From a virus: a stretch of 64,000 nt of DNA. The DNA lies in IMG/VR virus record IMGVR_UViG_3300035698_019437, positions 62,001 through 126,000 of that record. One strand, given 5' to 3'. The translations under genes were made by a program, and so were the position numbers. Below, in pieces: positions 1 to 64,000 of the stretch. Within the stretch, counting starts at the first letter, position 1. Every line of letters starts with the position of its first letter. The notes under the pieces are model-generated. The model did not search any database. It was not told where the DNA came from and saw only the letters and a program-made list of their open reading frames with translations.

Positions 1-2
1 TG

Positions 3-3000
3 CGAAAAACAGATGCTAATACATTTCATTTAGAAGTTTGGGTCTATGGAACATATGGACATAATATTCGCTGTTACGAAGCGACTTGGAGCGATACCGA
101 CTGCTGTAACGACTATTATAATAAGTCAAATACATTAACTTGTTCCTATAACAGTGCCGTCGGCGGTCGGCTAGATATATCTGACACAGGCGAAGCGGAC
201 TTATATGTTTGTTTAGAAAGTAGTAGCCATTCAAGTAGTAGCCATAGCAGTGCCTCGTCCGGCGGCGCTCCATTTTTGACAGAATACTCGTTTGAAGATT
301 TTCTAGAATCAACATACTTTGTTAACGATATATTTGTTAATGACGACCATATTCTTAATCTTGTTAAAACAGAAGATATACAAGATTGCCCGTCAGAAGT
401 TAAATGTGGTTTAGACGAATGGCTATTAGAACTATTTGTATATTTCGAAATGGATGACAAGTTGGAAGATGGAAGTCGATACAGCTTGTTACTTTTTAGA
501 GGACAAAGAACATTCCAACCAGAAGAGATTCCAATTACAGGAACGGACGATGGAGGACTAGATATTGATAACATGCTCTTAGAAACATATTGTGGACAAG
601 AGTACGAATTCGATGGAGAAATAAATAATCTAGGAGAAGTAGAAGAAGAAATTTGTGGATTAAGTTCTGCAAAATGGTCATATAACTTCCTCAACACAAC
701 GATATTCCAAGCTGGTTTTGGCGGAAGTATAAGAATATATCCAACTATAGAACAAAATGATGGTTTAACTACAGATATTCTTGATGAGTCTCTTAAAGGT
801 CATGATAGAGATTACAACGGTCTATTTGAATTGAATACTGATAACTACGCTTATATGAGGGCAAATGAATTTAAAATCTATAAAGAATCGTTGGATGACT
901 ATGTAGAAGCAATCGATCAGAAATGGAGAAACACGGATGAATGCGATAAACCTACTACGCTGTTTACTCCTCCTCTGGTTTCTCATAATACAGTAACAAT
1001 GCATTTATGTGGAGAACAAATTCTATTAAACGAAGAATTCATCGTAGAGAAAGCTGTATATAATCAAGCTGATAATACTACAAGAATATCTTTAAACGGT
1101 ATTATCCCAATATACTGTTATGGCATAACGAAAGAAGAAATCATCGATACCGAAGATGATTTTATGAAGCCATGTCCAGGTAAAGCAAATAATAATATAT
1201 TCGAATGCGTTTATATGGATCAAGAAGTTCAAAAGAACAGCGCAGATTATCCTCTAGATACTTTGGTATACACTAGAGATATTTATAAAAGAAGAGTATC
1301 AAAATTCCTGTACTACGATGAATTTGGATACGACTTAGATGCAGTAAAACAGCTTCTCAACAATCCAGAAGGGGCCAAAGCGATTGATCCATGTTTGAGA
1401 GACAATTGCAAAGATACTCTGAATACTCATTTTCAGGGTATGAACAACCTCACATCTGATGAAGTTATCGTTCAAGGCGAAATAAAAGCAGGAACATTCT
1501 TATATTATTCTGGGACCGCTGCTCAAGATAGATACCTTAGACAGATAAATATGTTGCACACTAGGATATCTAATGATAGGCCAAGGCTATATAAATATTA
1601 CAACTGGGATGATCTAGATGAATCGATTGATCTATGGGATAAATACAATTGTCTTGATCCCAAGTCTATCGTTGAATCATTTTGCTTCACACTTGTTCCA
1701 TTTACTAAAGAAAGTGGAGAAACTGTAGATGCTTGGAGAATTTCCGAGCTTCTTACGGATGCGCAAAACATTCACAGAAGATTTTTGAAAGTATTCCCAG
1801 AAGATGAGCTTCCGTTTATAATCAAACCACCGGAAGATTTCGATAAAGAAACTGCAAGTTCTACACAGAAAGAACCGTATAGAGAAGCATTCTGTTGGGC
1901 GGCTGATCATAGAGGTATACTAAAGCTATATGTGTGGTTTGATGGATCGTTTGAAGCAGAAATAAAAGTTTCGAAAGCAGAAATCAGAGATCAAGAATGG
2001 TTTGATGCATATCTGGATTCTGTAGAGTGTATCGATTTGAAAAATGTTGATATAGAGAAAATTCTGAAAGCAGTTGATGCTAAAGATATCAACGGACATG
2101 CAAGTATTACTACTCGGTCGTTTACTAGTGGTATGTTGTTTGATGTCAGCGATCAAGTAAATAACAAACTAAAAGATCATGATAAGATTCCGTATATCAG
2201 GTCGTTTGCTTTATCGTTTAACTTTATAAAAGAATACGTAAAAGCTGATAAGATCACTGGTATTGGCGTTCCTAATTTAGATATTAAAGATTTAGATGAC
2301 AGTGATGTAGATAACTATGATGCATCTAGCGCTGTATTCGAAATAAGTGGTTCATCGGCTACAGAAGAAGATATAGATACGACTGCTGTTGATACACTGG
2401 GGAATTTACCAGAAGGCGAATCGTCTGCTTCGTCAACATCTTCATCTACATGTACAGAATACAATTTTAATAATTACGAAGCTTATCCGTGTGGAATCCA
2501 TAGAACAGTTAGCGTAGAAAAATTCACATCAGCAGAGTTGGATAGATGGAACACTGAACTATACGCAAATCCAGATTTTATGATGTTCTTTGGACAAAAT
2601 AAAACGAATTGGAAAACTTCCGATGTAGAGATTTTACCCGGAGGTCTTTGCAGCACATTCTATGATGACTTCCAATATATAGATGCAAAACTACCTCCGG
2701 GAGAATATACAATAGCGTATCAAGAAGGTGCTTTTAAATGGAAATCGACGCTTAATTGGTCATTACAAAGTCCGACGAGCGTATGTTCCGGGATATATTT
2801 CAATTTTAATTGGGGTACCCCGACTACGCGAATAGAAAGACTGTCTCCTGGCGATAGAATCAAATATCCTTCCGTTGCTGCGCTAGAAACTGCGAACGAA
2901 GGAGATGCTGCTTCGTTTATCCATATGGGTGGTCCAATAGGAATGTATGTTGTTGATCATACAACAGGCGGTAACGTATGCGATACTGATAATTGCCCGA

Positions 3001-5489
3001 CATATCAAATCAAGCCTACAAAACTGTCTGCTGTTATGATAGATCAATGGATAAAACCAGAAACATCAGGTATAAAATGGAATGTTATTACTCCTGTTAT
3101 GCACGGCTCGTTCTCAGCAAATACTAGAATATTCGTAGAGAGCTTTGGTATATACAGAACAGTTGATTCCGATCAAGAAGATAACAAGGAGCATAGCTTA
3201 GAAGGTTATGATAAATCATACTTTAATGATACTCTACTTGATTGTCTCAATATGTATATGTATAAAGGTATAGAATATTTGGCTGTAGAAACATCCGAAG
3301 AAATAACTCCAAGAGGGAATATATCTATAGCCACCAGACAGAATATTGATATATCTATTATGACTTCTACTGAATTTCAATACAACGGAATATCTTATCA
3401 CGAATTAAATGATGTTCCATATAGTTCATGGACAAAGTTAGGTATTGATAGAGAAGAAGCTACAGATATGTGGGATAAACTTTATGACGAAGATTGGACT
3501 AAAGTTGATCATTCTCTCTCAGGTATAGAAGTAGAAGACGAATTACCATGTCCAACGGACTCACTGATAGACAAAGCCACGTGTAAAGGGTATTTAGACT
3601 GGGTTAAAAAGAATCCTCTTATGTGTGATGGTAGAGACGAGTGCGAATCCGAATGTGAATCTGTTTTACGTGTAGATCAGGTTCCTTTAGAAAGATTGGC
3701 TTGGAAGAAGGGTAAAATATTAACTTCTATATCCGGAGCTTTAGAAATAGATAAAGAATCAAATAGTATTTTATCTGATATAGACATATCATTCGAAAGC
3801 AAAGAAGATTGGAAAGAATGGGCATCTAGGAAATCTTCAGAAAACAAAACTAATCCATTTGATTATGCGTTAGACATCACTCTGGACTATAACATATGTA
3901 CCATAGATTCTGATGATGATAACGATCTTACTTTGGTTATATTAGGATCGGATTGTCGTTCTAATTTTATAGACTTAATAAACCTAGATAACAATTCTAG
4001 TTGTAGAAATAATGACGACGAAATAAGAATAGATACACAAGTTAAAGTAGATTTAGCAGAACTTGGTAAGGTTGGCATTTTTGGAGATTCTATAAAAGAT
4101 GGAGATATAAAAGCTCAGGCAACTGTTATTAGTTCTGAAAAATTCTTTAAATACAGAGCTTCTGGTCCTATATCATCCGTTGTCTATACAGACACATCTA
4201 ACTTATTAGTATTTTATGAAGATGATAAAAGCAACATATCCGTCTCTGTATCACCTGACGGAGGCGATACATGGTACGATCATTACGGGATTGTTAGGTT
4301 ATTAAAGAAAGAAACTGCGACAAGACCTTATGCGATTCTTAACAGACGAACTAATGTTATCCATTTGTTTTTCATCTATAATCATAAATATATGGTTGTG
4401 AAGAACTTCTCAGGCAGTATGTTTAGTATTGTTGATGCTTTTGTAAGACCAAAAGCCTTAGACGAGTTTACAGTAACAACCGAAGACAATAAGAATCTTG
4501 AAGATTTATCTGAATTAGGCGCAGCTATACGCCTAGACGATATTGTTGTTATAGACGGTCCAAAAAATTCTACTGAGAATATAAACAAAGAAAATGCCAT
4601 AAGTCTAAAAAGAATTTCTAACGGTTTACTGCCCAGAATTATACTCTCTAGAGATGTTGGAGATGTTTCTGGTACTAATTACGATGATGCTCCATTCTCT
4701 GCGTACTATGACGATAAAGATATACTACGTTTGTTTTATGTAGATGGAGAAAAAACATTTGTTAAAAGTTCGTACGACGATGGGGATACATGGTCAGACA
4801 CATTAAATGGAGTATATTTCCATATGGCTAAACCAGAGAATACTACTGAAGAAACAAATGAAATGAAAGACTATTATAGGAATCAATCGTTTGTTTGTGA
4901 ATCAAATAACGAGTTTTCTGATATCATAGTCTGTTCTTCTCCGTTTTCGATAGAAGGTAAATGTATTCCATCCTTAGACGAAGCTATTCCAACTCGATCA
5001 GATGAGTTTGAAAATGAAGATGTTAGTAAGGCATGTACCAATGTTGAGGTTATTTCACAAATTCAAACAGTATATGATATTTTAACAGACAAAACTGAAG
5101 TTTTGTTTACCCTTAAAGGTGGGTTATATACCAGAGAAATAGAAAATAGCGTTTTCGATTTGATAGAAGGAATTGACATAGATACTGATGAAAATAGTAA
5201 AGAAGGAACTATACAATACGTAGCAAATAACATGTTCAATTTAACCTCGTTATCTAACAATAAACCTCTATGGATAGCGGGTAACAAGCCTGAAGATGAT
5301 TCGCTCTATGTAGTAATCGAGTCTGACACATACCCATCAGAAAGAAGTAATATAGTTGCAGACACAATACAGCCTAATGGGTATTTTAATTCGACTAGAG
5401 TTCTTAAGGTTTATTACTTTGACGTTAACAGAGACATATGGAATGTTACTATAGAGCCTCTATATGAAATACGTACGGAGAACACATAA
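3..5489 (+). CDS. Giant virion/tail-fibre-like protein, 5' end outside window
   Basis: The frame is open from base 3 with no stop, so the true start lies left of the window; the TTG at 276 is only an internal codon. The visible part is about 1829 residues. Near base 213-260 a Ser/His-rich linker follows a Cys-containing module, and a second Ser/Thr-rich linker lies near base 2420-2450. Two Asp-box (BNR) motifs of the form S-x-D-x-G-x-T-W lie near bases 4251-4274 and 4770-4793, as in sialidase-type beta-propellers. It is followed by the next gene in a 1-bp TAATG overlap and sits at the head of a block of very large modular proteins. I infer a tail or receptor-binding structural protein; no specific family is recognised. 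The linkers resemble the Ser-rich tail of the 2686-aa protein at 18893. Confidence 0.75.
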   Translation, partial: RKTDANTFHLEVWVYGTYGHNIRCYEATWSDTDCCNDYYNKSNTLTCSYNSAVGGRLDISDTGEADLYVCLESSSHSSSSHSSASSGGAPFLTEYSFEDFLESTYFVNDIFVNDDHILNLVKTEDIQDCPSEVKCGLDEWLLELFVYFEMDDKLEDGSRYSLLLFRGQRTFQPEEIPITGTDDGGLDIDNMLLETYCGQEYEFDGEINNLGEVEEEICGLSSAKWSYNFLNTTIFQAGFGGSIRIYPTIEQNDGLTTDILDESLKGHDRDYNGLFELNTDNYAYMRANEFKIYKESLDDYVEAIDQKWRNTDECDKPTTLFTPPLVSHNTVTMHLCGEQILLNEEFIVEKAVYNQADNTTRISLNGIIPIYCYGITKEEIIDTEDDFMKPCPGKANNNIFECVYMDQEVQKNSADYPLDTLVYTRDIYKRRVSKFLYYDEFGYDLDAVKQLLNNPEGAKAIDPCLRDNCKDTLNTHFQGMNNLTSDEVIVQGEIKAGTFLYYSGTAAQDRYLRQINMLHTRISNDRPRLYKYYNWDDLDESIDLWDKYNCLDPKSIVESFCFTLVPFTKESGETVDAWRISELLTDAQNIHRRFLKVFPEDELPFIIKPPEDFDKETASSTQKEPYREAFCWAADHRGILKLYVWFDGSFEAEIKVSKAEIRDQEWFDAYLDSVECIDLKNVDIEKILKAVDAKDINGHASITTRSFTSGMLFDVSDQVNNKLKDHDKIPYIRSFALSFNFIKEYVKADKITGIGVPNLDIKDLDDSDVDNYDASSAVFEISGSSATEEDIDTTAVDTLGNLPEGESSASSTSSSTCTEYNFNNYEAYPCGIHRTVSVEKFTSAELDRWNTELYANPDFMMFFGQNKTNWKTSDVEILPGGLCSTFYDDFQYIDAKLPPGEYTIAYQEGAFKWKSTLNWSLQSPTSVCSGIYFNFNWGTPTTRIERLSPGDRIKYPSVAALETANEGDAASFIHMGGPIGMYVVDHTTGGNVCDTDNCPTYQIKPTKLSAVMIDQWIKPETSGIKWNVITPVMHGSFSANTRIFVESFGIYRTVDSDQEDNKEHSLEGYDKSYFNDTLLDCLNMYMYKGIEYLAVETSEEITPRGNISIATRQNIDISIMTSTEFQYNGISYHELNDVPYSSWTKLGIDREEATDMWDKLYDEDWTKVDHSLSGIEVEDELPCPTDSLIDKATCKGYLDWVKKNPLMCDGRDECESECESVLRVDQVPLERLAWKKGKILTSISGALEIDKESNSILSDIDISFESKEDWKEWASRKSSENKTNPFDYALDITLDYNICTIDSDDDNDLTLVILGSDCRSNFIDLINLDNNSSCRNNDDEIRIDTQVKVDLAELGKVGIFGDSIKDGDIKAQATVISSEKFFKYRASGPISSVVYTDTSNLLVFYEDDKSNISVSVSPDGGDTWYDHYGIVRLLKKETATRPYAILNRRTNVIHLFFIYNHKYMVVKNFSGSMFSIVDAFVRPKALDEFTVTTEDNKNLEDLSELGAAIRLDDIVVIDGPKNSTENINKENAISLKRISNGLLPRIILSRDVGDVSGTNYDDAPFSAYYDDKDILRLFYVDGEKTFVKSSYDDGDTWSDTLNGVYFHMAKPENTTEETNEMKDYYRNQSFVCESNNEFSDIIVCSSPFSIEGKCIPSLDEAIPTRSDEFENEDVSKACTNVEVISQIQTVYDILTDKTEVLFTLKGGLYTREIENSVFDLIEGIDIDTDENSKEGTIQYVANNMFNLTSLSNNKPLWIAGNKPEDDSLYVVIESDTYPSERSNIVADTIQPNGYFNSTRVLKVYYFDVNRDIWNVTIEPLYEIRTENT

Positions 5490-8400
5490 TGACATACGGG
5501 CAAACTGATCAACTTACAGCAGAAGAAATTACAAAGTTGAAAGATGGAGAAAGAGCAGATGCTGCTAATATTAATGAGATACCCGCAAATAAGCATTTTA
5601 CTAGAAACTATCAGTCTGGTAGAGTAATTATGAAATGTCTTATCAATAACTATTGTCCGACTAAAGCAGAAAACTTGATAGAAGATGGTATTGTTTTTAA
5701 TAACGATACAGTAAAAACTTTCCCAGAAGATGTTTTTAAAGACTTGTCTTTTGTTATAGGTCAACCTGGAATATACTTAAAAGAAGATTATGTATATAGA
5801 TCAAATTTCTTAGGTGTATCTCCTCTGACTACGCCCGGGATCAACACGGGTGAAGACTTGATAGATTGGTATGAACCTCTGGTAACGTTGGAGAATTATC
5901 CTCCTGATTACCTTGAACACTTTGGTTGGGTTATTCAAAGAAGCGTTTTCGATTATCCTAGTGATCTTATATATCAACCTAAACTTAGAAGGTGTAATGC
6001 CATAGGAAGTCAAAAATGTATATCAGCTAGGTGGGATTACGCGAATAAACCAAGAAATTTGGCCGGTGATGTAAGAATTCCAGATAGTGATCGTGGTAGA
6101 TATCCCACTTCTGACGAAAGACGAGATTCTAGGATAGTCTTCCCTTTTCAAAAAGCAAAGAATAAAACTAAGAAGTATTCAGGTACTCCGCCAACGTATG
6201 TGACCACTCCTGTTCATTGGAGATTAGAGAAGCATGTACCTCTTTTCTATGGAGAAGATTTTTTCATAGAGTTTATTCCTGCATCACACGAGTCAGATAT
6301 CTCTAATGTTAAATCTACAGCTTTCCATTCTTATCCAAGGCCACAATATAAGGCGTTAGATGTGTATGCAAATGTTGATTTATCGGGGCCAGATGTTCCG
6401 GAGAATAATGGGGTAGTTTCTTATGAAGCAGTTTTTAAGGATGGTACAGATGAGATAGAAAAATATAAAGCTGTAGAAAGCTCCAAAGCTTTATTAGATT
6501 TTAACAAACAAGCATACTATGTAGTAGAGATTGGTGTAAATAGTCCTGACCATAATTACTTTATAATTATTACAGAAAAAAGCAACCCCACTATTGTTAG
6601 GGTTGTTCGACAAAATGGTAAATATCGTTCGTATAATTTGGGATCGTATGCTCCAATAAAAGGAATATCTTTGTTAAAAAGAAGGTCATTCCGTATGACA
6701 GTTAGAAATCATCTAGGGAAATTAGTGATCACCTTTTCTGGATACGAAAATCAACCTTGGGTTATAGAACAATTATCTTTAAGCGACAAGGATGTTAAAC
6801 TTGTTACTGTGCCAGGAGGGTGGGACAAAGCAAGAAAGGTGGATCATGGTGGCATGACAGTATGGGGAGGAAATAAACCAGCAGGCTTCATATTCGGCAT
6901 TTTACAATATCAGTCATATTATAATTTGCTTTTACCAGTATCGGATAAGAACGTATCTACTCCGGATTCTATACAAAAGAGGCAAAAATTTGAATTACCA
7001 TTTAAAGGGACATATGGCAATATTTCTTTATTGAGTGCGCAAGATGGTGGGCTAGATATAAGTATATTACCAGAAAAAACCTTAAGTGGCCCTCCTGCGA
7101 GAGTATCCAACATTATAGATGATTTTTTTGTTAATAGGAGAAAGAGAGATAAACAACCAATTTTTACATGTGATGCGCAAAGAATAGAAGAATATTCGGT
7201 AGAAGTAAAGTCCGATGGGTCAATGGGAATAAGAAAAGAACATGCTACTTCATTTGTTCCATACGCTACCTTGGGCCATGGCTTAAAAGATTTTCCCGGA
7301 AATACTGCTGTTATCTTATATGGGAAACAGATACAGGGTTTACAAATCGACATCGCTAATGAACAAGAAAATGCTTCTCTTCTGTTTAAACTTGTTATAC
7401 TTTTATCTCAACAAGACCCTATAGATCAAGTTGAAATTGAAAAAAGGTTAGCAGAAATAGAAATAGTTAATCAAAAGATCAAAAGACTTAATACGAGTTT
7501 GTCAAGTTTATTTAAATTGCAAAAAGAAATGACAGAGAATGATCCTAATTTTTCTGGAATAAATTTGTCTATGATACCAGATGTTACAAAAAGTACCGAT
7601 CAAGCCATGAAGTTTTTTGTCTATGCTCAACTAGTAGCAGGTAGTCATCCATTTGATTACAGAATTCAAGCACTTCAACGAACTGATGGTACTCCGATAA
7701 CCACCAAAGACAGAAGTTGGACATGTCCTAATTGTGTTACTCCTGTTTTGAGTAATATAAGGTTGGTTTCTTTTCCGAGAGATGATAGCGCGTGGGGTGC
7801 AAATAAAATAGATGCGAGCGACCTGGTAATGAATTTTTCAGAGACATGGACGGCTTCAGATTTTCATAAAATAGAACATACAGGAAGTATCAACTTTCTG
7901 ATTAATCCCGGAATGAGAGCAGACGAAACAGCTACAAGAGTAGAGAATCTTCAAGATAAAGCTTTTTATATAGAAATATGGGCAGGATATGGAGACTATA
8001 ACCTTACGCCTGATTGTAACTATTCTAGATTACCGGGCATGTATAAATTGTTTACTGGTATTTGTTACGGAGGAACCATAACAAAAGAAGCAGGTAAAAG
8101 AGTTATGGAATCTCAGATTTATGATTATAGTAAGATTATAGAAGATCAACTGTTTTTTAATTCTCCGTTTTTTGATGGTATGAGAGATTTAAATGCAATA
8201 AAAACGATGGTTGAGCTATCAGGAATAAAAGATAAAAAACTGTTTGATCCCGGATATCTAGTTAGTCGTGCCGCTGAACACAAAGGAAATGATTACCATA
8301 GAATTCCCACTCCTGATGGCAGGATGTTTAAAGCTAAGCCTTACGCCTTGCCTGCTTCATATCAAAGATTGACTCAGCCATTCTTTAGATATGAGGATGG

Positions 8401-9097
8401 AAAATCTATATGGGAAGGAATGCATGATTTAACGGTACGTTCAGGCAAGGTTATATTCTTTGATGCACACGGTATGCTCCATTATGAAAGTTTGCCATTT
8501 GATACATATTTGTTTGGTAAAGATAGTATAGAAAAAATTAAGAAAGATTTGACTTTATGGTATTTTACTAGCGCGCCAGATGATTATGGTCAACAGATAT
8601 TTAATACTTTTACAATACAGGCTAGCATGGAAGATGTTATTAATAATATTCATGTTATGACTAGTACTCCTGATTTTGAGTTGGTTATTGCTGATGATAT
8701 TAATAAAGAATCTATACAAGACCCATCAAAATCAGGTTTTTTGGGATATAGAAAGACATACTTACAACAAGATGGTATATTTGGAAGCGTAAAAGCTTTA
8801 GCTAATCTTATTCAGCATTATCAAAAGCTGTATGTTCCTCCTGCCGTAGCATCTTTTGAGTCATACGGGTTGCCAATGCGGTGTTTCGACTTAGCTATTG
8901 TTGAAGGTCAACCTTTGATAATAACGAATATATCATCAGAAATTGATCCATCTGCAAATAAATGGTGGCAGACAGTAGAAGGCGAATGGTATCAACCTGC
9001 TGGATTTAGTGAAGGCGGCAATCTTAGTAGCGTACCTAGTTTACCCGCACCGACTACTCAATGGCAGGGCTTCGCTCGTCCAGGTACTGATTCCTAA
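5489..9097 (+). CDS. Putative baseplate hub / tail protein
   Basis: A 1202-residue protein starting in TAATG overlap with the previous gene. The N-terminal half is not recognised. A predicted coiled coil lies at about residues 650-685, rich in Lys, Glu, Leu and Ile at heptad spacing. A CPNC motif lies near residue 746. Residues about 780-1150 read like the hub proteins of contractile or long-tailed phages (gp27/gpD-like): a stretch with IEIWAGYG, then a Gly-rich strand around LFTGICYGG, then a segment with GKVIFFDAHGMLHYES. I base the hub assignment on this pattern and on the tail-gene context, so it is an inference. A structural search of the last 450 residues would settle it. It is followed by a small gene 18 bp downstream. 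Confidence 0.6.
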   Translation: MTYGQTDQLTAEEITKLKDGERADAANINEIPANKHFTRNYQSGRVIMKCLINNYCPTKAENLIEDGIVFNNDTVKTFPEDVFKDLSFVIGQPGIYLKEDYVYRSNFLGVSPLTTPGINTGEDLIDWYEPLVTLENYPPDYLEHFGWVIQRSVFDYPSDLIYQPKLRRCNAIGSQKCISARWDYANKPRNLAGDVRIPDSDRGRYPTSDERRDSRIVFPFQKAKNKTKKYSGTPPTYVTTPVHWRLEKHVPLFYGEDFFIEFIPASHESDISNVKSTAFHSYPRPQYKALDVYANVDLSGPDVPENNGVVSYEAVFKDGTDEIEKYKAVESSKALLDFNKQAYYVVEIGVNSPDHNYFIIITEKSNPTIVRVVRQNGKYRSYNLGSYAPIKGISLLKRRSFRMTVRNHLGKLVITFSGYENQPWVIEQLSLSDKDVKLVTVPGGWDKARKVDHGGMTVWGGNKPAGFIFGILQYQSYYNLLLPVSDKNVSTPDSIQKRQKFELPFKGTYGNISLLSAQDGGLDISILPEKTLSGPPARVSNIIDDFFVNRRKRDKQPIFTCDAQRIEEYSVEVKSDGSMGIRKEHATSFVPYATLGHGLKDFPGNTAVILYGKQIQGLQIDIANEQENASLLFKLVILLSQQDPIDQVEIEKRLAEIEIVNQKIKRLNTSLSSLFKLQKEMTENDPNFSGINLSMIPDVTKSTDQAMKFFVYAQLVAGSHPFDYRIQALQRTDGTPITTKDRSWTCPNCVTPVLSNIRLVSFPRDDSAWGANKIDASDLVMNFSETWTASDFHKIEHTGSINFLINPGMRADETATRVENLQDKAFYIEIWAGYGDYNLTPDCNYSRLPGMYKLFTGICYGGTITKEAGKRVMESQIYDYSKIIEDQLFFNSPFFDGMRDLNAIKTMVELSGIKDKKLFDPGYLVSRAAEHKGNDYHRIPTPDGRMFKAKPYALPASYQRLTQPFFRYEDGKSIWEGMHDLTVRSGKVIFFDAHGMLHYESLPFDTYLFGKDSIEKIKKDLTLWYFTSAPDDYGQQIFNTFTIQASMEDVINNIHVMTSTPDFELVIADDINKESIQDPSKSGFLGYRKTYLQQDGIFGSVKALANLIQHYQKLYVPPAVASFESYGLPMRCFDLAIVEGQPLIITNISSEIDPSANKWWQTVEGEWYQPAGFSEGGNLSSVPSLPAPTTQWQGFARPGTDS

Positions 9098-9115
9098 TAA
9101 CGAAAGGCAATAACA

Positions 9116-9337
9116 ATGAATCATGTTTATAAAGATTATACTGATACCGTAAAAGAATATACTGGTAGAGCTACGGATCAGTCGATTAATAGAAGTAGGA
9201 GTACGGAAAACATTACACAGGTTGTTGTAAGTGGTTTTAGGTCTCTTCATGCCCACCAGGTTAGGAGATTTTCATATGCCAATAGAGATATTCATATTGT
9301 AGGCAGAGCCGGTGGTGGGAACTCTGTTGGGAGATAA
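9116..9337 (+). CDS. Small hypothetical protein in tail block
   Basis: A 73-residue basic protein. An AAAGG-type ribosome binding site lies 10 bases before the ATG, and the next gene starts 2 bases after the stop. It has many Arg, His and Tyr residues and a Gly-rich C-terminal tail (GRAGGGNSVGR). No domain is recognised. Its tight fit between two large virion genes and the good ribosome binding site support a real gene. It could be a small structural or assembly protein, but nothing in the sequence shows this. Confidence 0.65.
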   Translation: MNHVYKDYTDTVKEYTGRATDQSINRSRSTENITQVVVSGFRSLHAHQVRRFSYANRDIHIVGRAGGGNSVGR

Positions 9338-9339
9338 TT

Positions 9340-10959
9340 ATGGCAGGTTTGACTCCTTATTATAAAATGGCGTACTTCGACTTTGGAGATGAGTTAGACA
9401 CTCCGATTAATATGCAAAAAGAAGTTGATAGATTTACGCTAATTGATAGGCAAATATTCGGGATGTACCAAATTTTTGGTAACGGTGTTATAACTGGATG
9501 GCAAGTGTATGATAATGGGTTCACTGAAGAAACTGGTATAAGTATCGGCATAACAGAAGGAAGTGGAGTTATAGATAGTATCTCCGCTGTCACGAATTTT
9601 CCTGATCGTATCGACGGGCTTATCCCCAACACTACTACAGATATCTATGTCGTATTGGTAGCTTCTACAGTCACTGACAGACTTCCATCTTTTGTTTTAG
9701 CAACACCAAATTCTGTTTTACCAAATACATCTACTATGCTGAAGATAGCTTCTGTTACTACATCAGATAATGGTATATTATTACTAGATAATACGGTAAG
9801 AGAGCTTATAACTTTTCAACAGATTATTCAAGATACTGTAGATGATCATAAGCATCGTGGAGAACCCACAAAAATAGACCTTGAAAAAGAAGTTAAAAAC
9901 CAACTTCCCGGCGCTAGAATAGAAAATTTCGATGCATCTAAAATAGAAAACGGTAGAGTCGATAGAGGAAGAATACCGACTTTAGATCATACAGAACTAG
10001 ATAATGTGGGTATTTTAACTCATGCATCTTTAGACAGTTTCATACAAGCTATTACTGTTCCTAATTTAGGTTTGTTAGGAGAAGTTGCTACTGTCAATCT
10101 TCTTAGACAAACGATATTTTTGAAATATAAATATCCTACAGTAGATAATTACTTTGTGAACGAGTTGGCTGTATTGCCGGGTATATCTTTAGATTCTCAA
10201 ATAGATTTTAATGCAAGTACGGCTGTTATAGATATAATTTCTGGGTGTATCGCAGGATTCCCGTTTGCAGATACAAGTGCTTACTTCTTTACTAGTAATT
10301 TTTCTTTATCTAACAATGTTATAAGAGGTATTCTTACAAGCAGAATTACTACCCCTAACAGTTCAACTGTACAATTTGGAATCAATACAACAAATTCAGT
10401 TGATTTTGATAATGATTATGAAGTGATAACCGAAAATTCTGTGTTTACACTGGATCAACCAGGCGAAAATCTTAGAGTAGGTATCAAACTTGTATCAGGA
10501 ACAGGGTCTCATAACCCGTACGCTGTTAATTTTACAAACTTCGTAGACTTTGTGTTTGTTAACGAATCTACATCTTCGGCCACGTTCCATTTTAGAATTA
10601 GATTTTATAATGATGAGTTTTTGACAGATTTATTTACTACGGCATACAGCGGTAGTGATCAAGAGGGTTGGGTAATAGATGACAAATATGATATTCCGTT
10701 AATAGGATATACGGTTGGTGCAAGTGATGCTATCAACGTTTCATATTACCCAGACTTGTCTACGTTTGTGCAAGACAAAGTATATTATCTAACTATAGAT
10801 GCTTTTGACGGGTCTTCGTTTGTATCTGAATCATCTGGTTATACTTTTGTTTCAGGCGGAAGTACTACATGTGATCAATATTCTAATTTGCCAACTGTTA
10901 AAAACTTTGCTTTGATATTTGAAATGGAAAACGGAAGCAAGATAATGCTTAATCTATAA
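9340..10959 (+). CDS. Tail-fibre/baseplate-associated protein with shared N-terminal module
   Basis: A 539-residue protein. Its first ~130 residues hold a pattern also present at the start of the next gene: a D-R-F-x-x-I-D-x-Q segment, then G-V-I-x-G-W-x-V-x-D-N, then a G-x-G-x-I-D turn. I read this as a shared domain that may attach the two proteins to the same part of the virion. The middle (about 165-235) is charged and helical and includes DDHKHRGEP. The C-terminal half looks like beta-rich fibre sequence with many Ser, Thr and Asn. It overlaps the next gene by 1 bp (TAATG). The structural role is inferred; no named family is certain. Confidence 0.65.
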   Translation: MAGLTPYYKMAYFDFGDELDTPINMQKEVDRFTLIDRQIFGMYQIFGNGVITGWQVYDNGFTEETGISIGITEGSGVIDSISAVTNFPDRIDGLIPNTTTDIYVVLVASTVTDRLPSFVLATPNSVLPNTSTMLKIASVTTSDNGILLLDNTVRELITFQQIIQDTVDDHKHRGEPTKIDLEKEVKNQLPGARIENFDASKIENGRVDRGRIPTLDHTELDNVGILTHASLDSFIQAITVPNLGLLGEVATVNLLRQTIFLKYKYPTVDNYFVNELAVLPGISLDSQIDFNASTAVIDIISGCIAGFPFADTSAYFFTSNFSLSNNVIRGILTSRITTPNSSTVQFGINTTNSVDFDNDYEVITENSVFTLDQPGENLRVGIKLVSGTGSHNPYAVNFTNFVDFVFVNESTSSATFHFRIRFYNDEFLTDLFTTAYSGSDQEGWVIDDKYDIPLIGYTVGASDAINVSYYPDLSTFVQDKVYYLTIDAFDGSSFVSESSGYTFVSGGSTTCDQYSNLPTVKNFALIFEMENGSKIMLNL

Positions 10960-13900
10960 TGCCTATATCTACTAAAAAATATGGTTTGATTGCCTTCACC
11001 GATGGTGATGTATATTCTGCTGCTTCAGATAAAGAACGTTTTGTAATCATAGATAATCAACTTGCATCTCTTGCAGATTTAATTACAGACGGCGTTATAG
11101 ATGGATGGTCTGTTGTAGATAATAGTACTACATCTACACTGTCTGTAAAAGTTACGTCTGGCCTTGGATTAATAGATCGCAACATTACGAGAACTTTCCA
11201 ATCATTTTATGTTGATATAACAGATAACACTACTTTGTATGTTTATATGCAAAGAAAAAGAGACTATATAGCATCCTTTAGCCCGTTTTCTGAAAGGGCA
11301 AGCGTTATTTATGTTGATGCGACACCTCCAGATATGCCAACTGGACTTCATGCCGCTAGAACTATATACAGCTCTATTACGATAGCATGGAATAACAACA
11401 TAGAACCTGATTTATCTTATTATTCTATAGAGAAAAGTATAGATGGCGTGGTGTTTGCAGAAGTTTCTCAAGAGACTGATCCTATCTATATAGATACGGA
11501 TGTCAGCGACAACACGACATATTCTTATAGGATTATAGCTGTCGATAATAGTGGTAATAACAGCGTCACTTCTGCTGTTGTTACAATTACTACTCCTGTT
11601 GATACAACGTCACCAGTAAATCCATCGTTCTTGTTGGTTTTTGTAGGCGACGGTCAACTAGAATTAGTTTGGGAAACTCCTAAAATAGGCAGCGTTTCTT
11701 ACTATGAGGCAAGAGTTCAAAAGTTAGATGAGCAACATCAAGAGACTGGTTCTATATCTGTCTACACCGCAGATTCTATTGCTACTAATCTTTTTATGTT
11801 GGGGCTTGATAATGAGACATCGTACAAAGTTGAATTCTATGTAGTGAATCCAAACGGCGTAAAGTCTCCTGGTCTAGTAAAGATAGCAACTCCTGTATCT
11901 AACATTGGACCGCAAGAAATAAGTGACTTGACAATATACGATTTGCAAAGCAGTGTTTCTGAAAACGGTGTGTTGTTGAACATTTCATTTATTCCCGGAA
12001 TAGACCCATATAGAACATTCGCAGATGTTTTTATAATTACATTAATAGAAAACGGGATAACTACATCTGATGAGATTATTATAACCAACTCTAATGCATT
12101 AGAAATATCTTTGTTTAACGTTGACGGATTAATAAGTCCTATTTTACCAAGAACTGATTATATAATTAAAGTTCAAGGTAGGGATTCGGATGGGAATGTC
12201 AATAATGGCGTAGTTGGAAGAATAGAAACTAGGAATTTTGTTTCTCCTGCATCTCCGAGTAACCTGAACGTTGTTTCATATTTTGATAATGGAATACATT
12301 TTTCATGGACGAATAGTGTAGATATATTTAATCACAATACAATAACTGTTATAAAGCAGAATACATCTACCGGTGCTCAAACGGTATTAGAAAATTCTAC
12401 TAATATAGGTAAAGCTGCATCATATGTTATTACCAAAGAAAACATTGAAGGTAATTTTACTTATTCTATACAGTTGTATGCAGTTGATGAATATGAAAAT
12501 AGAAGCAGTACTGTTTCTAAATCACTAATTGTCGAAGCGTTTGAAGCTCCTGATATACCTTTAGAACAATTTGCTTTGTCAGGTGTTGGAAGTGTATTTT
12601 TGGGGTGGGAACCAAGAAATGATCAGCCAACAGAGTATTACAAAATATGGAGATCAGATTATGACGAGAGATCAGTTACTGCTAGTGATTTTTCTCTCAT
12701 CGATACCATCCCTGGTTCATTAACATCATATACGGATTATACTGCTGAGCTTGAATCTAGATACTACTATTTCGTAACCGCTGTTAGCAAATTTGGTGGA
12801 GAATCCCTCAATCCAATAGACGATGAGTTTTATTATTATGACATGATTTATGCTTTTGGCGGATATTCTCATACAACAATACAGCCCGGTGGAATGGCTG
12901 CTACTAATTCAGGCGTTGCAGATGATTTCGATATTAGTCTGTCATGGGATGCTCCTGATAACGCAGAGGCTTTTGATGGATATGAAATATATAGGTCAGA
13001 TGGCAACACTTATGCATGGGAGAAAGTAGATAGCGTTGATAGGTATGAAACAAGTTATACAGATATAGACGCTGCAATAGATAGCCAGACTTACTACTAT
13101 ATGGTAAGACAGTTTAGAGATGAGGCGAGATTGTTTGTATCTACATCACCCTCCGCGCCTGTTGATTCTGTTGTATTAGCAAAAGTAACAACTACTTTAG
13201 GTCTAGTTACTGTAGATTCATCTGTATCTAATCAACTTGCACAATGGAGAGACCCACTTTTAGATTATATCAATGAAAAAACTGATGAGCATCAACACAT
13301 ATTTACTACAGAAAAAGACCGAAGAATCGATCTTCGAGAAAATGTAGTTATTACTGAGTGGACTACACTAGATAATAAGAAATATGGCACTGTACAAGAT
13401 TTAACAGGCGCTACTTCATACGTTGTTAAAGTCGATGGCTCTTTGCCTAATATGATGTATGAGGTTGATGATTTACTAGGTACAGTCATTTTTGAAAGAG
13501 CAACTGAATCTGACAATATAAGTGTAGAACTAGTTGGAGTTAATGAAACTCAGAATACGTTACCGAAAGAGAAAGTCTCCCAGGTGTTCGGTGAACAGGT
13601 TAAAGGAGACGCATTCGCCGTTGAACAGATTCCGATCTTAGACCATTTAGGTAGAACGGTTGAAGAGCTTGTTCCTGTACAGTTAAGAATGCAGACTTCC
13701 GATGGCTTTAGGTTTACAATTGCACAAAATAATTTTAGCGATGTTGATGAAACAGTAGGAACTTCTGTTACGTTTTATCAAGTAATGCAAGCGATTGTAC
13801 CAAATCAGGTTGAACTTTGTTGGGAAGATTTGATATTTCCAGAATGGGATGACCTTCTTTTTAACGAATGGTCTAAATTCCCGTTTGATTGTTCTTCATC

Positions 13901-16862
13901 TACCCCTACAGGAGATGTATATATACTGATTGCGGCGACAAGTTGGGGAATTTTATCTAGTCTTGATAACGGAACAAACTGGGTTGTTTCTTTTATAGGA
14001 GATGGCCCGATCCATGCTTTATATTTTGCTCCTGTATCTAGTAGATACTATGCTCTAGGTAACGATACTGTATATTTGAGTTATAACGGCATTACATGGG
14101 TAAGGACCAACAAAATTGAGAACGTATCAGCAGTTAGAGATATAGTTGAAGACTCGTCTCAAAATATATTTATCAGTACGAATTTGGGAGTCTATATACT
14201 AGAACCTGGAGACGTGGGAGATTATCTGGATTGGCAGCAGACAAGATTGATCGGTGCGACAACTTCGGACTGTTATGGACTTTGGTTAGATTCAGTTGGG
14301 AGTAGACTTGTAGTAAGTACGGAAATTGGATTGTTTGAAACTAATAATAATGGCATAACGTGGTCTTATACATCGGAGTTTGATGAAGAACAACCTATAT
14401 ATCAGTTCACAGAAGATAGCGGCTTTTTGTTTGCTTTGACGGACGGAGAAATCTGGAGAAAAGTCGCAGCTAATAATTCAGATAATCTATTAAAAGTTGG
14501 AGACCTGAATTCAGATGTATCCAGAAAATTTGTGATTTATGACAGTCATCTTATTATTAACAGCAATGACGGTATAAGAGTTTCCAGAAATAATATACAC
14601 AGTAGTAACGATGTCCAATTTGACGAAGATGCCAGCGATATACGATTTGCTGCTCGTAAGACAGAAGTTACATCCATAGACGTTGTTAATTCTATATTAT
14701 ATATAGGTTCTGACGAACACTTATTCAGTGGAACAGACATAGATGATATGTCTATTTTATATGAAAATCTCAACGGAAAGACTCCTACGGTTTACGTTAA
14801 TGGAGAAAGACAGGTGCTGGGATTCGTATATGATACTACTAATAACGTTATTTCATTCAGCAGATTGATAGATGAAGATGCAGAAGTATTGGTAGCTAAC
14901 CAGTATCAGCTTTATCGAGCTAAAAATGGCGGCTGGATTGATCAAAAATATATTGAATCTGTTAGCGTCCTGCAAAATAAGATACAGATTACTTCCGTAA
15001 CCGGCGCAACTAGTGGTCAGTTGGTTTCATCCTTCACGGAAGTTGTATTTCCTACGTTCGATGAAACAAATTCAAATAGCGAAACCGCTACTCCTTTGAG
15101 TCAAGAATATTTGGCAGAGGTACAAAGATTTCAAGATATAATCGCGGGTACAGAAATACTTGATGATGACGAAACATTGCAAGATGTAGCATCTAATATA
15201 GTTGGTCTATATAATGAAACGTATTCCCAGTTTTTAGGGCAAATTCGTTTTATATCTCTGATCGAGTATGATGATAATGATTATACTTTAGTAGGATTTG
15301 AGAGAGTATTGTCTACTTTAGATGATACGTTGTTATCTGATTATACTTTGGTAGATCATATTCCCAGCGTAGAGATAATACAGGAAGATGTTGTTCAATT
15401 GAACATTGTTGACGGTACTACACTGTTTACCAGCACTTTTGATAAATATGATGATTTAGCCATAAGTATAACAGGAACAACATTTAATGTTGATATGGTT
15501 TATTCTCATCAGGAAATAGATGATAACATAGAACATATAAATTCAGGTTTACCAGCGTCTGGTTTGGCTATAGCCTCTGACTCTAATCTTGTAAAGACTG
15601 GGTTGTTCTTCGAAAAGACATGGCCTGTCGCTCAGGAATCTGATAAAGATGAATGTTGTGGTAATGTGAAGCTATATCCTCCTTTGCAAACTAGTTACAT
15701 TATCCCTCGTGACAAGGCATGGTATGATACATTAAATTCTACGATTGACTATACAGAACATGTAGATTGTGGAGATTTGGGACTTTCTGTTAATTATCCC
15801 AATGCAGTTTTGTATATTCCAGAAGTTAGCAAGGTTTTCGTTGGTTCAGAATCTGGACTTATTTCAGTAAGTACAGTAAATTATGAACTATCTGTTGAAG
15901 CGTTTAGCACATGGAGCTACGAAGAACCTGTTCGTGATATAGTAAGATCAGGAGATGTGATTTATCTTCTTACTAAAGATAGATTGTATTCAAGTACAGA
16001 CTTTGGTGTAACGTGGGAAAAACAAAATATGAATAATTTGTCTCGCGATTTCTTAGCTTTTGCCATAGTCAGAAATACCAAAGTTATAGCTGCAAAAGAT
16101 GGAGTATATTATCTAAATAATAGTGTAGACGAATGGACTAAGGTATTCAAGTTTGGAGCAGATGGAGAATTACCAGCAGATTTTAATCAAGATGGTAAAG
16201 TAGATGTTTATGATTTGGCTGTTATTTCTAATAATTGGCTTGGAACCGATAAAACATTTTCTCAAGGAGACGCGAATGGAGATGGAGTTGTCAATCAATT
16301 AGATTTAAATATACTGAATGCATATTATGGTAGAGCAGACGCTTTTCTTTCTAATAAAGAAACGTCATCAGTAATCTTCTTCAACTCAAATAACTTGTTC
16401 ATGATAGTAAACAATGAATTGTATTATTCGGTTGACGGTATTCATTGGTCTTATGCAGGAAGTTTTGGAACAGTAGTTGTCGGTGATATAATCAGATATA
16501 GAAATAATATGGTTTTGGCTACGGTAAGCGGATTAAGATATGATGGAGGTTCATTTTTCAGCAGTTCCGTAGTTACATCGGTTGTAGATTTGCTAAATGA
16601 TTTAACCCAATCTTCATCAATGGAGTTTAATGCAGTAGCTGTGAGTGGAGATGGGACTGAGTTTGTTTCTGGCATGGCAAATGGAACTATCTATTTATTC
16701 GATAATGGTAGCTATATTCCTAAAGATTTATGCGTAACAGGTATGTCTACAATTCATAAGATAATTTATGTTGGTGATGAATTTTGGGCATTTGGACACG
16801 ATAAACTAAGGGTATCTTCTCTTGTTTATCCGATTACACTTAAGACGGGTGTACCTTTTTAA
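10959..16862 (+). CDS. Giant tail-fibre-like protein with FN3, Asp-box and dockerin modules
   Basis: A 1967-residue modular protein. Residues 1-120 share a module with the preceding protein. About six fibronectin type III domains follow (roughly 123-213, 214-315, 318-428, 428-528, 529-618 and 645-730), with the usual late strand around Y-S-Y-R-I-I-A-V-D. Asp-box-like motifs ending in T-W or H-W lie near residues 1001, 1040, 1128, 1678 and 1823, suggesting VPS10/BNR-type propellers. At 1741-1791 there is a two-repeat dockerin-like calcium-binding module between propeller parts. FN3 and propeller domains are common in phage proteins that touch host glycans. It lies head-to-tail with other virion genes, so it is probably a receptor-binding fibre. 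No catalytic site is visible. Confidence 0.75.
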   Translation: MPISTKKYGLIAFTDGDVYSAASDKERFVIIDNQLASLADLITDGVIDGWSVVDNSTTSTLSVKVTSGLGLIDRNITRTFQSFYVDITDNTTLYVYMQRKRDYIASFSPFSERASVIYVDATPPDMPTGLHAARTIYSSITIAWNNNIEPDLSYYSIEKSIDGVVFAEVSQETDPIYIDTDVSDNTTYSYRIIAVDNSGNNSVTSAVVTITTPVDTTSPVNPSFLLVFVGDGQLELVWETPKIGSVSYYEARVQKLDEQHQETGSISVYTADSIATNLFMLGLDNETSYKVEFYVVNPNGVKSPGLVKIATPVSNIGPQEISDLTIYDLQSSVSENGVLLNISFIPGIDPYRTFADVFIITLIENGITTSDEIIITNSNALEISLFNVDGLISPILPRTDYIIKVQGRDSDGNVNNGVVGRIETRNFVSPASPSNLNVVSYFDNGIHFSWTNSVDIFNHNTITVIKQNTSTGAQTVLENSTNIGKAASYVITKENIEGNFTYSIQLYAVDEYENRSSTVSKSLIVEAFEAPDIPLEQFALSGVGSVFLGWEPRNDQPTEYYKIWRSDYDERSVTASDFSLIDTIPGSLTSYTDYTAELESRYYYFVTAVSKFGGESLNPIDDEFYYYDMIYAFGGYSHTTIQPGGMAATNSGVADDFDISLSWDAPDNAEAFDGYEIYRSDGNTYAWEKVDSVDRYETSYTDIDAAIDSQTYYYMVRQFRDEARLFVSTSPSAPVDSVVLAKVTTTLGLVTVDSSVSNQLAQWRDPLLDYINEKTDEHQHIFTTEKDRRIDLRENVVITEWTTLDNKKYGTVQDLTGATSYVVKVDGSLPNMMYEVDDLLGTVIFERATESDNISVELVGVNETQNTLPKEKVSQVFGEQVKGDAFAVEQIPILDHLGRTVEELVPVQLRMQTSDGFRFTIAQNNFSDVDETVGTSVTFYQVMQAIVPNQVELCWEDLIFPEWDDLLFNEWSKFPFDCSSSTPTGDVYILIAATSWGILSSLDNGTNWVVSFIGDGPIHALYFAPVSSRYYALGNDTVYLSYNGITWVRTNKIENVSAVRDIVEDSSQNIFISTNLGVYILEPGDVGDYLDWQQTRLIGATTSDCYGLWLDSVGSRLVVSTEIGLFETNNNGITWSYTSEFDEEQPIYQFTEDSGFLFALTDGEIWRKVAANNSDNLLKVGDLNSDVSRKFVIYDSHLIINSNDGIRVSRNNIHSSNDVQFDEDASDIRFAARKTEVTSIDVVNSILYIGSDEHLFSGTDIDDMSILYENLNGKTPTVYVNGERQVLGFVYDTTNNVISFSRLIDEDAEVLVANQYQLYRAKNGGWIDQKYIESVSVLQNKIQITSVTGATSGQLVSSFTEVVFPTFDETNSNSETATPLSQEYLAEVQRFQDIIAGTEILDDDETLQDVASNIVGLYNETYSQFLGQIRFISLIEYDDNDYTLVGFERVLSTLDDTLLSDYTLVDHIPSVEIIQEDVVQLNIVDGTTLFTSTFDKYDDLAISITGTTFNVDMVYSHQEIDDNIEHINSGLPASGLAIASDSNLVKTGLFFEKTWPVAQESDKDECCGNVKLYPPLQTSYIIPRDKAWYDTLNSTIDYTEHVDCGDLGLSVNYPNAVLYIPEVSKVFVGSESGLISVSTVNYELSVEAFSTWSYEEPVRDIVRSGDVIYLLTKDRLYSSTDFGVTWEKQNMNNLSRDFLAFAIVRNTKVIAAKDGVYYLNNSVDEWTKVFKFGADGELPADFNQDGKVDVYDLAVISNNWLGTDKTFSQGDANGDGVVNQLDLNILNAYYGRADAFLSNKETSSVIFFNSNNLFMIVNNELYYSVDGIHWSYAGSFGTVVVGDIIRYRNNMVLATVSGLRYDGGSFFSSSVVTSVVDLLNDLTQSSSMEFNAVAVSGDGTEFVSGMANGTIYLFDNGSYIPKDLCVTGMSTIHKIIYVGDEFWAFGHDKLRVSSLVYPITLKTGVPF
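16179..16331 (+). other. Type I dockerin-like domain inside the 1967-aa tail protein
   Basis: Residues 1741-1791 hold two 22-residue repeats seven residues apart. The first reads DFNQDGKVDVYDLAVISNNW and the second starts GDANGDGVVNQLDLNILNAY. Each has the D-x-N-x-D-G-x-[VI]-[DN]-x-x-D-[LF] calcium-loop pattern followed by a short helix, which is the signature of type I dockerins. In cellulosomes these bind cohesin modules. The domain lies between Asp-box repeats, not at the C terminus where cellulosomal dockerins usually sit. Confidence 0.85.
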
Positions 16863-16874
16863 TGGGAGTTTGAA

Positions 16875-17867
16875 ATGGCAAACATTTATGTAGATGGGGA
16901 GCTAACGACTGGTACCAATAACGGTGGTTCTTGGGCTAACGCATATCAAGGGAATGTTGGATTACAAGCAGCATGCGATGCTGCTGTGGCAGCAGATATA
17001 TTAAATTTGGCTAGAACATTTACTTTGGCGGCTCTTATAGATATAGACCAAACATCGGGTACACAGCTTAGCCCCATACGAGTAATAGGCTATAATTATA
17101 ATTCAGGTTCTCCTATTGTAGATGGCACGTTTTCTACTTTAGACGGAAACAGTGCTGTTAATAATTGTATATTAGCTAACAATATAGATAATTGGATTTT
17201 TGAAAACATCGAATTCAAATACGCTAAAGACGATAATGCAGGAGTAACTGGAGCGGCTTGCAAGCACTGGTCTTTTATAAATTGTCATTCTCATCACGCT
17301 TTAGGTACTCAGTTAAATACTGGTGATGGGTGGGGAGGGTCTGGTACTACAGCTTTTGATAATGTTGCATACGTTTTATGCCAAGCATATTCCAATGCTC
17401 AGCATGGTTTTTTGGGTTATCATGCCGCGATGTTTGGTTGTACTTCACACGATAATATTGATGATGGATATTCTGCGACATACTCTATGTTTAATAATTG
17501 TATAGCTTATAGCAACGGAGATCACGGTTTTAAGTTGAGTGGAAACGAAAATCTTTTGGTTAATTGTGTATCGGATGGTAATGCAGACACTGGTGTATAT
17601 GTAGATGATGGTCCTTCTGTGTTGGCGGGTTGTAGGATAACAAACAATACTTGGGGTATAAGAGGCGATGCTTCAGCTACCGTCTTAGACTTCTATAATT
17701 TCCTTCAAGGCAATACTGTTCCTACTATTAATTGTACTGTTATTTCCACTATTAAAGGGCAAAATACTCGTACAACGACGGGTGATGAGGGATATATAAA
17801 TCGTGCTGCCGGTAATTTTGGATTGTTAGATACTGCTGCGGCTCGTCGGATGGAGGTACAGTTGTAA
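16875..17867 (+). CDS. Parallel beta-helix tailspike-like protein
   Basis: A 330-residue protein with a GGGAG ribosome binding site before the ATG. From about residue 60 to 290 there are repeated short strands ending in N-C, N-N or G-C turns (for example NNCILANN, WSFINCHSHH, FNNCIAYSNGDHGF and LLVNCVSDGNADTGVY). This is the PbH1 pattern of right-handed beta-helix proteins such as pectate lyases and phage tailspikes. The start (MANIYVDG, then GGSWANAYQG) matches the usual entry to such helices. No lyase or hydrolase active site can be named with confidence. It ends in TAATG overlap with the next gene. A role in binding or cutting a surface polysaccharide is inferred. Confidence 0.8.
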   Translation: MANIYVDGELTTGTNNGGSWANAYQGNVGLQAACDAAVAADILNLARTFTLAALIDIDQTSGTQLSPIRVIGYNYNSGSPIVDGTFSTLDGNSAVNNCILANNIDNWIFENIEFKYAKDDNAGVTGAACKHWSFINCHSHHALGTQLNTGDGWGGSGTTAFDNVAYVLCQAYSNAQHGFLGYHAAMFGCTSHDNIDDGYSATYSMFNNCIAYSNGDHGFKLSGNENLLVNCVSDGNADTGVYVDDGPSVLAGCRITNNTWGIRGDASATVLDFYNFLQGNTVPTINCTVISTIKGQNTRTTTGDEGYINRAAGNFGLLDTAAARRMEVQL

Positions 17868-18817
17868 TGTCTTATATGCATATATCTGCTGGTCTATTTC
17901 CACCTGATATATTTACTGATAATAACTCTATTTATGTTACGGCTGGTTTATCACCTAGTGATGTATCTTATGAGATAGCAACTAGCAATATAAAATTAGC
18001 TCAAATATTCTATGTCTATAATCAGTTTGTACCGTCAAAAGCTTCTTTGTATCTAAAAACCGTATCTGGTTATAGCATTCCATATTTTGATGTTTCTAGA
18101 CCAGTAACAATAGATGCTTTAAATTTTTCTCAATTAACTCAAAGAACTAACAAAAACATTGTTTATACCGATTATGGAGATTTTTCTGGTAAAGGAAGTA
18201 TATATGTTCTTGAACTTGATGCTCTAAGTCCCTATGCATCGTTATATTATCCCATAAAAGCCGATGACGATGGTGACGTTAATATTTATCTTAGAGGAAG
18301 AACCTCTACTGGAAGGTTTGTAGCTGATTTATATCTCGATTCTGTTCTAATAGCTTCTGTTGATCAACCTGGACCTGTTGGAGGTTGGGGTTGGTTCGGG
18401 CAGACTTTTACTTTAGATGACGATTCCATTCATATTTTAGAAATACGAATGATAGAAGATGGTAATGCTCTAGATAGATTTTGTATTAGTCAAACCGCGA
18501 TAGTACCAGATGATGTTAATGATTATCAAAATGCATATATCACTGTGCATATGCAAATACATTCGGTAGGGTCAGGAAGTGTTCCTGCTACTCCATTATA
18601 CATATATGACTATAAGACTACTTTGGGAGAGGTAAGAAATTCCGATTGGTATAACTTTAGTTTAAGTTTTTTGGATTCTTCGTTATCGATATTATGGGAT
18701 GATGTATATGCCATTGTTTTATTCAGTTCCGGGGGGAGTGCAACTAACTATTTAATCTGGGAATTAACAGATAATGACGATCCGTACATATGTGGACCAT
18801 CTGCTATAAAAATATAA
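17867..18817 (+). CDS. Virion-region beta-sandwich protein, function unknown
   Basis: A 316-residue protein starting in TAATG overlap with the beta-helix gene. Residues about 110-210 look like a carbohydrate-binding beta-sandwich: a strand with DVNIYLRGR, a partner with VADLYLDSVLIASVD, a Gly/Trp-rich GGWGWFG loop, then DSIHILEIRMIEDG. This order (ligand-free strand, short hairpin, late H-x-L-x-I strand) is seen in several CBM-like jelly rolls, but I cannot name the family. The rest is beta-rich with aromatic residues. Its position among fibre and spike genes suggests an accessory virion or host-binding protein. Confidence 0.6.
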   Translation: MSYMHISAGLFPPDIFTDNNSIYVTAGLSPSDVSYEIATSNIKLAQIFYVYNQFVPSKASLYLKTVSGYSIPYFDVSRPVTIDALNFSQLTQRTNKNIVYTDYGDFSGKGSIYVLELDALSPYASLYYPIKADDDGDVNIYLRGRTSTGRFVADLYLDSVLIASVDQPGPVGGWGWFGQTFTLDDDSIHILEIRMIEDGNALDRFCISQTAIVPDDVNDYQNAYITVHMQIHSVGSGSVPATPLYIYDYKTTLGEVRNSDWYNFSLSFLDSSLSILWDDVYAIVLFSSGGSATNYLIWELTDNDDPYICGPSAIKI

Positions 18818-18833
18818 CATAGAGGGATTCTGA

Positions 18834-18896
18834 ATGTTAGATAGAAATATGATTATCAAACCTTTCATTACCCTCATGGAGTTGTTTATCAAATGA
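18834..18896 (+). CDS. Possible 20-residue leader peptide
   Basis: A short frame (MLDRNMIIKPFITLMELFIK) has an AGAGGGA ribosome binding site about 7 bases before its ATG and ends in an ATGA overlap with the start of the 2686-aa gene. The 2686-aa gene has no clear ribosome binding site of its own in the bases just upstream, so translation may be coupled through this leader. It is too short to judge by coding statistics, so the call rests on the ribosome binding site and the overlap. Confidence 0.4.
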   Translation: MLDRNMIIKPFITLMELFIK

Positions 18897-21800
18897 GTTT
18901 TACTACATATTGGTATAATTTGTGCATCAGTCAATGGGAAACCCTTACATGGGAAGAGTGGAACCTGATGCAGTTTGTACAAAATATTTCAACAATTAGT
19001 ACAATATCAGACCCTCCTACTTATTATTACTATTATTTGTATAATTTACAGCACGGCGATCTTACTAGTGATAAGTGGTATTTGATTGACAGCAAGAAAC
19101 ACGCATATAAGATATATTCTGATTTTGATTCCCTAGATGAAGATAATGAAAGAATTTTAACGCGATCTGGAACTCAGCAGACGGAAGAAATAAATGTATT
19201 TAGCGACAAAAGCATACAACTTATAAATACGAGAATAATTGCTGATTCGATTGGTGGAGAAGATATAGAGCTTAGATTACCGAATAAACTAATCGGAATG
19301 GTATTCGATAAAAGCGGTAGTGTATTATGGAATGATGCAGACGAATTAAGATATACTTTAGCCAAAAGGCTGATTAATCGCTTGTCTGCCACGTATCCCG
19401 GAACTTTAGAATATAGCATATTTAAGTACGGTGGACAGCCTCTATCTTTGTTGTTTACAGGGTATATAGAAGAGGAAAATCCGTTTGATAATCTTCCAGA
19501 GTCAGAACCATGCTGGCCACAAGACCCATTCGTTGATGCGGTTAACAATTTTTCTGGATTCCGAATTCTTAGAAAAGAAGGTAGTCCACCAGCAAGTCCT
19601 ATAGATGGAGAGATTATTTTTGATGGAATAGTAAATAAGATACTAGATGTTGGATTAACTGATGGGACGACATATTACTACAAAGTCTTTACGTTTGATG
19701 AAAATTATTTATTCAGCGATGGAGTTGTTGTAAAGGTTGTTCCTAAAAGAGCAATTGTTCCAGATGGAATACCTATTTTTGAAAGTGAAGTCCTAAAAGG
19801 TACCGGCATTGTAGTAGATGAATATGTTTCAAGCGTATGGCATTTAGATGAAGAACAAGAACAGACTGTATATGATTTCAATGCTCGTACAGATTTGACA
19901 ATAACTGATGCAGAACCTAGATGGTTAAATAGTTTAGATGTTCCTGTAGGAATCGCTGGTTTAAGATTTGACGGCATAGCTACTGCTGCGTCTAGTACAA
20001 ATTCACAGGATTTAGCTCTTTCATCGAGTTCTCAATTCACATTTATGGCATGGGTCAATCCTTACACTATGTTGAATGATGAGGTTATTCTTTCTAGATG
20101 TGAAGATGTGATGGTAGCACCTAGACTTAATTATATATTCTTTATTAATGGGGCAAATGGTAGACTTGGGTTACAAACAAGCTATGCTGTGGGCGATGTG
20201 GTTTATTCGAATGCTAATGTATTGTCGGAAAACCAGTGGAATCACGTTGCTTGTACTATAGATGAATCAACTGGCGCGGTTATCTTTTACGTCAATGGAA
20301 CACCAGCCGGTGCTGTTACTCTGGGTACAAATACTGTGGATACAGGAGATTTACAGTTTTTTATTGGGTACTCATCTTTAGTGGCACACGAAAGGTTCTT
20401 TGGAGAAATAACCGAAGTAAGCGTACATAATACTATAAGAGATTTAATATACATAAATCGTTATGCTACTATTTCAAGTAGAACTGATCAAGATAACGGC
20501 GATAGGTTAGTAGTCCTTAAATATACTGTATATGATGATTTCAACTTTTCTGGCGGAAGAGTTCGAATAGTTCAGAAAGATTTGAGTTTACCTTCTAATG
20601 AGTTAGACGGAAGCGTTATATATGATGTTGCAGCAGTAGCGGGAAATTATTATACGACTTACAGAGATAATCTACTGTTAGGTTCTACTGAATACTTCCG
20701 CATATTCTCTTCTAACGTTATAGGGAACTATAGTGATATACGAGATTCAACGTCTATAGAAACGGTTATTACAGATATGAGTGATGAAGCTAAAGAACAC
20801 ATCACTTCTTTGGTTTCTCCATACGATGTTCCAAACAATATTACAGTGTTGCCAGGCAATAGAAAGATTTATGTTAATTGGGATAATACTATATGGAATA
20901 CTAATATAGTTAGAATGAGATTATATTCTTCCCCTGATTCTTTTCCTGTAGTAGACGATATGGGTAGCGATGGAGAACTTATATTCGAAGGCATCATTTA
21001 CAGTGATACCGGTTATGTAGACAGGGGTTTGATTAATGGAAGCAGTTATTATTATACGCTAGTGGGTATAGATAGATATAATCGAGTTTCTGTAGCAGCT
21101 AATTCATCATCTACGCCATCTATATCTGCAAATGAAGTTGGGATACCGCTTCTAGAGGTTGAGTCTTTAAGCTACGAACTAGTTGATGCTAATAGTATAA
21201 ATTTGTTTTGGAATAATCCTATAACGAGTAGAACTGTAACTGCATACTTTGCACAGGATTTAGTATTTTATTCTTCTATACGAGATGAATACGGAGACAC
21301 GGTAACAACTGATTTTGATGTGTCTATAGAAACAGATGCATCTTATGAGTTATACGAAGATGCTGCTGAAAACATATTTGTAGGTGAAACTGAGGTTAAT
21401 AGTCCGGATGTAGAAGATTTATATCAGTTTATACTGTCTGATCCTATTGATGAAACGGTTAAGGCAACATTCCAAACTGCTGACGATACTTCTTTATTCG
21501 AAAATATTAAGAGTTTAAGGATAGAACTTAAATTACAGATTTCTTTACCTAATCAAGGTGGTACAGGAGAAGTTTTTGAATATAGTTCTTTGCCAGTTGT
21601 GATTGAATGGCAAAATCCGATAGAGTTTGATATTATAAATAGAGACTCTAAGCATGTTATAGAATCGTGTAAAAAGACTATAAACGTTTTAGATAATCAG
21701 GTTGTAGAATCCAAAAAACAGTACGATGGTATTTATGTAGGAGCTAGCGAGCCTTATGTTGCTAAGCTTTCTGCTACGTACAGAGGAAGCAGCTTAGTCG

Positions 21801-24800
21801 GTTATTTGACTTCTACAGTAGGGGTTTTTGATTCAACAGTAGATTTGTGTTCTGGAATATTACCAGTTACAGGAGATCAAAGTACAACTGTTAGTTTTTC
21901 TGATATAAACCAAACTTCTGAAGATGAATTTACTTTAAGGAATATAGAGCAAGAGGTTTTGAATGAAGATGGTAATCCTTCTGATGTAGATGAAGGTGTA
22001 TTAATTGCAAATGTCGATATGTTTTCTCCTGATTTACCAGAAAATACGATGCTGTATGTTTCAATCAATCATGGTGGGTTTGTTGTCGTTAAAAAAATCC
22101 AAATCATTTTTGGCAATCCCCTTAAAATAGAGATATCTCCAAGAACTTTAATACCAGATGGCATAGACAGAGCAGAACAGTCTGCTTTAGTATATACCGT
22201 AGACCCAGATGACCCAGAAAATATAAACAGCAGAACTACTCCAACGGATAATACTGTTGTTAGATGGTCGTTGGATGCAAAATCAGAGCAAGCTATTCAA
22301 AGATCATTCTACTCAGAAGATTTGGTTCCTATCTATGATGGTGTGTATTCATATACTACGGATGGAGTGGCAAAGAATGTATTCTTTGGACCCGTAACTG
22401 ATGTTAATACTCCTGATTACGATGATGATGGTAATCCTATATTTGAACAATATGAGATTACAGCATCTATAATAAGTGATAATATCGTAGTTACCGATAG
22501 CTATAACTTTGATTTGGTTCCAATAGCATATCTTGGAAAACAAACGGTTTCGTCTTACTTCTTAATGGAATTCCAGAATTTCCAAGAAAAATTCTGGTCT
22601 GATGGAAGTGATTATGTTCGTATGCTTGTTACTAGCGATGCATCTTCGTCTAATACAAAATACTCTAGTTGTTTTCGTGATTGTATGAGCGAAATTGGGA
22701 AAACCATTTATGCTCTACAGCCGGGGCAAAAGGTTAGAATTGATACAGATGATCCAGATGTAGAAATTATTTCTGGAGATGTTGTAGAACATATAGACCC
22801 CTATACGGGACAAAAATGGTTAGATACTTCTAATGCTGTTATATCTACAGGATATGGATATGTAGAAATAGAAAAAGATGGAAGTACATATGTATACTTC
22901 AGATTGAATAAATTTTTAGATGAACAAAGAACTATAGGATTCTCTAGGATCAAGCATAATAGTTGTTCTTGCTTAGGACTTATAAGAGAGGCCAGATACT
23001 TCAAAGAAGTAGTTGTGACCGGATCAATAACATCTGTATTCGATGAAAAGGTTGTAACGCTTCGATCTGGTGGAGATTATGATGATGGCATTCCACCAAC
23101 AATCATGATTCCGAAAGAACCTCTGGAATTGATTGTAGCAGACAAACGAATAGGGAATGTATCTATCGAGACATTCTTGGTTGACGGGGTAAGCGAGAAT
23201 AGCTTTATCACGTATGTATCTTTTGCTGGTTTGCCTGTTCCAGATGGAACTATTATTACTCCGCAAGTTTTAAGTCTATATGATGAGCTTGTTCAAACGC
23301 AAGAAGATTCTATAAACACAAGTCTGTCAATAGACTCTGCCGTAGATTCTGTTGCAAGAAGCTATGCGGAGTTGGCTTTTGAAGCAACTCCACAAGGAAA
23401 AACCTTCTTGTCTCAGGTATATATGTCTGTTTCATATAATAGAGTCGGCAGCGTAGATAGAACGGTTACCAGATGCGTGGAAATTTCGTTTGATGCCGAA
23501 GATGTTAAGAACAGTCCATCTGTTACTGCGATTCCAAGCATATTTAGCGATAGAATTCAAGCTTCTGAAATAGGCGTAGCACCAGCAACGTGGGTTGATT
23601 TGGCGAATATGGCTTATCCTAGAGGCCATCTGTCAGTAGAGGTTATAGGTAATAAAATATATGCCATCGGAGGCATTGATGGTAAAGAAGTTACCAATCG
23701 AGTAGAACAATATGATCCTGCTGCGGATACTTGGGCTACCATGACAACAATGCCAACGGCTAGAATGGGAGCTGTCTCTGCTGTTGAGGGTAACTACATA
23801 TATGTATTTGGTGGAGTAGTATATAATCGTATAGATAATTCTCTAGAAATTTCTCAAGTTGCTGAAAGATATGATACTACAGCAGATAGTTGGGAAACTC
23901 TAGATTCTATGCCTTCTATTATCGCTGGGACTATAGACCCAGTTACTTATGGAAACGCCTACGGCGTGGCACATAGCGACGGTAGTAGGGTCTATGTAAC
24001 TTCTGGTGTAAGGTTTATTACTGAAGACGGTTTAACAATAGACCATAATGATAGGGTCTTCTATTACGATATAGCATCTGATTCGTGGGGATATTCTGAT
24101 ATCATCGCGGAAACTGAGTTAGATAACTACTTAAGAATTGGGCCAGCTAGTTTTTTGGATGGAAACCAGATTGTTGTATTCGGCGGTGCATGGCAAAACA
24201 GTTCACAGCTTCTGTTTATGCTTACAGATGCATACACGTATGATATAACAAACGGAGCTTTAGCAAAATCAGAACAAAGGTTTGATGTAAATGTTGTACC
24301 AAGATATTTCGTTGCTTCTGCATCATCCTCGCCAGAACATTTTGCTTTGGCTGGTATCGGTAATGATTCATTTACTCTTAGAACCTTTGAGCAGATTACA
24401 GATGGTGGACCTGGCGTAAATCCTATATACGATCTGGCAGAATATGATACGACTGTTAAAGCTAGGAACGGAGCAGGCGCAGCTATCATATCTATTGCTG
24501 GTAGCGATTATGTAGCTTTGGTTGGTGGTATGGAGAGCGGCAAAGGTTCTGGCTTTTTAAAAATATCTTCTAACATGTATCCAGATAATATAGAGTTGAA
24601 TGCTCATCAGCACGCCCAATATAGAACAACATTAACGGATGAAGCTGGCGAAGAGCCAGTGAGTAATGTCGGTGTAGCTTCTAAGGGATATGTTCAAGAC
24701 AAAGACAAGTCAGGCGTTTTGCTTCCTATTCTTGAAGATGCTTTGACGAGATATCATGTATTGCTTGCAGACGATTCTGATACATCGAGTGATGGTCAAA

Positions 24801-26953
24801 CTATATCTCAACTTGAGCCAAGATCAGACGATGTTCTTAAGAACGTTACAACCGATGGATTGGTTTTGTCTGAAGGTCAGTCACAAGAAAGATATCAGCT
24901 TATTATGCAGTCTACTATTGTTGACAGTACGTACTATGGACAAACTCTTATAAATACGGTTAAAGAAGATTCTGTTCTTCCTGTAGTTCCAGAAGCTGTG
25001 TGTGTTTCTGTAGCTTCTAATATAACGATTGCTCACTTGGCAGAGATTGCAATTACATCTCCATATCAGTTCTTCGTTATTTCGCCACCTGCTAGACAAT
25101 CTGATATATCCAACATGCCTGTTTTGGCAGGTATCGCATGGTCTCCTTTTGTTGAGGACGTTACAAATGGGGTTCCTGTTGATGGCGAATCCGCTATAAC
25201 GTTGATTGACAATTTGCCAGAATTTTTAGATATTGGTAGTTCTCCATGGTTTGACGCCCTATATGATATGTCGGTGTTGTTCTCAGGCGTCTCGTATGAT
25301 GGAGAAAATAAAGTTATTTATTCATACGTTGATAATGAACCCAACTCTTCTATCAAGACTATAGACGAGGCGATAGAAGAAGTGAATACTATAAACGGGT
25401 TCAAAGAGGTTCCTGTTGTTGTCGGTAATTTCAACGTTGATCTTCCATCTGTTGTAGATATATTGAGAGATCGCGGAGAGTACGGAGAAGTTGATCAGGT
25501 TGCTTCTGGTACAGGTGGTCAAAACATTAGTATAGTAGATGAGAATTTTGTAGACGATGTTGCTTATATTATGGCAGGTATAGCCAAAGGTTCTATGGGT
25601 AATGGATTAGCTGAATTTATTATTGATGTGGGCGAAGTGGTTTTTATCAACTCTGCAACTGTATTTTTTAGATTGTATACGAATACTAACGGCAGATGGA
25701 AAATGTCGGTTAGTGACGACAATTATCAGTATACTGATTGGACTATAAAATTTAAAGCTAATGACCAAGCAGATTTCGATGGTCTTTCTGGTAGATATAT
25801 TAAATTCAGCACGGAACTGATAAGTGGTTTAAGCGAAGGAAATACTCCTGAGTATGAGATTATTCCTCTTCCAGCTTCTCCTGCCGTAACTGAAATTGAA
25901 ATAGGATACATCAAAAGTCGTTCTGACTATATATACTTTGATGCAGATAATGTGAGTGATGAAGTTCAACAAGTGGTTGTAGCGGTTAATCCAAGCGTAA
26001 ATCTAGATAGTCCAAATACAGAAGTAAACATGGGTATAACAACTTGGAATTATTCTCATAACTGGCTAGATTTTGATAGCAGTTCTAAACCTGCTCAGGA
26101 GCAAGCTGGTAGAGTTGTTATTCCTATTAGAGAAGGGACAGTCCAGTCAAATAGAGTAGAGCCTCTTATAAGTGTAGATGAATTTATTTTCAATGCGACT
26201 TACGGAAGCTGGGACTCAGGTTCTTCGGTTACTGTTTATGATGGAGATAACAACATTATATCGTCTTCGGATTACATTGTGTATCCTAGAGACGGATATA
26301 TAGTCTTCGATACTAAACAAGATAGCAATCTTGTTATAAGAATAGATAATCCTAATGTCATTAAAGCCGGGGTAGAGGTTAAAAACGCATCAACGGATAC
26401 TAGTATTAATCTCTATGGCTTTGGATATATGTATTCTTTAGAAGACCCCAACAGTAATCCTTTGAGTCCATTCCCAGAGAGTAGTTCTAGTTCTTCATCA
26501 TCGACTACTCCTTGTTCAGACGAACCATGTACTGATTGCAATGGGACACAGATTGGTCGTCGTGCGTCGGTTGCTGTAGATGCTGTTGCAGGTAATGTAT
26601 GTTACGATAGAATAAATGGAGAATACACGTTTGATAGTTATCTTAAATTAGAGTCATCTTGCACTTGGTGGTATAGAAATCCGAACGATAGCGATGTAGC
26701 ATTGACCATAGTATATTGTGAAAATGAGCAAGAATGGTATTCTCAGATATATGATGACGATGCAGATGTTGCTTTATTCGGAGGCAGTCCAGATGAATGT
26801 CCGTGCTTAGATATGGTTAATGACAGATTAGATGAAGTCACTGGACTTATATGTTGTCGCGGAGACGTTGTAAGCGGTCAATATGAATTAGGCGGGTTGA
26901 GCACTTGTGCAGGACGAACGGTATCCATAACTGTAGGGCTAGACCCTCTATAA
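18893..26953 (+). CDS. 2686-aa mosaic virion protein (vWA-like, FN3-like, LamG, kelch, discoidin-like)
   Basis: The largest gene here. In order: a vWA-like segment with a MIDAS-type D-K-S-G-S at residues 139-143; an FN3-like domain at about 222-285; a LamG/concanavalin-type domain at about 310-520 (WHLDEE entry, FTFMAWVNP, QWNHVACTID, FYVNGTPAG); further FN3-like segments at about 540-735; kelch repeats at about 1563-1880 with the paired Gly and Y-D-P-A-A-D-T-W pattern; a discoidin-like stretch at about 2216-2313; and a Ser-rich linker near 2530 followed by a Cys-rich C-terminal module. It starts in ATGA overlap with a tiny upstream frame. The make-up suggests a long adhesive fibre or tail appendage. 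No enzyme active site is seen. The discoidin call is the least certain. Confidence 0.75.
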   Translation: MSFTTYWYNLCISQWETLTWEEWNLMQFVQNISTISTISDPPTYYYYYLYNLQHGDLTSDKWYLIDSKKHAYKIYSDFDSLDEDNERILTRSGTQQTEEINVFSDKSIQLINTRIIADSIGGEDIELRLPNKLIGMVFDKSGSVLWNDADELRYTLAKRLINRLSATYPGTLEYSIFKYGGQPLSLLFTGYIEEENPFDNLPESEPCWPQDPFVDAVNNFSGFRILRKEGSPPASPIDGEIIFDGIVNKILDVGLTDGTTYYYKVFTFDENYLFSDGVVVKVVPKRAIVPDGIPIFESEVLKGTGIVVDEYVSSVWHLDEEQEQTVYDFNARTDLTITDAEPRWLNSLDVPVGIAGLRFDGIATAASSTNSQDLALSSSSQFTFMAWVNPYTMLNDEVILSRCEDVMVAPRLNYIFFINGANGRLGLQTSYAVGDVVYSNANVLSENQWNHVACTIDESTGAVIFYVNGTPAGAVTLGTNTVDTGDLQFFIGYSSLVAHERFFGEITEVSVHNTIRDLIYINRYATISSRTDQDNGDRLVVLKYTVYDDFNFSGGRVRIVQKDLSLPSNELDGSVIYDVAAVAGNYYTTYRDNLLLGSTEYFRIFSSNVIGNYSDIRDSTSIETVITDMSDEAKEHITSLVSPYDVPNNITVLPGNRKIYVNWDNTIWNTNIVRMRLYSSPDSFPVVDDMGSDGELIFEGIIYSDTGYVDRGLINGSSYYYTLVGIDRYNRVSVAANSSSTPSISANEVGIPLLEVESLSYELVDANSINLFWNNPITSRTVTAYFAQDLVFYSSIRDEYGDTVTTDFDVSIETDASYELYEDAAENIFVGETEVNSPDVEDLYQFILSDPIDETVKATFQTADDTSLFENIKSLRIELKLQISLPNQGGTGEVFEYSSLPVVIEWQNPIEFDIINRDSKHVIESCKKTINVLDNQVVESKKQYDGIYVGASEPYVAKLSATYRGSSLVGYLTSTVGVFDSTVDLCSGILPVTGDQSTTVSFSDINQTSEDEFTLRNIEQEVLNEDGNPSDVDEGVLIANVDMFSPDLPENTMLYVSINHGGFVVVKKIQIIFGNPLKIEISPRTLIPDGIDRAEQSALVYTVDPDDPENINSRTTPTDNTVVRWSLDAKSEQAIQRSFYSEDLVPIYDGVYSYTTDGVAKNVFFGPVTDVNTPDYDDDGNPIFEQYEITASIISDNIVVTDSYNFDLVPIAYLGKQTVSSYFLMEFQNFQEKFWSDGSDYVRMLVTSDASSSNTKYSSCFRDCMSEIGKTIYALQPGQKVRIDTDDPDVEIISGDVVEHIDPYTGQKWLDTSNAVISTGYGYVEIEKDGSTYVYFRLNKFLDEQRTIGFSRIKHNSCSCLGLIREARYFKEVVVTGSITSVFDEKVVTLRSGGDYDDGIPPTIMIPKEPLELIVADKRIGNVSIETFLVDGVSENSFITYVSFAGLPVPDGTIITPQVLSLYDELVQTQEDSINTSLSIDSAVDSVARSYAELAFEATPQGKTFLSQVYMSVSYNRVGSVDRTVTRCVEISFDAEDVKNSPSVTAIPSIFSDRIQASEIGVAPATWVDLANMAYPRGHLSVEVIGNKIYAIGGIDGKEVTNRVEQYDPAADTWATMTTMPTARMGAVSAVEGNYIYVFGGVVYNRIDNSLEISQVAERYDTTADSWETLDSMPSIIAGTIDPVTYGNAYGVAHSDGSRVYVTSGVRFITEDGLTIDHNDRVFYYDIASDSWGYSDIIAETELDNYLRIGPASFLDGNQIVVFGGAWQNSSQLLFMLTDAYTYDITNGALAKSEQRFDVNVVPRYFVASASSSPEHFALAGIGNDSFTLRTFEQITDGGPGVNPIYDLAEYDTTVKARNGAGAAIISIAGSDYVALVGGMESGKGSGFLKISSNMYPDNIELNAHQHAQYRTTLTDEAGEEPVSNVGVASKGYVQDKDKSGVLLPILEDALTRYHVLLADDSDTSSDGQTISQLEPRSDDVLKNVTTDGLVLSEGQSQERYQLIMQSTIVDSTYYGQTLINTVKEDSVLPVVPEAVCVSVASNITIAHLAEIAITSPYQFFVISPPARQSDISNMPVLAGIAWSPFVEDVTNGVPVDGESAITLIDNLPEFLDIGSSPWFDALYDMSVLFSGVSYDGENKVIYSYVDNEPNSSIKTIDEAIEEVNTINGFKEVPVVVGNFNVDLPSVVDILRDRGEYGEVDQVASGTGGQNISIVDENFVDDVAYIMAGIAKGSMGNGLAEFIIDVGEVVFINSATVFFRLYTNTNGRWKMSVSDDNYQYTDWTIKFKANDQADFDGLSGRYIKFSTELISGLSEGNTPEYEIIPLPASPAVTEIEIGYIKSRSDYIYFDADNVSDEVQQVVVAVNPSVNLDSPNTEVNMGITTWNYSHNWLDFDSSSKPAQEQAGRVVIPIREGTVQSNRVEPLISVDEFIFNATYGSWDSGSSVTVYDGDNNIISSSDYIVYPRDGYIVFDTKQDSNLVIRIDNPNVIKAGVEVKNASTDTSINLYGFGYMYSLEDPNSNPLSPFPESSSSSSSSTTPCSDEPCTDCNGTQIGRRASVAVDAVAGNVCYDRINGEYTFDSYLKLESSCTWWYRNPNDSDVALTIVYCENEQEWYSQIYDDDADVALFGGSPDECPCLDMVNDRLDEVTGLICCRGDVVSGQYELGGLSTCAGRTVSITVGLDPL

Positions 26954-26984
26954 GCCAATGGGATATGATTGTGTCTAATAGTTA

Positions 26985-27776
26985 ATGTACATTATAAATA
27001 TGAAGCAGTATTATGAGATTATAGTAAATCCTAAGCAGGATGCATATCTTAACATAGTTGTTTTGTGTCATAACAACGTCAAAGTTACGCAAGATTTTTT
27101 GCGCCTTCTGTATAGGAATACCCCATCGGATGCATTCAATCTTATGATGATAGATAATGATTCTTCTGATTCAACTCCAACATTTTTGTCTGAATACTTG
27201 AAAGAAAAAGACAATGCTACTTTAGTACTTTCTAAAGAAAATTTAGGTGTTGCAGGTGGCAGAACGTTAGGATGTAACCTGTGTATGAAACAGAGGATAC
27301 AACCAGAGTTTGTTATGTTTATAGACAACGATCAATTCGTATTAGAGGGTTGGCTAGAACAACACATTGGAGTTATGGGGAGAGGTTACGATCTGGTAAG
27401 CGTAGAAGCATGGCAAATGGATAATAAGTTTTTCCCAATCAAGAAAAATACGCATTTATCTGAACATTTCGCTTATGTGGGAGGGGGAGGCATGATAATA
27501 CGTAGGAATGTGATTGAGTCTCTTGGTATGTTTGATGAACAATTTTATCCAGCATACTATGAAGACCCTGATTACTGTTTTAGAGCATATGACGCTGGAT
27601 TCAAAATAGGATGGAATATAAAGTCAAAAATAGTGCATATGGCTCACCAGACTCTTGGAGCTAATCAGCAGGAAAAACAAAAAGTCTTTCTTCGCAGTTG
27701 GAAAAAATTTAGGGACAAGTGGAAGAACAGAAAGCTTCCTACTATAAGGCAGATAGATTTGCCGGAATTTAAATGA
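26985..27776 (+). CDS. Family 2 glycosyltransferase
   Basis: 263 residues with the GT-A fold pattern of GT2 enzymes: an early LNIVVLCHNN strand, MMIDNDSSDST, then ENLGVAGGRTLG, then the metal-binding D-x-D in FIDNDQF. An acceptor-side GGGGMIIRR and EDPDYCFRAYDAG follow. GT2 enzymes move a sugar from a nucleotide donor to an acceptor. The start could also be the ATG at 27000; no strong ribosome binding site separates them. It opens a three-gene sugar-transfer cluster and its stop overlaps the next start (ATGA). The target (virion, host surface or DNA) is not shown by the sequence. Confidence 0.85.
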   Translation: MYIINMKQYYEIIVNPKQDAYLNIVVLCHNNVKVTQDFLRLLYRNTPSDAFNLMMIDNDSSDSTPTFLSEYLKEKDNATLVLSKENLGVAGGRTLGCNLCMKQRIQPEFVMFIDNDQFVLEGWLEQHIGVMGRGYDLVSVEAWQMDNKFFPIKKNTHLSEHFAYVGGGGMIIRRNVIESLGMFDEQFYPAYYEDPDYCFRAYDAGFKIGWNIKSKIVHMAHQTLGANQQEKQKVFLRSWKKFRDKWKNRKLPTIRQIDLPEFK

Positions 27777-28918
27777 CAGATAAATTTAAACTTGTTATAG
27801 CAGCTAATCACAGTTTTCCTCATGTAGGAGGTACTGAGGTAGTCATCCAAAACATTGCTGAAAGTTTTGTCAACGACTTTGATTGTGAATGTACCATAAT
27901 AAGTAGAGTATTAATAGAGAAAAAGATTTCTCAAAATGGTGTAGAAATAGTGAAATGCGGTATAGATGCTAATGCATTTAGGGATCAACTTGTTTCCATC
28001 TCACCAGACCACGTTTTTATATATAGCGATTGCTTTAGATATTGGCCGGATATTTTGAATAGTAATAAGTTTACAGATTCGAAATACAGCATCGCTCTAG
28101 TGGGTATGAATAATATGTTGTCAGGGAATAAGAGTTTATTTTATAAATTCAAAAGGAAATACAATCAATATAATGTGATTACACATTCAGACAACTATCA
28201 AGATTACATGTATTGTCAAGATGCGGATATACCCGTTCATGTTATACCAAATGGAGTTTCTATCAAAGAGTTTGACGTAGACTCTTCTGACTTTCGTAAA
28301 AAACACAAAATAGATACTGAGAAAATTGTTCTTTGTGTATCTAACTTCTTTCCCGGTAAGGGTCAGGAATATCTGTTACCGATACTTGACAAACTATATC
28401 AACAACGACAGGATTTTACTGCTGTATTTATATGCAGCACCGTCAATTTTTATGTAGCGAATAATATTAGAAACAAATTTAGACAGATGTTAAAGCGTGC
28501 TAAATTCCCTTCTAAAGTAATATCTGATGTAGCTAGGAAAGAAGTATTAGAGGCTTACAAAGAGGCAGATGTTTTTGTTTTCCCATCGCAAAAAGAAGTA
28601 GCTCCAATAGTGATACTGGAAGCTATGGCTTCTGGGACTCCTTGGGTAGCGATGCCAGTAGGTAATATTGGACAGCTTAAAGGAGGTAAGCAAGTTCCGT
28701 ACCGTTCTAAGGATGCAGAGGGATTTGCTACCTACAATGCAGAGTCAAATGATTATTTTGTGAAATACCTATATGACATATTATCCGATGATCATCTGAG
28801 AAAACAACTTGGAGACGAAGGTAGGAAAGAAATAGAAGAAAAATATTTATGGGAAAAAATTGTTCCTATATATCATGAATTATTCACTTTAGGCACTAAA
28901 TATGAAGCCACTAGTTAG
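27773..28918 (+). CDS. Family 4 glycosyltransferase (GT-B)
   Basis: 381 residues in ATGA overlap with the upstream GT2. It shows the two-lobed GT-B layout: an N-terminal Gly-rich HVGGTE loop at about residue 20, an interdomain VIPNGVS, the start of the second lobe at LCVSNFFPGKGQEYL, then ADVFVFPSQKEVAP and ILEAMASGTPWVA, which hold the E-x7-E donor-binding motif of GT4. GT4 enzymes are retaining transferases using nucleotide sugars. With the flanking GT2 genes it probably builds or decorates a glycan; the acceptor is unknown. Confidence 0.85.
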   Translation: MTDKFKLVIAANHSFPHVGGTEVVIQNIAESFVNDFDCECTIISRVLIEKKISQNGVEIVKCGIDANAFRDQLVSISPDHVFIYSDCFRYWPDILNSNKFTDSKYSIALVGMNNMLSGNKSLFYKFKRKYNQYNVITHSDNYQDYMYCQDADIPVHVIPNGVSIKEFDVDSSDFRKKHKIDTEKIVLCVSNFFPGKGQEYLLPILDKLYQQRQDFTAVFICSTVNFYVANNIRNKFRQMLKRAKFPSKVISDVARKEVLEAYKEADVFVFPSQKEVAPIVILEAMASGTPWVAMPVGNIGQLKGGKQVPYRSKDAEGFATYNAESNDYFVKYLYDILSDDHLRKQLGDEGRKEIEEKYLWEKIVPIYHELFTLGTKYEATS

Positions 28919-29648
28919 CGTTATAACAACTTTATACAATTGCGAGAAGTATGTTCGTGAATCTCTGGAATCAATTGTAGAACAAGATTTCAAAGATTTT
29001 GAATTTATCATAATTAATGATGGTTCTACTGACGCTACTTGGGATATTGTAGAATCCATAAAAGATGATAGAATAAAGCTTTACGACTATAAAGACAATA
29101 AAAGAATTCCTACTAGAAGGAATCAAGCTATAGATTTTGCGAAAGGCAAATACGTCGCTATCCACGATGGTGATGATATAAGTATAAGAGGTCGATTGAC
29201 TGCTCAAGTAGAAAGTCATGAGAGTTACGATAATTTGTTTTGCTTGGGTGCTCATGCCGCTAAAATCAACGTTGAGGGAGAAACCACTGGGTTTATGACA
29301 TACCCTCCAGTCAATCATGATAATATTGTGAGATCGTTTTTACGTAGTATGAATCCCATGATAGACCCGACTACAATGTTTAAGAGAGAGGACTTTCTAG
29401 AACTTGGGGGCTATACATTGGACAAGAGTATTTATACGGTGCCAGATTTGCATCTGTGGACAAGAGCAGCATTGAAGGGATTGAGATTTCATAATATCCC
29501 TATATCGCTGATAAAATATAGGATCAACCCAAATGGTGTTACTAGGAGTCATGCCAAGGAAATGCAATCAGCACATAGCAGGGTACTGAGAGGGTATTTC
29601 GAACAGTTTATTAAGCAAAATAAGATAAGAAATGCGAGGAAACGCTGA
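28902..29648 (+). CDS. Family 2 glycosyltransferase
   Basis: 248 residues overlapping the GT4 gene by 17 bp in another frame. The first 100 residues are textbook GT2: VSVITTLYNCEKYVRESLES, FIIINDGSTDATW, a conserved RNQAIDFAKGKYVAIHDGDD with the D-x-D metal site. It is more similar to capsular and LPS glycosyltransferases than the first GT2 of the cluster is. The C-terminal part is basic (KQNKIRNARKR). Its stop and the next start share a base (TGATG), so the three transferases and the phosphoesterase look co-translated. Confidence 0.85.
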   Translation: MKPLVSVITTLYNCEKYVRESLESIVEQDFKDFEFIIINDGSTDATWDIVESIKDDRIKLYDYKDNKRIPTRRNQAIDFAKGKYVAIHDGDDISIRGRLTAQVESHESYDNLFCLGAHAAKINVEGETTGFMTYPPVNHDNIVRSFLRSMNPMIDPTTMFKREDFLELGGYTLDKSIYTVPDLHLWTRAALKGLRFHNIPISLIKYRINPNGVTRSHAKEMQSAHSRVLRGYFEQFIKQNKIRNARKR

Positions 29649-30841
29649 TGAGTAAACATAACAAGGCTTGGACTGATAAAGAAACAGAAATCTTGTACGT
29701 ACTAAGAGAAGAAGGAATTCCTTACAAAATTATTTCAACGGAATTGAAGAGAAGTGTAAAATCGTGCGAAAGAAAGTATAATAGTACTAATTGGTCTTTA
29801 ACTGATCTATATGATCCTGTAAAAGGCAGAGTAAAACAATCTTTGAGACGAGCTTATTCAGAGCATCTTACTAGGAATCAGGATAAGAGACAGAATACTC
29901 GTCATATGGTAGGCGATCTTATTTCAGATAGGATAGAACGATGTGTTGAGGCTTTGCCGAAAGTTCCCAAGCCTACTTATAGAAAATCGAAGTCTAGGAA
30001 AAAGGTTGTTCATTCAGATGAAGATGTGGGACTTATTATGAGTGATGCTCATGTAGGTCACCATCATACGTTTGAAGAGACTGGCGGTATATCTGAATAC
30101 AACACAGATGTATTCAAAAAACGTATTAATAATTTAATGTATGCAGTCAAAGATATTAAAGAGTTGCATTCTAGATTGTATAATTTACCAACGTTGCATA
30201 TATTCGCATTAGGAGATATGGTTGCTGGTATGAATCATGTAGGAGCATGGTCTCCAACGTATATCAATTTACCGATCTATGATCAAGTTATTATGGGAGT
30301 GGATGCAATCGCTGGTGCGATAAACTATTGGCTTGGTCTGTTTGGAGAGATAAAGTTTTATGGTGTTGTAGGTAATCATGGTCGTGCCGCACCTGTTGGC
30401 AGTGAAAAAGAATACGTTAACTGGGATTTGATTTGTTACAAATTCTTGGAAGCTCGTTTTAAAGATAATCAAAGAGTAACGTTCAATAATACTTTGACTT
30501 GGTGGATTATGGAACGTATTAGAAATCATAATTTTCTCATGGTTCATGGAGATACCATTAGAGGCTCTAATCCCTTGAGAAAACTGGTTGATTTGGAAGA
30601 AAAAATGACAGGTATTTTAAAAGAGATGCCAGATTATACGCTTGCTGCTCATTTCCATAATCCTGCTGAGATGACAACTAATCATGGTAGGGTTATTATT
30701 AATGGGTCTTTCATAGGTAGCGATATATATAGTTTGAAAGACTTGAAACGAAGTTCTCCACCAGAGCAGAAGGTTTTCGGTATTCATGATAAAAGAGGTA
30801 TTACATGGACTTATAACTTGAATCTCAATATTGACAGGTAA
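29648..30841 (+). CDS. Calcineurin-like metallophosphoesterase with N-terminal HTH/SANT-like domain
   Basis: 397 residues. Residues 1-50 resemble a SANT/Myb-like or HTH domain (W-T-D-K-E-T-E-I, then Y-K-I-I-S-T-E-L, then a final W). From about residue 125 the metallophosphoesterase motifs appear in order: SDAHVGH (motif I), ALGDMVAG (II), GVVGNHGR (III), MVHGD (IV) and AAHFHNP (V), so all metal ligands look intact. Such enzymes act as nucleases or phosphatases. The DNA-binding-like N terminus favours a nucleic-acid substrate, but that is an inference. It directly follows three glycosyltransferases. Confidence 0.85.
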   Translation: MSKHNKAWTDKETEILYVLREEGIPYKIISTELKRSVKSCERKYNSTNWSLTDLYDPVKGRVKQSLRRAYSEHLTRNQDKRQNTRHMVGDLISDRIERCVEALPKVPKPTYRKSKSRKKVVHSDEDVGLIMSDAHVGHHHTFEETGGISEYNTDVFKKRINNLMYAVKDIKELHSRLYNLPTLHIFALGDMVAGMNHVGAWSPTYINLPIYDQVIMGVDAIAGAINYWLGLFGEIKFYGVVGNHGRAAPVGSEKEYVNWDLICYKFLEARFKDNQRVTFNNTLTWWIMERIRNHNFLMVHGDTIRGSNPLRKLVDLEEKMTGILKEMPDYTLAAHFHNPAEMTTNHGRVIINGSFIGSDIYSLKDLKRSSPPEQKVFGIHDKRGITWTYNLNLNIDR

Positions 30842-30878
30842 TAACAAGGATTAAAAAGTCTAATGAAGTATATGTATA

Positions 30879-31403
30879 ATGGATGGGAATTATAATAAAA
30901 TGCTAGATTTACCAGTATGGTTAAAACTTGTGGTGCCTACTTTAAATTGTCCTCATTGCGATGCGGCATTGAGGAAGGAGAATATTTTATCTATAGGCAT
31001 AAGAATAAGTGCAACTTCAGAAGACAAAAGCGTGTTGTTTTTTGAATATCAGTGTGATTCCTGTAAAAACAGGTCCATTCTAGAACTCAGCGAAATGACG
31101 GTTGAACAATTTGCGAAATCGATGCAAGATATGAAATCTGAGTATCTTCCTAAGCATATTGATGATGAAGAAGAAGTTGAAGATGAATCTCGTAGACCTA
31201 GACGTGTGTATATAAATAGAAATGCTAAAAAGCGCAAGCCTAAAAAATCTAAGATAACTAATAAAGAAGTTAAAGAGGCTGTTAAGTGGATAGAGGGATG
31301 TAAAGATTCTCAAGAATTTTTGTTAGGAATAGGATTGTCCAAAGAACAGATAGAAGCTATACTCACGACAAAAGACAAGGACGAAAAGAAAAATAATGAA
31401 TAA
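30879..31403 (+). CDS. Zinc-ribbon protein of unknown function
   Basis: 174 residues. Two Cys pairs, CPHC near residue 25 and CDSC near residue 60, form a likely zinc ribbon. The middle (about 95-125) is acidic then strongly basic (DDEEEVEDE followed by KKRKPKKSK), and the C-terminal ~45 residues look helical. The start is uncertain: the ATG at 30879 has no clear ribosome binding site, and the ATG at 30900 is an alternative. It overlaps the next gene by 8 bp. A nucleic-acid-binding role is plausible from the zinc ribbon and basic patch but is not shown. Confidence 0.6.
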   Translation: MDGNYNKMLDLPVWLKLVVPTLNCPHCDAALRKENILSIGIRISATSEDKSVLFFEYQCDSCKNRSILELSEMTVEQFAKSMQDMKSEYLPKHIDDEEEVEDESRRPRRVYINRNAKKRKPKKSKITNKEVKEAVKWIEGCKDSQEFLLGIGLSKEQIEAILTTKDKDEKKNNE

Positions 31404-32472
31404 AGTTACAGACTACCAATTTGTTTATGCAATTATTAAAGCGGCATGCAAAGCGGTATGTTGTGACTTTGTTGACGTACCTGTTGTTATAGATGAATTC
31501 AATGATTTTGTAGGTATAAAAGATGGAAGTATATATGTAGGACATCCAACTAATTTGTCAGAGATGATGGCTAATATTATTTTGATATATATGGGTTCTT
31601 TTGAAGAGATAACTGGGAAATCCCTATTTTGCAACAGAGATCAGGAAGATAACACACTTTTACTTATAGCTAATTTTATTAGGAAGTTATCAAATGTAGA
31701 AGATGTACTACCAGAATCTATATCATTAGACCCGGTAGTACAGAGATTATATCAATATAAGCTATCTTGGTTGTTAATGAAAGATTTGGTGTGTCCAGCT
31801 TTTTCAGTCCCGATAATAAATCATCGAGTTATAAGCTATCATTCTCCTCGTTTCGATATTGCAGGTGCTTTTGAAGAAAATAAAGATGACGATGTAGAAT
31901 TGACAGCTTTTGTAAATACAGATGTTGAGTATAAACCATGTTTAGAAGCAGCCTTGTTTATTGCAAGTTTAAAGTGTCATGAACTAGACATAACAAGAAC
32001 AGTACAACAGATTGTAGAATCTGGACTTAGAGATCAGCTTCAAGGTCTAGTTAAGTTGGCTTTTAAAAAAGATGAAGAAGTAGATGATTTCATGGGATTT
32101 CTTCTTACATTTTCTGGTATTGGCAATAAGATGGAATCAATTATTGGTAAAGTTCCTGATGTATTATCTTCTGGTGAAACGAATGAGATGTATAAAGAGT
32201 CTCAGAACACAAGAGATTTTACCAGTAGTTCTTGGTGGTATTTTGGATTGATTGAGAAAATGCTTGAAGAAGTGAGAGGTTCGGATTGGACTACTTACAA
32301 AAGTCTGACTCCTTATCTCAAAGAACACTGGGATAAAATTCATGCTGCAAGAAAAGCTAAAGGTCGAGACGGCTTAAGCTATGAAGCATTATTGAGAGTT
32401 AAGTATAAAGATAACGAAGATGAAAAACCTAGAATTATGGAAAGTCTTCTAGGTGCTAATAGAGTATGGTAA
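31396..32472 (+). CDS. Hypothetical protein, 358 aa
   Basis: Starts 8 bp before the end of the zinc-ribbon gene. The sequence is a mix of helices and strands with several Cys residues at the start (ACKAVCCDF) and a Trp-rich stretch near residue 275 (SSWWYFGL). The C-terminal end is basic and helical. I do not recognise the family, and no catalytic motif is clear. Its place just before a helicase gene hints at a DNA-metabolism role, but that is context only. Confidence 0.6.
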   Translation: MNKVTDYQFVYAIIKAACKAVCCDFVDVPVVIDEFNDFVGIKDGSIYVGHPTNLSEMMANIILIYMGSFEEITGKSLFCNRDQEDNTLLLIANFIRKLSNVEDVLPESISLDPVVQRLYQYKLSWLLMKDLVCPAFSVPIINHRVISYHSPRFDIAGAFEENKDDDVELTAFVNTDVEYKPCLEAALFIASLKCHELDITRTVQQIVESGLRDQLQGLVKLAFKKDEEVDDFMGFLLTFSGIGNKMESIIGKVPDVLSSGETNEMYKESQNTRDFTSSSWWYFGLIEKMLEEVRGSDWTTYKSLTPYLKEHWDKIHAARKAKGRDGLSYEALLRVKYKDNEDEKPRIMESLLGANRVW

Positions 32473-32487
32473 TTTTAGGAGAATACA

Positions 32488-32709
32488 ATGAACAAAGAAC
32501 TAGAAAAAGAATTAAAGGAAACGATAGGAAAGATTCAAGGTTCTATCAACATATTACGTTCGTCTCCGGTAATTCTAGCATATAATAAGCTTGTGGGAAT
32601 TAACCAGAAGCTGACTATGCTACTGTCGAATTTAGAAATAGGCGCATGTGATCCAGAAGTTACATGTAAAGATACGGATAAAGAAACCAATGAAGGTAAT
32701 TCAAACTAA
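32488..32709 (+). CDS. Small helical hypothetical protein
   Basis: 73 residues with a TAGGAG ribosome binding site 7 bases before the ATG. The first 50 residues look like two amphipathic helices (repeated Leu, Lys, Glu and Ile), followed by an acidic tail with two Cys. No family is recognised. The next small gene begins inside its last 20 bases. Confidence 0.6.
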   Translation: MNKELEKELKETIGKIQGSINILRSSPVILAYNKLVGINQKLTMLLSNLEIGACDPEVTCKDTDKETNEGNSN

Positions 32710-32902
32710 ATCTTACATAAAGTTGGCGTATACGTCTTATGACGACCAGCCTGGTTTTGTTAACCGAGATGATAAGGATCAAGGGTCTACTTTATTCTTT
32801 GATCCTAATCCTGAGAGTGAAGATAATATCAAAAAAAAGTGGACAAAGAAAAGGAAGTTTCGTCCGCAAATTCTAGAAGAGATGCCTAAAGGTTCTATCT
32901 AA
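32690..32902 (+). CDS. Small hypothetical protein
   Basis: 70 residues, read from the ATG at 32690 (MKVIQTKSYIKLAY). A longer version starting at 32648 would overlap the previous gene by 62 bp and begins with a lysine-rich run that looks like the other frame read through, so I prefer the shorter start. It has a Lys/Arg-rich stretch (KKKWTKKRKF) near the end. The helicase gene starts 2 bases after its stop. Function unknown. Confidence 0.5.
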   Translation: MKVIQTKSYIKLAYTSYDDQPGFVNRDDKDQGSTLFFDPNPESEDNIKKKWTKKRKFRPQILEEMPKGSI

Positions 32903-32904
32903 GT

Positions 32905-34440
32905 ATGACGGATAAACTCATTCTGCATGTAGGAAACACTTCCATTTCTATAGATGGGAAGTTCCCCAAGGGATTGTATAAGAACTTCAAACAATCTCTA
33001 GGTTATCGTCCTGAAGATGCTATATTTAGGATGAAGATGAGTCAAAATAAATCAGCCAAATCGGGTCGAAAGTGGGCTTGGGATGGTTATATAACTACAG
33101 TATGCTATAATAGGCATCATTGTAAATGTCCTATCAAAAAAGATGGTACCCATTTCCCAACAGGGCTTCTAGGAAAAGCCAGAGATTTCTTCCAGACATA
33201 CGAAATACCTTATCAATTTGTAGACGATAGAGTTAAAGTTGTAAGAAGCACTGGTATGACTATGAGTGATGATTTCGAGAGTCGCCCATATCAGCTAGAA
33301 GTAGTAAACAATGCCGTTAATAGCCAGAGAGGTATCATCAGAGCTTGTACAGGCAGCGGTAAGACCGCTATGGCGGCTCAAATCATAGCAAAGCTTGGTG
33401 TTTCCCCTTTTATATTTTATGTGCCTTCTATAGACCTTCTGATACAAGCAAGAGATGAATTGAGCAAGTTTATCGTTAAAAATGGAAGTAATCTTAAAGT
33501 AGGTGCAATCGGAGGCGGTTTTTTTGATATACAAGATGTAAATGTTATGACAATACAAACCGCAGTAAGAGCGACTGGTGAGAAATACATCAAGTTTGAT
33601 GAAGAAGAAAACAAGATAAATGATTTAGAAATTATAGATCAAAACAAAATCGACATACGTGATTTGATTATATCTGCTAAAGGCTGTATATGTGATGAAG
33701 TTCAGCATTGGGCTGCTGAAACTTGTCAGATTATATCTGATTATTCGTCTTCTTGTTATTACAAATACGGTATGTCTGCTACTCCTTGGAGAGATAAAGG
33801 AGATGACATATTAATAGATGCTTGTTTTGGTAAGCTAATAGCTGATATAAGTGCATCGTACTTAATCAAAGAAGGATTCTTAGTTAAGCCCAATATCTAT
33901 TTTGTTCCTATGAAACATCCTTCATATAAGGGACAAGTATATAGCTCGATTTATGAATCTGCTATTGTAGAGAATACGATGAGAAATAATTGTATTGCTT
34001 CGGTAGCTAAAAAGTTTGCGGATCAAGGAAGAACTGTTTTGGTTCTTTGTAGATATATAGCTCACGGTAAGACTTTGAATTCTTTAATGGATAACAGCGT
34101 TTTCTTGCATGGTAAACATAGTGGTTTAGAAAGAGAAGAACATCTTAATAAGATGAGATTACAGCAGGCTCCAATAACGATAGCAACTTCTATCTTCGAT
34201 GAAGGTATTGACTGTAGACCACTAGATACTCTTGTTTTAGCTGGTTCAGGCAAGTCTCAAACTAGAGCGTTGCAAAGAGTTGGACGTACTTTGAGACCAT
34301 TTCAAGGAAAAAACACGGCAATAATAGTTGATTTCGATGATAAGTGTAAATATTTATCTTCTCATAGCAAGAAGAGAAAAAAGATATATGAAACTGAAGA
34401 AGAATTTTACATAGAGAACCTGCAAATAGACAATGGCTAA
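32905..34440 (+). CDS. Superfamily 2 DNA helicase, UvsW-like
   Basis: 511 residues. An N-terminal ~110-residue domain precedes the SF2 core. The core has a Q-region RPYQLEVV, Walker A TGSGKTAMA near residue 150, motif II CDEVQHW (a DEAH-box variant, as in UvsW/RAD25-type helicases), motif III GMSATPW, and motif VI QRVGRTLRPF near residue 455. In T4, UvsW unwinds branched DNA and R-loops during recombination-dependent replication. This length is close to UvsW. Its end overlaps the next gene by 8 bp, tying it to the methyltransferase and replication genes downstream. Confidence 0.9.
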   Translation: MTDKLILHVGNTSISIDGKFPKGLYKNFKQSLGYRPEDAIFRMKMSQNKSAKSGRKWAWDGYITTVCYNRHHCKCPIKKDGTHFPTGLLGKARDFFQTYEIPYQFVDDRVKVVRSTGMTMSDDFESRPYQLEVVNNAVNSQRGIIRACTGSGKTAMAAQIIAKLGVSPFIFYVPSIDLLIQARDELSKFIVKNGSNLKVGAIGGGFFDIQDVNVMTIQTAVRATGEKYIKFDEEENKINDLEIIDQNKIDIRDLIISAKGCICDEVQHWAAETCQIISDYSSSCYYKYGMSATPWRDKGDDILIDACFGKLIADISASYLIKEGFLVKPNIYFVPMKHPSYKGQVYSSIYESAIVENTMRNNCIASVAKKFADQGRTVLVLCRYIAHGKTLNSLMDNSVFLHGKHSGLEREEHLNKMRLQQAPITIATSIFDEGIDCRPLDTLVLAGSGKSQTRALQRVGRTLRPFQGKNTAIIVDFDDKCKYLSSHSKKRKKIYETEEEFYIENLQIDNG

Positions 34441-35557
34441 AATATATGATCAAACAGATTGTAACTTTGATACTGGGAAGATTACTAGACCTTTTATAAC
34501 TGAACTTATATATAGTATTAATCAGGTCAAGGCTATAACAAATCCATATGTAGGAAATAAGAGGAAGATTCTTTTCAAAATATTCCAGACTCTAAATAAT
34601 TACGAATTCGATTCCATGCTGGATTTGTTTAGTGGTAGCGCGTGTGTTTCAGTAGTTGCTAGACGTATGGGTAAAAAAGTAGTAGCTAATGATCTATTAG
34701 CTAGTTCTTGGGTATACGCAAAGAAGTTTTTGGAATGCGATGAGAAGCTTTCAGAACAAGAGAAAAAGTTTTTAATCTATAACGACAATAACTCAAGTTC
34801 TGATTTTGTATCTAAAAATTTTGGGGAACGATTCACGAAAAAGGAAAGTAAATTTCTAGACAATTATTATGCTAATATGGATACTCTTTTCAGAGTATCT
34901 AATGCGGCAAATTTTCCTAATTTATGTTCAAACAAAGCCATTACAGCTTTAGTATCTATACAGCTTTATATACTTGATAAGTGCTTTGTAGGTGGAAGAC
35001 TTAATCGCGGTCAAGTACTGGCTAAACTAGAACATAGAATTCAACACAAGAGGAACGATGGTTCTGAAATGTGTTTTCAAAAAATGGAGTGGTCTCATAT
35101 AGATCAGGATAACGAACACCAGTGTTTTGCTTATCGTATGGATGCAATAGAACTTTTGAAGAGCGATATTATAATTGAGTTTCAGCCAGAATTGGTTTAT
35201 ATAGACCCTCCCTATGGTGGTAGTCAGAGCGATTATGGAAACATGTATTCGTTTTTTGAGTCTTATTTGACTCAGAAGATGCCGGATGAATGGGACCATA
35301 TCAGCAAAGATTCGCTGAAAAAATTTGCGAATAAGAAAAATTATGAAGCCAATTTTGTAGAACTGATGAAAGGGACTCAATTTTCTCCTAGAGTTGCAAT
35401 TAGTTATAACGACTCTAGTTGGGCAGATATAGACAAGCTCAAGGAAATTATTTATGGATTTAGGAAAAAAGTGGAAGTTCATAGTATAGATTATGAGTAT
35501 AAGTACAGAGATAAGAAAAACAAATCAGGTACTGAGTACCTAATTGTGGCAACATAA
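34433..35557 (+). CDS. D12-class adenine-N6 DNA methyltransferase
   Basis: 374 residues. Motif X near residue 40 (NPYVGNKRKIL), motif I with the SAM-binding loop (DLFSGSACVSVVARRMG), and motif IV YIDPPYGG near residue 245 place it in the alpha class with Dam and the D12 enzymes, which methylate adenine N6. The late variable part may recognise DNA. Phage copies usually protect their own genome from host restriction; no partner endonuclease gene is visible next to it. It starts inside the helicase gene's last 8 bases. Confidence 0.9.
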   Translation: MAKIYDQTDCNFDTGKITRPFITELIYSINQVKAITNPYVGNKRKILFKIFQTLNNYEFDSMLDLFSGSACVSVVARRMGKKVVANDLLASSWVYAKKFLECDEKLSEQEKKFLIYNDNNSSSDFVSKNFGERFTKKESKFLDNYYANMDTLFRVSNAANFPNLCSNKAITALVSIQLYILDKCFVGGRLNRGQVLAKLEHRIQHKRNDGSEMCFQKMEWSHIDQDNEHQCFAYRMDAIELLKSDIIIEFQPELVYIDPPYGGSQSDYGNMYSFFESYLTQKMPDEWDHISKDSLKKFANKKNYEANFVELMKGTQFSPRVAISYNDSSWADIDKLKEIIYGFRKKVEVHSIDYEYKYRDKKNKSGTEYLIVAT

Positions 35558-36408
35558 TGATGAATAAAAAAGAAGAAAAGAGCTTGTTGCTAGAAGCTTT
35601 GAAGGATTCTGGAATAGTAGGTAAAGAAGCTTCTATCAAGCAAGGTGTTTCGCTAGTGGGGAAAGTCAAAGGTGTTAGAACCATTGAATTCGGCAAAATC
35701 AAAAAGACAGGTTGGGAACTCAAGCCCGACTTGGCTAATTGGACTAATAGAGATTTTGCTATTTTTATTAGAGATAGGTACACATCTCAATACTCGAAAA
35801 ACTGGGAACTGAATACTCTTGGTGTTACTAGTTATATGGGACGAATCAAGGAAACATTGGTCAATTCTTTAGATTTCTGTGACAATATAGTTCTTAAAGA
35901 TTATATTGAATTTTATTTTGATAGGTGGTCTGACAAGTTTTTAAGAGATTCTTTTTCAGTTCATCCTATGAGATTTGATACTCCAATAAAAGATTTTGTT
36001 CAACAATATGATTACAAAGCTAGAGTTAGAGAATATGTCAGGAATAGAAATGATTATATAGAAGTAAAGAGCGATAATCTGTCGGCTAAGGATATAGAAA
36101 GTGCTTATCTATTAGGCGAAGAAGCATTTGTTATGTCTTGTGGGATTATCGTTTCAGTTAATTGGTTAGCCTGTAAACAGAATATGTCTGTACTAGAAGC
36201 CGTTGATTATGTCTGTTCAATTTTGAAGGATATATCTGTTGAGAATGGTGTAACGACTGTATTAGAAGCTACTCTTATGCATTCTCCGTATTCAACTGAA
36301 TGGCTATTTAAGGATGTAGAGACGCTTTTGTTAAAATGTAGCATTAACCCCTCAAAAGATTTTTTGGAGAGTATTAAGTTCAATGAAAAATGTAATATTA
36401 AATTCTAG
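35557..36408 (+). CDS. Hypothetical protein, 283 aa
   Basis: Starts in TAATG overlap with the methyltransferase and ends with TAG. Predicted mostly helical, with a stretch of charged residues at about 95-165. No known motif is visible. It lies between a methyltransferase and the IF-3 gene inside the replication block, so a role in DNA metabolism is possible, but the sequence does not show it. Confidence 0.6.
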   Translation: MMNKKEEKSLLLEALKDSGIVGKEASIKQGVSLVGKVKGVRTIEFGKIKKTGWELKPDLANWTNRDFAIFIRDRYTSQYSKNWELNTLGVTSYMGRIKETLVNSLDFCDNIVLKDYIEFYFDRWSDKFLRDSFSVHPMRFDTPIKDFVQQYDYKARVREYVRNRNDYIEVKSDNLSAKDIESAYLLGEEAFVMSCGIIVSVNWLACKQNMSVLEAVDYVCSILKDISVENGVTTVLEATLMHSPYSTEWLFKDVETLLLKCSINPSKDFLESIKFNEKCNIKF

Positions 36409-36423
36409 GGAGCAACATTAGAA

Positions 36424-36918
36424 ATGTCGCAAGAAATTAGAGTTAACACTCGTATCCGTGCATCATTGGTTATGCTTATCGATTCGTTAGGTGAAAACAA
36501 AGGAACAGTAAATAGAGATCAAGCTATCTCTATGGCTGAAGTAGAATGTTTGGACCTTATCCAAATGTCATATCCAGAAAATGGTCAACCGCCGGTGTGT
36601 AAAATCATGGATTATGGTAAATATAAATACAAGCAATCTAAGAAATCTAAGAACAAACCTGAGAGCGTGAAAGAAATAAGAGTAAGCTATAAGATAGCTG
36701 ATCATGATTTGGGTGTTAAGATTAAGAAGGTAAAACAGTTTCTTAGTAAAAATCATAAAGTACGCATGGTAATGATGTTAAGAGGACGTGAAAAACATCT
36801 TCATGCAGCAGCAGCAGAACGCTTCAAAGGCATGTTGAAAAAGTTTGACGACGATGCATCTTGGGATAATGTAAGTACATCAAGTAATCAAGTTTTTGTT
36901 GTGCTAAATCCTAAGTAA
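36424..36918 (+). CDS. infC: Translation initiation factor IF-3
   Basis: 164 residues, close to the ~180 of bacterial IF-3. The N-terminal domain shows the LDLIQMS strand and the invariant PPVCKIMDYGKYKYKQSKK junction. The C-terminal domain shows VKEIRVSYKIADHDLGVKIKK, RMVMMLRGREKHLHAAAAER, and a final VFVVLNPK, which match the cellular family end to end. IF-3 binds the 30S subunit, keeps it apart from 50S and checks start-codon pairing. A GGGAG site lies 11 bases before the ATG. Its neighbours are an unknown gene and an AAA ATPase, not the usual rpmI/rplT, so this is a phage-borne copy. It may bias initiation toward phage messages, which is inference. Confidence 0.95.
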   Translation: MSQEIRVNTRIRASLVMLIDSLGENKGTVNRDQAISMAEVECLDLIQMSYPENGQPPVCKIMDYGKYKYKQSKKSKNKPESVKEIRVSYKIADHDLGVKIKKVKQFLSKNHKVRMVMMLRGREKHLHAAAAERFKGMLKKFDDDASWDNVSTSSNQVFVVLNPK

Positions 36919-36937
36919 TACTTCTGAAGGAGATGTA

Positions 36938-38659
36938 ATGCCGATTAAGACGAAAGTAGAAAAAGCCACAGTCAAATCGCAAACGAAAGCAACAAAGCCT
37001 GTTACGGCAAAACAAGAGCATGAAGAAACTCTTGAAGCTATGGCTACACCTGAATTCTCAGATAACCTCATGGCTCTGTTGAAAATCAGGTCTCCTATTA
37101 TTTATCTCACGGTTAATGAAGAGAAAAGGATGCTTAATTACTTCAAGCATCTTTCCATTGCAAAGGGTTACAGAACATCAAAATGGGACTGCTATCTTGG
37201 TTTGTTGGATTTGATTAGTGACCAGAAAAGTAAAGCTAGTACGGATGATATTAAAGAACCAGAAGTTATCCTAGAGAAGATTATAGAACAGGCCCAACAA
37301 GATATCAAAAATCAAGAAGCTATGACATCTGATGGATATAAGGGAAATATCTATATCCTATTGGACTTCCATAGATTTATTGAAGATGCGGATTCAGGTA
37401 TTGAAAGAAGACTCAAGGAATTATGTAATATAGAGTCTATGACTACAGTTATTATAACTGGTCCTCATTTCGAAACGACTCCTGCGTTGGAAAATAGTTT
37501 TGCGGTATTAGATTTCCCGTATCCTAATAGAAAAGAAATCGGAAGTGCTTTATATACGTTGGTTAATTCCGAGAACATTCAAGCAAAATTACCGAAGCTA
37601 GCAAAGGTAGCAAAAGCCAGAGAGAATGAACTAATCAATGCTGCCAGTGGATTGACTTTGAATGAGGCTCAAACAGCATATTCAAAGTCTGTTGTTATGC
37701 ACAGAGATTTTGATATTTCTACTATCCTTAATGAGAAGCAGCAGATCATCCGTAAAAAGGGAATCCTTGAATTCTACAAAACCAACGTAAAAATCGAAGA
37801 TGTTGGTGGTTTAAAAAGGATGATACGTTGGTTTGAAAGACGCCGACTCGCGTTCCACCCAGATGCTAAGGAATATGGTTTGAGATATCCAAGAGGCGCA
37901 TTGTTTATCGGAATGCCGGGTTGTGGAAAATCCTTAACGGCAAAGGCGATTGCATCAATGTATGAGATGCCTTTGCTTAGACTCGATTTTGGAAGGTTGT
38001 TTAATTCTCTTGTTGGAGAGTCTGAGAAAACCGCTAGAGATGCGATTAAGCTCGCAGAAACAATATCGCCGTGTATTCTTTGGTGCGATGAAATAGAAAA
38101 GGGATTAGCTGGTGCTAAGTCTAGTGGACAAACAGATGGTGGAACTACAAGTAGGGTTATATCAACTTTCTTGACTTGGTTGCAAGAAAAGGAAACGCCT
38201 GTATTTGTTGTTTGTACCGCGAACGATCATATGCAAATACCTCCTGAGTTTATGAGAGCAGGTAGATTTGATGAAGTATTCTTCGTAGACCTCCCTGACG
38301 TAGATGAGAGAGAACAAATTACAAATGTACTTTTGCGTAAATTCGGTAGAGATTCAGAAAAATTCAATGCTAGAAAGATTGCTTTGGCTAGCGATAGCTA
38401 TAGCGGTGCAGAAATAGAAAAAGCTATTGAATGCGCAATGTTTGAAGGTTTTAATGATGGTAAGAGAGAGATTCTTGAAAAAGATATTATAGATGCGCTT
38501 AATGAATTTGAACCTCTTAGTGCTACTCGTTCTGATGTGTTCGATAGTATGAGAGAATGGGCGCACAGTTATTGTGTTTTAGCTAATGGGAGTGACAAAA
38601 ATTTTCCCAAGGCTAAAGTCTCTTCTAAGAAAAAGAAAGCAAATATAGATTTAGAATAA
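36938..38659 (+). CDS. AAA ATPase, Ycf46/FtsH-like
   Basis: 573 residues with a strong GAAGGAG ribosome binding site. An N-terminal basic tail and a helical region (about 40-260) precede the AAA core. Within it: a hydrophobic VEDVGG-type entry (NVKIEDVGGLKRM), Walker A GMPGCGKSLTAKA near residue 330, Walker B CILWCDEIEKG near 386, and the second-region arginines in MRAGRFDEVF. The layout fits the non-proteolytic Ycf46 type; no zinc-protease HExxH is present, so it is not FtsH itself. AAA proteins of this kind remodel protein complexes. It overlaps the loader gene by 1 bp and probably works with the replication proteins. Confidence 0.85.
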   Translation: MPIKTKVEKATVKSQTKATKPVTAKQEHEETLEAMATPEFSDNLMALLKIRSPIIYLTVNEEKRMLNYFKHLSIAKGYRTSKWDCYLGLLDLISDQKSKASTDDIKEPEVILEKIIEQAQQDIKNQEAMTSDGYKGNIYILLDFHRFIEDADSGIERRLKELCNIESMTTVIITGPHFETTPALENSFAVLDFPYPNRKEIGSALYTLVNSENIQAKLPKLAKVAKARENELINAASGLTLNEAQTAYSKSVVMHRDFDISTILNEKQQIIRKKGILEFYKTNVKIEDVGGLKRMIRWFERRRLAFHPDAKEYGLRYPRGALFIGMPGCGKSLTAKAIASMYEMPLLRLDFGRLFNSLVGESEKTARDAIKLAETISPCILWCDEIEKGLAGAKSSGQTDGGTTSRVISTFLTWLQEKETPVFVVCTANDHMQIPPEFMRAGRFDEVFFVDLPDVDEREQITNVLLRKFGRDSEKFNARKIALASDSYSGAEIEKAIECAMFEGFNDGKREILEKDIIDALNEFEPLSATRSDVFDSMREWAHSYCVLANGSDKNFPKAKVSSKKKKANIDLE

Positions 38660-39510
38660 TGGAAGATATCACTAAATTAAGAGAGTTGCTGGAAAAGAAA
38701 TACGCTAAGAAGTTTTGTGATATAGATGATATTTCTAAATGCCCTCATGGTGATAAGTGTACGTGTAAAATAGCTGCTGAAATTAAAGCATATTTGTATA
38801 CTATTATTCCATCTTCTTTTAGAAATCTTACGTTATCAGATTTTGATGGTCGTAATGGAGATGGGAAGCAGCTTATTTCTGATGGGGTTGCTCTGAAAGC
38901 AAAGAAAAAGATTCTTAGCTATTGTTGGAAAGATGTATCCTTGAATAATCTAGTTGGTCCTAAAAAACTTACAACGGATCAGTTGGACTCTTATTCTATT
39001 ATAGATAACAGGAGATATTCTGGTGATAACGTTGTTATTTATACAGATTCTCCTACTCAAAGTAAAGGGTTGACTGGTAAAGGGAAAACTATGGTAGCTT
39101 CTTTGATTATGAAAGAAGCTATAAAAAGACGATCTTCGCCAAAACATAGTTCTGATACATATGAGTGGATTTCATTTAGAAGTTTGTTGCAAAAAATCAA
39201 GTTAGAAGATAGGGGAGATAGATATATCAATCTCTCGGATATAAAGTTTTGTGACTGGCTTGTTGTAGATGATATACCAGACGATTTCGGAAGGACCGTA
39301 AAAGGTCAGGATTATATTTCTTCTATATTAGACCCATTCTTTTCAGATAGATATACTGCTAGACTTCCAACCATATTCGTATTCAAATTTGATATTATGC
39401 AACCATCGGTTGAGATAGAAAGAAGTTTCGGTATATCAATTGGAAAAGTTGTACAAGATTCTCATACTACATTAATACCTCTGTGCGAATATAATAATGA
39501 TAACGGATAA
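38659..39510 (+). CDS. DnaC-like helicase loader ATPase
   Basis: 283 residues with a Cys/His cluster at about residues 28-36 (CPHGDKCTCK), which may bind metal. The ATPase part has Walker A GLTGKGKTMVAS near residue 138, Walker B WLVVDDIPDD near 200, and the R-F-S-D-R-Y-T-A-R sensor-like segment near 235. DnaC-type loaders open the DnaB ring onto DNA. The gene lies directly before a DnaB-like helicase and overlaps it by 14 bp, which supports the assignment. Confidence 0.8.
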   Translation: MEDITKLRELLEKKYAKKFCDIDDISKCPHGDKCTCKIAAEIKAYLYTIIPSSFRNLTLSDFDGRNGDGKQLISDGVALKAKKKILSYCWKDVSLNNLVGPKKLTTDQLDSYSIIDNRRYSGDNVVIYTDSPTQSKGLTGKGKTMVASLIMKEAIKRRSSPKHSSDTYEWISFRSLLQKIKLEDRGDRYINLSDIKFCDWLVVDDIPDDFGRTVKGQDYISSILDPFFSDRYTARLPTIFVFKFDIMQPSVEIERSFGISIGKVVQDSHTTLIPLCEYNNDNG

Positions 39511-40984
39511 ACAGAAAATAGACATCGAAAGAGACTTTATAGCTTTACTTTTGAAGCATAAAGATTTGGTATCAGAATGGATTGAAGGTGGACCTTCTAC
39601 AGACTTTTTCGATGAAACACATCACTTATTATTGTACGCTATCATGTCAGCCTACAATAATAATGCATTACTGACTTTAAGAGGTTTAAGAGGATTCTTA
39701 ACTGTTCAATCTTCTAGCAAATTAAATAATCTAGCTCATGAAAAAGAATTCAACTTAGCTAATATGGCTTTTGTTGGTAAAGATGATTTTCATGTGTTGC
39801 GTACTAAAATTACAGAAGCGCACGTTTCAAAGAACTCGATAGATGCTATTCAGAATTTTAGGAATGACTTGGGTTCTAAAGGGGCGATGTTTGCTGTTAA
39901 GAAGTTAGAAGATAGTCTGTCTAGTCTTGTGCTTAATACGGAAGTGCAGAAACCTATCGTTTATGAGTCTTTGATGGATTATATGCCAGAGTTTATGCAT
40001 CTTCTTGAAGCAAGGAAGGATGGCAACGGCGAAGAAATCATTTCTTGCGGAATCAAGGAAATAGATTATGCGATGGTTGTAGGGTTCGCTCCCGGTACTT
40101 TGACTTTGTTTTGTGCAGATGTAGGCGGATATAAAAGCACGATGATGCTTAACATAGCCGTGAACATTTGGAAGAAATCAAAGAAGAACGTTTTGTTCGT
40201 ACCTCTAGAAATGCCAAAAGACAAAATCGCAGAAAAAATACTTTCTAGAGAAACAGGTATTCCGTTCGAAAGGTTTGAGCATAGTGAACAACTAACCGAT
40301 GATGATTGGAAAAAAATCAAAGAGTTTAGTGAAGAGAGAAAAAATTGGGATCATAAGTTGTTTATTATGGATGCACCTGAACGTATTCCAGTATCTGTTA
40401 TTCGTAGAGAAATAGAAAAGCATATAGATATATTCCAACCCAACTTAGTGGTTGTAGATTACATAGCAAACTTGATTCCTGATAAAAGATATAGAAATGA
40501 CAGAAACGACTTGCAAATTGGTGAGATGTTGAAAGACTTGAGACATATGGGAAGGGTTAATAGTATTTCTAAGAAGGGCTTTGCGATTGTATCTGCTGCT
40601 CAAATAGGTAGAGAGGGATTAAAGCGAGTAAGAAAGCTAGGTGCAGGTAAGAGTACATTCTATTCAGAAGATTTGAGAGGTAGTCATGAATACGCTGCTG
40701 ATGCGGATAATATATTCGGACAAATGGAAGACCCCTCTCAGCCTACTTCTAATTTACAGCTAGTTGTTATTAAAGCGAGATACGGAAGAAAGACTTTTTC
40801 TGATGGAAAAGTTAAATCCATATTGGATATCAAACCAGAGATTGCTTTAATTCAAAGTAAAGATGAGGCATGGCTTAATTCAGAACAAGCTCAAGCTAAC
40901 ATCCTTACCAAAGTAGATACTCCTGACGAGGATTGGGATATACAGATAGATTCTCCTGATTTTGGAGTAGATGGACAGATATGA
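39497..40984 (+). CDS. Replicative DnaB-like helicase
   Basis: 495 residues. Residues 1-130 match the DnaB N-terminal helical domain. The RecA-like core has a Walker A-like segment CADVGGYKST near residue 210, in which Tyr replaces the usual Gly before Lys, then VPLEMPKDKIA, Walker B-like LVVVDYIANL near 320, and a late ADNIFGQ segment. DnaB hexamers unwind duplex DNA at the fork. The gene sits between a loader and a primase zinc-finger gene, as in bacterial and some phage primosomes. The odd Walker A could alter ATP use. Confidence 0.9.
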   Translation: MITDKQKIDIERDFIALLLKHKDLVSEWIEGGPSTDFFDETHHLLLYAIMSAYNNNALLTLRGLRGFLTVQSSSKLNNLAHEKEFNLANMAFVGKDDFHVLRTKITEAHVSKNSIDAIQNFRNDLGSKGAMFAVKKLEDSLSSLVLNTEVQKPIVYESLMDYMPEFMHLLEARKDGNGEEIISCGIKEIDYAMVVGFAPGTLTLFCADVGGYKSTMMLNIAVNIWKKSKKNVLFVPLEMPKDKIAEKILSRETGIPFERFEHSEQLTDDDWKKIKEFSEERKNWDHKLFIMDAPERIPVSVIRREIEKHIDIFQPNLVVVDYIANLIPDKRYRNDRNDLQIGEMLKDLRHMGRVNSISKKGFAIVSAAQIGREGLKRVRKLGAGKSTFYSEDLRGSHEYAADADNIFGQMEDPSQPTSNLQLVVIKARYGRKTFSDGKVKSILDIKPEIALIQSKDEAWLNSEQAQANILTKVDTPDEDWDIQIDSPDFGVDGQI

Positions 40985-41649
40985 GCAAAGCAAATAAATA
41001 TCTTATAGATCAGATAAGAAAGAAACATAAGATAACTGAGTTCTTAGCGTCTAAGAATATACAGCCAAAGAATATAGGAGATCGTAGAATAGGCTACGTG
41101 TGTCCAATACATAATGATAGTCAACCTTCTTTCTTTGTATATACAGACCCTGGAACATATGAAAACTATTTTTGTTTTGGATGCAAAAGTTTTGGTGACA
41201 TTATATCTTTGTATGCAGCTATGGAAAAAGTGTCGTGGTTAGAAGCTATAAACATACTAGGAAAGGGTATGACGGTTTCTGACGACCATAGACTTGATGT
41301 AACTATAGATGAAATCAAAAAAGAGATATCAGACATACATGAAGATAAACAAGATAATAAGTTTGGTGAGTTTTCTTTGTTAATATCTGTAATGGGTAAT
41401 AACCATGCCAGAAAGACCGAACAAGATAAAGCAGAGTTAGAATTACTAGAACAGTTATACCAGAGAATAGACAAAATGGTTCATGAATACAACATAGACG
41501 AATTACAAGAGATGTACGAATACATAACTGGTAATAACAGTTTAGGAAGAAATGCATTTGAATACCGTATGTCTATATGGTATTGTAAGCAGCAAGAGAA
41601 ATTGAAGAAAGAACTTCATATGGAAAACGTTTTTAATGAAGATGGTTAA
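40981..41649 (+). CDS. Stand-alone CHC2 zinc-finger protein (primase N-terminal half)
   Basis: 222 residues. The N-terminal ~90 residues are the CHC2-type zinc finger of bacterial DnaG primase: CPIHNDSQPSF followed by YFCFGCKSFGD, with the expected ligands C-x2-H and C-x2-C. The rest (about 95-222) is helical and charged, with no Toprim or RNA polymerase domain. The catalytic half of a primase is encoded 13 kb away at 54358. The helicase gene ends inside its start (ATGA), which supports a primosome role. Confidence 0.85.
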   Translation: MSKANKYLIDQIRKKHKITEFLASKNIQPKNIGDRRIGYVCPIHNDSQPSFFVYTDPGTYENYFCFGCKSFGDIISLYAAMEKVSWLEAINILGKGMTVSDDHRLDVTIDEIKKEISDIHEDKQDNKFGEFSLLISVMGNNHARKTEQDKAELELLEQLYQRIDKMVHEYNIDELQEMYEYITGNNSLGRNAFEYRMSIWYCKQQEKLKKELHMENVFNEDG

Positions 41650-42376
41650 AAAACTTAGAAATCCCATAGACTTAGAAATAATACAACGTATATATGACAT
41701 GTACGTTGAAAAGGCGTATTTAGAAACCCAATTTCAAACGGATATAGATTTATACAAAATATCCGATGAACTGGAAATGGATTGCAGACAGCTATATGAA
41801 AGATTGAAAATATGTGATTATAAATTTTCAATAAAAGGGTATAGGCATAAGTTTATGCCTTCTTATCATAAGGATGAGAAACTTCCTTCTAAACAGCAGA
41901 AGGGACATAAAGGAAAGCATAATTTGAGATTTCCTTTAGTAGAATATGCGTTGGCTAAATTGAAAGCAGAGTACCGTACAACAAATTTATTGGATAGAGC
42001 TAATGAAAATCAGATTAAGACGAATAACAAACAAAATAAAATTAGTATTACGATTAAAAAATGCACGATAGCAATGGTATGTTTTACGGCGTTAATGTTT
42101 GTCTGTATGATTTCTAATGTAGTAATATCTGTTATGGATTATAAGAAGGATAATATTCATCTCCCCTGTAGTAATATAGGAGAGGTGAATAAAAATGGCA
42201 TTGAATATAACAGAGAAAGAATTACGGAGTTTATACGTCGATCAGAATTTATCGAGTTATCAAATAGCAAAAATATACAACACGAAAGGACAGTCGATAC
42301 AGTATTATATCCGGAAATTTGGTATCCCTATGAAGCAAAGAAATGGAAAGTACCAAGTACCATTCCGAGTAAATGA
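41636..42376 (+). CDS. HTH-like membrane-anchored protein, 3' part overlapped by homing endonuclease
   Basis: Open for 246 residues. Residues 5-65 look like an HTH region (IIQRIYDMY, then DLYKISDELEMDCRQLYERLKI). A hydrophobic segment at about 140-165 is a likely membrane helix (TIAMVCFTALMFVCMISNVV). The last ~60 residues read in another frame across the start of the homing endonuclease gene, a 182-bp overlap unlike the short overlaps elsewhere. The original gene may have ended near 42190 and the tail be a read-on product, so the true 3' end is uncertain. Role unknown; a DNA- or membrane-tethered regulator is a guess. Confidence 0.5.
   Translation: MKMVKKLRNPIDLEIIQRIYDMYVEKAYLETQFQTDIDLYKISDELEMDCRQLYERLKICDYKFSIKGYRHKFMPSYHKDEKLPSKQQKGHKGKHNLRFPLVEYALAKLKAEYRTTNLLDRANENQIKTNNKQNKISITIKKCTIAMVCFTALMFVCMISNVVISVMDYKKDNIHLPCSNIGEVNKNGIEYNRERITEFIRRSEFIELSNSKNIQHERTVDTVLYPEIWYPYEAKKWKVPSTIPSK
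42158..42187 (+). promoter_or_regulatory. Hairpin masking the ribosome binding site of the homing endonuclease gene
   Basis: Arms at 42158-42167 and 42178-42187 pair over 10 positions with one G-U wobble and one mismatch, around a 10-base loop. The right arm contains AGGAGAGG, the ribosome binding site, 9 bases before the ATG at 42195. Such hairpins hide the ribosome binding sites of some T4 homing endonuclease genes and limit their translation from read-through transcripts. The function is inferred by analogy. Confidence 0.6.
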
Positions 42377-43127
42377 AAAATACTTTTTAAAATGGTCATA
42401 TAATATGGCATATGTTTTAGGCTATATTGCCGCAGATGGTTGTGTTAGACCAGATAAATATGAACTCAAATTGAAATCTATAGATTATGAGTTACTTGAA
42501 TTTGTTAGAGATCAACTTTCTTCTAATTATGATATAAAGAAAGAAAAAAACTCTTCCTGCTATGTTTTGTATTTATATGGTAAAAAGCTTGTTTCAAGTT
42601 TAGTACAATTAGGGATACATCATAGAAAGACTTATAGCCTTGAAATGCCGGATATTCCGGATAAATATTTTTGGGATTTTTTAAGAGGGTATGTCGATGG
42701 AGATGGCTGTATACAGGTGTCAGAACACAATAGAAGCATATCAATAGGTATTGTTAGTACTAAGAAATTTTTAAATGATGTTTTAAAAGAATTGCATGAT
42801 CGCATTGGATGCAAAAAGTACGTTTTGAATTGTAATATGAAATCAAAAGTCAATGCGTCTGTTAACATATATGGACGACATGCTTATAATGCTATGAAGC
42901 ACATGTACGATAATAAAAGATTTGCGATTAGCAGGAAAAAATATGTAGTAAAAAAAGCTCTTAAGGTATACAAAAATACTATTAAGTGTAAGTTGTGTAA
43001 TAAGACAATAGACTTTGCTCATAAAAATCGCAAGTTTTGTAAAAAGTGTTCTTATGAAAGAAATAAAGAAATATGGAGTCAACATGGCAAAGACTGGTAT
43101 AAGAATCATGAAAGAATACGAAAATAA
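42195..43127 (+). CDS. Free-standing LAGLIDADG homing endonuclease
   Basis: 310 residues. An N-terminal HTH-like region (LSSYQIAKIYNTKGQSIQYY) is followed by two LAGLIDADG-type motifs, LGYIAADG near residue 75 and RGYVDGDG near residue 164, each with an acidic catalytic residue. A C-terminal zinc-ribbon-like Cys set (CKLC and CKKC) lies at about 266-287. Such enzymes cut a long, specific DNA site and spread their own gene. It is not inside a recognisable intron or intein. It overlaps the membrane-protein gene upstream and the methyltransferase start downstream. Its ribosome binding site lies in a hairpin. Confidence 0.9.
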   Translation: MALNITEKELRSLYVDQNLSSYQIAKIYNTKGQSIQYYIRKFGIPMKQRNGKYQVPFRVNEKYFLKWSYNMAYVLGYIAADGCVRPDKYELKLKSIDYELLEFVRDQLSSNYDIKKEKNSSCYVLYLYGKKLVSSLVQLGIHHRKTYSLEMPDIPDKYFWDFLRGYVDGDGCIQVSEHNRSISIGIVSTKKFLNDVLKELHDRIGCKKYVLNCNMKSKVNASVNIYGRHAYNAMKHMYDNKRFAISRKKYVVKKALKVYKNTIKCKLCNKTIDFAHKNRKFCKKCSYERNKEIWSQHGKDWYKNHERIRK

Positions 43128-43884
43128 AATCATTACAGGTGATTCTCTTAAAGTACTTAAAACTATACCAGATGAAGTTGTTTCTTTAACAGTTACATCT
43201 CCTCCTTATTGTTTAAAAATTAAGTATAATTCCTATGAAGATGATATGCCATATGATGAATATATAGATTGGTTAAAATCCATATTTCAAGAGGTTTATC
43301 GTGTAACTAGAAAGGGTGGTCGAATAGCTATAAATATAGATGCTATGACCAACCGACAAGAAGATAAAGATAAAGAATACGTAAGAGCTATATATGCCCA
43401 TCTTTATAACAAGATGAAAGAGATAGGATGGAAATTCCGTACGGAGATATGCTGGTACAAACAGAATGCCGTAGGACGTGCAACTGCTTGGGGTTCTTAC
43501 AAATCTCCATCTAATCCCATTATACGAAGAAATCATGAATATGTGTTGGTATGGTCAAAAGAAGAGTGGAGATTGGAAGGCACAGAGAAGCCTGATATAA
43601 CGGCAGAGGAATTTCAACATTGGACACTTAGTACATGGTTCGTACAACCAGAAACTAGGAATGTGGGTGGTCATCCTGCTCCATATCCTAAAGAACTTGT
43701 TAGAAGGGTTATAAAACTATTTTCCTATCCTGGCGATGTTATACTGGACCCGTTTAATGGCATAGGAACGACTACGCATGTAGCTAAGATGAATAACAGG
43801 AAATACGTAGGAATCGACGTAGATTCTGAATATTGTAAATATACTAGAGAAAGAATGGAAAAGAGTAAGGACTTATTGGCTTGA
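43084..43884 (+). CDS. Beta-class DNA methyltransferase (N4-cytosine or N6-adenine)
   Basis: Read from the ATG at 43084, which has a GGAG site 5 bases upstream; the next in-frame ATG at 43108 lacks one. Motif IV TSPPYCLKI lies near residue 37 and motif I LDPFNGIGTTTHVA near residue 222, with a late KYVGIDVDSEYC. This order (SPPY first, then DPFxGxGTT) defines the beta class, which methylates N4 of cytosine or N6 of adenine. Its start overlaps the homing endonuclease gene by 44 bp. No restriction endonuclease is visible beside it, so it likely protects phage DNA or marks it. Confidence 0.85.
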   Translation: MAKTGIRIMKEYENKIITGDSLKVLKTIPDEVVSLTVTSPPYCLKIKYNSYEDDMPYDEYIDWLKSIFQEVYRVTRKGGRIAINIDAMTNRQEDKDKEYVRAIYAHLYNKMKEIGWKFRTEICWYKQNAVGRATAWGSYKSPSNPIIRRNHEYVLVWSKEEWRLEGTEKPDITAEEFQHWTLSTWFVQPETRNVGGHPAPYPKELVRRVIKLFSYPGDVILDPFNGIGTTTHVAKMNNRKYVGIDVDSEYCKYTRERMEKSKDLLA

Positions 43885-44330
43885 GTGAAGATGAGAATGA
43901 ATTTGACTTAGAATTTTCAGATATGACTCTGATTGAAGCCAAAGGTAACTACGCTAAAGTAGTTGAGATCATGGATGATGAATTTACAGGTGATGTATGG
44001 ATGCTACGTACAGATGTGACCATTGCAACTGATGCTGGTTCTACTTTTATGGTATTGCATTTTTATAATGACGGAAATGTTTATATCTTCAAATATATGC
44101 CATCATCATCTGATATATTCTTTAATACTGATATACAGTATTTATCTTGGTGGATGCAAGATAGTGGCTGGAATGTTCCAAGAGTTCATAAAGAATTGAT
44201 AGATGAAAACATTTATATGTGGAAACAATATTGGGAAACAATGCTAGTAGATTCTGAATATCTAGATGGTATGTTCGGAGAAAGAATTGCAGATTATTCT
44301 GATGAAGAGGACGATGATAGTATAGAGTAA
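43881..44330 (+). CDS. Hypothetical protein with TTG start
   Basis: 149 residues. The first good start is TTG at 43881, with a TAAGGA site 9 bases before it, overlapping the methyltransferase stop by 4 bp; the first ATG in frame lies 14 codons later. The protein is acidic at both ends, with strands around residues 35-75 and a Trp-rich middle (YLSWWMQDSGW). The family is not recognised. The TTG start is rare in this window and may lower expression. Confidence 0.6.
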   Translation: MSEDENEFDLEFSDMTLIEAKGNYAKVVEIMDDEFTGDVWMLRTDVTIATDAGSTFMVLHFYNDGNVYIFKYMPSSSDIFFNTDIQYLSWWMQDSGWNVPRVHKELIDENIYMWKQYWETMLVDSEYLDGMFGERIADYSDEEDDDSIE

Positions 44331-44347
44331 ACATAAGGAGTTACAAA

Positions 44348-45040
44348 ATGCCTATTAAACATAACGAAAAAGATGTCATTATAGATTTTGAGTATAGTGA
44401 AGAACCCGATGATACAGGTACGGTTAGAGGGATTAATAGATTTAAAATACGTTATCATTTTATAGAGAGTTTTGGAGCTACAGTTTCGTTAGCCCCTTAT
44501 AATAATGAATTCAAATCCTTTGACGATAATGGACATAGCTATATATCCATGCCCGCAGAGATGATAGCAGAAATAGCCGATTTCTTAATTAGTAAGGGTA
44601 TGATTGAAGGTAGGGGAATTCCTGTAAAACGTAAACCATATAACACTACCCCAATATCTGATGGGACAAAGAAAAAGACTCCACTTTCTGGTACTAATAT
44701 ATCTGGTAATTTAGAAATTCCTAATCCTCATAATACCGCAACGTTGTCTTCTCCTAAAGTAGAAAAGACTTCGGAATACGAAGCTGAATTGTCTGCTCCG
44801 CTGGTTGAGACAATGGATACTGTTGAGGGAGAACCTATACAAACGTTTTCAGGTGGTGATGACATAGAATATGAAGAAACTGTTGTGGCTCCTGATCCTG
44901 TTCCTCAATTGAGTAGTCCTAGAGTTATGCCAAAAACAAAAGAAGTTAATCCAGCAGTAGCTGAATTGTCTCAAGAGAGAGAAAAAGCTTCTGAAAGAGC
45001 ATCTACCGGGGAAGAACAGAATAAGATAAACAAACGATAA
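44348..45040 (+). CDS. Hypothetical protein, Pro/Ser-rich C-terminal half
   Basis: 230 residues with a TAAGGAG ribosome binding site before the ATG. Residues 1-95 look like a small folded domain with an FSKGM-type helix around AEIADFLISKGM. From about residue 100 the sequence is rich in Pro, Ser, Thr and Glu, suggesting a disordered tail. Family not recognised. Its stop overlaps the next start (TAATG). Confidence 0.6.
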   Translation: MPIKHNEKDVIIDFEYSEEPDDTGTVRGINRFKIRYHFIESFGATVSLAPYNNEFKSFDDNGHSYISMPAEMIAEIADFLISKGMIEGRGIPVKRKPYNTTPISDGTKKKTPLSGTNISGNLEIPNPHNTATLSSPKVEKTSEYEAELSAPLVETMDTVEGEPIQTFSGGDDIEYEETVVAPDPVPQLSSPRVMPKTKEVNPAVAELSQEREKASERASTGEEQNKINKR

Positions 45041-45255
45041 TGGAATACCAATGCAAGACAATATCGATTGAAGTATTACCAATAGGTCATCAAGGCACTA
45101 TATGCCCTTTATGTGACATATGTTCGTCTATGGACTGTTCTAATCCAATTCAGAAGTCTAAGGTTAGCGTTCAAGGCATCACAGAAGAACACAGAACGTA
45201 TATGAGGGGCAAAGAGCCATATTACGTTATAGCATGTCAGGGATTTATAAAATGA
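45040..45255 (+). CDS. Small Cys-rich hypothetical protein
   Basis: 71 residues with four Cys in a C-x2-C-x2-C-x5-C arrangement near residues 22-33 (CPLCDICSSMDC), a likely metal site. It starts in TAATG overlap with the gene before and its stop overlaps the next start (ATGA), so it is part of a tight chain. No family is recognised. A small zinc-binding or iron-sulfur protein is possible. Confidence 0.55.
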   Translation: MEYQCKTISIEVLPIGHQGTICPLCDICSSMDCSNPIQKSKVSVQGITEEHRTYMRGKEPYYVIACQGFIK

Positions 45256-46049
45256 GAAGATTTTCGCTTTCTGATGTTATGAGGTTTAAGGAAGCAAAGA
45301 GAAATGCTTTCCAAAAACAAATCGCGCTGTCCGAAGGACATATAGAGAAGATCAAAAATCATAAGAGTACAAAGATTGTAAAATGGTCTGACTCTCCTAA
45401 AGCATTTGCTTATGTGGATGCTTTATTCCCAGAAGCAGAGGTTGATAAGGTCTGTGTATACTCTCCCGATAGCTCATTGACCAGTAGGCTTGGTTACAAG
45501 GGTATTGGAGGGTTCTTTAGTAGAGTCGATAGATGTATTGTTATACCTAAAGAAAACAAAAGAAAAATCAAGAAGAATAACATTGATATTTGGGAGCAAG
45601 TTAGCGCAAAGGTTTCTTTCGATGAAGTTCTTGTACATGAGTTGTTGCATTATGCATCTAATTGCCAGAAAAAGGGTTTCAGTAGTGTAGAGATGGAAGA
45701 AGAATTTGCATATGGGAATTCCATAGAATATCTACGTAAAAAGAAATATACCGATGAAGATATCATTAATAACAACTTCATGCCATTTTTGATTGCTACA
45801 TTGGACATGAAAAAAATCGTTCAAGGGGTTTTAGCATTTCACGGGTATACGGTATGGGACATGAAGAATTGGTCTGAGGATAAACAGAAACGAATAATAA
45901 AAAAGCATGAAGAAGATATATTTAAGTCAGCTACTACAAAAGCATTTAAAAAAGGTGAAGAACTTATAGGAATATATGCTAGATATCCAGAAGATATAGA
46001 AGTAAAGATTGACGATGGATCAGCTAGGTTCAACTTACTGGATTTATAA
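45252..46049 (+). CDS. HExxH metalloprotease-like protein
   Basis: Read from the ATG at 45252, which has an AGGGA site 8 bases before it and an ATGA overlap; a longer start at 45234 is less likely. The protein is 265 residues. HELLHY gives the HExxH zinc motif near residue 130, with a downstream Glu in EEEFAYGNS that could be the third ligand of a gluzincin-type enzyme. The C-terminal third is basic and helical. The substrate is not shown. It could be a maturation or lysis protease, or an anti-host effector. Other family members are not recognised. Confidence 0.65.
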   Translation: MRRFSLSDVMRFKEAKRNAFQKQIALSEGHIEKIKNHKSTKIVKWSDSPKAFAYVDALFPEAEVDKVCVYSPDSSLTSRLGYKGIGGFFSRVDRCIVIPKENKRKIKKNNIDIWEQVSAKVSFDEVLVHELLHYASNCQKKGFSSVEMEEEFAYGNSIEYLRKKKYTDEDIINNNFMPFLIATLDMKKIVQGVLAFHGYTVWDMKNWSEDKQKRIIKKHEEDIFKSATTKAFKKGEELIGIYARYPEDIEVKIDDGSARFNLLDL

Positions 46050-46534
46050 TGCTTAAAGTGAATTGGAATCAAATTGATGGATCATATATCTATCTCGATA
46101 GTGATGGATATCTGACATTCAGACCACAGGATGCTAATGGTATACCTAATAAAGGTATCGGTCTTGTAAGCCAAAAAGGGATGTCTGGTATTTCTAAGCT
46201 AGGCTCGTATGGAGTAAATATTGATTTAAGTATAGAAGTATTTGATTCTTCTATGAACCCTATGGTTAGTGTTGATCAAGATGCGGCGTATAATGCTTTG
46301 AAAGTTATACAGGGAAAAAATCCAAATTCAAATTCCATAGAGGGTATAAGTATGGGTGACATAGAGGAATCCCAGTTATTAGAAGTAAAGATGCCAAGTA
46401 ATCCTCCAACAGTTGTTGATGGAAAGCTCGTTCTTGATGCAAATAAAAAAAATGGCAATATAGCGAGTAAAAAAGATTCTAAAGGCTATGAAAAATCTTA
46501 TAAGTTTATTGATATAGAAGATTCAGATACATAA
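46049..46534 (+). CDS. Hypothetical protein, 161 aa
   Basis: Starts in TAATG overlap with the protease-like gene and ends the same way. The first 100 residues have alternating strands and Gly turns (DSDGYLTF, GYGVNIDLSIEV-like), suggesting a beta-rich fold. The tail is Lys-rich. No family is recognised. Confidence 0.55.
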   Translation: MLKVNWNQIDGSYIYLDSDGYLTFRPQDANGIPNKGIGLVSQKGMSGISKLGSYGVNIDLSIEVFDSSMNPMVSVDQDAAYNALKVIQGKNPNSNSIEGISMGDIEESQLLEVKMPSNPPTVVDGKLVLDANKKNGNIASKKDSKGYEKSYKFIDIEDSDT

Positions 46535-46809
46535 TGCCAACATATTCATATAGACATCCAGAAAGTGGTGAAATCTTAGAAGATTTTAGAACCATAAGCA
46601 AAAGAGAAGAACCATTTATAGCTCCCGATGGAGCGGAATGTGAATTCGTTCCATTCTGTCATGGGAAAGCTCCTGAGATAGGCATTGGTAAAAAAGAAGG
46701 ATGGGAACTTGATGAGAAGTTCTATCGAAAGACTAATCCAAAATTTGTAAAATATCGCGATGGCCGAAGAGAACGATATGATCCTAATAAGCATCGTAAA
46801 CAATATTAA
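46534..46809 (+). CDS. FmdB-like small protein lacking the zinc-ribbon cysteines
   Basis: 91 residues. The opening MPTYSYRHPESGEILEDF follows the FmdB-family zinc-ribbon start (M-P-T-Y-x-Y-x-C-x2-C-G), but the Cys positions hold His and Ser. Two Cys occur later at about residues 36 and 42. The C-terminal half is basic. This may be a family member that lost its metal site; function unknown. Both ends overlap neighbours by 1 bp. Confidence 0.55.
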   Translation: MPTYSYRHPESGEILEDFRTISKREEPFIAPDGAECEFVPFCHGKAPEIGIGKKEGWELDEKFYRKTNPKFVKYRDGRRERYDPNKHRKQY

Positions 46810-47168
46810 TGAGATATATACGTCAACAACAATTTATTACAACTGTCACCGATCAAGAAATTAAAAAACACGATGACATAAATAATCTTCTAACTGCTAT
46901 AAGAAACGGAAGTGCAGATATCCATTTAGTCTATGAAGATGCAAGAACGTCTTCTATCATATCCCATAAAAAAACTCGTATTAAAAAAGTGGAAGACGGT
47001 AAAATAGACATTACATCTTTCGGTAAAAGCGGTAGCATCTCTGTCAAAAATATTACTTTTGATAATATCATATCGATTAGAATAGTGACAGATACTGAGA
47101 ATATAATGGTAGATGAAAAGAAGATTACAAGAGCAGATTTACTTGATATAGAAATAGAATCGGAGTAA
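46809..47168 (+). CDS. Hypothetical protein, 119 aa
   Basis: Starts in TAATG overlap with the FmdB-like gene. It has an alternating strand pattern in the second half (KIDITSFGKSGSISVKNITF) and an acidic end. No family is recognised. It ends 5 bases before the polymerase gene. Confidence 0.5.
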   Translation: MRYIRQQQFITTVTDQEIKKHDDINNLLTAIRNGSADIHLVYEDARTSSIISHKKTRIKKVEDGKIDITSFGKSGSISVKNITFDNIISIRIVTDTENIMVDEKKITRADLLDIEIESE

Positions 47169-47173
47169 TCAAT

Positions 47174-48487
47174 TTGCAATTCTCTAACTCAAACTTTGTT
47201 CATTGTCATGTACACTCAGAGTATAGTCAGTTCGATGGAATATGTTCTATCAATAAATTGGTTATGAAGGCTAGAGAGATGGGTTTTCCTGCTTTAGCTT
47301 TGACTGATCATGGTTCGGTAGGTGGATGGATTAAGTTTTTGAATGAGTGTAATGCAACGAAAACCAAAAAAGGAGAATCTATTCCTTTTCCAAAAATTAA
47401 GCCTATTCTTGGAAGTGAACTATATGTTTCTAAGGATATGTATGCTCAGAGTAAAAATGAGCAGCCAGAAGGCAGGAAGGGAAACCGTCACTTAGTACTG
47501 CTTGCTAAAAATTGGGAGGGTTACAAGAATCTAGCTAGATTGTCCAATGCGTCTTGGACAAAGGGGGTATATTATAATCCTCGTGTAGATTTCGACTTAT
47601 TGTCGAAACATTCTGAAGGTATTATAGCTAGTTCTGCATGTCTTTCAAGCGTTATAAATGCAAATTTGTTACATGATAGATATGATCAAGCTAAGGCTGC
47701 TTCATCTTTATTTAAAGATATTTATGGTGAAGACTTCTTCTTAGAAGTTATGTATCACGGTATTGATGCTCAACGAGTAATTATAGCTGATATATTTAAG
47801 CTAAGTAAAGAACTGGATATTCCTGTAATAGCTACAAATGATGTTCATTATCTTAGCAAGGCTCAATCCAAATCTCATGAAATTTGGATGTGTATGAAAA
47901 GCGGTGATAATGTTAAATGTATTCATGATACAAAAAGAATCAAGTTCCCGTTCCCAGAAATGTATTTGAAAAGTGCAGAAGAGATGTCAGTTGTATTTGG
48001 GGATTCTCCTCAGATTCTTTTCAACACTCTATCTATAGCGGAAAGAGTAGATGATGCTGATATAAATAAAAACCTCTTTGGTGGTATGAGACTTCCTGTA
48101 TTTCACGTGCCAGAAGAATTTGAAACTTCTTACGACTATCTAAAGAAGTTATCATTAGATGGTTTAAAGAAACTTGGTTGGGATAAAAGCCCACAGCACG
48201 TAGAAGCGTTTGAAGTTGAGATGGAAGATATAAGGATAGCTAAAGAGAATAACGATTATGATTTTGCTACATATTTTCTTATCGTAAGAGATTATATCAA
48301 AAATGCGAAATCAAAGGGGATTCTTTGTGGACCCGGTAGAGGTTCAGGTTATGGAAGTGTTGTTCTAAGATGTATAGGAGTTACATATGGACCAGACCCA
48401 TTAAAGTATGGATTGCTTTGGGAAAGATTCTTGGGTTTTGATAACAAAAGATTTGTTATGGAAAAAGACTTTGGTTTTGAGGAATAA
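47174..48487 (+). CDS. DNA polymerase III alpha, N-terminal half (PHP domain and start of palm)
   Basis: 437 residues starting at TTG 47174, with GGAG 8 bases upstream. The PHP domain shows HCHVHSEYSQFDG, ALTDHGSVGG and a NDVHYL motif, so its metal ligands look mostly intact. Near residue 385 the palm starts with GPGRGSGYGSVVLRC and runs to LLWERFLG, then ends. The catalytic Asp residues of the family come after this point and are in the second gene at 49174. The two genes are separated by a 55-aa ORF and a deaminase-like gene. The break lies between the FLxxR and P-D-x-D-x-D-F parts of the family. Confidence 0.9.
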   Translation: MQFSNSNFVHCHVHSEYSQFDGICSINKLVMKAREMGFPALALTDHGSVGGWIKFLNECNATKTKKGESIPFPKIKPILGSELYVSKDMYAQSKNEQPEGRKGNRHLVLLAKNWEGYKNLARLSNASWTKGVYYNPRVDFDLLSKHSEGIIASSACLSSVINANLLHDRYDQAKAASSLFKDIYGEDFFLEVMYHGIDAQRVIIADIFKLSKELDIPVIATNDVHYLSKAQSKSHEIWMCMKSGDNVKCIHDTKRIKFPFPEMYLKSAEEMSVVFGDSPQILFNTLSIAERVDDADINKNLFGGMRLPVFHVPEEFETSYDYLKKLSLDGLKKLGWDKSPQHVEAFEVEMEDIRIAKENNDYDFATYFLIVRDYIKNAKSKGILCGPGRGSGYGSVVLRCIGVTYGPDPLKYGLLWERFLGFDNKRFVMEKDFGFEE

Positions 48488-48488
48488 T

Positions 48489-48656
48489 ATGCTTCATAAT
48501 GAAATGGCAGATATGTTTGTTATAAAATATAAAGAAGAATTGTCAGAGTTAGTTAAGGATGTGCCTCGATTAAGGTGGACAATAGTTCAGGAATTCAAAG
48601 TAAATTTTCCTACTGCCATGTCGGTGGTGAAACATATAATGGAGAATAACAGATGA
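48489..48656 (+). CDS. Small ORF between the polymerase halves
   Basis: 55 residues starting at ATG 48489 with GAGGA 5 bases before it, directly after the N-terminal polymerase gene, and ending in ATGA overlap with the deaminase gene. It is helical and charged with no known domain. Its fit between well-placed genes and the ribosome binding site support translation. It may be a small cofactor that bridges the two polymerase pieces, but that is a guess. Confidence 0.5.
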   Translation: MLHNEMADMFVIKYKEELSELVKDVPRLRWTIVQEFKVNFPTAMSVVKHIMENNR

Positions 48657-49174
48657 TGATAGATGATTTTATGAGTGATCTAGACTTTTTAAGAATTGCG
48701 TATCGCGTAGCAGAACAACATTCAACTGATCCAAGCACCCAGAACGGTGCCATTCTTGTGAAGAAGTGTTTTGATCCTAATTCCATACAAGTATGGGGCA
48801 TGGGCGCTAACCATTTTCCAGAAGGTGTGAAAGATATTCCCGAGAGATGGGAAAGACCACAGAAGTATGGATATGTAGAACACGCTGGAAGAAACGCTAT
48901 ATACGATGCCGCTAGAAAAGGTTTTGGTACAGAAGATTTAGTAATGTACTGTCCTTGGTTTGCATGTTCTGATTGTGCTAGAGCTATCATACAAGCAGGT
49001 ATTTCAGAAGTTATAGGTCATCAGGATCAACTGGATCGAACTCCTGAGCGATGGATGGAAACGATTGATGTCGCCCTTAATATGCTTAAGGAAGCCGGTG
49101 TTGACTATAGATTTGTCCCTGGCAAAGTTGGTGGAGTAAAGATTACATTTAATGGAGAAATTATTGAGCCGTAA
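48653..49174 (+). CDS. dCMP-deaminase-like protein with the catalytic Glu replaced by Gly
   Basis: 173 residues of the cytidine/deoxycytidylate deaminase fold: a strand NGAILVKK, then VEHAGRNAIYDAARKG, then CPWFACSDCARAII with the zinc Cys pair. In active family members the second motif is H-A-E; here residue 79 is Gly (codon GGA, one base from GAA). That Glu shuttles the proton in the reaction, so this copy may be inactive or act by another route. dCMP deaminase normally makes dUMP for dTTP. The gene lies between the two polymerase halves and overlaps both neighbours. Confidence 0.8.
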   Translation: MMIDDFMSDLDFLRIAYRVAEQHSTDPSTQNGAILVKKCFDPNSIQVWGMGANHFPEGVKDIPERWERPQKYGYVEHAGRNAIYDAARKGFGTEDLVMYCPWFACSDCARAIIQAGISEVIGHQDQLDRTPERWMETIDVALNMLKEAGVDYRFVPGKVGGVKITFNGEIIEP

Positions 49175-51135
49175 TGTCTGATATTAGAAACGAAATTCTG
49201 AAGCATATAGGTGATGTTGATTCTAAGTCGTGTGATAAGGTTAATATTGAACTTGATATCATGGAAATCACTGATGCTTTAGAAGGTGGAAGCTCTCTAG
49301 AAGTTTTCTATGATATATGGCAAAAGAATCGTCATAGAACAGGAAAAACCAACAACGTAAATAGTTGGACTGCTTATCTATTAGGCATTACGTCTATGAA
49401 ACCTGATGGCGATTTTATGCCTGAACGTAGAGCATTTGCAAGAGCAGGATTTCCTGATATTGATTCTGATTTTGACTATTTCAGAAGAGATGAAGTCTAT
49501 GATTATATTATAGATAAGTTTGGTCGAGATAATGTAGCTAACATAGGAACGTATCAGGCTTTAAAGTTGAAATCTGCTGTTCGTCGTATAGGTAAGGTTA
49601 TTGATATTGCAGGAGCTTATCATAAGGGTAAAGATAAATATACAACTGAAAATGAGAAAAAAGTTTCAGAGATTATCAATTCTTTGCCTTTCCAAGTTGG
49701 TGCAAAACTAAAAATAAAAGACGATAGCGGTGAAACGCAAGAAATAAAATCAATTGAAGATGCATACAAGTACTGTAAAGATTTTAGATATTACATGGAC
49801 AAGTATCCTGATATTCGAAATCATGCTAAGAACATTGAAGGTCTTCTTTCTATATTTGGGAAGCATGCCGCAGGTATTGTTGTTTCTGATGTTCCTTTAG
49901 ACGAAATTGCTCCTGTTAGAACGGCAAGAGGCAATAGTCTTGCAACACAGTTCGTGTTGGATGAGCTAGATCAGATCGGACTTATTAAGTTTGATATTCT
50001 TGCTTTAAGTGCGCTTACTGTAATAGATAGAGCGGTCAGTATGGTTAAAGAAAACTATGGTATAGATATAGACATAGAAAATTTGCCATTAGATGACTCT
50101 AAGACCTTGGCTCTTTACAGGACTGGGAAACTTGCTGGGGTATTTCAAGCTGAAACAAGTGCAATGCAAAAAACTATGATGGATATCAGTATAAATAGAT
50201 TTGAAGACATCATAGCTTCAATTGCGTTGTTTAGACCTGGCCCAATGGATAGTATTCCAGAATATTGTGCCAGAAAAAGAGGAGAGAGAAGTGTAGAATA
50301 TTTTCATCCGTCTATTGAGCCACATGTTAAGAAGTACTTAGAAGGTACATATGGAGTTTTGGTTTATCAAGAGACGGTTATGCAAATATGTAATGCCCTT
50401 GCAGGTTTTTCTATATCCGATGGTTATGTTGTCATTAAGGGTATTGGAAAGAAGAAAGAACATATTATTAAGAAGTTTAGGGGTCAGTTTATAGAAGGTT
50501 GCGTGAAGAATGATGTCCCTAGAGATGTAGCAGAAAAATATTGGGACAAGTTCATTACTCCGTTTGCATCTTATGGATTCAACTTAGCTCATAGTTGTTG
50601 CTATGCATACTTGAGTTATATAACCGCTTATCTCAAAGCAAATTATCCTGACGAATTCATGTGTTCTTTCTTGAACGTAGAAAATGAAAGAAAGAATCAC
50701 GATAAGGTCGCGGTACTTATGAAAGATTTGAAAAATTTCAATATAGAGCTAGGCCCAAAAAGAATTAACTCATGTAGCGTAGATTTTTGTATTGTGAAAA
50801 AGAGGGATGTATCATCTGGTATAGAGAAAACCGTTATATCCCCAAGTATTGCATGTAAGGGTGTAGGGTCAAATAGTGCAGAAGAAATAGCTAAGAATGG
50901 TCCTTATGGAGGTCTTAGAGACTTAGCTACTAAAACCAGTTCTAATATAGTAGATCAAGAAGTAATCAGCAACTTATTCGACGCAGGGTTTTTTGAATCT
51001 TATCTTAAAGATTATAAAAAGAAGAATAAGAAGGCAATGACCAAAGAATTATTGGTTAGTCGATTTGCTTCTATAAGAGAAGATATGAAGAAAGCCGCCC
51101 AGAAGGGCGTAATATCAAAAGACCTATTTGGTTAA
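49174..51135 (+). CDS. DNA polymerase III alpha, C-terminal half (catalytic palm, fingers, HhH)
   Basis: 653 residues. PDIDSDF near residues 94-100 supplies two of the catalytic Asp, and FDILAL near 274 supplies the third, so the active site is all in this gene. The region runs through RRDEVYDYIIDKFGRDNVANIGTYQ, ALFRPGPMDSIPEY and the GIGKKKEHII fingers to a helix-hairpin-helix end. It lacks the C-terminal OB-fold and tau-binding part of bacterial DnaE. About 30 residues before the catalytic strand (NSWTAYLLGIT on) look like a second copy of the segment that ends the N-terminal gene. It begins in TAATG overlap with the deaminase-like gene. Confidence 0.9.
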   Translation: MSDIRNEILKHIGDVDSKSCDKVNIELDIMEITDALEGGSSLEVFYDIWQKNRHRTGKTNNVNSWTAYLLGITSMKPDGDFMPERRAFARAGFPDIDSDFDYFRRDEVYDYIIDKFGRDNVANIGTYQALKLKSAVRRIGKVIDIAGAYHKGKDKYTTENEKKVSEIINSLPFQVGAKLKIKDDSGETQEIKSIEDAYKYCKDFRYYMDKYPDIRNHAKNIEGLLSIFGKHAAGIVVSDVPLDEIAPVRTARGNSLATQFVLDELDQIGLIKFDILALSALTVIDRAVSMVKENYGIDIDIENLPLDDSKTLALYRTGKLAGVFQAETSAMQKTMMDISINRFEDIIASIALFRPGPMDSIPEYCARKRGERSVEYFHPSIEPHVKKYLEGTYGVLVYQETVMQICNALAGFSISDGYVVIKGIGKKKEHIIKKFRGQFIEGCVKNDVPRDVAEKYWDKFITPFASYGFNLAHSCCYAYLSYITAYLKANYPDEFMCSFLNVENERKNHDKVAVLMKDLKNFNIELGPKRINSCSVDFCIVKKRDVSSGIEKTVISPSIACKGVGSNSAEEIAKNGPYGGLRDLATKTSSNIVDQEVISNLFDAGFFESYLKDYKKKNKKAMTKELLVSRFASIREDMKKAAQKGVISKDLFG

Positions 51136-51148
51136 TTGGAGAAATTAG

Positions 51149-51454
51149 ATGTCAGAACAAACACGCAAATCTATTATTCATAAGACAATCACTAGAAAAC
51201 TTAGTACCGCAAAATTTGAGAGTCTAGACTTAACTGTTGAATTTGAAGAAGAGGTAGAGTGGAATTCTATTAAAGAAAGACAAGAAAAGTCCGATAAGAT
51301 TACAAAGCTTCTTTTGGTTGATTACACGAAAACAAGAAATGCTGTTTTGGATGTTCTTGGTTTGACAGAAAAGAAAGCGTCTGTAAGCAGCACAGTTACA
51401 ACTAAAAGCAAAGAATATAATGTTCAAGAACTCGGCTTGGACGATTTGAAATAG
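51149..51454 (+). CDS. Small hypothetical protein
   Basis: 101 residues with a GGAG ribosome binding site. It is charged, with a helix-rich middle (KSDKITKLLLVDYTKTRNAVLDVLG) and a short acidic C-terminal end. No family is recognised. It ends in TAG 8 bases before the next start. Confidence 0.55.
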   Translation: MSEQTRKSIIHKTITRKLSTAKFESLDLTVEFEEEVEWNSIKERQEKSDKITKLLLVDYTKTRNAVLDVLGLTEKKASVSSTVTTKSKEYNVQELGLDDLK

Positions 51455-51462
51455 GAGTAAGT

Positions 51463-52449
51463 ATGAAAGATTTAGATGATATTTTTGATATACCTACAGA
51501 GAAAAAAGAACAGCAAGAAGATGATCCGAATACGAAGTTCGGAGACAAAGTTGCAGACGTTGTAGGAGATTTGTCTAAAGACTCTGTAGCTTTGGAAGTT
51601 ACGCATGTTATGGCAGCAGATGATGCGCCTCCCGGCGTAGCTGAAGATTTAGAGAAGATAGTTGAAGCTAAATCAGAACCCGAGTCTCTTCCAGAAGAGG
51701 TTGTACCCGCACAAGGTGGTGAAGAAGTAGGGAAATATTACGACGAACCCGGTGCCATACCAGGTGGTCCATGGATACTTAAAAGTCCAAATTCTATGTA
51801 TGATAATTTCTATGAAGAGAAGAAGGAATTATTAACACAGATACTTGTTGATGGAGCTATACCATTTCCTAAATACAGGAACGAGCTTAAAACAAGTAGC
51901 GTAGATATATCTGTAGTTACCTTTGATAAAGATGAGATATACCAGAAGATGTCTGCTGTTCAAGGTTTGAAAGAAAGAGTTAAGCAAATTCAAATTCATT
52001 GCAATAGCCAATTTTTTCTTTGGGAACGTTCTTTACAGCTTATGCACGGTGTTCTAGCTCGTATAGATTACGAAAAACCAGTTGTTAAGAATGAAGGCGT
52101 TGTATATGAACATATGAATGATATGGAAAGATACTTTGGTAATCTTAAAGGGTTGACCAAATCTGCTGATGCTGTTATGAAGACGCTAGAAGGTGCGTTT
52201 GATTGTCTTTCCAGGAGAGTAACTATAGCTATGCCGATGCGAGGTATAGAAAGAAAAGAACCTCAACCTCAACTGCAACCGCAACTGCAACCTCAACCGC
52301 AACTGCAACCTCAACCGCAACCCAAGTCGGAAGAAATGTCTTATTTCGATAAATTAGATTCATCTGCGTCTAAGCAAATTATTGAAAGTCATAAAGTTTC
52401 TGAGAAAAAAGTCAAGGGTACACAAAGTGTGAGTTGGGGAAACATATAA
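51463..52449 (+). CDS. Hypothetical protein with Gln/Pro repeat tail
   Basis: 328 residues with a TAGGAG ribosome binding site. The first ~95 residues are acidic and likely disordered. Residues about 100-265 look folded and helical, with an extended coiled-coil-like stretch (LKERVKQIQIHCNSQFFLWE). A Pro/Gln repeat at about residues 266-287 comes from an 18-base DNA repeat, followed by a Ser/Lys tail. The family is not recognised. It precedes the SSB-like and RecA genes, so a role in DNA metabolism is plausible but unproven. Confidence 0.6.
   Translation: MKDLDDIFDIPTEKKEQQEDDPNTKFGDKVADVVGDLSKDSVALEVTHVMAADDAPPGVAEDLEKIVEAKSEPESLPEEVVPAQGGEEVGKYYDEPGAIPGGPWILKSPNSMYDNFYEEKKELLTQILVDGAIPFPKYRNELKTSSVDISVVTFDKDEIYQKMSAVQGLKERVKQIQIHCNSQFFLWERSLQLMHGVLARIDYEKPVVKNEGVVYEHMNDMERYFGNLKGLTKSADAVMKTLEGAFDCLSRRVTIAMPMRGIERKEPQPQLQPQLQPQPQLQPQPQPKSEEMSYFDKLDSSASKQIIESHKVSEKKVKGTQSVSWGNI
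52259..52323 (+). repeat. Short tandem repeat coding for a Pro/Gln tail
   Basis: Near-perfect 6-base units (CAACCT, CAACTG, CAACCG) group into an 18-base period with about two full copies and variant flanks. The repeat codes for alternating P-Q and L-Q. Such repeats vary in copy number by slippage, so this tail may differ between strains. Confidence 0.75.
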
Positions 52450-52492
52450 TAGTAATGTTGTCAAATAATGTTCTACTTTAGAGGAGATCGCA

Positions 52493-53158
52493 ATGAGCAA
52501 TGAGATTAACTGGAAGGAAGTTGGCGAGAATTCCAAGCTGAATTCATTTGATGGAGAAAGCAAGAAGATTAACTTTTTAAGGTTGTCAAGTGGACAAACT
52601 TATAAAGTAAGACCTTTGGGAAGTCCTGTTATGTTTTACAAGTATGTTGTAAATCACGAGGGTTCTTGGCGTTGGGCTATTTGTTCTGATCCTGATACGT
52701 GTCCCGTAAGAAGCAAGCATAATGTAGAGCCAAGAGAGCGATATGCTGTCAATATCATCGACCGTTCTGATGGTCAGATTAAGATTATGGAAGGTCCGGT
52801 TACTGTATTCAAGAAGTTCAGAGAGTACTTCGAAATGACTGATGCCTCTCCCGGTGGGAAACAAGGTGCTGATTTTATTATCAAGGTAACTGGTGCTGGA
52901 TTAAAGACTCGTTACGAAGTTTCTAAGGATCAAAGAACCCCCTTCACTGAGGAAGAGACTGCTTTTATCAAGGATAACTTCTACACGCTAGAGAATATTT
53001 TTAAGGCTACTCCGGAAGATGAGATTGAAGATGTATTGTTCGGAGAAGGTAAGAAAGAAAAGGTCAGCGAACCGCAAGTTGCTGTTGCGGAACCTGCTCC
53101 TTCGCCTACTACCACGACTGAAGCTGCTGCAACAGATGGTGATGAGCTTCCTTGGTAA
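52493..53158 (+). CDS. Single-stranded DNA-binding protein, gp32-like
   Basis: 221 residues with an AGAGGAG ribosome binding site. An OB-like core spans about 25-150 (YKVRPLGSPVMFYKYVV, WAICSDPDTCPV with two Cys, YAVNIIDRSDGQIKIMEG, DFIIKVTGAGLKTRYEV). A Pro/Ala/Thr linker leads to an acidic end, DGDELPW, the protein-interaction tail found on SSB and gp32-type proteins. These coat single strands during replication and recombination. RecA follows 50 bp downstream, which fits. Confidence 0.8.
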   Translation: MSNEINWKEVGENSKLNSFDGESKKINFLRLSSGQTYKVRPLGSPVMFYKYVVNHEGSWRWAICSDPDTCPVRSKHNVEPRERYAVNIIDRSDGQIKIMEGPVTVFKKFREYFEMTDASPGGKQGADFIIKVTGAGLKTRYEVSKDQRTPFTEEETAFIKDNFYTLENIFKATPEDEIEDVLFGEGKKEKVSEPQVAVAEPAPSPTTTTEAAATDGDELPW

Positions 53159-53207
53159 TATGATTCTTTAGCAACTTAACACTGTTTATATATACAAGGG
53201 AGATGCT

Positions 53208-54446
53208 ATGTCAAAATCAAAAGATATTGTAGTAGAAAATTTGAAAGGGTTTGTAAGAAAAGGAGCATCTTCTTGCAGTCCGGGAAATATCCCGACTGGT
53301 CATTTCCCTCTTGACTTTGTTATTCATCACGGGACTACTCCCGATAAAGTCGATCTCAACAAAGTAGATGGATACGATCCCTCTAAGCCACTAGGTTTAC
53401 CGCTTGGAAAACTTATCGAGATTTTCGGTGGGGAAGGAGCCGGTAAATCTAGTTTGGCTTATAGGGTAGTAGGATATGCTCAGAAGCTAGGGCATGCCTG
53501 TGCGTGGCTAGATACTGAAAATAGCTTTGCTGAGAACCTAGCTACAATTAACGGTGTCAATAAAGAAGAACTGTATTATTCTGATATGTCAACTGAGGAA
53601 GAACTAGATAAAGTCTTCTATGCAGAAGATGTTTTTGACGCGATTATAACTCTTATCAAGAGTGGCGTTAAGGTTATTGTCTTAGACTCAGTTGCAAATT
53701 TAGTCCCGAAGGTTCGTATGGAAGCACAAGCAGAACAAAGAACTGTTGGTGTCCTTGCTAGACTTATGAGTGAAAATCTTGGGAAGATTGTTAACTATGC
53801 TGGTAGTCATGGAGCTATGGTTATCTTTATCAATCAGTTAAGAGAAAAGATCGGGGTTTTCTTTGGAAATCCAGAGACAACTCCTGGCGGTAGAAGTCTA
53901 AAGCATAATTGTTCTGTAAGGATTCAGATTTCTAAGAAGGGCGGCAAAGAAGCTGATATCTTCATAGAGAACGAAGAAGGCAATGAATCTCTTATCGGAA
54001 GATATGCTAGAGTGAATGTTAGAAAGAATAGAATGGCTAAGCCATACATGGAAAGCATTTTGGTTCCTGTTTATTACGAAGCATATTTCCCAGACATTGA
54101 GGAAATGCTATTTGATGTCGGTCGTCAACTCAAATTGATTTCAGTTAGAAAAGGCGTATTTAAATGGGAAGACAGTAAAGGAAAAGAACATAAGTTGGAT
54201 GGCAGAAGAGCTTTCATTGATTACATTAAAAGTAATAAGTTGGAGTTTTTGCTTGCTAATAGCCTTATCGCTAAGGCTGCTGAGGTAGGCGTATTTTTGC
54301 CGCCAGAAATTACTCAATGGTATATGAATAATACGAAAGCAGAAGAGGGTATCGGAAGTGACGAAAAAACATCCAATAAGGAGGGATCGGCTTCCGGACG
54401 CAGAAAGGGAAAAAGTAGCAAGGTGGGCGACGGAGACTCTCAATAA
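53208..54446 (+). CDS. RecA/UvsX-family recombinase
   Basis: 412 residues with an AGGGAG ribosome binding site. Walker A GGEGAGKSSLAYRV lies near residue 74, then AWLDTENSF, Walker B VIVLDSVANLVPK near 162, L1 region around VGVLARLMSENL, and FINQLREKIGV with the L2 loop and TPGGRSLKH. This is the RecA core that forms filaments on single strands and pairs homologous DNA. An insertion of about 25 residues precedes Walker A, and the C-terminal tail is Lys/Ser-rich. The last 89 bp overlap the primase gene in another frame. Confidence 0.95.
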   Translation: MSKSKDIVVENLKGFVRKGASSCSPGNIPTGHFPLDFVIHHGTTPDKVDLNKVDGYDPSKPLGLPLGKLIEIFGGEGAGKSSLAYRVVGYAQKLGHACAWLDTENSFAENLATINGVNKEELYYSDMSTEEELDKVFYAEDVFDAIITLIKSGVKVIVLDSVANLVPKVRMEAQAEQRTVGVLARLMSENLGKIVNYAGSHGAMVIFINQLREKIGVFFGNPETTPGGRSLKHNCSVRIQISKKGGKEADIFIENEEGNESLIGRYARVNVRKNRMAKPYMESILVPVYYEAYFPDIEEMLFDVGRQLKLISVRKGVFKWEDSKGKEHKLDGRRAFIDYIKSNKLEFLLANSLIAKAAEVGVFLPPEITQWYMNNTKAEEGIGSDEKTSNKEGSASGRRKGKSSKVGDGDSQ

Positions 54447-55101
54447 AAGAGAAAATGGAGAATCAAAAGAAGCGTTTGAGTATTTGAGAGATGTTAGAGG
54501 GCTATCTGAAAGAACTATTAAGGACTTTCGAATAGGTTATGTTCCCAAGAGTGTCCAGAATGAGTACGGTAATAGACACGAATGTGCAGGTAGGATCATT
54601 TTTCCTATCTTCGATGCCTATAACAGTTTAGTAGCTTTATCTACAAGAGACTGGCGAGAAAATGCCAAGATGAAACATTGGCATGAAAGTTTTGCCAAAT
54701 CTCTTTATCTATACGGTTTGAATGCTGTAAAAAAATGGGTTTCTCATTATAATCTTTGTATGATAGTCGAAGGTGAATTTGACCTATTCTCCGTATATAA
54801 TGTAGGGTTATATCCAGTTGTAGGTACTTTGGGAACATCTCTTAACCTTTTTCAAATTTCCATGCTTAAAAGATATTGTGATAACATATACCTTATATTT
54901 GATGGTGATGAACCTGGTAGGAATGCGACTCAAAGAGTGTTAACTGTAAGTAAACAACATGGGTTATCTAGTTTCGAGATAAACATAATACCTGTATATA
55001 TGCCTGAAAAATCAGACCCCGATAGTTTCGTCAGACAAAACGGCAAATCATCATTTGTAAGTTTGATGCGCGAAGCTAAGAAATTGAAAGAGAAGAAATA
55101 A
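54358..55101 (+). CDS. Primase catalytic half (Toprim), GTG start
   Basis: 247 residues from GTG 54358, which has GAGGG 8 bases before it and overlaps RecA by 89 bp. The N-terminal RNA-polymerase-like part shows LSERTIKDFRIGYVP, and the Toprim part shows MIVEGEFDLFSVY near residue 138 and LIFDGDEPGRNAT near 180, with the metal-binding Glu and the D-x-D. There is no CHC2 zinc finger; it is encoded alone at 40981. Toprim primases make the RNA primers for the lagging strand. Together the two genes form a split DnaG-type primase. Confidence 0.85.
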   Translation: MTKKHPIRRDRLPDAEREKVARWATETLNKRENGESKEAFEYLRDVRGLSERTIKDFRIGYVPKSVQNEYGNRHECAGRIIFPIFDAYNSLVALSTRDWRENAKMKHWHESFAKSLYLYGLNAVKKWVSHYNLCMIVEGEFDLFSVYNVGLYPVVGTLGTSLNLFQISMLKRYCDNIYLIFDGDEPGRNATQRVLTVSKQHGLSSFEINIIPVYMPEKSDPDSFVRQNGKSSFVSLMREAKKLKEKK

Positions 55102-56039
55102 TGGATAATTGGAATATGGTATCTCCTGACGTTGCTGCTGTCATGGGAGTTGTTGATACTGTTATGCAATGGAAGCGTCTTGGTTCTCACCGTTCTTATA
55201 TACATTATCATCCTTCTGAATTTGGTAAATGTCTTCGAAAGATGCAATACAAGCATTATGAATCGCTTGGTCTTATTGGACCCGCTAAAGAAGAATTAGA
55301 TAGTAAGCTTCTTAGATTGTTTGATAAGGGTCATAATATGCATGCGAGATGGACAACCTATTTTGAAGCTGCGGGAGTGTTGAGAGGATACTGGGTTTGT
55401 CAGAATTTGCTTTGCGATAAATCCAAAGATGGTAGAAGAAAGATTTATGGTTTGGATGATGTTCTTGGGGTATTTAAACCAGAAGTATGCGAATGTGGAT
55501 GTAAACTTTTTGCTTATGAAGAAGTAAAAGTTGAAAGTAAAGAGATGAATGTATTTGGTCATGCTGATATGATCTTAGATTTTTCTGCTTTTGACGGGAG
55601 TTCACTTAAAGGAGTCGATCCACAATTCACAATAGCAGATTTACCAAGTAAACCGATTGTAGTTGATATGAAAACTGCCAATGACAATAGTTTTAAAAGA
55701 GTCATAAAAGATGGTCCGTCTCCCGAATATCAAATACAGCTAACTATCTATGCCAATATACTTGGATGCCAGTATGGTCTTCTAGTATATGAAAATAAGA
55801 ATAATTCAGTAACTGCTAGTTATAAAATAGCTACAAAGACTGATACCCTTTTTGAACTTATAAATCGTCAAGCGAAGTTAATGATTGAAATGGTTCCACA
55901 TAAATTATTACCTCCACCTAGACCTAATAAGCGTGATTGTTATGAATGTAAAGGATGTCCCTTCAACGCAGTATGCAAGAAGTCCGGTATTTGGGAGAAT
56001 CCTAAATTGGAAGAGATAAAGAAAAAGTTTTACGGCTAA
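55101..56039 (+). CDS. Cas4/RecB-like PD-(D/E)XK nuclease with Fe-S cluster cysteines
   Basis: 312 residues. An early Cys (GKCLRKMQY near residue 42) and a late cluster CYECKGCPFNAVC near residues 279-291 give the four-Cys set typical of Cas4 and AddB-type iron-sulfur nucleases. Between them lie GHADMILDF near 153 and VVDMKTAND near 187, the Asp and (D/E)-x-K of the active site, and YQIQLTIYANILG, the trailing QxxxY. Such enzymes are DNA exonucleases. It also carries a second Cys cluster near residue 135 (CECGC). No CRISPR array or cas1 is visible, so a recombination or DNA-end role is more likely. Confidence 0.85.
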   Translation: MDNWNMVSPDVAAVMGVVDTVMQWKRLGSHRSYIHYHPSEFGKCLRKMQYKHYESLGLIGPAKEELDSKLLRLFDKGHNMHARWTTYFEAAGVLRGYWVCQNLLCDKSKDGRRKIYGLDDVLGVFKPEVCECGCKLFAYEEVKVESKEMNVFGHADMILDFSAFDGSSLKGVDPQFTIADLPSKPIVVDMKTANDNSFKRVIKDGPSPEYQIQLTIYANILGCQYGLLVYENKNNSVTASYKIATKTDTLFELINRQAKLMIEMVPHKLLPPPRPNKRDCYECKGCPFNAVCKKSGIWENPKLEEIKKKFYG

Positions 56040-56072
56040 GTCTATATGCCAAATGCTTTTGCCGATACACTA

Positions 56073-56097
56073 AATTAGTAATACTTGATAACTAATT
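56073..56097 (+). promoter_or_regulatory. Perfect inverted repeat before the SpoVS-like gene
   Basis: AATTAGT and ACTAATT pair perfectly over 7 bases with an 11-base loop, in the largest intergenic gap of the window (72 bp), just before a strong AAGGAG site. It could be an operator or a weak hairpin that affects the next message. No clear promoter boxes are visible beside it. Confidence 0.4.
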
Positions 56098-56111
56098 CGA
56101 AGGAGAAACTA

Positions 56112-56459
56112 ATGCACGACAACCAAGTAGATGATTCTGGAAATAGTAAGCATCCTTTTATCAATTCAGAAGACCCGAAGTTGTTACTTATAAAAGGTAA
56201 TTTGACAAAAGAGAAATCAAAAGATTATGTCAAGAAGGTAGCCAATGCTATTAACAAAGTAATTAGCAAGCATGAGACGGCTATTCTAAGATGTGTTGGC
56301 GCTGCGTCTGTTAACAATGCAGTCAAGGCGACCATCATTGCATCTGGAGAAGCCAAAAAAAGAGGAGATGATTTAGCAATTGTTCCAAGCTTCCATAACG
56401 TAAATTTTGATGGTGTGGGAGAGAAGACCTCTATAGTATTAGAAGTTAGGAAAATTTGA
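56112..56459 (+). CDS. SpoVS-like protein
   Basis: Read from ATG 56112, which has a GAAGGAG site 6 bases upstream; the earlier frame start at 56085 lies before that site. The protein is 115 residues. From about residue 26 it matches stage V sporulation protein S: a first KVSAKS-like strand and helix (LLLIKGNLTKEKSKDYVKK), then LRCVGAASVNNAVKATIIA, IVPSFHNVNFDG and TSIVLEVR. SpoVS is an Alba-like fold protein affecting sporulation and cell division in Bacillus. Its biochemical role is unclear. A DNA- or RNA-binding role here is inferred from the fold. It lies between a nuclease and a Gp157-like gene. Confidence 0.85.
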   Translation: MHDNQVDDSGNSKHPFINSEDPKLLLIKGNLTKEKSKDYVKKVANAINKVISKHETAILRCVGAASVNNAVKATIIASGEAKKRGDDLAIVPSFHNVNFDGVGEKTSIVLEVRKI

Positions 56460-56474
56460 TCGAAGGAGATAACA

Positions 56475-57059
56475 ATGTTATATAGGTTGAACCAAACAAA
56501 GATTGCGGAATTAATAGAAGCTGGTGAAGTCAAACCACTCGATTCTGATTTAGAAATTGAAGATTGCATTACAGCCGTATCAGATTTAGATAGGAAAATA
56601 GATTTCCTAAAGCGTCTAAAGAAAAACAGACAAGAAACTATTGATAAGGTTATTAAGAAACATGAATCCACCAAGAACCTGATTAGACAGGTTATTCTTG
56701 AAACTCTCAAAGTCAATGAGATCAAATCTTTAGATTTTCCCGGTGTAGGAAGAGTTGTATCTAAAAATACAAAGGGCAAATGGATTATTGATGATGAGGA
56801 AACTTTGATATCTATTCTTGAGAAAGAACTAGATAAAGATCAATTAGAAGAAACCGTTAAGAGTAGCAAGAGTTTAGTTAAGAAGCATCTTAATAAGATT
56901 CTTGAGCGTTGGTCTAAAACAGATTCTGTACCTAAATGTGTAAAGAAAGAAGATGATCAAGTTGGGTTGTCTGTATCTATTTATGAGCCTGAGAAGCTTC
57001 CTGAAGCTAATGCAAATAGTGCAACAGACACTGAGGATTTGGATAAGCTAGATTTTTGA
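56475..57059 (+). CDS. Siphovirus Gp157-like coiled-coil protein
   Basis: 194 residues with a GAAGGAG ribosome binding site. The first ~100 residues form an extended helix with Lys, Glu and Leu heptads (KIDFLKRLKKNRQETIDKVI and on), then a beta part with KSLDFPGVGRVVSK and a WIIDDEETLI segment. This order is that of the Gp157 family found beside phage recombination genes. Some members have been linked to resistance to other phages, but I cannot assert that here. It sits between a SpoVS-like gene and a cysteine-cluster gene, which fits a recombination cluster. Confidence 0.65.
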   Translation: MLYRLNQTKIAELIEAGEVKPLDSDLEIEDCITAVSDLDRKIDFLKRLKKNRQETIDKVIKKHESTKNLIRQVILETLKVNEIKSLDFPGVGRVVSKNTKGKWIIDDEETLISILEKELDKDQLEETVKSSKSLVKKHLNKILERWSKTDSVPKCVKKEDDQVGLSVSIYEPEKLPEANANSATDTEDLDKLDF

Positions 57060-57060
57060 T

Positions 57061-58983
57061 ATGAAAAAGAAGAAAAAGAAGACAAAGAAGACAAAGACAA
57101 ATAAAACTGATCTAATCAGTAAGGCTAGAGTAAAGCTAGAAAGAATATATAAGAAAATACCAGATACTCAGGGATGTATGGAGAATTTGAAGAAGGAAAA
57201 TGGTTGTAGTGCTTGGTGCTGCGTTGCGGCTGGAACTAAAGTATATACTCCTTCTGGATTGATACCGATTGAAAACTTATCTGTCGGTGATCCTATTTTT
57301 ACTAAAAATGGTTTGAGTAGAGTTGTCAGAACAGGTAATAGGTTTATCAAGGAACATATTTTAGAGATAAAAACGTGCTATGGCAGAACAATCAGGCTTA
57401 CAAAAGATCACAGAGTATTTGTAGATTTGATAACTAGAAAAAGTAGGTATGTATATGATAAATCGGAATTTGTAGAATCTGAGTCGTTAATTCCTAAAAC
57501 GGGTAAAAACGACCCTGGTCATTATGTAATTTTTCCAAAGATAAATATAAGAGAGAACGATAATCCGATTTATATTCAAGTAAACAATTTCGCTGATGTT
57601 TTTGTTTGCAATGAGGGGGATGATCTTTCAAAAGATTCTGAATATTGTTATGCTTCATCTGTTAAAAGAGGTCGTAAAATCAAGAAAAATATTTTGTTAG
57701 ACCCCGATTTTTGCTGGGTGCTGGGGTTATATCTAGCTGAAGGGTCTGTTTCTACAGATAGTGTAGATTTTCATATTAGTTCTGACGAAGTAGATTTATT
57801 AAGTAAGTTAGAAAAGTTTGCTAAATCTTTGAATGTTTACTGTTCTAATAAAATTAATATAGGGAAAAGTAAAACTGTTAGAATTTTTAGTAGGGTATTA
57901 GCTAGATTTTTTAAGAATGCGGGTGGTTCTGGCTGTGAAAACAAAAAACTTGATGATAGACTTTTCAAACTTATTGTATCAAAAAAAGAATTAAGAAACT
58001 CATTTCATCAAGGATTATATGCAGGAGACGGAACAAAAAAACTTTATAAAAATTTAAAATATGCTTATACTACTACTTCACGGAACTTAGTTGATCAGGT
58101 CGTATTTTTAAATTATCTAGATAATGAAATTCCTATAGTTCATCGTACACGAAGATATAATAGAAAAGATTCTTTTTCTATATCTATCTCTAAGGGTAAG
58201 TTTAAGGATTATGTTGAAACCGATAATGATTTTAGGGTTCCTGTGAGAGATGTAAAAACCGTGTCATACGATGGTTTAGTTTATGATATTGAGGTCGCTC
58301 ACGGAGAATCTTTTTTGACTGAGGCAGGAGAAATACATAATTGTCAGATACAGTCTCCACAGGTTCTATATGCTGAATTCCTTAATGGTTGGCAGTTTAT
58401 TCTAGATAACTGGAAGCCTGTTGATATTATAGAGCTTGTAAGAAGGTCTCTTAATACTTATGTAGATAATAAACCCACTAAAGGGTGTGTTATGTGGGAT
58501 TCTGAGTCTAAGCTTTGTTTGAGTCATACGACTAGACCGTTTAGCTGTAGAATGTATGGTATTATTCCTGCTGAAGAATTTGCTTCTAGAATAGCTAGAG
58601 TAAAAGAGCAACTTAAGGATAAGAAAGATGCCGTTATCCATGATCAATGTGTTTTGGTTAGTACAGTTAGCGGAGAAAAAGTATCTACCATACAGACTGA
58701 TATTTGGATGGATCAACTAACTCAAGTGGAAATGTTCATAGGCGTTCCACGTCATAGCATTCATGATCAATTTGGTGGTAGTTACAGAACATATCATGAT
58801 CATGTATTAATTCATCTTTTTCCTGATGATGTGATGCAGAACCTTTCTATAGTAAGGGTACAAGGAACGGATGAAGAAAAGGAAATTGTTGTAGAAAAGT
58901 TAACTAATCACTTTAGACAAAGAATGTTTAATATATTCACTGAAGGTGAAGAAAGTGGCAAAACAAACACAGAAGAGAGTTAA
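57061..58983 (+). CDS. YkgJ-type cysteine-cluster protein interrupted by an intein
   Basis: 640 residues before splicing; removing the intein (residues 54-427) leaves about 266. The host part starts with a Lys-rich run, then GCMENLKKENGCSAWC. After the intein come CQIQSPQV, GCVMWDSESKLCLSHTTRPF and SCRMYG. Together these give the Cys pattern of YkgJ/CxxxCC zinc- or iron-binding proteins, whose function is poorly known. The intein breaks the adjacent Cys pair. The last 38 bp overlap the next gene, depending on its start. Its role in the phage is unknown. Confidence 0.8.
   Translation: MKKKKKKTKKTKTNKTDLISKARVKLERIYKKIPDTQGCMENLKKENGCSAWCCVAAGTKVYTPSGLIPIENLSVGDPIFTKNGLSRVVRTGNRFIKEHILEIKTCYGRTIRLTKDHRVFVDLITRKSRYVYDKSEFVESESLIPKTGKNDPGHYVIFPKINIRENDNPIYIQVNNFADVFVCNEGDDLSKDSEYCYASSVKRGRKIKKNILLDPDFCWVLGLYLAEGSVSTDSVDFHISSDEVDLLSKLEKFAKSLNVYCSNKINIGKSKTVRIFSRVLARFFKNAGGSGCENKKLDDRLFKLIVSKKELRNSFHQGLYAGDGTKKLYKNLKYAYTTTSRNLVDQVVFLNYLDNEIPIVHRTRRYNRKDSFSISISKGKFKDYVETDNDFRVPVRDVKTVSYDGLVYDIEVAHGESFLTEAGEIHNCQIQSPQVLYAEFLNGWQFILDNWKPVDIIELVRRSLNTYVDNKPTKGCVMWDSESKLCLSHTTRPFSCRMYGIIPAEEFASRIARVKEQLKDKKDAVIHDQCVLVSTVSGEKVSTIQTDIWMDQLTQVEMFIGVPRHSIHDQFGGSYRTYHDHVLIHLFPDDVMQNLSIVRVQGTDEEKEIVVEKLTNHFRQRMFNIFTEGEESGKTNTEES
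57220..58341 (+). mobile_element. Intein with LAGLIDADG endonuclease
   Basis: 374 residues, from Cys 54 to Asn 427 of the gene. It begins with CVAAGTKVYTPSGLIPIENL, the N-terminal splice block, and ends with VYDIEVAHGESFLTEAGEIHN, with the terminal His-Asn and a Cys as the next residue, as needed for splicing. LAGLIDADG motifs LGLYLAEG near residue 221 and GLYAGDGT near 318 indicate an active-looking homing endonuclease. The frame is intact and standard inteins have this length. Confidence 0.93.
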
Positions 58984-59296
58984 GGTAGTTAGTTGTGAAT
59001 ACCATAGCGATAAAAACCTTGTAGTATGGACTGTTCAACCTCTGGACGAAGATAAACCTATTAAAATGGCATTTAAAAGTACTGAGTTAGGTGCTGCTGT
59101 AGGAATATCAGGATATATCCCACCAGATGCAATAGAAAAATTCTGTAAAGAAATTACAGGGAAAGAGATTAATTGGGTTCATGAAGTTACCTATGAAAAT
59201 TCTCCTTCTTTAGATGATGTTAGTAATGAAGACTTAGCAGAACAAGTCCATGAGTTAGATAGTTATCCATATGAAGAGATTGAGGACTTGGAATGA
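58955..59296 (+). CDS. Hypothetical protein, GTG start
   Basis: 113 residues from GTG 58955, which has GAAGG 8 bases upstream; an earlier GTG at 58946 is also possible. It opens MAKQTQKRVKVVSCEYHS. Strands dominate the first half (VVWTVQPLDED, IKMAFKSTELGAAVG) and the second half is acidic, so it looks like a small folded domain with an acidic tail. The family is not recognised. It overlaps the YkgJ-type gene and the next gene. Confidence 0.55.
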   Translation: MAKQTQKRVKVVSCEYHSDKNLVVWTVQPLDEDKPIKMAFKSTELGAAVGISGYIPPDAIEKFCKEITGKEINWVHEVTYENSPSLDDVSNEDLAEQVHELDSYPYEEIEDLE

Positions 59297-59604
59297 ATAT
59301 AATATTTTTCGGAAGTGATGATTGTAAAAAATGTATAGCTGCTATAGAAGAAATGAAAGAAACAGGTTTAGACAAACTTGCTTCTCATTTTCTATATGTA
59401 GATGCATTCGATGATGACAAACAACCATTATGTGATGAACATGATGTAGATAAATTGCCTCATGTAAAGGTATATAGTAACGGACAACTTGCATATGAAT
59501 CAGTTGGTTCGTGTGATATTGATAAAATAGGAAAAGTTTACGCTGAAGAGCGTGGCAAGATGAAAAAGTTCAATTTTTTGAAACGTCGAGGAAAGTCTGA
59601 TTGA
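59293..59604 (+). CDS. Thioredoxin/glutaredoxin-like protein
   Basis: 103 residues in ATGA overlap. The redox motif CKKC follows FFGSDD near residues 11-14, and the conserved cis-Pro lies in KLPHVKVYSNGQ near residue 56, as in thioredoxin-fold proteins. The C-terminal end is basic. Phage glutaredoxins often reduce ribonucleotide reductase, but no reductase gene is visible in this window. It precedes a UvrD-family helicase in TGATG overlap. Confidence 0.75.
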   Translation: MNIIFFGSDDCKKCIAAIEEMKETGLDKLASHFLYVDAFDDDKQPLCDEHDVDKLPHVKVYSNGQLAYESVGSCDIDKIGKVYAEERGKMKKFNFLKRRGKSD

Positions 59605-61511
59605 TGATCAATTTAAATTCGCAGCAGAAGAAAGCAGTTGAACACGAAGAAGGTCCATGTCTAGTTGCCTCTGTTCCCGGAAGCGGTAAAACAGCGGTTC
59701 TAGTAGAACGTACTGCTAGGCTTATAGAGAAAGGTGTAACGCCTTCGTCTATATTGAGTGTTACGTTTACTAATAAAGCATCTAAAGAAATGCGCAAACG
59801 AGTTACTAGTAGACTCGGTACTTCTAAAGTTGATTGTGTCATATCTACGTTTCATTCTTTTTGTGTAAAAGTTCTCAGGAATTATGGTTCGAATATAGGT
59901 TATGGTAGCAATTTTTCTATATTAGGTGATTCCGATCAAAAAGCTTTGATTTCTCAAATCGGCAAGAAGCTAGGTATTCCTAAGAAGAAAATCAATGCAT
60001 ATTCCATACTTTCTAAGGTAAATATATCCAGAGAGAATCTTGAGGAATTTATCGTTCTTGCAGCAAGATTCGATAACGATCCAGCATCATGGGCTATAGC
60101 TAAAGAATATCTTGAAGAGATGAAGAAGCAGAACGCTATTGATTTTAGTGGTTTGCTATATGAGACTGTTCAGTTATTCCAGAAGTATCCTAAAATTCTG
60201 GAAGCTTTTCAGAATACTTTTAAGTATATACAGGTAGATGAAACCCAAGATACAAACTACATCCAATTTTACATGATTAATATGATTGGAAAGAAACATA
60301 GAAACATTATGCTTGTTGGGGATATCGACCAGTCAATCTATGCGTTCAGGAATGCAAGATATCAGAATATCGTTGATTTCCTAGAAGATCATAAAGATTG
60401 CGTTCGTATTCCACTTGAGAAGAACTACAGATCGACTCCTCAGATTATTCGTGTTGCGAACAAGTTGATATGCCATAATTCTTCTCATATCGTAGATAAG
60501 TTTGAGACAGATAACCCTGATGGGCCTCCTGTTGTATATAAGGAGTTTAATGAGCCTCAAGACGAAGCTAGGTGGATCGCTTATAAGATTAACAAATTCA
60601 AAAATGAACTTGGGTATGATGGAAGCGATATAGCTATCTTCTATCGACTTAATAGGTTGTCTATGGATTTGCAGCCTGCATTACGTCATGCAAATATTCC
60701 TTTTGTAGTTATAGGTGGTCCCAGCTTCTTTGATAGGAAAGAGATAAAAGATTCGTTAGCTATGATGAGATTTCTGTCTAATCCTAAAGACGGTACTGCT
60801 TTTTACAGATTGATAGACTTGTTCGACGGTATTGGCGATGTAACTGCGCATAAGATACAAGAATTGTCTAGACAAAACGATATTAGTCTTATTGATGCTT
60901 GTAGGAAAGTAGATGGATTGACAAATAGGACTCCTATCCGTAAGGCAGCTAAAAGAATAGCAGATGTTTTCGATTTCGATTACAAGGCATGCAATTTGAC
61001 TCAGTGTTTCGATACGCTTATGAATAAACTTCGTTACAAAGATACTTTAGAATTGAAGTGCAAAACCGGCAAAGAATTTTTGGAAAGACAAGATAATATC
61101 GATTCCTTCGTCTCGGATGCAGTAGGTTTTACGAATAACAGTACAGCTAAAATAGATGATTATCTGAAGAACGTAAGCTTAATGTCTTCAGAAGATGGTG
61201 ACGCGGATGAGCAATCGATTAGTCTAATGACGTTCCATGCAGCTAAGGGATTAGAATTTCCGATAGTATTTACGGTAGGTGTCGAACAACAGATATTGCC
61301 TCATTATCTTGCTGTGGCTGATGCGACAGATGTTCAGTCTAAGAAAGAAGCCATAGAAGAAGAGAGGCGTATATTTTATGTTGGTATGACTAGAGCAAAG
61401 AAACATCTGAATATTTCTTCATGCAAATATCGCAGAGTACGTCAGCAAGGAATGTTCATACAACAATCAGGATTGCCTAGTCAGTTTTTAAAAGAATCTG
61501 GTTTAAGATGA
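59604..61511 (+). CDS. UvrD/PcrA-family superfamily 1 helicase
   Basis: 635 residues from ATG 59604; a TTG at 59601 is a possible alternative. The motifs run in order: LNSQQKKAVEHEEG, Walker A SVPGSGKTAVL near residue 26, SVTFTNKASKEM, VDETQDTN near 212, GDIDQSIYAFRNA near 237, LEKNYRSTPQII, LMTFHAAKGLEF near 543, and VGMTRAKKHL near 595. All helicase motifs look intact. Such enzymes act in repair and replication restart. The next gene begins in ATGA overlap. Confidence 0.93.
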   Translation: MINLNSQQKKAVEHEEGPCLVASVPGSGKTAVLVERTARLIEKGVTPSSILSVTFTNKASKEMRKRVTSRLGTSKVDCVISTFHSFCVKVLRNYGSNIGYGSNFSILGDSDQKALISQIGKKLGIPKKKINAYSILSKVNISRENLEEFIVLAARFDNDPASWAIAKEYLEEMKKQNAIDFSGLLYETVQLFQKYPKILEAFQNTFKYIQVDETQDTNYIQFYMINMIGKKHRNIMLVGDIDQSIYAFRNARYQNIVDFLEDHKDCVRIPLEKNYRSTPQIIRVANKLICHNSSHIVDKFETDNPDGPPVVYKEFNEPQDEARWIAYKINKFKNELGYDGSDIAIFYRLNRLSMDLQPALRHANIPFVVIGGPSFFDRKEIKDSLAMMRFLSNPKDGTAFYRLIDLFDGIGDVTAHKIQELSRQNDISLIDACRKVDGLTNRTPIRKAAKRIADVFDFDYKACNLTQCFDTLMNKLRYKDTLELKCKTGKEFLERQDNIDSFVSDAVGFTNNSTAKIDDYLKNVSLMSSEDGDADEQSISLMTFHAAKGLEFPIVFTVGVEQQILPHYLAVADATDVQSKKEAIEEERRIFYVGMTRAKKHLNISSCKYRRVRQQGMFIQQSGLPSQFLKESGLR

Positions 61512-62209
61512 TATCTTACGAAACATTGATAGGAAAACACGATGGGGAGTCGGCATTTGTGTTTGGTGCTGGTACAAGTCTATTCGGAGTTGATCTTTCT
61601 CCTGTTCATAAACATATAGTTTTATGTGTTAATTCGAGCTTCATACTAATGCCGTGGAACGAGGGAGAACCAGATAGAAGGTATTGGTTATCTAATGATG
61701 CTTTAGTAAGAAGATGGACTTACTGGTCTAAAGTGAAGAAATCTAAAGCCATTAAAATAGTACGCGATAGTTGGAAGAAGTATGAAAAAGAGATAAGCGA
61801 CTTTCTTGTTTTTTCTCCTAGACCGACTAAGGAAAGTGTTATCAATCCAGATGATACTGGTTTGTGCTATTGTTCTAGCGTTCCAAGTAGTATAGATTTG
61901 GCAATACAAATGGGATGTAAAAAAATATTTGTAATGGGCTTGGATCAATATAAAGTTTCAGATCGCAGATATTTTTGGGAATTTATGCCAAGGAAAGAAC
62001 AGCCTACTTGGTCTCATGGATTTAGATATTTACCAAATTATGATCAGCAACTTTGGACGTTTGGTTTTGATAGACAAGCATATTCGGCGTTAGAAGAATT
62101 CTCGAAAATCAAAGGTGCAAAAATATACAATTGTAACATGATTAGCAAGATAGATTCGTTTGAGAAGATAACGTTTGATCAAGCTTTGGAGATCGTCAAT
62201 GGGAATTAA
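61508..62209 (+). CDS. DUF115/GT42-like protein
   Basis: 233 residues. The start SAFVFGAGTSLFGVDLSP followed by IVLCVNSSFI matches the Gly-rich nucleotide-binding loop and following strand of DUF115 and sialyltransferase-42-like proteins. A later IFVMGLDQYKVSDRRYFWEF is shared with the gene at 63008, which points to paralogy. Related proteins transfer nonulosonic sugars such as sialic or pseudaminic acid. The catalytic residues cannot be placed from sequence alone. It lies in ATGA overlap with the helicase gene. Confidence 0.6.
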   Translation: MISYETLIGKHDGESAFVFGAGTSLFGVDLSPVHKHIVLCVNSSFILMPWNEGEPDRRYWLSNDALVRRWTYWSKVKKSKAIKIVRDSWKKYEKEISDFLVFSPRPTKESVINPDDTGLCYCSSVPSSIDLAIQMGCKKIFVMGLDQYKVSDRRYFWEFMPRKEQPTWSHGFRYLPNYDQQLWTFGFDRQAYSALEEFSKIKGAKIYNCNMISKIDSFEKITFDQALEIVNGN

Positions 62210-62708
62210 ATGGACACATTTCAAAGAAACATCCAAACATAAGTTTTGGGTTTCTTTTTATATAGTAAAGATATGTCTGAAGCTTCTTAAGAGAGCGATT
62301 GTTCATGACGATAGCAAATATTCAGGAGAAGAAGGTAGACTTTTCGCTTTATCAGTTCCTAAGCTTAGAGGTTTAACTTATGGCTCGGAAGAGTATAAAG
62401 ATATCTTAGCCAATATGCTCAATCCCGCAATCAAAAGTCATTATGCTAGGAATCGTCATCATCCGGAACATCATGATAATGGAATTAATGGCATGTCATT
62501 TATTGATAAGATAGAAATGGTGTGTGATTGGAGAGCAGCAACAAGAAGACATGATGATGGTTGTATATTTAAGTCTCTTGAAATAAATCAGAAACGATTT
62601 GGATATGATGATAGAGAGAAAGAATTGTTCTTGAGTATAGTAAAAGAATTGGAGAACGATAATGCAAAAAAGAGATACAATCAGGAGAAGATACACAGTG
62701 AGAGATAG
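62199..62708 (+). CDS. DUF5662-like hypothetical protein
   Basis: Read from ATG 62199, which has GGAG 7 bases before it; a TTG at 62175 is less likely. The protein is 169 residues. It contains HDDSKYSGEEGR near residue 36, NRHHPEHHDNGINGMSFID near 88, and EMVCDWRAATRRHDDG near 107. The His/Asp spacing resembles phage DUF5662 proteins and HD-type metal sites. The reaction is unknown. It lies between two sugar-related genes. Confidence 0.6.
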   Translation: MGIKWTHFKETSKHKFWVSFYIVKICLKLLKRAIVHDDSKYSGEEGRLFALSVPKLRGLTYGSEEYKDILANMLNPAIKSHYARNRHHPEHHDNGINGMSFIDKIEMVCDWRAATRRHDDGCIFKSLEINQKRFGYDDREKELFLSIVKELENDNAKKRYNQEKIHSER

Positions 62709-63018
62709 AGTATATAGAAAAAGTCATTTTCATAAATTCCCTTTCGATGCTATAAAGTATCGTAAAGATGAGCATGGGTATCAGACTGAATATCCTTTGA
62801 ACACATCCTTTGGTCTTGGCGGTCATGGATTTGCTGATGGAGTCTGGACTATTTCTATTATACATAAAGACTCTAGTGCGGATATATATGAATTGCCTGA
62901 TTATCTGCAATACGTTCTGAATACAGTTAGAGACTGGGGCAGAAGTGACGTTAAGAACGATCTGAGAGTCAAGCTAGAAGATGTAACAAGATTATTAGGT
63001 ATAGTCAATGAAGATTGA
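62662..63018 (+). CDS. Small basic hypothetical protein
   Basis: 118 residues, overlapping the previous gene by 47 bp, with a GGAG site before the ATG. The N terminus is very basic (MQKRDTIRRRYTVRDRVYRK). A Gly-rich segment (SFGLGGHGFADGVWTISI) lies near residue 50. No family is recognised. It ends 11 bases inside the next gene. Confidence 0.5.
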   Translation: MQKRDTIRRRYTVRDRVYRKSHFHKFPFDAIKYRKDEHGYQTEYPLNTSFGLGGHGFADGVWTISIIHKDSSADIYELPDYLQYVLNTVRDWGRSDVKNDLRVKLEDVTRLLGIVNED

Positions 63019-63778
63019 AGAACTAGAAAATATGCATGCAGATTCTCCCCTGATATTCGTAACAGGATCAGGTCCATCTCTTCATGATGTTAATATTGAT
63101 ATGATTAAGGAATATCCTATCATATCTGTTAACTCTTCTATTATGAAGTTCGGAGCATTTGCGAATCATTTTGTTTCAGATGATATAGGTGCAAAAAACT
63201 GGAATTACTATACTCAAATACTTCCCAATATTCCATGTACCAAGTTGTTGTATAAAGACAAGTTGAAAATGCATGCTAAATATTTTGATAAAGATAAGGT
63301 AGTATTCTTTAAACATAAATGGTGGTTTTCTCCTAAAGAAAACAAGTACAACTCAAAAGGTCTTGTTTTGACCAAGGATGCGAAGGCTCCAATTGTAGGT
63401 GCTAGAACTTCTTTGGGTACTGCTTTACATTTTGCGTACATAATGGGCGGAGAAAATACGAGAATAGTATTATTGGGTTCTGATTGTTGTTACAGAGGAA
63501 ATAAAAGATATTTCTGGCAACTTGATGGTGAACCTCAAGTATTTAGAACTACAGGAGAACCAGTATTTTCTACTCCTAATAGGGGTAGGTATATGGGAGA
63601 GCCAGTAGATGCTCATTCTATGGACTTCCTTCAATATTGGAAAGCGTTTGTAAAACAAAATGAAGGTACTCCTAATCTTCATATTATAAATTCGTCAGGC
63701 GGCATTCTAGATTATTTTGAACGTATGCCTTTGGAAGAAGTGTTGATTAAATATGGAAACAAAAAGGAGCAAACATAA
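63008..63778 (+). CDS. DUF115/GT42-like protein, paralogue of 61508
   Basis: 256 residues. FVTGSGPSLHDVNIDMI followed by YPIISVNSSIM gives the same Gly-x-Gly-x-S-L loop and strand as the gene at 61508. A later RIVLLGSDCCYRGNKRYFWQL matches its RYFW segment. The family includes transferases of sialic-acid-type sugars. It stands directly before a CMP-sugar synthetase gene, which could make its donor. No active-site residue is proven here. Confidence 0.65.
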   Translation: MKIEELENMHADSPLIFVTGSGPSLHDVNIDMIKEYPIISVNSSIMKFGAFANHFVSDDIGAKNWNYYTQILPNIPCTKLLYKDKLKMHAKYFDKDKVVFFKHKWWFSPKENKYNSKGLVLTKDAKAPIVGARTSLGTALHFAYIMGGENTRIVLLGSDCCYRGNKRYFWQLDGEPQVFRTTGEPVFSTPNRGRYMGEPVDAHSMDFLQYWKAFVKQNEGTPNLHIINSSGGILDYFERMPLEEVLIKYGNKKEQT

Positions 63779-64000
63779 AATATTATCTGTAGTGACTGCT
63801 CGTGCTGATTCAAAAGGATTACCGGGTAAAAATTTCAAGATACTTGGGGGAAGACCTCTTTTTGAGTATTCTGTATTTGCATCTCTTGACAGCGAAAACG
63901 TAGGGTTGACAACTGTAAGTTCCAATTGTAACGAAGTAGAAAAATACACCAAGATCATGTTGAATAGGATGAATAGGAATATGGGGGTGTTGAATGATCG
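63753..64000 (+). CDS. CMP-nonulosonate (sialic-acid-type) cytidylyltransferase, 3' end outside window
   Basis: Open to the end of the window from ATG 63753, so only about 82 residues are seen. VVTARADSKGLPGKNFKILG and GRPLFEYSVFASL match the nucleotide-binding N terminus of CMP-sialic acid synthetases (A-R-x-x-S-K-G-x-P-x-K-N-x-x-x-L). These enzymes charge a sugar with CMP for transfer. An AAGGAG site at 63764-63769 lies inside the proposed N-terminal codons, so the real start may be a little downstream. The first 26 bp overlap the DUF115/GT42-like gene. Confidence 0.8.
   Translation, partial: METKRSKHKILSVVTARADSKGLPGKNFKILGGRPLFEYSVFASLDSENVGLTTVSSNCNEVEKYTKIMLNRMNRNMGVLND

What the first reader, a model, noticed from the sequence alone, without database searches (positions are those of the whole stretch)
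16179..16331. Type I dockerin module inside a phage tail protein
Two calcium-loop repeats of dockerin type lie inside a 1967-aa fibre-like protein with FN3 and Asp-box modules. Dockerins normally plug enzymes into cohesin scaffolds on cellulosome-forming bacteria. On a virion it could anchor the particle to a host cohesin, join two virion proteins, or act only as a calcium-stabilised linker. The sequence pattern is direct; the role is inferred.
Basis: partly seen in the sequence, partly recalled or inferred. Interest (0 to 1): 0.85.

Follow-up and report, generated by a model that had tools for sequence, protein, structure and literature searches.

The report
Dockerin inserted in phage tail protein
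A large phage has inserted a calcium-binding docking module (a dockerin, usually found on secreted bacterial proteins) into the side of a tail protein; its closest relatives lack it there, and one carries a different dockerin in the next large tail gene, which suggests phages pick up these modules to hold on to something outside the virion.

Summary
Residues 1740-1789 of a 1967-aa protein score 38.5 bits for Pfam Dockerin_1 (cut-off 22.9), both calcium loops are complete, and the predicted fold's best PDB matches are all dockerins (best TM 0.64/0.72). The protein belongs to a tail-tip cluster conserved in synteny in other uncultured phages. The dockerin is a clean in-frame insert of about 65-69 residues between two strands of a C-terminal beta-propeller. 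All four homologues that span the site lack it, so it is not needed to build this virion type. One of those relatives carries a different dockerin in the neighbouring giant tail protein, where the other homologues lack it, implying at least two separate gains in one phage group. Dockerins also occur in phage endolysins and in large proteins on jumbo-sized phage contigs. No cohesin was found in this record or in 20 other viral records. The closest cellular dockerins found are from Planctomycetota; two were read, and both lie before PEP-CTERM-like tails, not in cellulosomal enzymes. Best reading: an accessory, surface-exposed, horizontally gained adhesion module, probably binding a cohesin or similar ligand on the host or its matrix. 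Binding partner and host are unknown. No published phage-tail dockerin was found.

The parts
10959..16862 (+). 1967-aa tail-tip/fibre-like protein (P0001): N-terminal domain, FN3 repeats, two Asp-box/propeller regions
   Evidence: syntenic homologues L131, L134, L136, L137
16152..16358 (+). lineage-specific in-frame insert (P0001 residues about 1732-1800) absent from 4 of 4 homologues
   Evidence: GC3 0.116 against 0.270 expected from its amino acids and the gene's codon usage, P = 0.0012
16176..16325 (+). Dockerin_1 (PF00404) domain, residues 1740-1789
   Evidence: AlphaFold2 model and PDB fold search
16179..16214 (+). calcium loop 1, DFNQDGKVDVYD
   Evidence: sequence
16269..16304 (+). calcium loop 2, DANGDGVVNQLD
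   Evidence: sequence
15726..16859 (+). C-terminal beta-propeller region that carries the insert between a blade's last strand and the next blade's first strand
   Evidence: AlphaFold2 model, Foldseek hits to beta-propellers
11337..11585 (+). best FN3 repeat, residues 127-209
9340..10959 (+). 539-aa conserved tail-cluster protein just upstream, used to find relatives
5489..9097 (+). 1202-aa conserved tail-cluster protein
16875..17867 (+). 330-aa tail-cluster protein downstream
   Evidence: 43% identity in L136
17867..18817 (+). 316-aa tail-cluster protein downstream
18893..26953 (+). 2686-aa tail protein (LamG, Kelch propeller) whose homologue in relative G003 carries an independently inserted dockerin

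Best explanation
It is a genuine two-repeat dockerin with complete calcium loops, gained horizontally and carried as an accessory domain on the distal propeller of a tail-tip protein. Shown: dockerin sequence and predicted fold, complete calcium loops, clean insertion into a propeller that relatives build without it, and a second independent dockerin insertion in a neighbouring tail protein of a relative. Inferred: the insert is displayed on the virion surface, and its selected role is to bind a cohesin or cohesin-like partner on the host envelope or extracellular matrix (reversible capture before or alongside the main receptor), with specificity changed by swapping dockerins. The closest cellular dockerins found are non-cellulosomal, Planctomycetota-type modules, so the target is more likely a non-cellulosomal cohesin system than a cellulosome.
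For: Profile hit above the curated cut-off. Model pLDDT 77.5, with the 18 best PDB matches all dockerins or dockerin-bearing chains. Insert absent in L131, L134, L136, L137. Independent dockerin at another site: G003 carries one (36.3 bits) in the homologue of the 2686-aa protein, absent from five other homologues and from the window's own copy. Unusual third-position composition of the insert. Placement between propeller blades. Parallel dockerins in phage endolysins (CHAP and GH25, 46.7 and 53.6 bits) and in a family of about 800-1340-aa proteins on contigs up to 459 kb. Cohesins are present in 7 of 18 genomes that hold near-relative dockerins. Non-cellulosomal cohesin-dockerin systems are described in freshwater Planctomycetes, ANME archaea and Cloacimonadota (PMC6461901, PMC9012536, PMC8542988).
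Against: The host is unidentified and no cohesin partner is known. Many Planctomycetota dockerins have no demonstrated cohesin partner. Two dockerins in tail proteins among about 28 related records is a small number. The model of the full propeller has low confidence in the insert (pLDDT about 20-30), so exposure is inferred from the insertion site. Virion localisation rests on synteny.
Confidence: 0.5

Rival explanations
1. The insert is a calcium-stabilised spacer or loop ornament. It folds as a dockerin but binds no cohesin; it was captured by chance or only stiffens or shields the propeller.
For: No cohesin in the record or in 20 other viral records. Relatives carry the protein without it. 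The closest cellular dockerins found come from Planctomycetota and the two read lie before PEP-CTERM-like tails, a context with no demonstrated cohesin partner. Single dockerin-like loops also occur inside GH108 endolysins, where a structural calcium role is plausible.
Against: Whole two-repeat dockerins were gained at least twice in different tail proteins of one phage group, and dockerins recur in lysins and jumbo-phage proteins. Both calcium loops and the dockerin fold are intact.
Confidence: 0.3
2. The dockerin joins two virion components by pairing with a phage-encoded cohesin (a virion assembly joint).
For: Dockerins normally act by pairing with cohesins; an undetected, highly diverged cohesin cannot be excluded.
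Against: No PF00963 match in the record or in 20 other viral records. The joint is absent from four syntenic relatives.
Confidence: 0.06
3. The dockerin binds a carbohydrate or another non-cohesin ligand of the host surface, acting as a generic adhesin.
For: The neighbouring modules are adhesive (FN3, LamG, Kelch). PMC10066038 suggests non-cellulosomal dockerins in a giant Omnitrophota protein may act as adhesins.
Against: The best-established ligand of dockerins is cohesin; no ligand data exist here.
Confidence: 0.12
4. Assembly chimera or contamination placed host dockerin DNA inside the phage gene.
For: The insert differs in GC3 from the rest of the gene and the record is a metagenome assembly product.
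Against: The insert is in frame in a 1967-codon ORF with alignable flanks on both sides, at a boundary between two strands, and a comparable in-frame insert exists in G003.
Confidence: 0.02

Closest known systems
Planctomycetota-type (non-cellulosomal) type I dockerins on secreted proteins, two of them seen before PEP-CTERM-like tails
   Same: Two repeats, short linker, similar motifs (for example NFDGTDTPYTFAQGDFNGDG against NWLGTDKTFSQGDANGDG); 47-56% identity among the better matches; 13 matches at E <= 1e-7 in 4 of 392 Planctomycetota genomes, against 0 of 395 and 1 of 398 in the two other phyla sampled
   Different: The cellular ones read are C-terminal on secreted proteins; this one is inside a phage tail propeller
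Cellulosomal type I dockerins (for example 2y3n, 6kg9, 2vn5)
   Same: Fold and calcium loops
   Different: No catalytic module and no scaffoldin in the record; the residues at loop positions 10-11 and 17-18 differ between the repeats (VY/SN against QL/NA), so the symmetric dual-binding mode is not expected (inference)
NagH dockerin (2ozn_B), a non-cellulosomal dockerin whose cohesin partner is on NagJ
   Same: Dockerin outside a cellulosome; fold match TMq 0.60 and a sequence match to the same molecule
   Different: Attached to a bacterial glycosidase, not a virion protein
Accessory Ig-like/FN3 domains that move between phage tail proteins (general knowledge)
   Same: Optional, horizontally spread modules on tail proteins
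   Different: This module has a known high-affinity protein partner class (cohesins) and needs calcium
Phage endolysins with C-terminal dockerin (L034, L093 and others, this study)
   Same: Dockerin above the Pfam cut-off on a phage protein
   Different: A lysis enzyme that acts from inside the cell, not a tail protein

Membership tests
Dockerin type I (PF00404) | Profile score above the curated cut-off | tested here: met
   38.5 bits against 22.9; 42 bits in the genome search
Dockerin type I (PF00404) | Two F-hand repeats with calcium ligands at loop positions 1, 3, 5 and 12 | tested here: met
   DFNQDGKVDVYD and DANGDGVVNQLD
Dockerin type I (PF00404) | Dockerin fold (loop-helix pairs) | tested here: met
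   Model pLDDT 77.5, helices 19-30, 49-58 and 62-67; 18 best PDB matches all dockerins or dockerin-bearing chains, though no Foldseek E-value is below 0.001 for this short chain
Dockerin type I (PF00404) | Calcium-dependent binding to a cohesin | not testable with these tools
   Host unknown; no binding data
Cellulosome component | Dockerin attached to a polysaccharide-degrading enzyme, with a cohesin scaffoldin in the same organism | tested here: not met
   Pfam finds no catalytic domain in the protein and no cohesin in the record
Phage tail-tip/fibre protein | Encoded in a conserved tail gene cluster | tested here: met
   Phage_tube_2 protein upstream, long tape-measure-like ORF, synteny with related contigs
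Phage tail-tip/fibre protein | Present in the virion | not testable with these tools
   Uncultured virus, no proteome
Virion assembly joint (phage cohesin-dockerin pair) | A cohesin encoded by the same phage | tested here: not met
   PF00963 absent at E <= 1 in the record; the record may be incomplete

The most novel reading that the evidence does not exclude
Phages use the cohesin-dockerin interaction for adsorption. They capture host-type dockerins onto tail proteins and lysins so that virions or enzymes dock on cohesins displayed on the envelope or matrix of bacteria with non-cellulosomal cohesin systems, and they change specificity by swapping dockerin modules between tail proteins.
Probability: 0.35. 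Interest if true: 0.85.

Novelty: new variant of a known kind. Interest (0 to 1): 0.6.

Why it matters
If the module binds a host cohesin, it would be a high-affinity, calcium-dependent attachment mode that I have not found described for phages. It would also make dockerin type a readable host clue in uncultured phages. Even if it does not, the finding shows that dockerins move repeatedly into phage tail and lysis proteins, which I did not find described in the papers I could search.

Tried and rejected
Direct search for close relatives of the 1967-aa protein and of the dockerin in viral contigs found none. Relatives were reached only through other proteins of the genome. The host could not be identified: the conserved 539-aa tail protein was found neither in the genome contigs nor in 392 Planctomycetota genomes, and the window has no tRNA. 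A mixed alignment of propeller and dockerin rows (A6) misplaced the propeller homologues in the dockerin columns and was not used for structure. A literature search for dockerin with phage, endolysin, virome, jumbo phage or auxiliary metabolic gene found no phage tail dockerin. The two near misses were a BLAST remark on gene 40 of Vibrio phage VvAW1 (PMC3558961) and a carbohydrate-binding-module match in an E. coli phage (PMC5967307). Peer et al. 2009, the review of non-cellulosomal dockerins, is not held in the library.

Full report
Observation. The ORF at window 10959-16862 encodes 1967 aa. Pfam gives fn3 (43.3 bits, three stretches) and Dockerin_1 PF00404 (38.5 bits against a cut-off of 22.9, residues 1740-1789, window 16176-16325). 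A genome-wide search gives the same place at 42 bits and no other dockerin in the 147,268-base virus record of which the window is bases 62001-126000. The double loop motif occurs at 16179 and 16269 in one frame and never in 100 shuffles. Both loops, DFNQDGKVDVYD and DANGDGVVNQLD, carry D/N/D and D at positions 1, 3, 5 and 12.

Fold. AlphaFold2 on the 69-residue insert with 29 dockerins from fetched loci gives pLDDT 77.5 and helices at 19-30, 49-58 and 62-67. Foldseek against the PDB returns dockerins or dockerin-bearing chains for the 18 best matches (2y3n_B, TM 0.64/0.72, probability 1.00; 2ozn_B, the non-cellulosomal NagH dockerin, probability 1.00); E-values are weak (0.03 and above), as can be expected for a short chain. 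Sequence search of the PDB also returns mainly dockerins.

What the carrier protein is. The record holds a Phage_tube_2 protein (L005:15201-16136), a long tape-measure-like ORF and then the run of large ORFs that includes this one and its neighbours. The same order (1202, 539, 1967, 316, 2686 aa, and the 330-aa protein in L136) is kept in related viral contigs. I therefore take it as a tail-tip or fibre-like protein; no virion data exist. The first 110 residues resemble the N-terminus of the 539-aa neighbour (cross-matches of P0001 to the 539-aa homologues of relatives in L136, and L183), which suggests a shared attachment domain at the N-terminus and a distal C-terminus. This last step is inference.

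The key comparison. Four relatives have a homologue that spans the dockerin site: L131 (39% identity end to end), L134, L136 and L137. All four lack it: P0001 residues about 1732-1800 face a gap while both flanks align. The C-terminal region is predicted as a beta-propeller of four-stranded blades, and the insert falls between strand 1725-1731, the last of one blade, and the strand that starts near 1804, the first of the next (beta-propeller matches). The insert itself is poorly predicted in that model because the homologues have nothing there, so its exposure is inferred from position. The third codon positions of the insert are 11.6% G+C, against 27% expected from its amino acids and the rest of the gene (P = 0.0012), which fits a recent arrival but does not name the donor.

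A second gain. A dockerin search of 11 related records found a full one over the cut-off in G003, the record of L134: a different dockerin (SGDLTGDGSVDSADFATLISYYGTNGATLAEGDLDGDGAITVKDMIIMAAQWYK, 36.3 bits). It interrupts the homologue of the window's 2686-aa protein between residues 1348 and 1358, where the window's own copy and those of G001, G002, G005, G006 and G446 run through (28 bits in the Pfam scan of the fragment). So within one phage group two different tail proteins have each gained a dockerin. Among 17 further related records none is over the cut-off. The 548-kb relative G007 has a single dockerin repeat in a secreted-looking metallophosphoesterase.

Dockerins in other phages. Among these, read as protein, are endolysins with a C-terminal dockerin (CHAP, 46.7 bits; GH25 with LysM, 53.6 bits; both matching PHROG endolysin families), and a recurring family of about 800-1340-aa proteins with a mid-protein dockerin on contigs up to 459 kb. 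None of the latter is homologous to the present protein outside the dockerin. Some contigs in that list are probably cellular, so no frequency is claimed. In 50,697 deposited phage records the dockerin itself gives no significant match (best E 0.3), and the whole protein matches no PHROG family at E <= 0.01.

Where the dockerin comes from. A seed search of genome contigs returned 19 loci, led by Planctomycetes. A sampled comparison gave 13 matches at E <= 1e-7 in 4 of 392 Planctomycetota genomes (best E 4.1e-11, 47-56% identity among the better ones), none in 395 genomes of the phylum of the Lewinella genome (G039) and one in 398 of the phylum of the Clostridia genome (G033). Planctomycetota genomes can hold many candidate dockerins, so they have more chances to match, and the centre genomes were chosen on the strength of an earlier hit. 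The two best that could be read end in two dockerin repeats followed by a PEP-CTERM-like tail, not in cellulase architecture. Cohesins over the cut-off occur in 7 of 18 genomes that hold the near-relative dockerins. Published non-cellulosomal cohesin-dockerin systems exist in freshwater Planctomycetes (the proposed 'planctosome', PMC6461901), ANME archaea (PMC9012536) and Cloacimonadota (PMC8542988), and dockerins have been suggested as adhesins in an Omnitrophota giant protein (PMC10066038).

Mechanism. No cohesin was found in the record or in 20 other viral records, ten of them relatives, and relatives make the protein without the module, so an intra-virion joint is unlikely. The choice lies between a binding module and a folded ornament. 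Repeated, independent gain of complete two-repeat dockerins at different sites in tail proteins of one group, and their recurrence on lysins, is what selection for binding would look like; a passive ornament would not be expected to be chosen repeatedly. I give 0.5 to docking on a cohesin or cohesin-like host partner and 0.3 to a structural or neutral insert. The two repeats differ at loop positions 10-11 and 17-18 (VY/SN against QL/NA), positions I recall as recognition sites in cellulosomal dockerins, so a symmetric dual-binding mode is not expected; this point rests on general knowledge.

Limits. Host unknown; the viral records may be fragments; two tail dockerins among about 28 related records; virion location inferred from synteny; no binding data. 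Novelty is judged only against the open-access library and the collections searched.

Noticed in passing
L005:10427-11542 (G000 bases 50427-51542); also G003, G005, G007, G009, G438, G439, G442, G445: A strong match to PF25216 'Volactin' (206 bits), an actin-family protein, in the structural gene region; it is found in 9 of 13 records searched, this one included. A conserved actin-like gene in the virion gene region of a phage group is unusual.
   Followed up: partly
L011, L018, L020, L022, L025, L029, L070, L106, L114, L121 and others (jumbo-contig dockerin proteins): The tripeptide DGY is about 24 times over-represented (97 seen, 4.0 expected in 18 proteins), with varied codons, so the bias is in the protein and not a DNA word.
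   Followed up: partly
L034, L093, L110, L112 and similar loci: Phage endolysins (CHAP, GH25) with a C-terminal dockerin, full or single-repeat; the dockerin sits where a cell-wall-binding domain would be.
   Followed up: partly
window 47174-51135: DNA polymerase III alpha is encoded by two ORFs that cover adjacent parts of phrog_405, with a deoxycytidylate-deaminase-like ORF at 48653-49174 between them.
   Followed up: no
window 57061-58983: Intein/Hint and LAGLIDADG matches inside one ORF, so the gene probably carries an intein; its homologue in G001 aligns in two pieces around it.
   Followed up: no
window 42195-43127: LAGLIDADG-type homing endonuclease-like ORF.
   Followed up: no
window 26985-29648 and L007 (G000 126001-146000): Many glycosyltransferases, a NeuB homologue, a HAD phosphatase and a radical SAM protein; suggests glycan modification by the phage.
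   Followed up: no
L167:7216-8865 (-), G007 548-kb record: Secreted-looking metallophosphoesterase with a single dockerin repeat (DFNKDGSVDIVDFTMFSQHWL) in a jumbo-sized relative; a possible host-derived gene and host clue.
   Followed up: partly
L004, L005 several ORFs: Several unrelated-looking proteins start with MNWY or MNWYK, perhaps a shared N-terminal signal.
   Followed up: no
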